Virus record (IMG/VR): IMGVR_UViG_3300042554_002954 | Location: 1-39,436 of that record | DNA from: a virus | Length of the DNA: 39,436 bases | Direction: 5' to 3' (one strand) | Shown here: positions 1-39,436 of the stretch, one piece after another | Position numbering within the stretch: position 1 is the first letter of the stretch | Layout of the letters: each line of letters begins with the position of its first letter | Program-made: the position numbers and the translations under genes | Notes under the pieces: generated by a model | Database searches by the model: none | Seen by the model: only the letters and a program-made list of their open reading frames with translations | What the model was told of the DNA's origin: nothing

Positions 1-2032
1 TTTTACGGTGAATAATCTCGGTGCTGAGAACTTCGATGTCTCCGCGTTCAATCATCGAACCAAAATATGCAGAGCTTTCCATACGTGCTTTGGTGTAAGC
101 AAAAATGGTATCTTTGGCCTGCTGTTCGTTCGTAGCGATGGATAGAACGAATACAGGGTCTCCAGGCAAAAGACCCAGCTCTTGGCCTGGATCATCCATT
201 TTTGTAAGTCTGTAAAACTCGTAAGAGGACATTGCGCCCGTCAGCGAGGAGTTGTGAGATACAACACCTCCGGATACGTATTCTTGAACTTCTGGAACTG
301 AAAAATCGTAAAGATGCTCTTCTGTTTCCCAAAGCTCTTCAACTTGATCAAACAGCAGATTTTGCTCCAGAAGGCTTTCTAAGAATGCTACATCTTTTTC
401 ACAGCCGGGCACGGCAGAAAAATACTCAATAATTTCTGGCAGTTTGTCATACGTGATTCCAGACCATCCATTTGGATCATCTCTTCTAAGCGTACCGCCA
501 CACTGACGTCTTATTTTGTTCCACAGCTCAACACGACCTGAGCCTCGCTTGGTCATGCCTTCTTTGAGCTTCATTGCTCGGAGCATGCCGTGAAGATAAG
601 GAATTTTATCGGTAGTATCGACTGTAATCTCGGGAGCTTCTTTTAAAACATCCTGCTTACGAGAAAGCCCAAACCCTATCTCAGTAAAAAACTTTCTTGC
701 GTGCTTGCCATAAATACTGATCGTTGAGTAGGTGTTTAAACTACCGTCTTGTTTTTTGTAGTTACCTTGACGATTTGCTCGAGTAGACTTGATTCCAAAA
801 CCAAGAAGAAGCACATGAATTTCTTCTACAAGCTTTTTAGACGCAGAAGCAAAGCCAACAACAAGTCTCTTTTTACTGCCATATTTGCCTTTAGAAACAG
901 AGCAGGTAGCAAATCCATCTGTGTCAAACAAACCACGAAGGAAATGCTTTACAGACTCCTTTGAGGACATCCTAATAATAGGTGGAACACTTTTATGGTA
1001 AGCTGTGCAATAATCTAAACCAAGGTACTCAAGAAGATCACGTATAGGTTTCCTTGATATCTTAACTTGATATGTAATATCTGATGATGTGCTTTTTGCT
1101 ATTTGTGGTGTAACACCAAATAGCTTTTCACTCAAGTATACAAAGTCATTAAGTAGCTCTAAATCAGCAGTAGTAAATCCAATAGATCCACTACTAGAAT
1201 CACTATAGCAACCATCCCCAACAAGATAGCCCATAAACCTTGTAAGTTCTGGAGTTATTTTACTTGGTAGCAAACATTCCTTTGTGTTTAATCTCTGTAG
1301 GGTAAATTCAAATTCCTTATCTACCCCAAAATCTACAGGTTTTTTATCTATACATAAAAAGTCATCTTTAATTATATCAGGTAATTTTTTCCACTCAAAC
1401 TTACCTTCTTTGTTAAACGTAAGTACAGGGTGCGTTGGAGCGCCCCCAACTTCATACCCGCTTTTTGTTCTGACATTCAGAGTTTTTTGTTTTATCCTTG
1501 AAATACCGTAATTAACTTTCTTCATTCCAAATCTGGTTTGAATATAAGTATTATCAAAAGCAACTGTGATGTCTTCATTTACGTTTGCAGGTAGTAATTC
1601 GCTAATGTAACGGTACCCATCACCCTTAACCAAAATTAAACAATTTCTTAAAGTTTTTGATGATCCCATTCCGGATTCTAAGCTAAGGTTTTTATAGCGT
1701 TGTCCGGGCACCCAGAGAGCTTTTTTTTCATCAAGCCACTTATCCATGATGGCGGCTTCATCAAACTCTGTGTCGTCGCTTACGCGCCATTTCTTGAGCT
1801 TCTCGCCACGCGTAGGGTCATCAGGAGAAATACATTCTCCCCACAAGCCTTTACTGAAAGGAATGCCATAAAAAGCTTTCATGATGACACGCTGAGCAGG
1901 GAACAGGTACAAGCCAAGAATTTCCTTGGCGTACTCAACCGGCGACAACATGGAGTTGTCGTTTTGCATGGCTTCAGAAATGATCTGGTCTAGTAGTCCA
2001 TCAAAGCCGCGGTCTTTTTTATCTCTTGCCAT
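1..2032 (-). CDS. terL: Terminase large subunit (ATPase), partial, interrupted by an intein
   Basis: The C-terminal part runs off the left edge; 677 codons are visible and open throughout. It starts at ATG 2032, with AGGA 7 bases upstream, 9 bases after the preceding stop. The large terminase subunit is the ATP-driven motor that packages phage DNA into the prohead; its nuclease domain would lie beyond the window. Residues 1-126 form the N-extein, with an adaptor-like segment (EILGLYLFPAQRVIMKAFYG) and a Walker A start, ESGMGSSK (119-126). The C-extein resumes at S595 with SSLTGAMSSYEFYRL, then DDPGQELGLLPGDPVFVLS, a pattern I associate with phage terminases just after the P-loop. Splicing would give GMGSSK-SSLTGAM, a normal P-loop plus helix. 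Walker B and nuclease motifs are not in view. Confidence is high for terminase and for the intein. Confidence 0.88.
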   Translation of the reverse strand, partial: MARDKKDRGFDGLLDQIISEAMQNDNSMLSPVEYAKEILGLYLFPAQRVIMKAFYGIPFSKGLWGECISPDDPTRGEKLKKWRVSDDTEFDEAAIMDKWLDEKKALWVPGQRYKNLSLESGMGSSKTLRNCLILVKGDGYRYISELLPANVNEDITVAFDNTYIQTRFGMKKVNYGISRIKQKTLNVRTKSGYEVGGAPTHPVLTFNKEGKFEWKKLPDIIKDDFLCIDKKPVDFGVDKEFEFTLQRLNTKECLLPSKITPELTRFMGYLVGDGCYSDSSSGSIGFTTADLELLNDFVYLSEKLFGVTPQIAKSTSSDITYQVKISRKPIRDLLEYLGLDYCTAYHKSVPPIIRMSSKESVKHFLRGLFDTDGFATCSVSKGKYGSKKRLVVGFASASKKLVEEIHVLLLGFGIKSTRANRQGNYKKQDGSLNTYSTISIYGKHARKFFTEIGFGLSRKQDVLKEAPEITVDTTDKIPYLHGMLRAMKLKEGMTKRGSGRVELWNKIRRQCGGTLRRDDPNGWSGITYDKLPEIIEYFSAVPGCEKDVAFLESLLEQNLLFDQVEELWETEEHLYDFSVPEVQEYVSGGVVSHNSSLTGAMSSYEFYRLTKMDDPGQELGLLPGDPVFVLSIATNEQQAKDTIFAYTKARMESSAYFGSMIERGDIEVLSTEIIHRK
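251..1654 (-). other. Intein with LAGLIDADG (DOD) homing endonuclease inside the terminase P-loop
   Basis: This in-frame insertion of about 468 residues (T127-N594 of the precursor) splices itself out post-translationally. The visible splicing blocks are: block A-like LILVKGDGYRYISELLP; block B APTHPVLT with T200 and H201; block F LYDFSV with D576; and block G VVSHN followed by +1 Ser (H593, N594, S595). Two DOD motifs lie about 99 residues apart: FMGYLVGDG (D273) and FLRGLFDTDG (D372). Between them is a block D-like KSVPPII. About 200 residues separate the second motif from block F and may hold a DNA-recognition region. The C-terminal junction is firm. The N-terminal junction is inferred: Thr at 1654 aligns best with known block A spacing and restores the P-loop, while Cys131 (at 1642) is the alternative first residue. 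The D at the block F position argues against a class 3 intein. Confidence 0.88.
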
Positions 2033-2041
2033 GTAGGTTTC

Positions 2042-2434
2042 CTAGTCTTTTTTAATGATCTGAATGTTTTTAAATTTACTATCTATGTCAACATAAGAAA
2101 CATATAATATATTCCACTTTGGAAGCTTTAAAAAATAATCATATTCAGGAAAAGTAACTCCAAAAACATTAGTGTGAAGATTTACGGTAAACAAATGACA
2201 AAAATCCGAATTGTGTACTTTAAAAGGGCCAACAATTCTTGGTAATTCTACTCCACCTAAAACTTCTTTAGAGTCAACAAAAACACTTACATCTGGATGT
2301 ATAAGAATTTTTCTTAAAATTTCAGAAGGTATTTCTTCTTTTATTGAAGCTATACCCCTAACCCCATTAAGTATTTTATTTATTGAATCTTCATATTTTT
2401 CGTTTAAACTAAACCCACTACCAGTAATTTGCAT
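2042..2434 (-). CDS. Hypothetical protein, 130 aa, between tail genes and terminase
   Basis: I do not recognise this protein. It starts at ATG 2434 with GGTAAGGTAAAA just upstream and stops 9 bases before the terminase start, so the two are probably co-transcribed and may be translationally coupled. The sequence is a soluble alpha/beta-like mix without membrane segments or cysteine motifs; the middle contains FVDSKEVLGGVELPRIVGPF and the C-terminus is rich in Lys and Ile. Its place after the last large tail gene would fit a small virion or assembly protein, but this is position only. Codon use is AT-rich like the neighbouring tail genes. Confidence 0.6.
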   Translation of the reverse strand: MQITGSGFSLNEKYEDSINKILNGVRGIASIKEEIPSEILRKILIHPDVSVFVDSKEVLGGVELPRIVGPFKVHNSDFCHLFTVNLHTNVFGVTFPEYDYFLKLPKWNILYVSYVDIDSKFKNIQIIKKD

Positions 2435-2446
2435 TTTTACCTTACC

Positions 2447-3805
2447 TTAGTTAGAACCAAAAGTGCCCGTAATTGGTGCTGTAAAGGTAGGATCATCTTT
2501 AAGAGAAGTAGGCCTGCTTGGAAGATCAGATCTTCTACTGTTTGTAGTTGCTGTTTCAGAAAAAGTTCCTCCGACGAAAGCCCCAACAAGATTGTTAGGT
2601 GTGAGCGGAGCCACTATGGATCTTTCAGGAGATTCTCTGTTAACTTGAGATAAAGGATCTACCCTATCTGAAGGGATTTCCTGCTCCGGAAGAGCAGGGC
2701 CTACCGCACTAAAAGGTGACGTTACACTTATTGATCTTCCAGCTTCCTCTGTGTAAACTCTTTCAATAGCTGGAGAAAAAGCAATAGAACCGCCCGTTAA
2801 GGTAAAATTAGTAACTTTGTCATCAAACCCGTGATTAGTTACCCTGAATACAATCTTATACCAAACTCTATCGTCTCTTTGAATAAATCTTTCAAACCCT
2901 ATAATGTAACCATCTACAGATAAATCAATACCGTCGTTTATTTCTCCAGATTCTTCAGAGTTTACATGCTGTCTTAAAGCTTTAATTCTTTCGTTAGATA
3001 AAGATTTTGACTTAAACGTTAGCGTAAAAACAGATCCGCTAAGTTGTAATTTTCTCACTATAGACGATTCTTGGTACGCTCTAAAATTTTGGTTTGTCAT
3101 ATCAAGAGATTTGTAAAGCCCTGCCGGAACATAATTACCAGCAGAATCTTGTAAAGTTGTTTCTCCTAACAACGGGTTTGTTTCGTAAACGCCTCTTGCT
3201 ATTTCAGATCTGTAGTCAATATAAGGATCTACAACAAACTCATCAGACGTTGTGTAACCCTCAGGGTATTCACCAATAAAACATCCTACAAACTCTATTA
3301 TTTCGTCGTTTATCCCCATCGTCTGATATATGGGAAAAGAGCCTGGGATATTTATTTTTGCTATGTTTATTGATGATTTAAAGGATAATCCGTGACCAAC
3401 GTCAGGAGCTTGCATACCCTGAGCGCCGTTTACAGACTTTACAGCAGGGAACATTTCAAAATAATACTTAACTTTAGTTCCTGACGGTAACCTTGTTGAA
3501 AGACTAAATTCCGTGTCTAAAACATATGTACCAGAGTCTTTTCCAATAGCGTAAGAATTTATAGGAGATTTACCTGCTGATCCAGCTGTTGTCAAAGCAA
3601 TAGATTGAGCATCAATTTGTTCTTGAGATGGAACTACGTTTGCTCTTTCCCTATCAATCTGTTGAGAAACTGCTGCAAAGGCTCTTTCAGTTGCTTGAAT
3701 ATGAGCACTTGCAATTTCTATAGGCAAATTAGGTACTCGGATAGATCCACTTACAGGTGCGTTTTCTGGAACTGGTACCCAATCTCCAAGAGAATTATCA
3801 GCCAT
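2447..3805 (-). CDS. Unassigned tail/baseplate-region protein, 452 aa
   Basis: I cannot assign this to a family. ATG 3805 lies 8 bases after the previous gene's stop and follows an AGGTACTAAA stretch. The N-terminus (to about residue 100) looks helical, with EIASAHIQATERAFAAVSQQ. The centre (about 100-370) is rich in beta-type sequence with FRVTNHGFDDKVTNFTLTGG near its end. The last 80 residues are Pro/Ser/Thr-rich and probably disordered. There is no signal peptide or membrane segment. It lies in the same tight run as the DUF4815-like and wedge proteins, so a structural role in the tail tip or its peripheral fibres is the best inference. A tail-completion or assembly protein is also possible. 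Confidence 0.6.
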   Translation of the reverse strand: MADNSLGDWVPVPENAPVSGSIRVPNLPIEIASAHIQATERAFAAVSQQIDRERANVVPSQEQIDAQSIALTTAGSAGKSPINSYAIGKDSGTYVLDTEFSLSTRLPSGTKVKYYFEMFPAVKSVNGAQGMQAPDVGHGLSFKSSINIAKINIPGSFPIYQTMGINDEIIEFVGCFIGEYPEGYTTSDEFVVDPYIDYRSEIARGVYETNPLLGETTLQDSAGNYVPAGLYKSLDMTNQNFRAYQESSIVRKLQLSGSVFTLTFKSKSLSNERIKALRQHVNSEESGEINDGIDLSVDGYIIGFERFIQRDDRVWYKIVFRVTNHGFDDKVTNFTLTGGSIAFSPAIERVYTEEAGRSISVTSPFSAVGPALPEQEIPSDRVDPLSQVNRESPERSIVAPLTPNNLVGAFVGGTFSETATTNSRRSDLPSRPTSLKDDPTFTAPITGTFGSN

Positions 3806-3813
3806 TTTAGTAC

Positions 3814-6801
3814 CTAAGATTTCTTAGCGTTTGGATCCCACTTTATGTATTTTACACCCTGAGCTGCAAACTTTAACAATACATCTAGTGGAGGCATTCT
3901 ATTCTTTCCTTCTCCAACTTTTGTATCTTTTGCCGTTACTACCTGTTTTAATCCAATAGAAGATACCTGCTTTGTTTGATAACTTTTTACGCTCAAGTTT
4001 TTTATTTCTATGGGTGTGCTGTGAGCTGTAACTGCCCGTAAACCGAAATAAAATTTTGTTAAGTCCGAGTAGCTTTTTATAAAACTGAATGAAAAAGAAG
4101 GTATTTGTAAAGATACTGTAAGAAAATTTTTATTAATAACTACTTCATTACCTTGGGCTATAATATCCAAATCTTTATCAAATATACAAGGGTAAACTAA
4201 TCCAATATCGTCACCAATATTATCAAACCTTAAAGTTACAGTGTATATATCTCCTTTATTTTGAAACTCATACGGGTTAACTAAAGGGCCTGCATAAGCT
4301 GCACTAAATGCATTAGATAAAATAAAGTTTACTGGCTTTACACCTGGAAAATTAGGTAACTTAGAAAAGTCTACTTTGAAAGTTTGTTTTGTTAAGTCTT
4401 CTTTTAACAAATCTGCAGTAGTTGCGTTTGTGTATGTAGGGTTATTAGCGTACGTAGCCTGTGAATTAATCTTATACAACTTTACTTTTGTTGCTTCAGA
4501 GTATGATTCCGGAGTTATTAAAAATACGCAACAAGTATCTACTGTAAAAGTATAGTTTGAGAAGTTAAATCTAGAAGCATTTGAGTCTTCTGCGCTGTTT
4601 TCGTATACCTCTACTTCTACATAAAATTTGGCTTTTTGATGGCGCTCGAAAAGACTGTAAGATAATGTTTTAAATTTAAGGACGGGTTGTTCGCTAAACT
4701 TGAGCTCTTGCTCAGCAATTAATACCGGTGAAGAAGTATCCTGTGTATAAAGTCTAGCCTTTGCTTTATACTTTGGAGTTTTAGGTAGATAAACACTGTT
4801 AGCTTTTATACTTAAATCTACAGACAAAGTTAAATTACTACTTTTAGGCACAACTATACTTGACTTTGCTAAAAAAGAAGTCTTAATACTCAAGTTTTCA
4901 CTTAAGTTAGTTTCAAAGAATAGGGTTTTTCTGTCAGAAAAGTTTTCAAAACTATTATCTTTTAATACTGTTTTTGCGTAACCCGATTTATAAACACTAC
5001 TCAGCTTGTCTTCCGTTATATCTCTGTCTAAATCAGAAACCAAGTATATATCTATTTCAGTAGTATTAGTAATAGAGCTTACACTACTAGTAAAATTGTA
5101 AAACTCTATTTTAAAAGCATCATGAGATATAGAAAATAAATCCGATAAAGTAAACTCAAGTTGTGCGGGAGTTATGTACTCTTTATAATAAAGATCAGCT
5201 ATAGGTAAAGTGCTAGTATCAATATTGATTGTGTAGGAGTAATTTGATGGATTCTCTGGAACAGTTACATACTTTGAAAGTTTGATAGAAAACCCGTTTA
5301 TATTGCTCCAATTTTTAATTCTTACTTTTACTCTAAACTTCTTATCTTTGTTCTTTTCAAAGTAATCAAGTACGTCTGCTTGATTTGTCCAAAGCTTTGT
5401 TAATCCAAAATCTGCTGAGACAGCGCATTCAAATTTTCCAGCGTTTTTTATAGTATCAAAATTGTAAGGAGTTACTTTTAAAGTTATACCGCCTAATTCG
5501 TTTGTGTAGGCACCTAGATCTTGACTTGAAACTTTTAGTTTAAAATTGGATTTAAACTGCGTATCCACTTGTGTAACAGCTTCTAGTGTGTGTTTGTAAA
5601 GAGTTATATTACTAGATACACTAGAGCCTGATTTAGAGCCGTTAAGCTGATTTTGTACATACTTTGTTAGTTCATTTATAAGAAAATTGGAATCGTTTGC
5701 CTTTTTACCTGCTGTTTCTTTTATTCTTGTAAGTTGTTCACTTAAGTTTTTTTCACTAGTAATGCTATTAAAGTAATCTTGTAAATTTTTTATAGATTTA
5801 AAGTTCTGTATTGAAGCGTCCAAGATACCAAGTCTTTTTAACTCTTCAAAAGTCTTTTCTGACAAAAAATCTTGCTTGTCTTTATTAGACCCTAGGAAGA
5901 CTTCAACTCCCTTACCATCACTATTCTTTGACCCATTTATTAAGCTTTTAAATACAGGATTTAGCTTTGATGGGTCATCTACCTGTCCTTTAGGGGTAGG
6001 CGTTGCACCAACTACACTAAAATCAAATAAAGGAATTTTACCGCCAGCAATGTCTATAGTTATAACGTCTAGTTCGGCTGGTACTTCACTTACAGCTTTT
6101 TTAGGCTCTACCTTTGGCGGTAGTTTTATAACAATAGGTTTATATCCTATTTCTGGATCGTATATTACATGAGATTTTATAGGCTTAGAACTAATCGAAG
6201 AAGCGTGTGTGTTTGCAGAACTTTTTAAAGCGCCCGCATCTGTAAGCTTTCCGGGACCTAGTTCAGGCTCGCCTGCCATAGATTTTACACTGTTTATGCC
6301 TTGATCCTTTTTTTGAAGCATTGCTTCACGAAGAAAAGGACTTATAAAATCATAAACTTTTGACACGTTATTACCAGCAACATTGTCGTCTTTAAAAATA
6401 GTTTGTTGAACAGCAGGAATAACGTTTCTAGAAAAACTATCAAACATACTAAATGCTTTTTCGTTGTCTTCTTTAAGAGCTGAGTTTACAGTATCTCTGA
6501 CAACGTTGTTAACGGTGTTTGGAGCTAGTCCGGTGTCTCCAGCAAAATAAGACGTTACAGAAGCAGATATAGCGCCTAAAAACCCTGCTGTAGCTCTTGG
6601 GTTACCTGCGGGATTAAAAACAGCTACTTTTGAGCCGTCTGGCTTATTAACCATACTTACTGCGTTGTTTATAAAAGTTCCATTTAAAAAACTAAAGGCG
6701 TTATTAACATTCTTATTTCCAGTATCTATACCTGGAATTCCGACAGCAATAAAATCCCTGAGGTTGCTTAGTAACTCTTTTGGTTTATTATTTTCACTCA
6801 C
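3814..6801 (-). CDS. Unassigned large virion-type protein, 995 aa
   Basis: I do not recognise this family. The start is GTG 6801, supported by AAAGGAG 6 bases upstream; the gene begins 11 bases after the previous stop. Residues 1-180 look helical and include an Ala/Gly-rich stretch (GFLGAISASVTSYFAGDTGL). A Pro-rich linker follows near 220-270, then roughly 700 residues with dense beta-strand-like, Ser/Thr/Asn/Tyr-rich sequence resembling multi-domain fibre or appendage proteins. No catalytic motif, Cys cluster or transmembrane segment is seen. The C-terminus ends in a basic YIKWDPNAKKS. The length, beta-rich composition and position after the DUF4815-like gene suggest a peripheral baseplate or tail-fibre component. 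That is inference from context and composition only. Confidence 0.6.
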   Translation of the reverse strand: MSENNKPKELLSNLRDFIAVGIPGIDTGNKNVNNAFSFLNGTFINNAVSMVNKPDGSKVAVFNPAGNPRATAGFLGAISASVTSYFAGDTGLAPNTVNNVVRDTVNSALKEDNEKAFSMFDSFSRNVIPAVQQTIFKDDNVAGNNVSKVYDFISPFLREAMLQKKDQGINSVKSMAGEPELGPGKLTDAGALKSSANTHASSISSKPIKSHVIYDPEIGYKPIVIKLPPKVEPKKAVSEVPAELDVITIDIAGGKIPLFDFSVVGATPTPKGQVDDPSKLNPVFKSLINGSKNSDGKGVEVFLGSNKDKQDFLSEKTFEELKRLGILDASIQNFKSIKNLQDYFNSITSEKNLSEQLTRIKETAGKKANDSNFLINELTKYVQNQLNGSKSGSSVSSNITLYKHTLEAVTQVDTQFKSNFKLKVSSQDLGAYTNELGGITLKVTPYNFDTIKNAGKFECAVSADFGLTKLWTNQADVLDYFEKNKDKKFRVKVRIKNWSNINGFSIKLSKYVTVPENPSNYSYTINIDTSTLPIADLYYKEYITPAQLEFTLSDLFSISHDAFKIEFYNFTSSVSSITNTTEIDIYLVSDLDRDITEDKLSSVYKSGYAKTVLKDNSFENFSDRKTLFFETNLSENLSIKTSFLAKSSIVVPKSSNLTLSVDLSIKANSVYLPKTPKYKAKARLYTQDTSSPVLIAEQELKFSEQPVLKFKTLSYSLFERHQKAKFYVEVEVYENSAEDSNASRFNFSNYTFTVDTCCVFLITPESYSEATKVKLYKINSQATYANNPTYTNATTADLLKEDLTKQTFKVDFSKLPNFPGVKPVNFILSNAFSAAYAGPLVNPYEFQNKGDIYTVTLRFDNIGDDIGLVYPCIFDKDLDIIAQGNEVVINKNFLTVSLQIPSFSFSFIKSYSDLTKFYFGLRAVTAHSTPIEIKNLSVKSYQTKQVSSIGLKQVVTAKDTKVGEGKNRMPPLDVLLKFAAQGVKYIKWDPNAKKS

Positions 6802-6812
6802 GGTAGACTCCT

Positions 6813-9134
6813 TTATATTGCAGAGCTTCCAGAGTTTCTACTAAACAAAACTTTTTGCTCATCTAATTTTTTATTATATATGATTGTGTTTAAATATTTA
6901 GCTACTTGAATTAAACCGTCATCGTCTAAAAATTCACTAGGGTATATATCTTCTAACTTTGGTAAAGCATACAGTATGTCGTAAAGTTCTACTTCAGAGT
7001 TGGTGTAAACATTTTTTATTTTAATATTGTCTAGATTTTTGAATTGAACTTTGTATTCACTTTTCAAATTAAATACGCTAAGTGTCTCATCCTCTGATAA
7101 AGAGTTATAAAATTCTAAAACTTTCCTAAACTTAAAAAACTCTTTTTCTGCAGAGTCTACAGGCATGTCAGCGCTATTTTCTGAAATTGAGTTTACAAAA
7201 TTTTTAATTTTTGTATCTTGAATAATAACTTCTGTGTTTGAAGTATACTCTTCTCTTTTATTTAGTTCCTCTTGGTTTACTTTTATAACTTTATTTTTGC
7301 TCTCAACTAACGAGTAAGAAGTAGACTCTTGTAAAGAATCTACATGCTCGTGCCCAAGAATGCTTATTGTAGAATTTGTGTAAGCAGAGGTTTTTATTTT
7401 ATCAACTTGATTAATAAGTCCAGAGTACATGTCTAAGACACTTGTAGATCTAGGGGAAGGCCTTTCTCTGACAAGGTAAAAAGACGGATCCGTAAAACTC
7501 ATATCAGGGGATTCTACAATACCTAAACTATTTCCGGAGCTATTAAAAATTTCTACATAAGTTGAAAAAGATCTGCTTATAAATCCATCCTCATCAAGAG
7601 ATGCCAACATTGTTTTTACAGTAAGTTCTTTACCTCCGGGAATAAGAACATTTTCGTCTAAAACTGGATCATAGTATATTTCTTTTGGGGCTTCTTCAGC
7701 CGTTAAAAGTTGAACCGTCTTTCCATTTATATAACTGTAAGAATTTGTGTAAGAGTTAAAAGCAATTAGAGCGTAAGTATACAGAGGAATTTCTATATCT
7801 TTGGTTATAAACTCATCTTCCGCAGCCCCATCAGTTATTACAGTTATTTTGTAAGACGGGTTAGTATGCCCCAAATGAATAAGTTTACAGTAAATAAGCT
7901 CATACCCCTCAGCTAGGTTTACAGGTTTCACGTAGTCTTTATACGTAAAGTTGGGTAGTTTTCCTTCAGGAATTAAAACAGTTATAGGTTTACTAATTAC
8001 CTGTCCTAAATCACACGGAAGTCCTATTTCTTTAAAAATTGAGTTTGATTCTGTATTACCTAGTAAGTAAGCTTTTTTTTCTTTATAAGATTTTTGATCC
8101 GAAGGGTCTAAATCTTTTAAAACAACTACGGCTGAATCATGTAAACCAAGCCCAAAAGAGTCAGAGCACCCTGTTGTAATTCTTGGAAGTTCTTGTGCTT
8201 TTGTTTCTCTATCAACAACTTTACTGTTTAAAAAAGTTTTTGCTACAGGGGACATTTCAACTGAAGCAGTAGAAAATGGATCTGTGTATTCATCATAAAC
8301 TTCAAAAGAAAAGTCTAAATCAGTAAATCCCCAAGTTAAAGCAGCACTTGTAAGGTTTAACTTGAGTACTTCGGAAAGTTCTGACATAAAATTTCTAAAT
8401 TTTTGTTTGTTACTACGAGAAGCGTAATTAGGTAGAGAAACTATATTTTCTACACCCTTTTTAATAAATTCAGATAGCTTGTCTTGATCATCTACAAGTT
8501 GAAACAAGTCAATAAACATACCGTAGGATATATCAGAATCCGCGTATAAAGAGCTTCCTGGCACGGAGAGGTAGTCCCCAATTAAACCAAGTCTTCTTTT
8601 TCTGCAACAACGCATATAATCGTTTAAAAACACTTTGTGCGTGTACAAAACTCCGGAATCAAAACAAGAAGAACAAAAATCCGAGCTGTTTATGATAGCA
8701 TACATTCCAATGTATCTTTTTAATCCAAGTGTAAATTCTTTTGTTCCAAGAACTTGGTTGTTGTCGTTTAAATGATTTACATTTTGAAATTGAAGAGCTG
8801 CGTCTCCTAATGCCTCGGATAGTTCAGCAACAATATAATTGTTTGAAATAGCTTTCCTGTAGTAATCCTTAAATTTTTTATTTAACTTTATAAATTTCTC
8901 AGATGGACTCCATACAGCTATTTTTTCTAAAACCTCAGGGTCTGAGTCAGGAACTTCTTTAAATCTGAGTTTTTCTTGATAACTGTCTTTATGGCTTCCG
9001 GGAAAATTTCCCGTTAACTCCTGTAAAAAAGATACCAAAAAATCCCATTTAGACAAAAAACTCGTTTTACTATTAATATAGGATTCTGTTTCTACATCTA
9101 GTATAAATTCTACTTTATTCGAGGATATAGCCAT
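6813..9134 (-). CDS. Unassigned large baseplate-region protein, 773 aa
   Basis: I chose ATG 9134 because AAGGA sits 7 bases upstream and it leaves a 10-base spacer. An in-frame TTG at 9158 would add 8 residues and overlap the previous stop. The family is not recognised. The N-terminal 300 residues look mainly helical and carry a cysteine group: C154-x2-C157 and C176-C177, followed by RKRR. The remainder alternates beta-like segments with acidic stretches. The C-terminal 150 residues are charged and helical, with SENSADMPVDSAEKEFFKFR. No membrane segment or enzyme motif is seen. It is translated between the DUF4815-like protein and the 995-residue protein, and these large proteins probably assemble together at the baseplate periphery. 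Confidence 0.6.
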   Translation of the reverse strand: MAISSNKVEFILDVETESYINSKTSFLSKWDFLVSFLQELTGNFPGSHKDSYQEKLRFKEVPDSDPEVLEKIAVWSPSEKFIKLNKKFKDYYRKAISNNYIVAELSEALGDAALQFQNVNHLNDNNQVLGTKEFTLGLKRYIGMYAIINSSDFCSSCFDSGVLYTHKVFLNDYMRCCRKRRLGLIGDYLSVPGSSLYADSDISYGMFIDLFQLVDDQDKLSEFIKKGVENIVSLPNYASRSNKQKFRNFMSELSEVLKLNLTSAALTWGFTDLDFSFEVYDEYTDPFSTASVEMSPVAKTFLNSKVVDRETKAQELPRITTGCSDSFGLGLHDSAVVVLKDLDPSDQKSYKEKKAYLLGNTESNSIFKEIGLPCDLGQVISKPITVLIPEGKLPNFTYKDYVKPVNLAEGYELIYCKLIHLGHTNPSYKITVITDGAAEDEFITKDIEIPLYTYALIAFNSYTNSYSYINGKTVQLLTAEEAPKEIYYDPVLDENVLIPGGKELTVKTMLASLDEDGFISRSFSTYVEIFNSSGNSLGIVESPDMSFTDPSFYLVRERPSPRSTSVLDMYSGLINQVDKIKTSAYTNSTISILGHEHVDSLQESTSYSLVESKNKVIKVNQEELNKREEYTSNTEVIIQDTKIKNFVNSISENSADMPVDSAEKEFFKFRKVLEFYNSLSEDETLSVFNLKSEYKVQFKNLDNIKIKNVYTNSEVELYDILYALPKLEDIYPSEFLDDDGLIQVAKYLNTIIYNKKLDEQKVLFSRNSGSSAI

Positions 9135-9144
9135 ACCAATATCC

Positions 9145-12100
9145 TTAAATAATATCAATATGTCTAATTAGTGGACAATCTGGTGGATCATCAAAACTGT
9201 CGCTGTTACTAGAACCATTTACATCTAGGTTTACAGGTGTATTTTCGTGATACAAGATAACTGCTGTAAATGTTTCTAAAGATTGTTGTGTGTTTAAATT
9301 TTTTATTTCAACTGTAAAAGACCTAAGAAGTCCGTTAAAATCGTCACTTTCTTTCTTTGACCTTACAATATGATCTGAAGAAAGACGACTAGTTATAGTT
9401 GAAGGTTCATCATCTCCATAGTAATCATACGTGGTAACTATGGTGTGTTTATCCAAAGTAGGAAACCTTGCCGGATCTATTTGCCATGAAACTTTCTTTA
9501 CAAGATACTTTTCTGCAGCTTTATCACTAGCTACATACTGAATCACAGGTGCTGTCTGAGCACTTGTGTCGCTAGCCAGAATGCTCTGACTTAGCAAAGC
9601 AGGGAGATAGCGCTTAAGATCAGCAATAAGGTTTTGAGTCTCTCTTTTTTCGGCTTGAGATAATCCACGGTAAGCTATCTTTTGAGGGTTTTCCCCAGAT
9701 TTTATAAAAGCTAGTGGAAGTTTGTTATTAGCTAGTAACGCTATAGAAGCGCTATCTTTTTCTGCTTCTCTAACTTTAATATAGTCTAGTCTTCCATCAG
9801 GTCCGTACTTGTAGTAATCCGCGGACAGGTAAATAATAAAACAGTCTAGTGTACCGGCTGTAGCTGTTCCAGATATAGTAGATTGAAATGTTTTAGTTTC
9901 TTTTCCATCATTGTAATTAAATTTATCATACAAAATTGGGGATAAGCCACTCATTTCACCAGAAGCTGACAAAAGAGTAATATCTAGTTCACTAGTTTGA
10001 TTTTTTGTTAATACACTTAATGTTCCGTAATCATTACTAGTTTGGCTAAGATCATTTCCTTTTAGCTGAAGCTGGCTATTTGAGTTTGAAGAATTTATAA
10101 TGTTTACTAAAATGTCTGCTTCATAGTAAACAACGTATTTTTCTCCAACAACCGGGTAAGTTCCCCTATTTTCCCACCGGATAGTAGGAAATACGTAGCT
10201 ATAACTTTGTCCATTATTAGTTACAGTTTTAGTTGTGTAGTCAAGCTTTACATCTTGATCGTGAAGGTTGTAGTAAAAAGATCCTTCTTTTTGTTCTGAA
10301 TTAGCGTTTATCTCTACATTACGAATTTGAAGCAACCGTACAGATTCTATTTGATTTGCGCTAGGTCCCCCCAAGACATGCAAACCAAGCAAATCTTTTT
10401 GCTCAGCATTTAGGGTAGAGTAATCTTGAACAAGTGGTTGTTTTCTAGTGACCTCTTCTCTAATTATGCACTTTATTTTTGATCCAGTAATAGTTTTAAA
10501 TCTTGTGGGTAAACTGTAATTAACAGTACTAGTACCAGTGTAAAGTATATTAAAATCATATGTAGACTCTGAACTACTTTCAAAATTAGGCAATACTATT
10601 TTTGCATCTGTATTTGTAATATATCTTCCTTCTACTACTGCATTAATGTTTTCAAAAGTGTAGTCTCTATTAAAACCAGTTTTAATACTGTAATCAGTTA
10701 CAACTTGGGTATCAAGTAAGTTTTTAAATCTTTCAGAAAAATAGTTGTTTGTTAATCCTGTAAATTCTCTATTGGGCAAAGAAGATTTTATTTGACCATC
10801 TTTTGTAATATGTATTGGATAAACTCTTAGGCAAAGATCTTCTTTACTAATTCCGTAAGTGCTGTAAAAAGTAGAATCATCTGTTATTTCTTTTTCTCTT
10901 ATAACAACATCTCTTAAACCAAGTGCTTGAAAATCTGCTGGTATAGATATATAGCCGTTTTCACTTGATCTAATTAAAGCGTTTCCGCTAACTGTTGTAA
11001 CGTTAGCTATACCTGATAAAACAGTCTGATCTCCTACCTTTAGGTAATTGCTTGGTCCAGGTATATAGTTGTAATACTCCGATCCAGTCAAAGTTTTAAA
11101 TTTTTGAAATACAGGTCTTCTTTCGTCTGTGGTAGTTTCACTCCAGTAAAAATCTGACAAGTAAAATTTTGTTCCAGACGGAAATGGTGTTTGTGTTTCA
11201 ATAGTTAGTCCTATATAATATCCAACATTTGTTAAAGCTAATTCATTAATTTTAGCTTGAGTGTTAAAAGTAATTTCATGCGAGGTATTACCAGAAGCAT
11301 AGCTGTAGGAAGAAGGCATACTTACTTGAGGCGTTTTTGACCCAAGAGTAAAAAAGTTTACTGAAGCCTTGAAACTTACAGATCCACTGTTAGCTGGAAG
11401 AACAACCTTGATTTTACTTGATATATTTTTTATCTTTTTTATTTCAGTCGGAGACAACTGCTTTACTAAAATATCTAAATACTTAGTATCCCCTTCAACT
11501 GAATTAGCATTTACCTTGTTTATATTAAACTTTGCGTTGTAAACACTCTTATCAGAAACTTGCTCAACAAGATCAACCTCGGGAGTTAACTCAATGTAAC
11601 TACCGCTTGCAGGCCGGGCATAGCACGTAGTTGATTTAATAGCTAACTCATCGTACTCGGATACGTGTAAAGTTCCTGCAACCCAGACAGGGACTACTTT
11701 AAGTCGATTTGCTCCTGGAAGTCCAAGGTATTGTCCTGAGCCGTTATATACTGACGGATCTCTTAAATTAGGATCTTCGGAAGCGCTAACTGTAAACTTT
11801 TCAAAGAAAACACCAATAAATCCCCAACCACTGTTTGTTACAGGAATATTTTTTGCAGAAGGAACCGTGTGTACCACACCATCACACCATATTTTATGGT
11901 CCATAGAATCTATTGTATTGTATAAAGTAAACTCTCCTGGAGTTTCTGTGTCTTCTGGAAGCTCCGAAACAACAGACAACCCAGAAATAACGTCCCCGTT
12001 TTGAAAAACAGCTTGACCATTTTGATTAATTCTGTCGCTTAAAAGAGACTGAATTTCATTAAATTCTGCAGACTGAGGAACCTCTCCGGCCAGAGCTCTC

Positions 12101-12165
12101 CACTCTTGATATCCTCTAGACCTTGAGTATCTATTAAAGTATTGAGATTCACGACTAAACTGCAT
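9145..12165 (-). CDS. DUF4815-like tail/baseplate protein, 1006 aa
   Basis: ATG 12165 follows GGGAGAGA at a suitable distance. The N-terminus has the pattern I associate with DUF4815 phage proteins: FSRESQYFNRYSRSRGYQ, then EVPQSAEFNEIQSLLSDRIN and a GDVISGLSV segment within the first 70 residues, followed by a beta-rich body. DUF4815 proteins occur next to baseplate wedge genes in large myoviruses and probably form part of the baseplate rim or the fibre attachment. The remaining 900 residues look like repeated beta domains rich in Ser, Thr, Asn and Tyr, typical of fibre-like virion proteins. The gene follows a 169-residue unassigned protein and the wedge genes and is probably in the same operon. 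The family call is from memory of the N-terminal pattern; the exact role is uncertain. Confidence 0.6.
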   Translation of the reverse strand: MQFSRESQYFNRYSRSRGYQEWRALAGEVPQSAEFNEIQSLLSDRINQNGQAVFQNGDVISGLSVVSELPEDTETPGEFTLYNTIDSMDHKIWCDGVVHTVPSAKNIPVTNSGWGFIGVFFEKFTVSASEDPNLRDPSVYNGSGQYLGLPGANRLKVVPVWVAGTLHVSEYDELAIKSTTCYARPASGSYIELTPEVDLVEQVSDKSVYNAKFNINKVNANSVEGDTKYLDILVKQLSPTEIKKIKNISSKIKVVLPANSGSVSFKASVNFFTLGSKTPQVSMPSSYSYASGNTSHEITFNTQAKINELALTNVGYYIGLTIETQTPFPSGTKFYLSDFYWSETTTDERRPVFQKFKTLTGSEYYNYIPGPSNYLKVGDQTVLSGIANVTTVSGNALIRSSENGYISIPADFQALGLRDVVIREKEITDDSTFYSTYGISKEDLCLRVYPIHITKDGQIKSSLPNREFTGLTNNYFSERFKNLLDTQVVTDYSIKTGFNRDYTFENINAVVEGRYITNTDAKIVLPNFESSSESTYDFNILYTGTSTVNYSLPTRFKTITGSKIKCIIREEVTRKQPLVQDYSTLNAEQKDLLGLHVLGGPSANQIESVRLLQIRNVEINANSEQKEGSFYYNLHDQDVKLDYTTKTVTNNGQSYSYVFPTIRWENRGTYPVVGEKYVVYYEADILVNIINSSNSNSQLQLKGNDLSQTSNDYGTLSVLTKNQTSELDITLLSASGEMSGLSPILYDKFNYNDGKETKTFQSTISGTATAGTLDCFIIYLSADYYKYGPDGRLDYIKVREAEKDSASIALLANNKLPLAFIKSGENPQKIAYRGLSQAEKRETQNLIADLKRYLPALLSQSILASDTSAQTAPVIQYVASDKAAEKYLVKKVSWQIDPARFPTLDKHTIVTTYDYYGDDEPSTITSRLSSDHIVRSKKESDDFNGLLRSFTVEIKNLNTQQSLETFTAVILYHENTPVNLDVNGSSNSDSFDDPPDCPLIRHIDII

Positions 12166-12179
12166 TAAATCTCTCCCGT

Positions 12180-12689
12180 TTAAACATCAATAACAACTTG
12201 GTAATTAAATGTTTTTGTATAGTTTTCAAAAGTATTATTGTTAATTATGTAAGTTGATGCAAACTTGGCAACAGCCTCGATAACGTAACTAGTTCTTGCG
12301 TCTTGAATAACAGAAACAGGTATAAATCCGTAAGCACTAGTATTGTTGTAACTAAAAGGTATTTTTAAATTACTTACTACGTATATAGTGTTAAAAGAAG
12401 TTGTAATAGAATTTGCTTTGATCTCAGCTTCAAGGTGAAGTTTAGGTGTTAAAGTCATTAAATTACTAGGTAAAATATTTTCTATAATAGGGAAATTACT
12501 AGGAGACTCTCCTGTTGCGTTAACAATATATTTTTTGTTTATTGGAACAATAGCTTTAACTAAACTAGCATCTATAGTTTCAGTTGAGCTTTCAGTCAAA
12601 TTATTTGTACTAGAAACCACAAAATACATAGGCTCGCTGTATAAGCTAAGAAGCCTGTGTATCCTTCCATGTTTATGGGTAACGGCCAT
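12180..12689 (-). CDS. Hypothetical baseplate-region protein, 169 aa
   Basis: I do not recognise this protein. ATG 12689 follows GGAGAAATAGT. The 53 bases between it and the previous stop are very AT-rich and could hold a promoter, but no convincing -35/-10 pair is seen. The N-terminus is basic (VTHKHGRIHRLLSLYSEPM) and the rest is Ser/Thr/Asn-rich with alternating hydrophobics, suggesting a single beta-sandwich domain. It is placed between a wedge-region protein and the DUF4815-like protein, so a small baseplate or fibre-connector component is the best guess. Confidence 0.55.
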   Translation of the reverse strand: MAVTHKHGRIHRLLSLYSEPMYFVVSSTNNLTESSTETIDASLVKAIVPINKKYIVNATGESPSNFPIIENILPSNLMTLTPKLHLEAEIKANSITTSFNTIYVVSNLKIPFSYNNTSAYGFIPVSVIQDARTSYVIEAVAKFASTYIINNNTFENYTKTFNYQVVIDV

Positions 12690-12742
12690 ACTATTTCTCC
12701 ATATAGGTTTCTATAGAATATACTATCACAAAAATATATAAT

Positions 12743-13906
12743 TTACACCCAAACGATTTGTGATATAGATTGTAAATAAATTTCAGATTGTCCTGTGTGA
12801 ATTACTTCTGTCTGCGTAGAACTAAAACTAGAGTAGAGCTCTGTACTTTCTGTTTGTCCTATCATGTAATATACTGAAAAATTAACTAGTACGCCGGCAG
12901 CTTTTACAGACTTAAGCACACTACTGTTTAACACAGCTAAACTGTCTTCTATTGATTTTATAGAACTTACCTGAAAAGAAGAAAATAAAGTACAGTTTAG
13001 TGTTGCTCCGTACTGTTCAAAATTAAAATACTTTTTACCTCTTGTAAATCCTAAAGAATACCTACCAAGTGCAGTTTTTAAAGCCGCCAATCTTTTTTGT
13101 TTTATATCTTCAGTTTCTTGGTATACCAATCCGTTTTCTGAAGAATTTATACTAAACAAATCATCAAGTGACTCGTTTATAGGCTGCATTGTGTTAATTT
13201 GAGAACTAAACCTATTGTATGCAAATTGATTTAAGTTTCTATCAAAGTTTAATTTATACGCTTGATTTCGTTTTAAAAAGTCACTATTGGACTCTCCAGG
13301 GAGCTGCTCTACAACGTATGACGGACCGTGCGGATATTTTTTTACGTTTTTAAAAGGCTCTTCAAAGTAGACTTCTACAATTCCTTTTCCAGATAAAAAT
13401 GATTTTATAGAACTAGCTACTTCTAAAAAAGTTACTCCGCTAGGTGTAAACAACTTTATAAGTTTTTGAGATATCTCAAATATTCTTTTTTGATATTGCT
13501 CTTTTGTTTCTTTTTCCCAGTCAATTTCCCAAGATGCTACGTATCTTGGATTGTTTTTATCCTCAATGTTTCCGTAGTCACCGTAGTAATCATAGTAAGT
13601 ATTTCTGACGTGGTCTATCCAGGTATCCGTAATTTTTTTATGAATAGTAGATAAATAGATGTTGTTTCTTAATTCTGTTACAGAGTGTATCAAGTTTGCT
13701 ACTGATTTTGACAATGATAAAAATAAAGCTGAAGATGTAGAAGTTGCTCTGAGAGCAAACGAATACATGCTATCTCTCGTAACTTGTCTTACAGAAAAAC
13801 CAAACCAAAGTTTATTCTTAGGAATTTTAGAAACAAGCACTGCAAATATATGATTTGCTAAAGCAGACTTATCGGAGTAGTTAGATTTAACTCTTTCAAA
13901 AGGCAT
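12743..13906 (-). CDS. Probable baseplate wedge-region protein, 387 aa
   Basis: The ATG at 13906 directly abuts the TAA stop of the J-like gene, so the two are probably translationally coupled. In many contractile tails the gene after the J/gp6-like wedge protein encodes the second wedge partner (the P2 gpI or T4 gp7 position), and that positional logic is my main argument. The sequence has a helical N-terminus (about 1-100), an acidic Tyr-rich segment (YYDYYGDYGNIEDKNNPRY, about 120-140) and a Trp/Glu segment (WEIDWEKETKEQYQKR). A mixed alpha/beta C-terminal half follows. I do not see clear sequence identity to gpI. There are no membrane or catalytic motifs. Confidence 0.55.
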   Translation of the reverse strand: MPFERVKSNYSDKSALANHIFAVLVSKIPKNKLWFGFSVRQVTRDSMYSFALRATSTSSALFLSLSKSVANLIHSVTELRNNIYLSTIHKKITDTWIDHVRNTYYDYYGDYGNIEDKNNPRYVASWEIDWEKETKEQYQKRIFEISQKLIKLFTPSGVTFLEVASSIKSFLSGKGIVEVYFEEPFKNVKKYPHGPSYVVEQLPGESNSDFLKRNQAYKLNFDRNLNQFAYNRFSSQINTMQPINESLDDLFSINSSENGLVYQETEDIKQKRLAALKTALGRYSLGFTRGKKYFNFEQYGATLNCTLFSSFQVSSIKSIEDSLAVLNSSVLKSVKAAGVLVNFSVYYMIGQTESTELYSSFSSTQTEVIHTGQSEIYLQSISQIVWV

Positions 13907-15169
13907 TTAGTTTTCCGCCGTAATGCTTAAACCAAGCAAAGTTATAGTACTTTCACTACTCGCTGGTTTAACTTCTCTGCTAGGGCCAACTTCTGCAGAT
14001 TTACCCCTTAAATACTGAACTGGATAATTTTCCGGGTAAAGTATTTGAACACTTACTCCCTTTTGAGTTACTTCAGAGCTAAAGAGAGAGCCTTCTAATG
14101 CGGCTACATATATAGACTGACCAGGGGAAAGCGAAGAAAATGCTGACTTTACTCTAGAAGTTACATCAGATACGTAACTGACTACTTTTGGGTTATTACT
14201 GCCAAGGGTTGTTTTTAAAACAACAACACAATTAAGTGCAGTAACAGGAGGGGCAGTAACATCAAATCTTATGCCTGCGGATTTTTTTGAATTTATTTCT
14301 TCAATAACTAAAGTTTTTAAACTTTCAGGTAAACTGCCGTTTTCCCAGAGTTCAGGCACTACTTGAACAACAAAAGAACCTGGGTGCTTTGATTCAATTT
14401 GGCCGCTAGTAAGAAGTATGCTGTTGTCAAACACGGTAGCGTTTTTAACGCCTGGAAGGCCTTTTACGGCGTTTTCTATAATACTTGCGGTTCCGTATCC
14501 TATTGACTGTATATAAGACCTAAAACCTGCCCTCATCTCATCTTCAGTATCAGAAGAAGTTCCGCCAGTTATTCCGGCTCCACTAAAAACTGTAAAGTCA
14601 GAATTAAAACTAGACCCAACAAAAAAACTTAAAGATTTGTAAGTAGGGTCAAAAGTATATAAAGCTGTTCCCGCATCAATAGTTAGTTCTCCAACACTTG
14701 TAGATTCAACAACTAGCTTTACAGCTTGATTAGAGGTAGCATTTCTTGTAAATCCTCCATTTATATTATCTACTCTTGTTACGGTAAGAGTTGCCTGGGG
14801 GTTTGCAGAAAGTAGTACAGTTCCTACAGGGATAGAAGAATTAAAGGTATTATCTGGTTTTTTTACAGCGTAAACGATACCAGTGGACTTTGTTCCAAGC
14901 CTAGGGCTGTAATTAAAATCTTGAAGCCTTTGCACAAGGCTATCTCCAGTTGCTGTACTTACATAAAAAGAATCAGATAAAGATTTAAAATTTGTCCAAT
15001 AGTCAGACAACGTAGCAGCTATAGATCTAAGTATTGTATAGATTACGGACCCCTCAGAAAAGTCTGTGATCTTTTTTGAGCTCGGTAATTTAACTTGGTT
15101 TTCTTTTAAATCGTTTACTAAATCATCTGTAATATCTGAATAAGTTTTAAATCTAAAATCCCCTGCCAT
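13907..15169 (-). CDS. Baseplate wedge protein, J-like (gp6 family)
   Basis: J-like proteins form the inner baseplate wedge of contractile tails and dimerise to close the ring around the hub. The N-terminus (DDLVNDLKENQVKLPSSKKI, then DFSEGSVIYTILRSIAA) shows the usual family pattern: a short helix, the DFSxGSVI segment and a helical stretch. YVSTATGDSLVQRLQDF follows, matching the conserved segment where each monomer reads A-TG--LD--G in relatives. The centre carries beta-rich domains with VPELWENGSLPESLKTLVIE. The length (420 aa) is in the normal range. ATG 15169 lies 9 bases after the gp25-like stop and the next gene starts immediately after the TAA, the usual gp25-J order. Confidence 0.85.
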   Translation of the reverse strand: MAGDFRFKTYSDITDDLVNDLKENQVKLPSSKKITDFSEGSVIYTILRSIAATLSDYWTNFKSLSDSFYVSTATGDSLVQRLQDFNYSPRLGTKSTGIVYAVKKPDNTFNSSIPVGTVLLSANPQATLTVTRVDNINGGFTRNATSNQAVKLVVESTSVGELTIDAGTALYTFDPTYKSLSFFVGSSFNSDFTVFSGAGITGGTSSDTEDEMRAGFRSYIQSIGYGTASIIENAVKGLPGVKNATVFDNSILLTSGQIESKHPGSFVVQVVPELWENGSLPESLKTLVIEEINSKKSAGIRFDVTAPPVTALNCVVVLKTTLGSNNPKVVSYVSDVTSRVKSAFSSLSPGQSIYVAALEGSLFSSEVTQKGVSVQILYPENYPVQYLRGKSAEVGPSREVKPASSESTITLLGLSITAEN

Positions 15170-15178
15170 ACTATACTC

Positions 15179-15667
15179 CTAGTTTATACCGTTAAGATTT
15201 AAGGATACGCTGGAAATTTCAGAACTTCCAACAGTTTGGTATTTTATAACTACGCTTAGCAAGCCAATTCTGTTTTTTAAGTCTAATCCAACATCAATCA
15301 AATTTATTCTACTATCAGAGGACACTACTGATTGTATACTAGACTTTATTAATTTAACAGTATTAAAATTAAATGGCTCAGAGAGCAAAGCAGTTAAATC
15401 TGACCCATACGCGAGGCCCTTATTTAACACAACTGATCTATATTGCTGAGTAAGGGAATCTAACTCATAAGTACTTACGAGAGCTCCATAACTACCAAAG
15501 TAAGTCTTTATTTTCCTGTATATAGATTTTTGTATGGACTCATCATCAGTTACAATATCTATATCTCCATTTTTTAAACTTATATCATCGTTTTCTATAT
15601 CGTAATCAGTAGCAGCAGATATACTACTCTGATCAGACTGTACTCTTATATCTCCGTAGTTATCCAC
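15179..15667 (-). CDS. Baseplate wedge protein, gp25/W-like
   Basis: GPW/gp25 proteins are small lysozyme-fold-like (non-enzymatic) baseplate components that nucleate sheath assembly. Here a 162-residue protein contains NGDIDIVTDDESIQKSIYRK around 30-55, followed by KTYFGSYGALVSTYELDSL. This fits the family order: GDI segment, a glutamine-containing helix, then a loop leading to the YG-like turn. GTG 15667 is the start; AGGAGGG lies 8 bases upstream. Position directly upstream of the J-like gene supports the call. The C-terminal half (SDSRINLIDVGLDLKNRIGL) matches the family's beta-strand pair. The protein is near the upper end of normal size for this family. Confidence 0.8.
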   Translation of the reverse strand: MDNYGDIRVQSDQSSISAATDYDIENDDISLKNGDIDIVTDDESIQKSIYRKIKTYFGSYGALVSTYELDSLTQQYRSVVLNKGLAYGSDLTALLSEPFNFNTVKLIKSSIQSVVSSDSRINLIDVGLDLKNRIGLLSVVIKYQTVGSSEISSVSLNLNGIN

Positions 15668-15670
15668 AAC

Positions 15671-16549
15671 TTAGCCCTCCTGTGCTTCAAACTCATCTGT
15701 AGAAGAAATAAAAGCTGGAATAGGACTCATATCTGACCACTGCGGTAATTGAACTGAATTTTTAGCCTTAGAGGAAAACCCGATAGAAGCGGGAGAGGTT
15801 CTTGATGAGCTAGCTGGATTCAAGTCAATCCTGTCTCCCACAATTTTTATATTTTTAGCGCTAACACTTAATTTTTCACCAGCAATTATTCCTATGTTTT
15901 CAGCAGACAGACCAAACTCATCTTTTACAGAAACAAGCATATCTTTTGCTTTGTTTATAAGTAGATCTGCTTCTGCAAGCAAAGTATGAGCAAGTAAAAC
16001 TCTGGAGTGAGCAGTATCAACAAATACAGGAGCTTCATTTCGAATTAAAGTTCCCGCCCTTGTCAAAAGAGATTTTAAAACTTTTACTTCACTTGAGGAC
16101 AGCACCTCTACTGTATTTCCAGAATCCATTTCTACAGAGTTTGTCTGAACAACATCCCCAAACTGCTGAAGACTTTCATTAATAGTTTTTTCTACAATAG
16201 ATTTTTCACCAATAGGTATAGTTTTTCCAATCATATTGTAAAGAGTTATCACAAAAGATTTTAGCTCTGAGTAATCTTTTTTACCTATTCCCAAGAGCTC
16301 TTCGGATATAACCCTGTTTAAACCAAGTAATATGTTCTTTTTTAACTTATTTACCTGATCAGGATGAGCATCCTCGGGAGGAGTCTGATTTAGTCCAGCA
16401 TCAGGGTTTCCTACAAAAGTAGAATTTAAAGATTTTGTTGTGTGATCTAACAGCTTTACAGACTGTTTAGACACATCTTTAGTTTGCTCTTTTACAGAGT
16501 TAGCAAAACCAACAATACTGGATATAAAACTTAAAGCCAAGCTACGCAC
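15671..16549 (-). CDS. Tail-tip protein with short beta-helix-like segment, possible spike tip, 292 aa
   Basis: I chose GTG 16549, which overlaps the previous gene by 8 bases; TTG 16552 is an equal alternative with one extra residue, and the SD is weak (AAGAAAG). The first 200 residues look helical and soluble. Near residues 220-245 the sequence shows an alternating pattern, GEKLSVSAKNIKIVGDRIDL, like the triple-stranded beta-helix repeats of phage spike proteins, followed by a Ser/Pro-rich tail. With the OB-fold spike-like and hub genes just upstream, a role at the central needle or an adjacent hub part is plausible. The family itself is not recognised, and the repeat is short, so this is inference. 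Confidence 0.5.
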   Translation of the reverse strand: MRSLALSFISSIVGFANSVKEQTKDVSKQSVKLLDHTTKSLNSTFVGNPDAGLNQTPPEDAHPDQVNKLKKNILLGLNRVISEELLGIGKKDYSELKSFVITLYNMIGKTIPIGEKSIVEKTINESLQQFGDVVQTNSVEMDSGNTVEVLSSSEVKVLKSLLTRAGTLIRNEAPVFVDTAHSRVLLAHTLLAEADLLINKAKDMLVSVKDEFGLSAENIGIIAGEKLSVSAKNIKIVGDRIDLNPASSSRTSPASIGFSSKAKNSVQLPQWSDMSPIPAFISSTDEFEAQEG

Positions 16550-18329
16550 CAAACTTTCTTAAAAAGTCAAATCCAGTTTTTATGTTTGTTCCATTAAGTA
16601 GATATGCTGAGTATTTACTTCCGGCTTCTGCAAGTTTTTTTATTATACTTTCTTTTTCCTCTGAAGAAATAATACTAGCGCTTGAAACTAATTTTATTCT
16701 TTCAAGAACAAGCGCAGAAAGTAATGCAGGAAAGGCTTGAAACCCTAAAAATCCCCCTCTTTCCTGTACAGTGTCTTTCCAACCGTTTGTTAGGTTAACT
16801 ACATTTTGAAGGCTGCCAAATTCATTTTTTACAGCTGGCAATACGTTACTTACAAAAGCTTCACTTTTTTCTAAATGGCTAAAGTAATCTGAACTTCCGT
16901 TCAAAGCTAAAATCATTTCAGAACTTAAAGAGCCGTAAGAAGGAGAAACATTAAATATCCAGTCCCAAATACTATACAAAGTAGAACTGCTTGAATTTGA
17001 ATTTCTATCCATAAACAATAAATTAAGTGCATCTTCTAAAGAGTTAAATCTGCTAGATACCATTTTTAATTTAAGCAACCACAACTTTAAATTGCTCTCT
17101 TGCTGCTGGTACTGAATAGCTATTGAAAGTATCTCATAACAGGTTTCTTCTGATAGCTCTCCTAGAGCAGAATCAATTTCTTTAAATTTTTTAAACTTGT
17201 TATAACTTTCACTAGATCTAAGACTCATTGCTGGAATAAAAGAAGAAAGGTCATCCTCTGGATTTTCTATTATTTTATTTATGTCTAACATGTCTTCCAA
17301 TTTTTGTTTTAACTCGTAAGGTAAAGAATTATACCCAGGAATTGCGTACATGGGCATCAAAGTGTTAAAGAGATCATAATCACTTTTATTTGCATTTTGG
17401 GTATCCTGTCTGAGTTGCTGTATTTTGTTATAAAGATCTGGATTGTTTTCTTGCAGGTTGTTTCCGTGAGCAAGGTAAAATAAATTTCCTGGCATACTAG
17501 GTACGATAGGGTTGTAGTTAATTCTTTTTTTAAGATTGTCTGGATTTTTTTCTTCCGTTACTTTATCTCTAAAAAATTTAGAAGAAGCGGCCTCCGACAT
17601 AGGGCTTAAAACAGAATCATACGTATGAACGTAGCTAAAAATTGTCTGCTTTAACTGATCTGCGGTGGTTGAAAGAAACTGAAACGGATCTGTATCTATG
17701 GTTGAAATTGCCGTAGAAAGATTAGCCGATACACTAGCGATTTGATTTTGTAAAACTTGAATGTTTTTTAGATCTTCTGTTATTTTTGTAGCATTTTCAA
17801 CAACTTGTGAAATAGAAGAAAGGCTATCAACATTACCAGATCTAACAGCTGTTACCTGCGTGTTATCTCCCTCAACAGAACCTACGGTCTGAGATTCTTT
17901 CATGACTCTGTTGGCGTTATCTTTGTAGTAGTGCTGAGGATGTGGCGTATACGGCAGAATAGACTCTACGCTGCTTTTTATGTTTTCTATACTAGCGTTT
18001 ACAAGAGGTATTTCGGATCCTTTATTATCAATACGAGCTTGTAAATTATTTGCTATTTCAGGTGTTTTTAAAATTTTATCTAAAGATATTTCTCCAAAAT
18101 CTTTTGGCTCTGTTAAACCTTTTATACTGCTCTGAGCAAGCTCAAAAGCACTTAGTATGCCCTCTTTAAACCCGTACAAAGAAAATCCATTAACCATCTG
18201 GCTTGCAGTGCTTTTTACAGAATCCACTTGCTCTGAAAGCTTACTGGAAACGTCAGAATGCATATCTTTTAGTCTACCTAGTTCACTTTTTATTTGAGAT
18301 ATTTGATTTATGTTATTAAAGTCAAGCAT
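16542..18329 (-). CDS. Helical tail-tip protein, 595 aa, unassigned
   Basis: ATG 18329 follows AGGA by 8 bases; a GTG at 18332 overlapping the previous TAG by one base is an alternative. The protein looks mostly alpha-helical, with a coiled-coil-like N-terminus (QISQIKSELGRLKDMHSDVS) and long Ser/Asn/Gln-rich helices. The last 60 residues are helical and slightly hydrophobic (ALLSALVLERIKLVSSASII), though no clear membrane span is seen. It is the most helical long protein in the window, so it is a weak candidate for a tape-measure or hub-linked protein. Its position after the spike-like gene fits a hub or tail-tip component better. Family not recognised. Confidence 0.55.
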   Translation of the reverse strand: MLDFNNINQISQIKSELGRLKDMHSDVSSKLSEQVDSVKSTASQMVNGFSLYGFKEGILSAFELAQSSIKGLTEPKDFGEISLDKILKTPEIANNLQARIDNKGSEIPLVNASIENIKSSVESILPYTPHPQHYYKDNANRVMKESQTVGSVEGDNTQVTAVRSGNVDSLSSISQVVENATKITEDLKNIQVLQNQIASVSANLSTAISTIDTDPFQFLSTTADQLKQTIFSYVHTYDSVLSPMSEAASSKFFRDKVTEEKNPDNLKKRINYNPIVPSMPGNLFYLAHGNNLQENNPDLYNKIQQLRQDTQNANKSDYDLFNTLMPMYAIPGYNSLPYELKQKLEDMLDINKIIENPEDDLSSFIPAMSLRSSESYNKFKKFKEIDSALGELSEETCYEILSIAIQYQQQESNLKLWLLKLKMVSSRFNSLEDALNLLFMDRNSNSSSSTLYSIWDWIFNVSPSYGSLSSEMILALNGSSDYFSHLEKSEAFVSNVLPAVKNEFGSLQNVVNLTNGWKDTVQERGGFLGFQAFPALLSALVLERIKLVSSASIISSEEKESIIKKLAEAGSKYSAYLLNGTNIKTGFDFLRKFGA

Positions 18330-18331
18330 CA

Positions 18332-20455
18332 CTAGTTCCTAACAATATGCCCATACTTAGCTAGTGTATTTAATACAAATTTTACTCTTTCTAGCAAAGA
18401 TGTCTCCCAAATGTTAGAAGGGGATGGAAATATGGTTTCAGGTATATAAGACCTTATCAAGTTTTCAATTTTAACTTCTGTTGTCGCATCCACTGAAGAG
18501 TGAACTAAACTTACAAAACTATCTGCAATTTTTTTACCCAAATCTCCATTGTATAGTTTTAAAACAGCGTAAACCACAAAAGATGTATCCCACGCCGAAA
18601 TGTATACTTCTTTTTTAATTCCAGAATCATCTATTATAGCAAGTTTTTTTACTGGTTTTAGAATTTCAAGGTCACCAGCTAGCCTACTATTTTTTAGTAG
18701 TTGTTTAAACTCGTAAGCATACGCAGCTATCTCTTGAGCAACAGCCATAGCTTGAGCTGTCCACAAATTGAATACCCAACTTTTTTTGCAGATAAGTGGT
18801 AAATTTTGTTCTTCTGTAATAGTATTTGTTTCTGCGCTAAAAGGAATTAAATCAGAAAAACTATCACTACTATGTCCGACATAACACAAATTTGAAACGT
18901 TTAAATTTACAGAAATTTGATTACTGTCGCTACGTAAATAGTGAAGATTTCGTGATATAAGATCTCCGTAAGAAAGAGAATCAACTCTGTTTATAAAGCT
19001 ATCAGAAACGTAAGAAGGATAGCTTTGTAAAGTGATTAGAGAGCTAAAAAAATTATTGTAAGAAATTCCTGAATAAGGTGCTCCAAAAAAATTGTAACAG
19101 TTAAAAGATTTTGAATCATTAAGCAAATTTGATGATGCTGTTACTTTTATAAGATTTTTTAATAAGTACTCTTCTATAAAGTGATTATAGCTGTTAGATA
19201 TTAAAGAAAGTCTTATAGCAGCTATTAAAGAAATTAAGGCGTGTCCACTACCTGGCGCTATATCCGATTCGGGTATTTGACATAAGTATTGTATGCTATT
19301 TTTTGTAGAGTTTGAAAAAACATTTTGAAAGTCTTTAAAAGCCATACTAAAACTTTGAGATAGTTTTAAATTTATTCCATAATCCCAAGATGTATCTGAT
19401 TTAATCTTAGATGTAAAGTTTTCGTTTTGAGACACCTGGCCGCTTGTTGGCGAAACTTCTAGAGGAATTTTCATAAGAGATTCATTTGAAGCACTTATAA
19501 AACCAAGATTTGAATTCGTTCTCCAGACTTCAATCTCTTTCTTTGCTAAAGCAGAAACAATTGGAGAAATTGCATATTTATCAAAAGTATCTTTTTTATC
19601 AAAAGAAGCTTTAGCAGCAGATGGTTCTAGGCTAATTTTACTTTCCTCTGCTAAAGATTTTTTTACAGACTCTAAAGTTGATATGTTAGGCTTGTTTGAA
19701 CCCAAAGAAACCTTTGATACGTCTTTAGTTAGAATGTGAACTTTGTCTGCAAATATAGCGTGGTGTCCTGCTTCTGTTTCAGGATCAACCCAGCTAGCGT
19801 GTCCTGCAGGTGTGCTGGTACTTTTTACTTTTTTTATAAGCTTAGGATTTATTTTTTGAGGGTCTTTGAGAAGTAGTTTGTACTTGTCATTTAAGGCTAC
19901 TGAAACTTGTCCGCCGTGGGGATTTTGACTAAACGGACTAAATTTGTAGCCAGGGACCCCCGGAGAGCTCGTCCAGTCTATGTCACCAGAACCTCGTATA
20001 ATTTGAAAAGACGGTTCTCCAGAGCTGTCATCTATGTAAATAACTGACTTGTCTTCATTTACACCAACATCTGGAATGTTTGTATAATTTTTAATTACTG
20101 GTTTAAAAATACCTTTTGTAAAATATATATCAACGTGTGTTCCCGGAATAGGTGCAACAGTGCTTCCACTTGAACTAGGCGGAATCTTTACTTCAAACTC
20201 AACAGTGTTTGAACCAATATTGCCCTTTATCCTTTCAATTTTTTCTTGACCATTTTTTGTATAAATTGCAATAAGATTCTTATAAACTGTGCTTGTAGCA
20301 TCCCCGCCCAGCACAGCGACAATTGCGGTTTGCGTATGTACATTTACTTTTTTTATAATACCTTTGAGTGGAGAGGATGGGCCTTGATGTTTTTCTACAG
20401 TTTGATTGAACTGAGCTATTTTTACGCCGCGATTAATACCGTCTTCACTATACAT
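18332..20455 (-). CDS. Baseplate spike-like protein with N-terminal OB-fold pattern, 707 aa
   Basis: ATG 20455 follows AGGAG by 6 bases, 9 bases after the hub stop. Residues about 30-125 fit the OB-fold of gp5/VgrG-type spikes: GIIKKVNVHTQTAIVAVLG at the first strands, then APIPGTHVDIYFTKGIFKPV, the usual 'P-GT-V-v-F-kG---PVI' strand pair closing the barrel. The middle (about 150-270) carries Gly/His-rich segments (SQNPHGGQVSVALND, ETEAGHHAIFADK) as often seen after spike OB domains. The C-terminal 400 residues look helical and are not recognised. Contractile tails use this protein below the hub to pierce the envelope. The OB assignment is by eye and the family call is tentative. Confidence 0.6.
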   Translation of the reverse strand: MYSEDGINRGVKIAQFNQTVEKHQGPSSPLKGIIKKVNVHTQTAIVAVLGGDATSTVYKNLIAIYTKNGQEKIERIKGNIGSNTVEFEVKIPPSSSGSTVAPIPGTHVDIYFTKGIFKPVIKNYTNIPDVGVNEDKSVIYIDDSSGEPSFQIIRGSGDIDWTSSPGVPGYKFSPFSQNPHGGQVSVALNDKYKLLLKDPQKINPKLIKKVKSTSTPAGHASWVDPETEAGHHAIFADKVHILTKDVSKVSLGSNKPNISTLESVKKSLAEESKISLEPSAAKASFDKKDTFDKYAISPIVSALAKKEIEVWRTNSNLGFISASNESLMKIPLEVSPTSGQVSQNENFTSKIKSDTSWDYGINLKLSQSFSMAFKDFQNVFSNSTKNSIQYLCQIPESDIAPGSGHALISLIAAIRLSLISNSYNHFIEEYLLKNLIKVTASSNLLNDSKSFNCYNFFGAPYSGISYNNFFSSLITLQSYPSYVSDSFINRVDSLSYGDLISRNLHYLRSDSNQISVNLNVSNLCYVGHSSDSFSDLIPFSAETNTITEEQNLPLICKKSWVFNLWTAQAMAVAQEIAAYAYEFKQLLKNSRLAGDLEILKPVKKLAIIDDSGIKKEVYISAWDTSFVVYAVLKLYNGDLGKKIADSFVSLVHSSVDATTEVKIENLIRSYIPETIFPSPSNIWETSLLERVKFVLNTLAKYGHIVRN

Positions 20456-20464
20456 AGTTAGCTC

Positions 20465-23400
20465 CTAAGTAAAATTAGAAGATAGGTTAACGAGTGTAGA
20501 AGACAAGTGCTCTAAAATAGCCTGACTTCTTCGCCAACCAGAAAAAACAACGTAAAGTTCGGCAACAAGAGAGTACTGTAAAACGTAAGCATAATTATTA
20601 TAATTATTTAATTGACTCATGTTTAGATACTGCGTAGGAGATTCTAAAATGTAACTAAAATCATTTGTTACACCAAGTCCAGGCCTATAAATACACCCTT
20701 TTAGAGGTCCGTTGTTTTCTACAAAACTAAGGTATCTGTTACTTACATGGTTAGTTCTTATAGTGTTCAAAATAAGGTCTAATTCTTTAGTAAAGTCAGC
20801 AACTGTGTTTGTATTTATTCTGCTAGCAAGTTCTTCAGTAAAAATCAATCCTTGTGGACAAAGACCAAGATTTTTTCTGAAATTTATAGTCTCAGCGTTT
20901 ATTTTAATAAAGGATTTAAACTCATTAAAAGTAGGTATAGCTCTCATAAGTGTATCTACATTTTTAGAAATAGCGTACTGAGGATCTGAGCTAGTTGATT
21001 GAAGTCTAGTTAAAAAAGAAGAAAGTTCACTATGCGCCCTTTTTATATCTATATTGTACTGCCTTGGCCACCCAGACGTTGAGTTAGACTCGTATACGTC
21101 TTGAGTTACTATTTCACCTAAAAAAGTTGCAAGGTAATTAAAACAATAATTATAAAATAAAACGTTAGCCTGAGACTTCATATCATCTAGACTAGTAAAA
21201 CTAGATTTACTTTCTGGAGTTAAGTTGTCGTAAACATTTTTAGCATAGTTATCATGAAAAAATCCAACTAAGTACCTATAATCAATTCTTCTTGCTAAAC
21301 CTCTATTAAAAGCTTTTGCTGCATTTAATGTAGCTGCGGCCATATTTAAGTTCGGTGCAGAACCACTAGAATTTTTAATGCTACTTCCAATATCACTAGT
21401 TTTAAGCCCTATTATTGACATACTTTGAAGTTTTGCTATTTCTTCAAGTAGTTTAACAGCTTCAACAGGATCTTGGCTTGCTTGTTTGCTTACACCAACA
21501 ATCATGGTTGTACACCCGTTTTGTACGCCACCAGAAGCAAACATATGAATGACGCCCTCAACCCTGAATTGTTCTTGATCGTAAAAACCCATGTTGTGTA
21601 CTTGTACAACATGCCCAGGCCTTATATCTGGGTTTAAAGGTGCCACAAAATCTATAGACTGAATGTCTTGTCCGTATATATTCATCATTGCATTTAAAAT
21701 TAAATCACAAACTTTATCACTTATAGTAGAATCAGAGCTTTCATCCCAAAGATATCTGTGTCTCACAGGAAACCTAATTTTAGACAAAAACTTTAATGGT
21801 GCATTCACACCATCAGCAGATATTTGATTAGTTTGCGGATTTATCATCTCTTCTTCGTCATCTCTGGTAAGAGAAGATAAAGTCTCCTGGGCTGCTGCAG
21901 ATGAAGCAGACGGATCAACACAGGTATATTTACTATAATCCGGTAAACCTGTAGAAGCCCTAAAAACTTTTTTTAAATTGCTTTTTTCTGGTGAATTAGC
22001 TAGAGATTGCAAAGGATTACCAAAAAGACTGTGTTGACTTCTTACATTTATGTTTCCGGTAGATTTTGAATTAGCCGGGTGAACAAGGGTAAACTTAGTA
22101 ATTACACCTAAAGTGGTCCAAGAAGACTTTGCAGATATAATATTTGGATAAACAGTTTTTTGTTGGCCATTTACAAAAGAACGAACAGTTCTTTTGTAGC
22201 TATACAACCAAGGATCTTTTTCTCCCCGTAGTATCTCAATACCGTGTACACATTTAGATTTGTCTGAAACTTCTGATGAAGCGTTAACAGCAGCCGTAGG
22301 CTGAGAAGGTTGCTCAGCGGTATAATTAGTATCTCCTGAGGCAAAAGAGAATTTTCTTTGTGCCTCGACTACCCTAGGAACATATCTAATTACTTCTGTA
22401 GAGGCTGAGGCATCTGCTATATTTGTATAGTCGTTATAAGAAAAATTTCTACCGCTGTTTACTAGTGTATTCCACGCGGAGACATTTCTAGAAATATAAA
22501 ATCTTGTAGCAAGTAGAGTAGCACTTGCAGTATCTATTCTCCTTCTTGAGTAAGGATCTCTTAATATGTTGATGTAACTTAAAATAAGCTCTAACTGACA
22601 CCTTAGGTAGTAAATTACAGGTTGCGGTATTTTACTAGAATCAATTCTTCTACTGTAATCTACAAATAAATCAAAGTTTCCATTTGTTACTCTGGCAGCA
22701 ACTCCATTACCAGGATTATTGGCTCCACCCCAGTGAGTATATAAAAGAATTTGAGTAAACCCTGAAGCACCTCCACTAGAACCCCCGGGATTAAAAGGAT
22801 TAGCCCTGTTACGGTTTTCTATTACTGGGTTTCTTCCACGCGGCAATTCGTTTGTGTAAGCGATGTTTCTTTCTATATCCACATCTACGTAAGGATTAAA
22901 TCCACTCTCTAAGTAAATTTGTCCTAGTAAAACAGACAAAGGATAAATAGTTCTTAGTAAAGGCTCTCTTTGAGCGTAAGCATCATATTCCTGCTGAATT
23001 ACTCTAAGAAGAGTTTCAGCATCACTAGGTTCGTAGTTTAAGATTCTGTCAGCTCTAGTATTCTTTAAAAGTTTGTATATTATTCCTTTTAAGTCGCTAC
23101 TTACAACAGTGTTTGGGTTGTAAGAGACACCGGCTTCAGGGTTTATAACTTGTATGGCGCCAAACAAAGTTCCATCTGGAGAAGTCCTGTAAGGCTCTCC
23201 AAGCATCCTGATTGTCCAAGCAATGTCACCAGACTCTATTTCACAGTACAACTCTCTCGGTAAGGTTTCTATTTGAGAAAACCATCTTATTGCATCAACT
23301 GGAACTTGATCTGCTATTTGAAACGGAACACCAGCGCCAGCAAGAATTGGAGTTTGTCCTTTTACAAGTCCAGCTGTTTTTTGACCTTCTTCAGTCTCAT

Positions 23401-24277
23401 AAAGAGAGTTTATTTTCATAGAGGGTCTTCCAGAAGGATGAAAAAATAGATCAGGATCGGCGATTTTACACTGCCCGGCTGAACCCTGCTCAACAAGAGC
23501 TTGAACTATTCTGGTTCTATCTACACCTGCTGAAGAAGAAAAATCTACAAGGTTTCCATTAGAGTCCTTAACAGCCAGCATACCAAAAAATTTATTATCA
23601 AGTAAATACCTAATATTATCTCTTGCTACAACAGTACAAGTAACGCCGTCATTTGGATTATCTCCTTTACCAAGCTTTAGATCTACACTGTCTATAATTC
23701 CATTAAAAACTTTTGTATAAAATCTAGGATCTACAGTGTAAGAATAACTTTGAGTATTTATATCAAATTCTTCTGTTAATCCATTATTTTCCAAGTTGTT
23801 AACATATCCCATGTAGATTTCAATTTGCATTTCTGGTCTAATTTCATATGTCTGTTCTTCATAAGCTTTTTTACTGTAAGGACCAGCAAACTCAATAACC
23901 TGATCTTGGTGATAATTGTCTGCTCTAAACTTTTTGTTTTTTACCCTATCGTTGTAAGTAAGACCAGGGGGAGGTATCTTTCCGTCTAGTTCTTTTAAAT
24001 CAATAGCTAAGGTTACTTTAGCTGTAGATGCAGCGTAATACCTTACTGTTTGAACCCGGGAGTTTACAACTTTCCATTCAGACTTGTTATGAAAAGCTAT
24101 CTGCCATCCACCTAAGGATATTTCTTCTCCTGGGTTCTCTCCAAATACTTTATAACTTTTTTGAGTGCATACAACAATACAAGAAGGAACGCTATTGAGT
24201 CCCTTTGGGTTTGGGAGAGTATTATTATTATGAGCTAGTACAAAATTATACTTGTCTCTATCTACACTCCAACCCAT
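20465..24277 (-). CDS. Baseplate hub protein with embedded lytic transglycosylase-like domain, 1270 aa
   Basis: ATG 24277 is preceded by AAGAGGAATTC. Residues 1-260 are beta-rich with VARDNIRYLLDNKFFGML, resembling the gp27/late-control-D hub fold. The middle has an SLT-type pattern: LLGQIYLESGFNP with candidate catalytic Glu at E457, then GASGFTQ (503-509), equivalent to the GAxGLMQ motif of lytic transglycosylases. The 40-odd residues between are longer than usual and rich in Asn, Arg and Pro. After about 680 a second hub-like part continues (DFVAPLNPDIRPGHVVQVHN, about 890). This arrangement implies a hub that cleaves peptidoglycan during injection, as the lysozyme domain does in T4 gp5. 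The C-terminal 250 residues are helical and unassigned. Tube and sheath lie upstream and the spike downstream. Confidence 0.72.
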   Translation of the reverse strand: MGWSVDRDKYNFVLAHNNNTLPNPKGLNSVPSCIVVCTQKSYKVFGENPGEEISLGGWQIAFHNKSEWKVVNSRVQTVRYYAASTAKVTLAIDLKELDGKIPPPGLTYNDRVKNKKFRADNYHQDQVIEFAGPYSKKAYEEQTYEIRPEMQIEIYMGYVNNLENNGLTEEFDINTQSYSYTVDPRFYTKVFNGIIDSVDLKLGKGDNPNDGVTCTVVARDNIRYLLDNKFFGMLAVKDSNGNLVDFSSSAGVDRTRIVQALVEQGSAGQCKIADPDLFFHPSGRPSMKINSLYETEEGQKTAGLVKGQTPILAGAGVPFQIADQVPVDAIRWFSQIETLPRELYCEIESGDIAWTIRMLGEPYRTSPDGTLFGAIQVINPEAGVSYNPNTVVSSDLKGIIYKLLKNTRADRILNYEPSDAETLLRVIQQEYDAYAQREPLLRTIYPLSVLLGQIYLESGFNPYVDVDIERNIAYTNELPRGRNPVIENRNRANPFNPGGSSGGASGFTQILLYTHWGGANNPGNGVAARVTNGNFDLFVDYSRRIDSSKIPQPVIYYLRCQLELILSYINILRDPYSRRRIDTASATLLATRFYISRNVSAWNTLVNSGRNFSYNDYTNIADASASTEVIRYVPRVVEAQRKFSFASGDTNYTAEQPSQPTAAVNASSEVSDKSKCVHGIEILRGEKDPWLYSYKRTVRSFVNGQQKTVYPNIISAKSSWTTLGVITKFTLVHPANSKSTGNINVRSQHSLFGNPLQSLANSPEKSNLKKVFRASTGLPDYSKYTCVDPSASSAAAQETLSSLTRDDEEEMINPQTNQISADGVNAPLKFLSKIRFPVRHRYLWDESSDSTISDKVCDLILNAMMNIYGQDIQSIDFVAPLNPDIRPGHVVQVHNMGFYDQEQFRVEGVIHMFASGGVQNGCTTMIVGVSKQASQDPVEAVKLLEEIAKLQSMSIIGLKTSDIGSSIKNSSGSAPNLNMAAATLNAAKAFNRGLARRIDYRYLVGFFHDNYAKNVYDNLTPESKSSFTSLDDMKSQANVLFYNYCFNYLATFLGEIVTQDVYESNSTSGWPRQYNIDIKRAHSELSSFLTRLQSTSSDPQYAISKNVDTLMRAIPTFNEFKSFIKINAETINFRKNLGLCPQGLIFTEELASRINTNTVADFTKELDLILNTIRTNHVSNRYLSFVENNGPLKGCIYRPGLGVTNDFSYILESPTQYLNMSQLNNYNNYAYVLQYSLVAELYVVFSGWRRSQAILEHLSSTLVNLSSNFT

Positions 24278-24311
24278 GAATTCCTCTTTCTATATTAATC
24301 TAGTAATTTTA

Positions 24312-24355
24312 TTATAAATCCGGGGGGTTGAATATTCAACCCCCCGGATTTATAA
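24312..24355 (-). terminator. 44-base perfect palindrome between tube and hub genes, probable terminator
   Basis: Bases 24312-24355 form a perfect inverted repeat with its centre between 24333 and 24334. The arms contain a GC-rich core (ATCCGGGGGGTTGAA) flanked by AT pairs. In RNA from either strand it would fold into a long hairpin with a minimal loop. It lies 20 bases after the tube stop, on the minus strand, and 34 bases before the hub start. No long U tract follows on the minus strand (TTTATAATAAAATT), so it may act as a partial terminator or an mRNA 3'-end stabiliser rather than a full stop. The symmetry also allows function on the other strand. Confidence 0.7.
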
Positions 24356-24374
24356 GTTTATTAATTTAAGTAAT

Positions 24375-24938
24375 TTACAGCGGGCGTAATTCAATACCCT
24401 CAGCAGTTCCCTGCCACTGGTTTGCAACAATATTTCTACCAGAAGTTGCGCCAAAACTAAGCGTGTCTACTTTACACATCTGTAAGATATATTGCTTCGT
24501 TGCAGGCTTAGTTACGTACTGATCGTTGTATGCGGCGGTAGAATCGTCTGAAAAGTCAGAGGCGTTGTTACTTAAAACGCTAAAAGCAATAGTAAACCTT
24601 CTAGCTCTTGGAATACGTTGGTAGCCTTCTGCTCCACTTGCGCCGTATCTAGAAATACGGCCTTGGGATCCAAGACCGCCGCCGCTGCCAAAAAACCCAA
24701 AGCTTTCCTCTAATACGCCGGTGTTTAACATTCCTCGCTCCATTTGCCAGACAATGTTAATTTCACCGTCAAGATGTCTAGGAATTCTTTGATTTAGCTC
24801 AAGATAAGTTTCAGTTACGTTTACAACACGAACAAGGATTGATGTAAACTTACCAACTAAAACAGATTGCCCTCTGTAAGTTGAGACTGTAACGTCTACG
24901 TCAAACCCCTGAATGGGGTCAAGCCCTATATTTGGCAT
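24375..24938 (-). CDS. Tail tube protein
   Basis: The 187-residue protein directly follows the sheath gene, the standard sheath-tube order of contractile tails. The tube polymerises into the inner channel through which DNA passes. The beta-rich sequence (FDVDVTVSTYRGQSVLVGKF; FTSILVRVVNVTETYLELNQ) with a Gly-rich loop (GFFGSGGGLGSQG, about 82-94) and the 150-190 residue size fit the family. ATG 24938 follows AGGAGTAAGATAA; 26 bases separate it from the sheath stop. Codons are less AT-rich than in the baseplate genes, as expected for an abundant virion protein. The terminal segment ends in EGIELRPL. There is no signal or membrane segment. Confidence 0.78.
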   Translation of the reverse strand: MPNIGLDPIQGFDVDVTVSTYRGQSVLVGKFTSILVRVVNVTETYLELNQRIPRHLDGEINIVWQMERGMLNTGVLEESFGFFGSGGGLGSQGRISRYGASGAEGYQRIPRARRFTIAFSVLSNNASDFSDDSTAAYNDQYVTKPATKQYILQMCKVDTLSFGATSGRNIVANQWQGTAEGIELRPL

Positions 24939-24964
24939 TTATCTTACTCCTCCTAAATTACCCA

Positions 24965-27742
24965 TTAAACTCTTGTTGATAGCGTAAAGGAAACAGGAAC
25001 AACAGCTCTATGAAGTCCCACTCGAATAAAGTCTGCCGGGTAGACAGGAGTAAAGAATATATCTACTTTGAGAATACCAAGGGCAATTTGAGAAGCAGGG
25101 TTGTTTTCATCGTCTACTTTTATCTTATTAAGTTGATCAATTTGACCAGATGTTTGAAGAACATACATGAAGTTATTAATAGAGGAATTAATTCTTTCTC
25201 TTAGCGCTACTGAGTTAGGCTCTGACTTGGCAAACTGGAGAATTCCAAAACAGCCAGATCTTACATAATTGTAAACACGACGTACGCAGATCCACTTCCA
25301 GGCCACGTCTTTAGATAGACTCAATCCGTTCAAGCAGTGGAAAGAGCCACTAACTTGATCAGGAATAATCATCTCTACACGAGACCTTGTGTACTCGTTG
25401 TAAGCAAGGCTTCCTTGGTTTGGAATATCTACAGCACCAATATTTTTAAAGGCTGGGGAACTGGTTCTTGCTGCGGGAGATGCCTGAACTGGGGTTACAG
25501 CAAGGTGACCGGCGTAGAAACCATCCGGCGGAACGCTTAAAGGCATCATGTCTGAACGCCCTGTATACGTTACATGACCGCCAACCATAACAGCGTGCTT
25601 AGAGTCTAAATTAGCGGTCAACTGCCTGGCTGCAAGAATATCAAGGTTTCTTTCAGCTGAAAGAACAGCAATTCTAAGACCCGTGATTTCGTCAGATTGC
25701 TCAGCCTGACTAATCAAAGCATTTCTTACCTGACTTGAAGTATTTCCAGAAGCAATAATAATGTTTACTGGGCTTTGACTAAGAACATTAATTGCATCTA
25801 CCCAATCATCTGAGGAAGGCTCAGGACCATCAAATCCACCCTGGAATGATCTTGATGTAAATTCCTCAGTCTGAAGATATTTATTTGACTCTGTTTCGCC
25901 AACGTAGAAAATGTTAGCTAGTACTGAATTTCTAGAAGCAACTACCATTGGGTAAGGAACAGACTCGTCAAGAACGCCGATTTTGTCCAAGTAAATTTCA
26001 TAAGTTTCAGAGATGTTGTTTTCACTATACTTTTGGTCTACATAATCAAGTTTAAGTAGAATTAGATTGTCAGAAACACCAGCAGGCTTAACTACTGAAA
26101 CCAAGCAGTTAGAGCTCCATCCACCTTCTGAGGCGGCTACAATACGTAAAATATCACCGTTAACAGCTGGGTTTGGCGTAAAAAGCCCTTTACCTGCGGC
26201 AGGCGTTACGACAGGCGTTGCAGCAGGAGTTGAGCCAGACCCGCCTGCCGCAGGTGCAGCCGTAGTTGTAGTTGTAGTTGTGCTTGTAGTTGTGCTTGTA
26301 GTTGTAGTTGTAGTTGGATTTAAAGATTCAGGTAAATACGTTCCAAGTGCCAAGCCATTTGCAGGAATCTCCAGTGAGGCGTCCTGTGCTTTTAGTGTAA
26401 GAATTCCGTTTTCTTTGATAGCGTAAATAACTTGAGAAGTAGTTCCGTTATTAAAGACTACAATAGATAGCGCATTACCGGAAGAATCCTTTAGGTAAAG
26501 CTTATCATCTTTATTTAAAGCAATTTCTCCAGCAGTAAAAGTAATTTTTTCAGTATTTTTAGAAGCATCATCAATAAACAAAGTGTGTTTAATCTCAGAT
26601 CGAACAAACTTATTAGCTCTAACAGCTACAAAACCTTTTGATGGGCCTGCAACAGCACCACCAAAAAGACCCAACTGACCGGCTACAAGTGTCTGTACAC
26701 TTTGGTTTGCCCCGCCGGGTTTATACTCCATTTTTAGCTGAGAATCAAAAGAACCGCTCCCAATAATCTCTCGCATTACAACAAACTTTGTAAAGTTACT
26801 TTCTGGAAACTTATCAAGTCTGGTCTTCATGATAATAGTTGAAGATGCGTCATTTAAAGGAGATTCGCAGCTAAAACCAATTCTACGATCAAAACAACTT
26901 TTTCTGAGCGTTTCAGTTAATCTAGCAATAGTTGTTACGCTAGGTTCAGTAACTGCGTCAGCGCCAAGCATGACATGTATATCAGCAGAAGAATTATCTT
27001 TTACGTCTTTTTGAACTTCAAACTTTATGTGAAGTTCCCCATTTGAAAGCCTAAAAACAGAACTTTCAGACTTATTTGATGACGCAGCAGCAGCGTCCAA
27101 TACCTTGGAACCAGCTCCGTCAGCATAAAGATCGGTAATTTTGTCAGATACAGTAACCGTAATTTTAGTGCCTGTCTCCTCAAGATCTGAACTACTAGTA
27201 ATTAGTGGTTTTCTGCAAAGTAGCATTATAGGTAAACTTTGAGCTTCTGAGATAGGCGTTGTAATTGAAACAATATTACCGTTGTAGCTAGCTCTGATAG
27301 ATGCAAACCTATCCATAATCGCGTTTGCAAACCGCTGAGCAAGTACTTCACCCTTATCAACACCATTGCCCAAAAAAGGCATCTTAAAAGCGGTGCTCAA
27401 AAGAGTAATTCTTTCTCTGGAGCTAATAGCAGGGAGTGCTTGATTAAGATAAAACTTAAGTGATGCACTTGCTACCGTGCCAGACCCCATAACACGAACA
27501 ACGCCAAAGTCGTTGGCTCCTTGGTCTGAAGCAGTCTGAATAGCAATAGAGCCGTTGTGCTCTTTTGTCTTACCAAACTTTTCGGCAAGCATTCTTGAGT
27601 TAATAAGCTCAAACCTGTTTTTAGAGCCTTTTAAAAACTTACCGACAACCCCAATTCTATTACCTGCTGTCGGAATAATTTCTCTGGGGCCAACATCAGT
27701 TTCGTCAAATGAGATATTTGGAAACACCAAAATATCTGCCAT
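24965..27742 (-). CDS. Tail sheath protein with Thr-rich internal linker, 925 aa
   Basis: The sheath polymerises around the tube and contracts to drive injection. I chose ATG 27742, about 8 bases after GAGGAAGG; a GTG at 27751 would add three residues. N-terminus ADILVFPNISFDETDVGPRE and then GNRIGVVGKFLKGSKNRFEL fit sheath domain starts. The C-terminal domain, SGSFHCLNGLSLSKDVAWKW through the arm region with NNFMYVLQTSGQIDQLNKI and ILKVDIFFTPVYPADFIRVG, is typical of sheath proteins. In the middle (about 477-520) a run of 16 Thr with two Ser is followed by an Ala/Pro/Gly-rich stretch, a flexible linker unusual for this family. The protein is longer than T4 gp18 (659 aa), so extra surface domains are likely. 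Confidence 0.85.
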   Translation of the reverse strand: MADILVFPNISFDETDVGPREIIPTAGNRIGVVGKFLKGSKNRFELINSRMLAEKFGKTKEHNGSIAIQTASDQGANDFGVVRVMGSGTVASASLKFYLNQALPAISSRERITLLSTAFKMPFLGNGVDKGEVLAQRFANAIMDRFASIRASYNGNIVSITTPISEAQSLPIMLLCRKPLITSSSDLEETGTKITVTVSDKITDLYADGAGSKVLDAAAASSNKSESSVFRLSNGELHIKFEVQKDVKDNSSADIHVMLGADAVTEPSVTTIARLTETLRKSCFDRRIGFSCESPLNDASSTIIMKTRLDKFPESNFTKFVVMREIIGSGSFDSQLKMEYKPGGANQSVQTLVAGQLGLFGGAVAGPSKGFVAVRANKFVRSEIKHTLFIDDASKNTEKITFTAGEIALNKDDKLYLKDSSGNALSIVVFNNGTTSQVIYAIKENGILTLKAQDASLEIPANGLALGTYLPESLNPTTTTTTSTTTSTTTTTTTAAPAAGGSGSTPAATPVVTPAAGKGLFTPNPAVNGDILRIVAASEGGWSSNCLVSVVKPAGVSDNLILLKLDYVDQKYSENNISETYEIYLDKIGVLDESVPYPMVVASRNSVLANIFYVGETESNKYLQTEEFTSRSFQGGFDGPEPSSDDWVDAINVLSQSPVNIIIASGNTSSQVRNALISQAEQSDEITGLRIAVLSAERNLDILAARQLTANLDSKHAVMVGGHVTYTGRSDMMPLSVPPDGFYAGHLAVTPVQASPAARTSSPAFKNIGAVDIPNQGSLAYNEYTRSRVEMIIPDQVSGSFHCLNGLSLSKDVAWKWICVRRVYNYVRSGCFGILQFAKSEPNSVALRERINSSINNFMYVLQTSGQIDQLNKIKVDDENNPASQIALGILKVDIFFTPVYPADFIRVGLHRAVVPVSFTLSTRV
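26261..26314 (-). repeat. Low-complexity Thr-codon tract in the sheath gene
   Basis: These 54 bases encode 18 residues, 16 Thr and 2 Ser (residues 477-494), from near-repeats of ACTACA with AGCACA interruptions. The tract is followed in the protein by Ala/Pro/Gly-rich sequence, so the whole forms a flexible linker. DNA of this kind can change length by slippage in multiples of three or six without breaking the frame. Confidence 0.8.
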
Positions 27743-27764
27743 ATCCAACACCTTCCTCTTTTAA

Positions 27765-27792
27765 TTAGGGAAACCAACATTAAGTTCCCTAA
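27765..27792 (-). terminator. Hairpin between the 418-aa gene and the sheath gene, weak terminator candidate
   Basis: Arms TTAGGGAA (27765-27772) and TTCCCTAA (27785-27792) pair around a 12-base loop. On the minus strand the hairpin overlaps the TAG stop of the upstream gene and is followed by AATTAAAAG, not a T run. It lies just upstream of the sheath SD. It may modulate read-through or mark an RNA processing site; a strong terminator is unlikely. Confidence 0.4.
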
Positions 27793-29045
27793 AATAATGC
27801 GAATTCCCTAATAAGCGAAGAATTTAGTAAAATTACATGATCTGTAATCAAGTATAGATCTTGCGTACTTGGATCTATCAAATCAGATAGTTTTACAACT
27901 TCTCCTTTATTCGGATGATTGGCCCCGTAGACTAACTTTGATATTTTAGAATCCCAAGATACATCAACCCAAGAACTAGTATCCGATAAATCTAGTAGTT
28001 TATCAATAGTTAGTTTAGCATTTTTTCCAGGAATTTTGCTTATCTCGGTTCCGTCATATTTAATAATTTTACCAGATAATTTATTAAAATACAGCATACT
28101 GTCGTCTTTGCTTAAAATACCTATAGGTAAAATATCTAACCTTATAAAAGGTTTTCCAGAGTTACTATCAAGCAGTGCCTCGTCTGAAAGATTTTCTTTT
28201 GTCTTTGAATTTATAAGTTTTCCGGTAGAACCATTCCAAGTTACAGGAATTCCTGTTGGTGTATTTAAAATTACAACACCGTATCCAGTTATCAGCATGT
28301 CGTGTTTAATATTGTAAAAAACAGGAGATCCATCCTTCTGGAGTGATCCTATAATAGGGTCAATTCCTCTGATACCAGGCTCTACTTTCCACTCTCTTAG
28401 CGGATAATAGTAAACTTGCCACATTAATTCTGCTGTATGAAGAATCAAGTTTCCAGCTTTATCCCAGGTACTTGTTGGAAAATTGCACCAAGTTACAAAA
28501 GAGCTTTGAATCAATCCATTTAGATTAAAAAGATCAGTACTTAAAGCTAACCTTACGTATTCAATATAGCTTCTGAGCATTCTTTCGGCATCGTTTGTTT
28601 CAAAAGCCTGTATTTGAGCAGTGCTACCAAATATAGTTGAAGCATCACCAGTAATTGTAGCTGTTTGTTCTAAATCTCTTAATGTGTAATCCAAATAATC
28701 AAGTCTTACTTTTACATTAGCAGTTGCAAGGTCTACAGTGTTTGATGGTCTAGTCGGATTTGGTCCAGTAAATCCGTAAGGTTTAAAACTTATTGAAGTA
28801 TTAGTAGATTCAGGAGTTGGTCTGCTTGTTCCTTCATAGTTAAATGGATAAACAGAAAGAGTAAGCCCAGACTCTTTGAGTTCTACACCATTAAAATCCC
28901 TATATTTTTTTACACGGACTGGGGAGGTCTTGCCCTGCATAAGAACATTTGCACCTCCAGTTAAAAGCTCATGTTTTGCAAGCTGAACAATAGTTGCTTG
29001 TATAATATCGTCTATTGTTGTAGGGATGCCGTATCTTCTTTGCAT
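27789..29045 (-). CDS. Head-tail connector region protein, 418 aa, unassigned
   Basis: ATG 29045 comes 1 base after the previous gene's stop. I do not recognise the family. The N-terminus reads RRYGIPTTIDDIIQATIVQL, then a helical part. The centre has LDYTLRDLEQTATITGDAS, then ERMLRSYIEYVRLALSTDLF and a Trp/Tyr-rich segment (AELMWQVYYYPLREWKVEPG, about 230-250). The C-terminal half looks beta-rich. Position between the head genes and the sheath suggests a neck, tail-terminator or tail-completion protein, and this is inference from gene order only. No membrane segments or catalytic motifs are seen. The TAG stop lies within a hairpin just upstream of the sheath gene. Confidence 0.55.
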   Translation of the reverse strand: MQRRYGIPTTIDDIIQATIVQLAKHELLTGGANVLMQGKTSPVRVKKYRDFNGVELKESGLTLSVYPFNYEGTSRPTPESTNTSISFKPYGFTGPNPTRPSNTVDLATANVKVRLDYLDYTLRDLEQTATITGDASTIFGSTAQIQAFETNDAERMLRSYIEYVRLALSTDLFNLNGLIQSSFVTWCNFPTSTWDKAGNLILHTAELMWQVYYYPLREWKVEPGIRGIDPIIGSLQKDGSPVFYNIKHDMLITGYGVVILNTPTGIPVTWNGSTGKLINSKTKENLSDEALLDSNSGKPFIRLDILPIGILSKDDSMLYFNKLSGKIIKYDGTEISKIPGKNAKLTIDKLLDLSDTSSWVDVSWDSKISKLVYGANHPNKGEVVKLSDLIDPSTQDLYLITDHVILLNSSLIREFALF

Positions 29046-29046
29046 A

Positions 29047-30714
29047 CTACATACCCGTATCCAGCATACGCTTAATCTTGTTTAAGGCATCCTTCATTTT
29101 AGTAGAAGTATTCCCTTGGACAGCACTTACACCGCCAAGTGTAGATGACTCTAGATGTATTGTTTCTAGTCTCTCCAAAGCAATTCCGGATATAAGTACT
29201 GAATCTTTTGAAGTAGTAAAATTAGAAAATGCTTGGGTTAGCCTGGAATCTTTTTGAACCACTGCGCTTTCAAGGCCGTCCGGCATTTCTGTTATTTCAA
29301 ATAAAAACGTAACTTCAGTTTCTGCATCAGAAGTGTACCCGACAAAATCAAGCGCAGGCGCGTAGGTTTCTGTTTTATTAGGACCTACAAATACTTTTAT
29401 GGTAGGCATAACAACTGCAAGAATATTGTTTAAAGGACTTCTTCTTGTAGACTCACCGATACTTTTTGCAAGGTTTTCTACTAAGTCTAGAGCCGTCCAT
29501 CCGTCTTGTACAATTACGGTAAATTCCCCTTTTGAAGTAGATCCAAGATAAATTTTGTATTTTAAAACGTTACTATTAAGAAGACTGCTTCCGTCTTTTT
29601 TATTACTCAGAAATGTTCGACCAGAGGCAAGATTGAAAGCCAACAAATCTGTTGACATATGACATCCATTAGTAGTAACAGGTAAGCTAAAAGAACAGTT
29701 TTTAATATTAGCAAATATAGTTGGATTAGCATCTGATGAAAGATCAAGGTAGTTAGGGCCGTATCCAAACAAAAGTCCGGACACACCTGGCTTTAAAATA
29801 GATCCTTCAAGGTGAACTAAAGATGCTCCAATAAAAGAAACCGGCCTTGATGAGGAGTTTCTTGGTTGAAATTCAGACTCAACTACAGAAGCTGTAAAAT
29901 TTACAGTAATATCTTTACTGCTGTATACTATAGACTTAGATAAAGATTGAGACGGTTTTATTTTATCTATAGTTATAACTTCAGTTGCTGATCTTGTTCT
30001 ATTGCTTTGATTTGCAGCCGGATCAGAAGGATTAACCCAAGCAACTCTAGATCCATAGCTTTGAACAGTTAGTAAAGACAGCTTTCTCATAATCGTAGAA
30101 GGACTATCCCCTATTGAAATAGGGATATTAAGCTTTTCACCGTCAACGTAAACAAAAAGATTTCCAGCTTGAGTTGCGCCTGTTACTGTTTCTGCAGTTG
30201 ACTTTACTGGGTCAACTTTATTTAAATCTATATCCAAAGCCATTGCTAAAGTTTTATCATCAAGGTGGCTATCAATTACCGTAGCTTGGATCGCACTTAC
30301 AACCCCGCCAAGTATAGGACTTCTGATAAAGTTCTCTAGATCATCAAGAGCTTGTTTTTCTAAGAGTTTGGCATAATCGCGCTGAGCGTCAATTTGAGCT
30401 GCAAGCTGCGCCGTCATCATAGCGCAAGCAAGTTTTGCAACAATCTGTCTGATTCCTGTAGTAACTACATCTACAGATAATACCTGTTCTAAAAGAATTT
30501 CCGCGGCTTTTTGAACACCAGGGTTTGAGAGATCTGTAATTTTACCGTAAAAAACATTTCTTCCAAGCGTATCCGTAGCAGTTAAAAGCCTAAACTTTAC
30601 TCTTGGAAATGCATGATTTGTTATATAGGGTAAAACTTTGTCATCAGTTACGTTTGAAAGAATAACATTCAGGTTTCTAACCATTGATACCGTGGTAGTG
30701 TCATTAAATTCCAT
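29047..30714 (-). CDS. Connector-region structural protein, 555 aa, unassigned
   Basis: ATG 30714 follows AGGTAGGTAACC and is the first gene after a strong terminator, so it may have its own promoter in 30715-30790, although I cannot see a clear one. The family is not recognised. Residues about 60-160 are helical and Ala-rich (LACAMMTAQLAAQIDAQRDY, then LEKQALDDLENFI). The rest is beta-rich with Ser/Thr-rich loops. The C-terminus returns to helix (MKDALNKIKRMLDTGM). It lies between the head module and the tail module, so a neck or connector role is plausible. No membrane, Cys or enzymatic motifs are seen. Confidence 0.55.
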   Translation of the reverse strand: MEFNDTTTVSMVRNLNVILSNVTDDKVLPYITNHAFPRVKFRLLTATDTLGRNVFYGKITDLSNPGVQKAAEILLEQVLSVDVVTTGIRQIVAKLACAMMTAQLAAQIDAQRDYAKLLEKQALDDLENFIRSPILGGVVSAIQATVIDSHLDDKTLAMALDIDLNKVDPVKSTAETVTGATQAGNLFVYVDGEKLNIPISIGDSPSTIMRKLSLLTVQSYGSRVAWVNPSDPAANQSNRTRSATEVITIDKIKPSQSLSKSIVYSSKDITVNFTASVVESEFQPRNSSSRPVSFIGASLVHLEGSILKPGVSGLLFGYGPNYLDLSSDANPTIFANIKNCSFSLPVTTNGCHMSTDLLAFNLASGRTFLSNKKDGSSLLNSNVLKYKIYLGSTSKGEFTVIVQDGWTALDLVENLAKSIGESTRRSPLNNILAVVMPTIKVFVGPNKTETYAPALDFVGYTSDAETEVTFLFEITEMPDGLESAVVQKDSRLTQAFSNFTTSKDSVLISGIALERLETIHLESSTLGGVSAVQGNTSTKMKDALNKIKRMLDTGM

Positions 30715-30730
30715 GGTTACCTACCTGATA

Positions 30731-30781
30731 AAAAGGACCAGCCGAGAGATAGCATGCCTTTTGGCAGAGGCCCGGCTGGTC
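30731..30781 (-). terminator. Rho-independent terminator closing the head gene module
   Basis: On the minus strand GACCAGCCG (30781-30773) pairs with CGGCTGGTC (30744-30736), with a small inner stem GCC-AAAA-GGC, and is followed by CTTTTTAT. It sits about 10 bases beyond the stop of the 122-residue head protein and 17 bases before the next gene start. The strong stem and T run make this the clearest termination signal after the major capsid protein genes. Confidence 0.85.
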
Positions 30782-30790
30782 GTCATAGTT

Positions 30791-31159
30791 TTACTGCTTT
30801 CTGGCTCGGGGCTTTGCTGGAGCAGCTTCTTCCAAAGCTGCTTCTTCCGAAACTGCCTCTTCTTCAGCAACTACAGGCTCTTCCTTGGGCGCTGACTTTG
30901 ACACTACCTTGGCTTCAACTTGAAGCTTTGACAGTTCAAGAGCAAGCGTCTCAAGAGAAAAGTTTACAGGGCTAAAGTGAGGAAAACCCGATCCAGAAAA
31001 AGCCTGGAAATTTGAGTGAGCGTACGCAATGCCACCGCGCATAGCAAGGAGCTTTTCAGCGAGTACTGCGTCTTCAACAGAAACAAGATCGCCAACCATC
31101 AAGTGCTGACCAAGATCAGCATTGTGGTGAGCATGCCGTGTCAATAAAACAAACGTCAT
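30791..31159 (-). CDS. Small head-module protein with acidic Ala/Glu-rich tail, 122 aa
   Basis: ATG 31159 follows AAGGAGCTTTTT. The first 80 residues (LLTRHAHHNADLGQHLMVGD) look folded. The last 40 are an Ala/Glu/Pro-rich, acidic and probably disordered tail ending in basic PRARKQ. The family is not recognised. It is the last gene before the terminator that closes the capsid module, and it follows the probable decoration protein, so a capsid-associated or head-completion role is likely. The codon choice is less AT-rich than in the tail genes. Alternatives are a chaperone or an internal head protein. Confidence 0.55.
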   Translation of the reverse strand: MTFVLLTRHAHHNADLGQHLMVGDLVSVEDAVLAEKLLAMRGGIAYAHSNFQAFSGSGFPHFSPVNFSLETLALELSKLQVEAKVVSKSAPKEEPVVAEEEAVSEEAALEEAAPAKPRARKQ

Positions 31160-31180
31160 AAAAAGCTCCTTGCTTGCGAA

Positions 31181-31708
31181 CTATCGAACGCGGTGGGCGC
31201 GGATAGGATCAACAGCAGTCAACACACCGCCTACAACCTTGAGAGTTGCAAGCTTGAGTGAACGACCCTTGTAGAAATCGCTATCAGGAACAGCGGCGGC
31301 CATCTTAAAAGCGCCTGCGGCTACACCAGCCTCAGGAACGCCAGCGGCAACCACATCCTCAGCGTCGCGAGCAACATCCATGGCCACACCAGCGGCGGCA
31401 ACAAGACCGCCGACCTTCAGCTCAACACCGGTGGTAAGTTCACCAGTAAGAACAGGGTGGGCATAGAGGTGATAGTGACCATCAGCAAGGCCTGAAACAT
31501 CAAGCTCAGCATCCGTGTTGGCAACAAGATCACCAAGAACAAAATCAAGTGAACGAACGTGAAGGTTGCCGATAGCTTCCTTCAGACGAACAATGCCCTT
31601 GGATACGGCAACCTTACCGGCAGCCTTCTTGTAGGCAAGAACGCCTTCAACAATACCGGGCTCTGCAAAGCGAGAATCGAGAGCCCCCCAAGCTTCATTA
31701 AATCCCAT
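31181..31708 (-). CDS. Probable head decoration protein, 175 aa
   Basis: ATG 31708 follows AAAAGGAGTATTTAAATC. The gene is immediately after the major capsid gene and shares its GC-rich codon use, which suggests comparable expression. The Ala/Gly/Val-rich sequence includes HYHLYAHPVLTGELTTGVEL and a GVAMDVARDAEDVVAAGV repeat-like stretch, without cysteines or membrane segments. Head decoration proteins usually lie next to the major capsid gene in tailed phages and bind the shell to stabilise it. I do not recognise a specific decoration family such as lambda gpD, so this assignment rests on position, size and codon use. Confidence 0.55.
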   Translation of the reverse strand: MGFNEAWGALDSRFAEPGIVEGVLAYKKAAGKVAVSKGIVRLKEAIGNLHVRSLDFVLGDLVANTDAELDVSGLADGHYHLYAHPVLTGELTTGVELKVGGLVAAAGVAMDVARDAEDVVAAGVPEAGVAAGAFKMAAAVPDSDFYKGRSLKLATLKVVGGVLTAVDPIRAHRVR

Positions 31709-31731
31709 GATTTAAATACTCCTTTTAAGTT

Positions 31732-31751
31732 GGGGGAAGTTTCCTTCCCCC
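31732..31751 (-). promoter_or_regulatory. Hairpin between capsid and decoration genes
   Basis: Arms GGGGGAAG (31732-31739) and CTTCCCCC (31744-31751) pair around a TTTC loop, and outer AGTTG/CAACT pairing could extend the stem. On the minus strand it lies about 20 bases after the capsid stop and is followed by AACTTAAAAGGAG, with no T run. It is more likely an mRNA stabiliser, processing site or partial attenuator than a full terminator. Confidence 0.5.
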
Positions 31752-31771
31752 GCCTCAACTCCTAAACCAGG

Positions 31772-32938
31772 TTAGGCAATAATGGTAGGGCCACCGATCT
31801 TGTTCTCAACTGCAGCAGCGCTGGCGGCTACGGTCATGATACCGATCCAATCGGGATACATGACGTAGGGAAGGCCGCAGTTACCAATCTGGACAGAGCG
31901 CCCAGGAGCCTGAGGAGGCGTGGTGTCGGGGCCGGAACGGCTCCAGAGACCAGGCTTACCATCTGGGGCTTCGCCAGGAGCAAATACGGTACGGCCAATG
32001 CTGAGGCCGGACTGCATCTGGTGATTCTTGGCCACAACAGCAATCTTGTGCTGGGGCCAAATCTTGTGGCGACCGACTGAACCGCTGAGGGCGCCACCGG
32101 TGCCGGTGATGAGGCCGTCATCAACGATCATGTCGAAGGTGAGAACTTCAAGACCAGCAATGGCCTTGATTTCGCCGTTCTCCCAGGTGACGTGGCCGGT
32201 GACGTTGCCAGCACCGCTGCCTTCGAGATAGGCGCGAATCTTGGGATGGCTCTCGAGCATGGCCTTAAGGTCAGAGGTCATGATGATGCTGGTAGGAGGG
32301 GTCTTGGCAAGGTTCATCATGCGGCGACGCATCTTGATGATGTCAACAATGGGGTTGGCATCGTCATCGGTCCAAACCTTGGAGCCATCGCCAGCCTGGA
32401 AACCGGCGGTTGCACCAACGGTAACAAGGTTCTGGGCAGGAATGCCAGTGTTAACGTTGATCTTCATACCAGTACGGGGATCGGTGTAGTTGATACCACC
32501 GAGAAGGCACTGGGCGCGAAGCATGGTCCAGAGCATGTTCTGACGAGCAACAAGCTGCTGCATGCGGTCGGCCACGATACGCATACCGTTGGCTTCGTTC
32601 ATGCTACCGGGCTCACGCAGGTTGTTGATGACATCCTGAGGGAGGAAGTCTGACTCACGGATGTACACCGGGTAGACAGACATGCGCTCGACGCGGGTCG
32701 AGGGCTGGAGGGCGTCTGGACGACCGGGCTCAACAATAGGTGCAAACCCGAGATCCATGGTAACGCGCTCAATTACGATGGTGCGATCCAACGTGTACTG
32801 AGCAGGGAAAAACTGGGCAAGAGGATCACCAGAAAACTGCTCGAACTTCTTTGCGAGCATGGTTAACTGGGTACCACCCAGGGCTAGAATATCGACTGAG
32901 CCTGCCTGAGACCAGTCATTAGCAAAAGGCGCTGGCAT
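31772..32938 (-). CDS. Major capsid protein, HK97 fold (gpE-like family)
   Basis: This is the main head shell subunit. The segment TIVIERVTMDLGFAPIVEPG then RPDALQPSTRVERMSVYPVY at about 53-95 matches the capsid protein E (PF03864-type) pattern as I recall it. Further support comes from length (388 aa, normal), position just after the protease/scaffold gene, and GC-rich third positions, as expected for the most abundant virion protein. The helical middle (MQQLVARQNMLWTMLRAQCL, about 125-145) and the following MRRRMMNLAKTPPTSIIMTS fit the spine-helix region. ATG 32938 follows AAAGGAGAGTAACCGT. The probable decoration gene is downstream. No N-terminal delta domain is obvious, in keeping with a separate scaffold. 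Confidence 0.85.
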   Translation of the reverse strand: MPAPFANDWSQAGSVDILALGGTQLTMLAKKFEQFSGDPLAQFFPAQYTLDRTIVIERVTMDLGFAPIVEPGRPDALQPSTRVERMSVYPVYIRESDFLPQDVINNLREPGSMNEANGMRIVADRMQQLVARQNMLWTMLRAQCLLGGINYTDPRTGMKINVNTGIPAQNLVTVGATAGFQAGDGSKVWTDDDANPIVDIIKMRRRMMNLAKTPPTSIIMTSDLKAMLESHPKIRAYLEGSGAGNVTGHVTWENGEIKAIAGLEVLTFDMIVDDGLITGTGGALSGSVGRHKIWPQHKIAVVAKNHQMQSGLSIGRTVFAPGEAPDGKPGLWSRSGPDTTPPQAPGRSVQIGNCGLPYVMYPDWIGIMTVAASAAAVENKIGGPTIIA

Positions 32939-32967
32939 ACGGTTACTCTCCTTTTACTGGGCTCAGC

Positions 32968-33456
32968 CTACTGGCCCATGCGCTCCTTAAGAATGGTTTC
33001 GTAAGCAAACGAGTTGTCTGCTACGTCACCGCTGCTCAAAACCTGCTTGTTGCCGACCTGAGCAAAGTTGACACGATTTTCGGCGGGAAGCTTGGCAAGC
33101 AGGTCGAGTACGACATCTGCAAGAGCGGCTTCGTTACCGTTCATCGAGAGCTTCTGGTTCACACCAGCAGTCTTGATGGCTGCAAGGGCTTCGTCCACAA
33201 GAACAGGGGGCACGCCCTCTGCCTTGAGTGCTTCAGCCTTCTGACTAAGCTTGAGTTCAGCAGCTTCCGTAGCTGAAACAGCAACCTCAGCAGCCATGTT
33301 TGAAAGCTGCTCGGTGGCTGAATCAAGCTTGACGCGGGTCTCGTCAAGCTTTGACTGAAGACCTGCCTTCTCCGCTTCAAGTGCGGAGACCGTCTGACTG
33401 AACTTTTGCTCAAGCTCGGCCATGCGAGCCAGGAGCTGTTCATTCATTTCTGGCAT
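32968..33456 (-). CDS. Nested in-frame scaffold protein (internal start), 162 aa
   Basis: ATG 33456 (Met384 of the protease/scaffold protein) has AGGAGGG ending 7 bases upstream, as strong an SD as any in the window. The product would begin MPEMNEQLLARMAELEQKFS and contain just the coiled-coil and C-terminal capsid-binding region. Phage lambda makes its scaffold Nu3 from inside the protease gene C in the same way. A shorter free scaffold lets the phage make much more scaffold than protease. Translation from this site is inferred from sequence only. Another internal start at 34095 has a weaker SD (GGGAG). Confidence 0.6.
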   Translation of the reverse strand: MPEMNEQLLARMAELEQKFSQTVSALEAEKAGLQSKLDETRVKLDSATEQLSNMAAEVAVSATEAAELKLSQKAEALKAEGVPPVLVDEALAAIKTAGVNQKLSMNGNEAALADVVLDLLAKLPAENRVNFAQVGNKQVLSSGDVADNSFAYETILKERMGQ

Positions 33457-34605
33457 CGATGTACCCTCCTCTTGGGTCTTTACTGCCGAGGGGGTCTCCA
33501 CCCCTGCAGCATGGGAACTCAGCTGTTCGGAAGAAGCAGCTGAAAGGGCTTGAGAGCCCTGACTTAAAAAAGCAACATGAGCAACAGAACCTGCGGGTTG
33601 AAGCGGGGGCATTGCTCGGAACTGACGGGTTTCTCCACCATTTTCATTGGACATGGCCATCTGAACCTGGTTAGCAGAAAGATTGCCAAGGTCTTCGCCC
33701 TTGACACGCTGACCGTTCTTGTAAAGTGCGCTAGGTGCAGCAGCACTTGCGGTATACTTGCCCTCTGACTTGCAGCCACATTCGCTCATGGGCTTTTCGC
33801 AGTCTGGGCACATGGCATCAGAAGCCATCTTCTCTTCTGCCATGCCGGCTTTTGCAGACATCTTCTCCATGTCGGCTTTTGAAGACATCTCTTCCTCTTC
33901 AGGCATATCTGCCTTCATGGCGTAAGCTTCTTCTTTCTTCATTGGTACTCCGTTGTTGTAAACCATACTCTTTGACATAGGGGAGGCAGTCAGCTGCTGC
34001 TCTTGCTCCTCCTTGGCAATCGAGAAGAAATTTAGAAGCTTATCAATTCCTGTTGAAAGCTTCTGGAGAACTGATGTAGTTTCTTCCTGAGACATGTCAT
34101 GCTCCCTTTGATTTAAGACAAAGAAATGAATATCCTCAGGATTCTCACTTAGTACTTGATTCTGAGGAAGCCCCGGAACAAAAGGCGCATTGGTCAAAGC
34201 AACAGCGGTCAACAAAGTACCAATGTTGCCTCGACCAATTTGCTTGGAGTGTGCATTGCGGGTAAGCTCTGCACTGGAATAACGATACTTGCCTTCTCTG
34301 ATTTCTTTTACAACTGTGGGATCAACTGCTTCGAACTGCCCGTAAAGAACATCCCCCTGCTGGACAACGTTCTTTAAAAAAGCAGTGGCAGGTTCGCCAT
34401 CAGTAGCACCAGGATAACGAGAGTGGCCATATCTAAGATAGGGCTCAAATCCAGCTTCATTATTTGAAAAATTTCTTTTGATCTCATTAAAGTCATCTTG
34501 GGTAAAAACAACGTACTTGTACACTGGGTGCTCCCAGGCACCCAGCTTTGCTATTGGAATTTGTAGTGTATTCGCTAATGTAATATTATACGAGTCCACT
34601 ATCAC
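32968..34605 (-). CDS. Capsid maturation protease fused to scaffold, 545 aa
   Basis: The N-terminal ~170 residues match Mu-I-like prohead proteases: YLRYGHSRYPGATDGEPATA with the candidate catalytic His at about 71, then EIREGKYRYSSAELTRN with the candidate nucleophile Ser. The linker (171-380) is Met/Glu-rich and contains CX2CX6CXC at C266, C269, C276 and C278. The C-terminal 160 residues are a coiled-coil-like scaffold (LEQKFSQTVSALEAEKAGLQ) ending in a conserved-looking C-terminal part. The start is GTG 34605, directly after an in-frame stop, with a weak SD. Two internal ATGs (34095 and 33456) have SDs, so free scaffold may be made from the same gene. The major capsid gene follows, the usual order. 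Protease/scaffold is cleaved out during head maturation. Confidence 0.8.
   Translation of the reverse strand: MIVDSYNITLANTLQIPIAKLGAWEHPVYKYVVFTQDDFNEIKRNFSNNEAGFEPYLRYGHSRYPGATDGEPATAFLKNVVQQGDVLYGQFEAVDPTVVKEIREGKYRYSSAELTRNAHSKQIGRGNIGTLLTAVALTNAPFVPGLPQNQVLSENPEDIHFFVLNQREHDMSQEETTSVLQKLSTGIDKLLNFFSIAKEEQEQQLTASPMSKSMVYNNGVPMKKEEAYAMKADMPEEEEMSSKADMEKMSAKAGMAEEKMASDAMCPDCEKPMSECGCKSEGKYTASAAAPSALYKNGQRVKGEDLGNLSANQVQMAMSNENGGETRQFRAMPPLQPAGSVAHVAFLSQGSQALSAASSEQLSSHAAGVETPSAVKTQEEGTSMPEMNEQLLARMAELEQKFSQTVSALEAEKAGLQSKLDETRVKLDSATEQLSNMAAEVAVSATEAAELKLSQKAEALKAEGVPPVLVDEALAAIKTAGVNQKLSMNGNEAALADVVLDLLAKLPAENRVNFAQVGNKQVLSSGDVADNSFAYETILKERMGQ
33464..33470 (-). promoter_or_regulatory. Strong internal Shine-Dalgarno for nested scaffold
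   Basis: AGGAGGG on the minus strand, inside the protease/scaffold coding region, lies 7 bases before the in-frame ATG at 33456. The codons containing it (GAG GAG GGT) encode Glu-Glu-Gly in the full-length protein. An SD of this strength at an ideal distance from an in-frame ATG is unlikely to be neutral. Confidence 0.6.
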
Positions 34606-34753
34606 TCACAACTTTCAGTAAACAAGACCTTTAACTTTCAACACTTAATATAACTCTAGCAGATAAAATAGTATTTGTAAAAATAATAAAATAAAAAACT
34701 TTAATTACAGCTACTAAAATTTTATGCTGTAAGCATAAACCTTGCAAGCTCTA
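34606..34753 (-). promoter_or_regulatory. 148-base noncoding gap upstream of head module with AT-rich hairpin
   Basis: This is the longest noncoding stretch in the window. It is strongly AT-rich and contains a hairpin at 34722-34740 (arms TTTATGC/GCATAAA, loop of 5) about 15-30 bases after the upstream stop. The hairpin is followed by ATTTTAG on the minus strand, a weak terminator form. The rest (34610-34715) has TTTACA and TATATT-like hexamers, but I see no correctly spaced -35/-10 pair and no T4-type late promoter (TATAAATA). It is a reasonable place for the promoter of the head genes, unproven. Confidence 0.4.
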
Positions 34754-35314
34754 CTAACCCTTATTGAGCATCTTATTATAAATTCTAGCAATAAATTGAC
34801 TAAGTGGAAACTTTTGTTTGAAATCTGTGGGCTCTTGTTCTGAAACAACAGAGTCTTCAAACTGGATGTGAGGAACAACAGACTCCTCGGGCTGTACCAA
34901 TTCTTTGATTCTTTGCTTCTCGATTTTACCTGCTGCTATAAGCTGCCTAGAAAGCTCTTTTTCAAGCTCATTGAGAAGCTTGGCACTGATTGCCTTGGCT
35001 TCCTTTCTGTTGCTTGCAGCGGCAAATACACCGTTTGCAATGATAGAGGCAACAGACTTCAAGTTAGGATTATCTTCACTAAGCTCTGAAAGTTGACTGC
35101 TGAGGTTCTGAAGAACAGCAGGAGCAGACTGACTGATGACAGGATTTGAGCTTGATCTTGCTTGAACCTGTAAAATATCAATCTGCCGTTTCAAGGGTCT
35201 TGCCACAAAGCCAATAAAAAAAGAGACCAGCACAGTTGCGGTGAGTTCTACAGGATCAATTCCGAGTGCTTTAAAAACACCAAGAATAAGCGGTAAAGCG
35301 TGATCCAAACTCAT
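34754..35314 (-). CDS. Membrane-anchored protein with helical tail, 186 aa, possible holin-like
   Basis: ATG 35314 follows GAGGAATGAA. The N-terminus has a short hydrophobic stretch (ALPLILGVFKALGI, about 6-19) and a clearer one (TATVLVSFFIGFVA, about 25-38), followed by a basic RPLKRQ, suggesting one or two membrane spans with the helical, charged C-terminus in the cytoplasm. The last 120 residues are Gln/Glu/Lys-rich with possible coiled coil. Holins and related phage membrane proteins can have this layout. Only position (next to a second membrane protein) supports lysis, and there is no endolysin nearby. It could also be a structural membrane protein. Confidence 0.5.
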   Translation of the reverse strand: MSLDHALPLILGVFKALGIDPVELTATVLVSFFIGFVARPLKRQIDILQVQARSSSNPVISQSAPAVLQNLSSQLSELSEDNPNLKSVASIIANGVFAAASNRKEAKAISAKLLNELEKELSRQLIAAGKIEKQRIKELVQPEESVVPHIQFEDSVVSEQEPTDFKQKFPLSQFIARIYNKMLNKG

Positions 35315-35323
35315 TTCATTCCT

Positions 35324-35800
35324 CTACTTTTCACCCAGCTTGGGGATTTGAACACCTACTCCTGGAGCAATATGTAGCTGCTGGGTTTGCTTCGTTGTAT
35401 TTACCCATACCTGCTGAACAGAAAGTTCTACAAGAGTGAGCAGCAGAGCTTGAAGCAAACCAAATGTGACAAGATGTTTCCAGTTCAGATTAAACTGCCT
35501 CTTCTCGTTGAAAAAAGACTTGGCAACCTGAATAACATCGTGGTTATCTGTATTACTTTTCTTAAGCTCTTCCAGTTCTTTCTTGATGACGTGTAGCTCA
35601 TTTTCATGGACAATAGCCCAGGTCTTTAAACCACCTCTTCCGTCACCGTTTCCGTTTATCGTCTTTAAAAGATAATCAAGCGCATTTTTCATGTCGTCTT
35701 GGCGATCTTCAAGATTTTCAGTCAATTGAAGAACACGCTCAAGCTGCCTGCCGTGTTCTATCGCCATCTGGAGAAGAGCATTGTACGGGGGGCTATCCAT
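35324..35800 (-). CDS. Coiled-coil protein with one C-terminal membrane segment, 158 aa
   Basis: ATG 35800 follows AGAGGGTTAA. Residues 1-100 are helical, with two Glu/Lys/Leu-rich stretches (RQLERVLQLTENLEDRQDD and VIKKELEELKK) separated by a Gly-rich NGNGDGRGG turn (about 49-57). A single membrane helix lies at about 107-127 (HLVTFGLLQALLLTLVEL). The C-terminal 30 residues would be on the opposite side of the membrane. It pairs with the next gene, which is also membrane-bound; the two could act together in lysis or in anchoring. It lies 9 bases before the next gene's start. Family not recognised. Confidence 0.5.
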   Translation of the reverse strand: MDSPPYNALLQMAIEHGRQLERVLQLTENLEDRQDDMKNALDYLLKTINGNGDGRGGLKTWAIVHENELHVIKKELEELKKSNTDNHDVIQVAKSFFNEKRQFNLNWKHLVTFGLLQALLLTLVELSVQQVWVNTTKQTQQLHIAPGVGVQIPKLGEK

Positions 35801-35989
35801 TTAACCCTCTCCTTCTAGACCTAAATCCTCTGAAAGTATAGGCCCTTCGATCTTGACCTTCTTTGATCGCTTTCTGCGGGTTCTAGGTAACATCTCGTTG
35901 ATCTTTTTTGATAGCACTTCAAGCTGAGACTCAGCGTGCTTTAAAAGCTCTTCTACCTCTTCAGGAGATAGGTTTTTCTCAGGAGCCAT
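35801..35989 (-). CDS. Small charged coiled-coil protein, 62 aa
   Basis: ATG 35989 follows GGAGGGTAA. The protein has a helix with a leucine heptad-like pattern (EEVEELLKHAESQLEVLSKK), a basic middle (RTRRKRSKKVK) and an acidic tail (SEDLGLEGEG). The basic centre could bind nucleic acid. The gene abuts both neighbours and ends exactly where the next begins, so it is likely a real gene in the operon. No family is recognised. Confidence 0.5.
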   Translation of the reverse strand: MAPEKNLSPEEVEELLKHAESQLEVLSKKINEMLPRTRRKRSKKVKIEGPILSEDLGLEGEG

Positions 35990-36316
35990 TTACCCTCCTC
36001 CAAGGCTAGGAGTGATGTTTACCTTCATCTCAGATATGGTCTGTGTTCTTCCGTCGGAAAGAACCAACTCAAGCTCTGCATCCAAATTCAGCTCTGAAAA
36101 GTCTGTGTCTCCAGGAAGCCAGTGAAAATCACATCTTCCCTCTGCAGGAGAGCCAATAACTGTACAAGCTCTTCTAATAAGAACTTCTCCGGTACTTTTT
36201 CTACCGAGAACAAAATTTAAAACTTTATTAGTCAAATCAAAAGTTATTCCGTTTGCTCTAAGGCTAAACCGAATACTCGGAAGTGTTCTGTATTGTTTAA
36301 TTTCAATGACTACCAT
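35990..36316 (-). CDS. Ig-like / BppU N-terminal-like protein, 108 aa
   Basis: ATG 36316 lies 2 bases after the TAA of the 49-residue gene and the end abuts the next ATG. The sequence RFSLRANGITFDLTNKVLNF followed by VLGRKSTGEVLIRRACTVIG and ELVLSDGRTQTISEMKVNIT fits the beta-sandwich pattern of the BppU N-terminal family (baseplate upper proteins) and similar phage Ig-like domains, as I recall them. The length fits one such domain. It may attach fibres or decorate the virion. Confidence is moderate, because short Ig-like domains converge in sequence. Confidence 0.5.
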   Translation of the reverse strand: MVVIEIKQYRTLPSIRFSLRANGITFDLTNKVLNFVLGRKSTGEVLIRRACTVIGSPAEGRCDFHWLPGDTDFSELNLDAELELVLSDGRTQTISEMKVNITPSLGGG

Positions 36317-36318
36317 AG

Positions 36319-36468
36319 TTAGTCATCCTCATAAATAAAATCTACGCTTATCTCAAAAACGTCTTTTGTTACAGCAACTTCTATAGGAGCAAGAATTTCA
36401 AATCTACCTGCAATATTTTTGTTTATCCATATTCCCTTGGTAAACAAAGCAAGGAGATCAACCGCCAT
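36319..36468 (-). CDS. Small overlapping gene, 49 aa
   Basis: ATG 36468 overlaps the preceding gene by 11 bases and the TAA stop is 2 bases before the next start, so the spacing is typical for a translationally coupled gene. The product starts MAVDLLALFTKGIWINKNIA and ends in an acidic FIYEDD. It looks like a small alpha/beta protein. It is too short for family recognition. Support comes from position and open frame: without it there would be an unexplained 141-base gap in a tight operon. Confidence 0.45.
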   Translation of the reverse strand: MAVDLLALFTKGIWINKNIAGRFEILAPIEVAVTKDVFEISVDFIYEDD

Positions 36469-36946
36469 ATCGTTCAATCTCCCCAAAAGCATTGGAGTAA
36501 ACGTTTATTGAGTATTGTTCGTTAAGATTAGCAGGAGACCAGTCAGAAGCAGAATCTTTTTTGACCGCCACATTAATTACCGTTGGATTAGTGGGGTCAT
36601 TTGCTACTTTTCGTATATTTTTTTCTTTTAGTCCTTGGACTTCTTGCGTTACAAACTCTAAATCTTCTAAAACAGGACTAAGATCAACAGGCGGAGCATC
36701 AAGAGTAGTGTCCACGTAGCTGTGAGTTGTTCTCAAGTTAGCCGATCCGGTGTCCCAGAGAACAATAAAAATACTGTTATCAGGAAGAGTTAGCTCAACA
36801 CCATAGACACCGTTGCCGAGCTCTACAACGCCTTGAGTGGATCTTGCCTGGTACTGTGAACCAGTTTTGGTTTTAATCGTATATCCTACGGTTGTGAGCC
36901 CCGTCTGGGATTGGCCGAAGGATGCACTCAGGAACAAGATGGCCAT
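36458..36946 (-). CDS. Virion accessory protein with beta-domain, 162 aa
   Basis: ATG 36946 follows AGGAGAAGAA; an ATG four bases upstream is in another frame. Residues 1-75 (SASFGQSQTGLTTVGYTIKT; GVVELGNGVYGVELTLPD) fit the N-terminal beta-domain I have seen in small phage structural proteins near fibre genes. After residue 85 it becomes linker-like and helical, then ends with another short beta region. No enzymatic motif is seen. The neighbours are an Ig-like protein and the large repeat protein. A small tail-fibre accessory or virion surface component is the best guess. Confidence 0.5.
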   Translation of the reverse strand: MAILFLSASFGQSQTGLTTVGYTIKTKTGSQYQARSTQGVVELGNGVYGVELTLPDNSIFIVLWDTGSANLRTTHSYVDTTLDAPPVDLSPVLEDLEFVTQEVQGLKEKNIRKVANDPTNPTVINVAVKKDSASDWSPANLNEQYSINVYSNAFGEIERYGG

Positions 36947-36996
36947 TCATTTCTTCTCCTGATGAAACTTTTTTTATCATATAATAAATTTCTAAA

Positions 36997-37527
36997 TTAA
37001 TAAATGTTTTTTACAAAATCAGATTTACGAAAATCGTGTGGCATCATCTGATAATTCTTAATTTCGGGAAGAAGGACAACACCTGCTTCTCTGAAAACCA
37101 AATTAATCAAATGACTGAAAATCATCTTATTATCAAATTCTAACCCATGTCTGGGAATTTTGTTATTGAATTTTATAAGTGCAGCTACAGATTCAAAATA
37201 ATTATAACCAAGATCAATGTACATTCTTAGTAAGTCAAGCGCTTCTAACTTGACATCAAAGTGATCTACTTCAACTCTCCAGACTTGATAAACATCCGGA
37301 TTAAACATTTCTCCGGGTGCTAGAAATAAAACTTCTTTTATAGACTCTAGCTGTACTTCATAAGTAAAAATACAACCATCTGCTCTGACACGTGAAACTA
37401 TTTTGATATCTGGTACGCTGTGTCCTGTTAAAAAATTAAAAATCTTTTCTCTGTAGTTATGCTTTACTTTTATAAGAATATCACCAGGTTCGAACCCATA
37501 TTTATTTGTAACTGGTTTCAATCCCAT
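36997..37527 (-). CDS. Permuted papain-fold (NlpC/P60-like) protein, possibly inactive, 176 aa
   Basis: ATG 37527 follows GTAGGATGAAATC and is the first gene after a strong terminator. The N-terminus has YGFEPGDILIKV with GDILI at 15-19, as in permuted NlpC/P60-type proteins (YiiX/DUF830-like), where the catalytic Cys lies near the C-terminus in a C-S-x-L-x(5)-R-x-A-G-type context. Here that place reads IFSHLINLVFREAGV (136-150), with Ser138 where Cys is usual, then MMPHDFRKSDF. If the alignment is right, the active-site Cys is replaced, suggesting a non-enzymatic or altered role. The similarity is by eye and modest. It could instead be a small unrelated phage protein. Confidence 0.4.
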   Translation of the reverse strand: MGLKPVTNKYGFEPGDILIKVKHNYREKIFNFLTGHSVPDIKIVSRVRADGCIFTYEVQLESIKEVLFLAPGEMFNPDVYQVWRVEVDHFDVKLEALDLLRMYIDLGYNYFESVAALIKFNNKIPRHGLEFDNKMIFSHLINLVFREAGVVLLPEIKNYQMMPHDFRKSDFVKNIY

Positions 37528-37540
37528 GATTTCATCCTAC

Positions 37541-37574
37541 ATAAGAAAGGGTGGGCAGGTTGCCCTGCCCACCC
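37541..37574 (-). terminator. Rho-independent terminator after the repeat protein gene
   Basis: On the minus strand the 11-base arms GGGTGGGCAGG/CCTGCCCACCC (37549-37559 and 37564-37574) pair around a 4-base loop, followed by TTTCTTAT. It lies about 20 bases after the stop of the repeat-rich virion gene and 14 bases before the next start. This separates the highly expressed virion protein from the small-gene operon, which may depend on read-through or its own promoter. Confidence 0.85.
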
Positions 37575-37595
37575 CGGTTACGACCTAGCTAGAGC

Positions 37596-39436
37596 TTAGC
37601 CCTGGAAAGGGGTGACCCAAACCATGATCTTCATGCCTTCAACGAGGTCATCCTTGTTGAGGCCGATAGTGGTGCTGGTGAGCTCAGTGTAGAAGCGACC
37701 ATCAGCAGCGGGGGCGTCTTCGGCAATACCGTCAACGAATACGAGGAGAGCATCGCTGCCCATGACGTACTCAGGAACGGTCATGACGTAGTCAACACCA
37801 GCAGCAATGTCAACGGAGCCGATCTCGTGACGGGCTTTGTGCATTCTCATGGCATTGCGAGCGTTGGTCTCGGCAATTACCTTCTGATTGAGAGCGTCAA
37901 GAGCCATCTCGACAGTGTCACCAGCCTGGAGGGCGAGGTCAGAAGCGAGAGCATCAGAGATGCCAACCTGGGCAGCGCCCTGGTTGCTGGCGAGAAGAGC
38001 AACAAAGTCATCGTGGTCGGTGCGGAGATCATCGTGGTCAACACGGATTCCGTGAGCAGCAGCGTCGAGGGCGCTGAGGGCGCCAACGATGCTTGTAATG
38101 CCAGCGGCATCCATGTAGTTGCTGCCAGAGAAGGCAGCGTAGGTGCCATCAGCATTGAGGCCGATAGCGGCTTCGATAGCATCAACTTCATCCTGGAGAT
38201 CGTTGGACTGAGCAGCGATCATGCCAGCAAGAGCATCGAGGGCAGCAGCGACGTCGAGAGGATTCTCAGCGCCCCAGCCAGCGTTGTTCTTGGCGAAGTC
38301 AATCTGTGAAGCAGCGTTAGCAGCGGCGTTGGTGATCTTGGCGTTGAGGCCAAGGGTTACATCGCCGGTGATGTCAGCATCATCGGCAGTAAGCTTGCCG
38401 GTGACGCCGAGGGTACCTACGATAGAGACGTTGCCACTGAAAGCACCGTCAACGGCACCGAGGTTGCCGGAGAGGGTGGCGTCGACAGCGGCGATGTCGC
38501 CGGTGAAGGTGCCGTTGACGGCATCAAGGTCACCAGAGAGAACGGCGTTGACAGCAGCAAGGTCACCGCTGAGGGTGGCATTGACAGCGCCAAGGTTGCC
38601 TGAGAGGACAGCGTTTACAGCAGCAAGATCGCCGCTGAAGTTACCATCGACAGCGCCAAGGTTGCCAGAAAGAGCAGCGTTGACAGCGTCGATGTCGCCA
38701 GAGAAAGAACCGTTAACAGCAGCGAGGTCGCCAGAAAGGTTGGCGTCAACAGCTGCAAGGTTACCGGAGAGGTCGGCGTTAACAGCGTCAAGGTCACCAG
38801 AAAGAACAGCATTTACGGCTTCGAGGTCACCGGTAAGGGTGGCATCGACAGCAAAGATGTTCTTGAACTGAGCGTCAACAAGGCTGGCGCCAAGGACGTC
38901 ACCAGCGAGGAAAGAAGCAATGAACTTGTCGTTGACTTCGTCCCAGACGAAACCAGCGGCTTCGCGAGCCTGAGCGCCATCCATGCCACGGTGAATAGAA
39001 AGACCGGTAAGCCCAACAGGATAGAGAGCGCTGTCACTGACGTTGAGCTGGATAATAGGATCCTTAACCGTAACAGTCTCAGACTCAACAGTGGTAGTAG
39101 AACCCTTAACAATGAGGTTACCGTCAATGGTGACGTTGGCGTCGAACTGAGCAGCGCCAACTACATGAACGGTGGAGCTCATGGTCATGGCATCAGAGAA
39201 AGTACGAGCACCAGCAATGGTGGACTTGAGGTCAAGACCATCAGCGCCAACCTGAAGAGCATCAGCGCTATCGAGCTTGATACCGAGTGAGTTGCTGAGG
39301 ATCTCGATGCCCTTGTCGGCAGCGAGGTTGAGACGCATAGCGCGGGTAGTCTGATCGAGAACGATGGCGCCGTCAGCAGCGACGACATCAGCGTTGAAAA
39401 GAGAAGCCGTCACGCTTGTAGCGCGAAGTGACTTAT
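37596..39436 (-). CDS. Repeat-rich virion surface/fibre-like protein, 5'-truncated
   Basis: The frame is open from the right edge to the TAA at 37596, about 613 codons. A GTG at 39413 has no SD upstream and the frame continues through KSLRATSV to the edge, so the true start is probably outside. An N-terminal domain (residues 1-190, counting from GTG 39413) includes IDGNLIVKGSTTTVESETVT, a beta-rich pattern found in large-phage fibre and virion proteins. Residues 193-324 are twelve tandem 11-residue repeats (consensus LSGDLAAVNAx), likely forming a beta-solenoid. The C-terminal part has helical and then compact beta sequence (DALLVFVDGIAEDAPAADGR). GC-rich codons resemble the major capsid gene, suggesting high expression. 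Exact role unknown: tail fibre, head fibre or decoration. Confidence 0.6.
   Translation of the reverse strand, partial: KSLRATSVTASLFNADVVAADGAIVLDQTTRAMRLNLAADKGIEILSNSLGIKLDSADALQVGADGLDLKSTIAGARTFSDAMTMSSTVHVVGAAQFDANVTIDGNLIVKGSTTTVESETVTVKDPIIQLNVSDSALYPVGLTGLSIHRGMDGAQAREAAGFVWDEVNDKFIASFLAGDVLGASLVDAQFKNIFAVDATLTGDLEAVNAVLSGDLDAVNADLSGNLAAVDANLSGDLAAVNGSFSGDIDAVNAALSGNLGAVDGNFSGDLAAVNAVLSGNLGAVNATLSGDLAAVNAVLSGDLDAVNGTFTGDIAAVDATLSGNLGAVDGAFSGNVSIVGTLGVTGKLTADDADITGDVTLGLNAKITNAAANAASQIDFAKNNAGWGAENPLDVAAALDALAGMIAAQSNDLQDEVDAIEAAIGLNADGTYAAFSGSNYMDAAGITSIVGALSALDAAAHGIRVDHDDLRTDHDDFVALLASNQGAAQVGISDALASDLALQAGDTVEMALDALNQKVIAETNARNAMRMHKARHEIGSVDIAAGVDYVMTVPEYVMGSDALLVFVDGIAEDAPAADGRFYTELTSTTIGLNKDDLVEGMKIMVWVTPFQG
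38442..38837 (-). repeat. Twelve tandem 33-base repeats (11-residue units)
   Basis: Exactly 396 bases encode twelve units with consensus LSGDLAAVNAx, with variation such as D/N at position 4, I/L at 5, D/A/G at 6, N/D at 9 and F/L at 1. Third positions vary between copies, so the protein is under selection rather than being a recent duplication. Period 11 with Gly at position 3 and alternating hydrophobic positions suggests a beta-solenoid. Confidence 0.9.

Follow-up and report, generated by a model that had tools for sequence, protein, structure and literature searches.

A threonine-starting LAGLIDADG intein in the terminase P-loop of a myovirus, and a near-identical terminase without it

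The large terminase subunit (TerL) encoded by the stretch of viral DNA analysed here (the window, a 39.4 kb IMG/VR fragment) carries, directly after its Walker A lysine, a LAGLIDADG homing-endonuclease intein. We consider it very probable that this is a mobile large intein, seated in a myovirus TerL at the bond joining Lys to Ser in Walker A, which would excise itself and home into empty alleles. In favour of this view we count a 99% identical TerL that lacks the insert, an orthologue at the same bond, related P-loop inteins, profile and fold matches, a pN below pS, and a synonymous footprint around the insertion. A more specific proposal is made tentatively: that this is a natural, splicing-competent Thr1 intein issued from a Cys1 lineage, working with neither the NX-motif histidine nor a Thr at B:7, and that the corresponding target in the sister phage has been recoded over 21 bp and may resist homing.

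Results

The terminase gene and its insert

The window belongs to a contractile-tailed phage, a myovirus, whose genes for the sheath, the baseplate, the major head protein and a protease have matches among the PHROGs. Its tail sheath protein (24965-27751, minus strand) contains a low-complexity stretch, TTTTTTSTTTSTTTTTTTAAPAA, between domains, and the gene at 37596-39413 (minus strand) encodes a tail/host-specificity-like protein with many tandem units of about 10-11 residues (LSGDLAAVNA-like).

Once the insert is removed, the TerL precursor is homologous to the terminase of Microcystis phage LMM01 and to other TerLs; the LMM01 terminase, at first suspected of bearing an intein, was found to be intein-free. 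The insert corresponds to precursor residues 127-594 and the protein reads GMGSSK/TLRNC...VVSHN/SSLTGAM (slashes mark the junctions), its removal (1654..251) joining GMGSSK to SSLTGAM. The frame of 468 codons is intact, with a GC content of 38% against 46.6% for both exteins. The features discussed below are collected in Table 1.

Table 1. Coordinates in the window of the TerL precursor gene, its exteins and the intein
Feature	Position	Strand	Basis
TerL precursor gene	2..2032	-	ORF and translation; 3' end missing at contig end
N-extein, 126 aa, ending in Walker A GMGSSK	1655..2032	-	98-99% protein identity to the intein-free sister TerL
Last four N-extein codons, GGA TCA TCA AAA (sister GGC TCG AGC AAG), all synonymous	1655..1666	-	Window-sister comparison
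Intein, 468 aa, HINT splicing domain with inserted LAGLIDADG endonuclease	251..1654	-	Pfam, NCBIfam, fold match, empty site
Intein residue 1, Thr (codon ACT)	1652..1654	-	Relatives have Cys in alignments; junction fixed by empty site
Block B, A72-P-T-H75: His at B:10 present, Thr at B:7 replaced by Ala	1430..1441	-	Alignment of relatives
LAGLIDADG homing endonuclease domain, intein residues ~130-345	620..1267	-	LAGLIDADG_3; structural alignment to I-DmoI and I-Tsp061I
First LAGLIDADG motif, FMGYLVGDG, Asp147	1211..1237	-	GYLxGDG invariant in alignment
Second LAGLIDADG motif, LRGLFDTDG, Asp246	914..940	-	DTDG invariant in alignment
Block F, YDF, Asp450 at F:4; class 1-like, not class 3	302..310	-	No Cys at F:4
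End of block G, S-H467-N468	251..259	-	Invariant in alignment of relatives
First three C-extein codons, TCC TCG CTG (sister AGC AGT TTG), all synonymous	242..250	-	Window-sister comparison
C-extein, 83 aa available, beginning with Ser+1, the Walker A Ser/Thr of the spliced motor	2..250	-	Joined flanks align gap-free to intein-free TerL

An intein-free sister phage

A scan of viral contigs retrieved a sister phage, IMGVR_UViG_3300042453_004886 (194.6 kb), whose TerL, compared across all 209 extein residues available, is 99% identical at the protein level; it reads GMGSSK/SSLTGAM without interruption. The initial annotation had placed an in-frame insertion of about 468 residues at the Walker A lysine, at 251-1654, and these coordinates are exact, since residues 127-594 are precisely what the sister protein lacks. 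At the DNA level the two genes are 97.2% identical over 390 nt on one side and 94.7% over 243 nt on the other. The two contigs are collinear, their major head proteins being 98.7% identical over the part that was fetched; the 194.6 kb sister record showed no intein signature. The resemblance is a sharp mosaic: several head genes and TerL (window 29047-32938 and 2-2032) are 90-99% identical to the sister, whereas tail and baseplate proteins are mostly 31-64% identical, those of window 3814-20455 mostly only 31-50%, in the same gene order.

Alignment of intein-free terminases, proposed in the initial annotation as a check, confirms the empty site more widely. The joined window exteins, ESGMGSSK-SSLTG, run gap-free across the junction against three intein-free TerLs (LMM01, ECGRRGGK-SVLAS; a Microcoleus phage, EAGRRGSK-SAMAS; an uncultured phage, SVGRRSGK-SLLAA), and in dozens of more distant TerLs the P-loop K(S/T) pair is uninterrupted. 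The empty allele of the sister settles the junctions.

Profiles, fold and related inteins

The identification of the insert as a homing-endonuclease intein holds on several grounds: two Pfam profiles, the predicted fold and the presence of an orthologous element at this very bond. Intein_splicing (PF14890) matches precursor residues 142-594 above its cut-off (E 1.8e-10), as does LAGLIDADG_3 (PF14528) within the insert (E 6.7e-23); many intein-containing NCBIfam models match the insert partially, and it scores below the cut-offs of two NCBIfam intein terminus models. Both endonuclease motifs were described as having intact Asp, and indeed GYLVGDG and GLFDTDG keep an Asp that is invariant among five relatives. 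An AlphaFold2 model built on a five-sequence alignment has a mean pLDDT of 71 and a pTM of 0.71, both ends being weak. Its top structural matches (Foldseek, VIA-align) are TliVMA, PhoVMA, the intein endonuclease 2cw7 and PI-PfuI, with Z of 20-25 over model residues 1-467, followed by I-DmoI-type endonucleases over model residues 130-345. The fold comparison (Z up to 25) and the PF14890 match both show the HINT fold and splicing blocks by which an intein is recognised.

Queried as one uncut sequence, the precursor gave no match in viral contigs. Scanning DNA for a degenerate version of KNLSLESGMGSSK brought up an orthologous intein of 467 aa, 53% identical, at the same TerL bond of a second phage group, in three IMG/VR records (L100-L102, i.e. 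3300020183_000172, 3300020220_000129 and 3300020204_003393). Its TerL is 69% identical to that of the window in the N-extein and 86% in the C-extein. The two inteins share domain order and Ser+1; that of L100-L102 differs in that it starts with Cys, has Ser at B:7 and Ala at F:13, and lacks a Cys at position 5. Against this orthologue pN and pS are 0.37 and 0.84 for the N-terminal splicing part, and 0.34 and 0.71 for the endonuclease part; a recent loss of constraint would not be visible in these values, because dS to the orthologue is saturated. More distant inteins (27-31%) are found at this bond of the P-loop in Psychrobacillus phage Perkons, in one IMG/VR contig, and in Paenibacillus sp. 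NAIST15-1 and Chengkuizengella marina. Those of Perkons and of Paenibacillus/Chengkuizengella resemble the window intein in their P-loop K/T site and LAGLIDADG endonuclease, and differ from it by Cys1, Thr+1 and a more distant host terminase.

Two records hold further intein-like sequences. IMGVR_UViG_3300020220_000129 has another HINT-like stretch (43-1323), separate from the TerL intein and within an open frame of 1010 codons that lies at the contig end. In IMGVR_UViG_2909739949_000002 a related TerL (ORF 3980-7060) has an intact P-loop and an intein elsewhere, downstream of the Walker B region, with junctions GRG/CQYKDD...SHN/TITFG; a second intein-bearing gene is present in the same record.

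Residues of the splicing centre

The initial annotation reported all main splicing blocks as present, a statement which stands in part and has to be amended for residue 1, B:7 and F:13. Block F with Asp450, the terminal His467-Asn468 followed by Ser+1, and the block B His75 are as described; the Thr of block B, however, adjoins the His and is not at B:7, where the window intein has Ala and its relatives Ser or Thr. The block F His position, F:13, is Gln. The initial annotation made no mention of Thr1, although all five homologous inteins compared (L100, L096, L107, L108 and Perkons) start with Cys. Of 112 sampled inteins, 104 start with Cys, 8 with Ser and none with Thr; this sample (72 strong and 40 weaker matches to the intein N-terminal profile, from three genome groups) is biased towards profile-like starts. 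A scan of other viral contigs found no Thr1 start, with the proviso that it may have lacked the closest records to the window. We think that the lineage was probably ancestrally Cys1 and that the Thr1 of the window is derived. The Thr1 codon is two base changes from a Cys codon and one from a Ser codon, and a true Ser1 with a single base error may underlie it, the window intein being known from one contig only. Position 5 is a Cys that is not seen in the aligned relatives.

The definition of class 1 allows Ser, Thr or Cys at position 1 (PMC5222942). A second source likewise admits Thr1 in class 1, yet the step-1 nucleophiles that it lists are Cys1 and Ser1 alone (PMC4031507). Thr1 falls within this definition, Asp450 is the commonest class 1 residue at F:4, and SHN/S agrees with the rule of His-Asn followed by Cys, Ser or Thr at +1; in block B His75 is present and B:7, a highly conserved position outside the class definition, is Ala72. 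Class 3 is ruled out by the Asp rather than Cys at F:4, and class 2, defined by the lack of Cys, Ser or Thr at position 1 together with Cys+1, does not fit an intein with Thr1 and Ser+1. Nor does it belong with the cysteine-less Ser1 subgroup, characterised by an NX-motif histidine upstream of block B: this histidine is absent here, because His75 is the first histidine of the window intein.

A silent footprint at the insertion site

All seven codons flanking the insertion, four before and three after, differ from those of the sister, and all differ silently, with three of the seven being Ser codons switched between TCN and AGY. Differences amount to 12 of 21 nt at the junction versus 22 of 606 elsewhere (Fisher p 1.7e-11), and no other 21-nt stretch of the comparison has more than 3. 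Two readings may be offered for this pattern: homing may have co-converted a very short tract from the donor, or the target may have been silently recoded, which would protect the intein-free phage from the endonuclease. The host gene of the orthologue, at codons that differ for the same residue, agrees now with one of the two phages and now with the other, and it does not polarise the junction changes because synonymous sites are saturated.

Discussion

A probable mobile intein and how it would work

We suggest that the intein excises after translation by chemistry of the class 1 type. Thr1 would serve as the N-terminal nucleophile in an N-O acyl shift at the Lys-Thr1 bond, the N-extein would then be transferred to Ser+1, and cyclisation of Asn468 would rebuild the P-loop as GMGSSKSSLTG. 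Before splicing, the TerL motor would be expected not to bind ATP; that it is inactive until splicing follows from the interruption of the Walker A motif, by the usual reasoning for P-loop inteins. The rate of splicing might then also govern packaging, as the initial annotation suggested. The endonuclease, for its part, would cut intein-free TerL alleles at the site, and repair would copy the intein in. The Thr1 state is possibly slower in splicing.

TerL is essential for tailed phages, which weighs against the possibility that this copy is splicing-impaired or dead, Thr1 and Ala at B:7 representing decay of the N-terminal splice site and TerL remaining unspliced, cleaved only at the C-terminal side, or slow to mature. 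We regard this as unlikely. Two catalytic positions of the N-terminal junction have changed together in an intein that also misses the NX histidine, the sampled inteins all begin with Cys or Ser, and C1S changes inactivate several inteins (PMC10189870). Thr1, Ala at B:7 and Gln at F:13, together with the lack of an NX-motif histidine, do not match the requirements reported for an alcohol nucleophile in the same work, and for this reason efficient splicing is not assured for the window copy. Against decay, the reading frame is uninterrupted, the endonuclease Asp and C-terminal splice residues are kept, published TerL inteins splice efficiently (PMC5050341), and residue 1 is still a hydroxyl nucleophile, its two base changes from a Cys codon having possibly passed through Ser.

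The concentration of changes at the N-terminal junction, with His B:10, Asp F:4, His-Asn and Ser+1 all kept, could also be read as a class 2-like bypass in which Ser+1 directly attacks the Lys-Thr bond and Thr1 goes unused. This seems improbable to us, since the class 2 inteins so far described use Cys+1 and need Thr at B:7 (PMC4031507; PMC7765530), and the window intein has neither.

Still more doubtful is a junction lying four residues downstream, with Cys5 as nucleophile (TLRN/C) and TLRN kept in the mature motor (GMGSSKTLRNSSLTG). Cys at position 5 occurs, among the aligned inteins, only in the very copy that has lost Cys1, and the retained Thr would preserve a Walker A K-T pair. However, the empty allele, GMGSSK/SSLTG, has no such extra residues, which would fall in the helix after the P-loop, and it is residue 1, not 5, that aligns with the start of solved inteins and with the Cys1 of the orthologue, and that coincides, by extrapolation, with the point where the NCBIfam N-terminal splicing profile begins. 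A start at this Cys (precursor Cys131, TLRN falling in the extein) had been considered first, as a plausible block A, and was rejected as the default on the gap-free empty site and the register of the relatives.

Finally, that the insert is a conserved terminase domain, as its single reading frame with the terminase might suggest, is refuted by the sister allele, the dozens of other TerLs without it also leaving no room for such a domain in relatives, and the insert has the profiles and fold of an intein and its endonuclease.

The sister pair is a clean natural experiment: near-identical terminases with and without the element, in which every codon across the insertion is different and the protein there unchanged. 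With this pair one can ask whether silent changes allow a phage to evade a homing endonuclease, or whether only a very short flank is copied in homing. The Thr1 start is, likewise, a natural test of threonine as a replacement for cysteine in the splicing nucleophile.

Comparison with known inteins

The solved inteins TliVMA (7qss), PhoVMA (7qst) and PI-PfuI (1dq3) share their fold with the window intein over its whole length, but are only about 20% identical to it and reside in other host proteins; the TliVMA and PhoVMA structures are C1A mutants, so that the wild types have Cys1. With cysteine-less Ser1/Ser+1 inteins such as PolB16 OarG (PMC10189870) the window intein shares hydroxyl residues at both junctions; inteins of that type, however, start with Ser and carry an NX-motif histidine, unlike the window intein with its Thr1 and no histidine before His75.

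The statement in the initial annotation that inteins in phage terminases and P-loops form a known class agrees with the literature, where the bond between Lys and Ser/Thr of the TerL P-loop is a "classic" site: the mycobacteriophage TerL1-a inteins lie between the invariant P-loop Lys and the next Thr (Kelley et al. 2016, PMC5050341). In the same study other TerL inteins spliced efficiently in a reporter, and two cut the intein-free DNA of their partner. The TerL1-a inteins have the same position in a phage terminase P-loop as the window intein, in a different phage group; a similarity search of the phage collection at E 1e-5 returned no mycobacteriophage record. To the terminase P-loop inteins already known, the window copy adds a Thr1 start and a near-identical sister gene that is free of the element.
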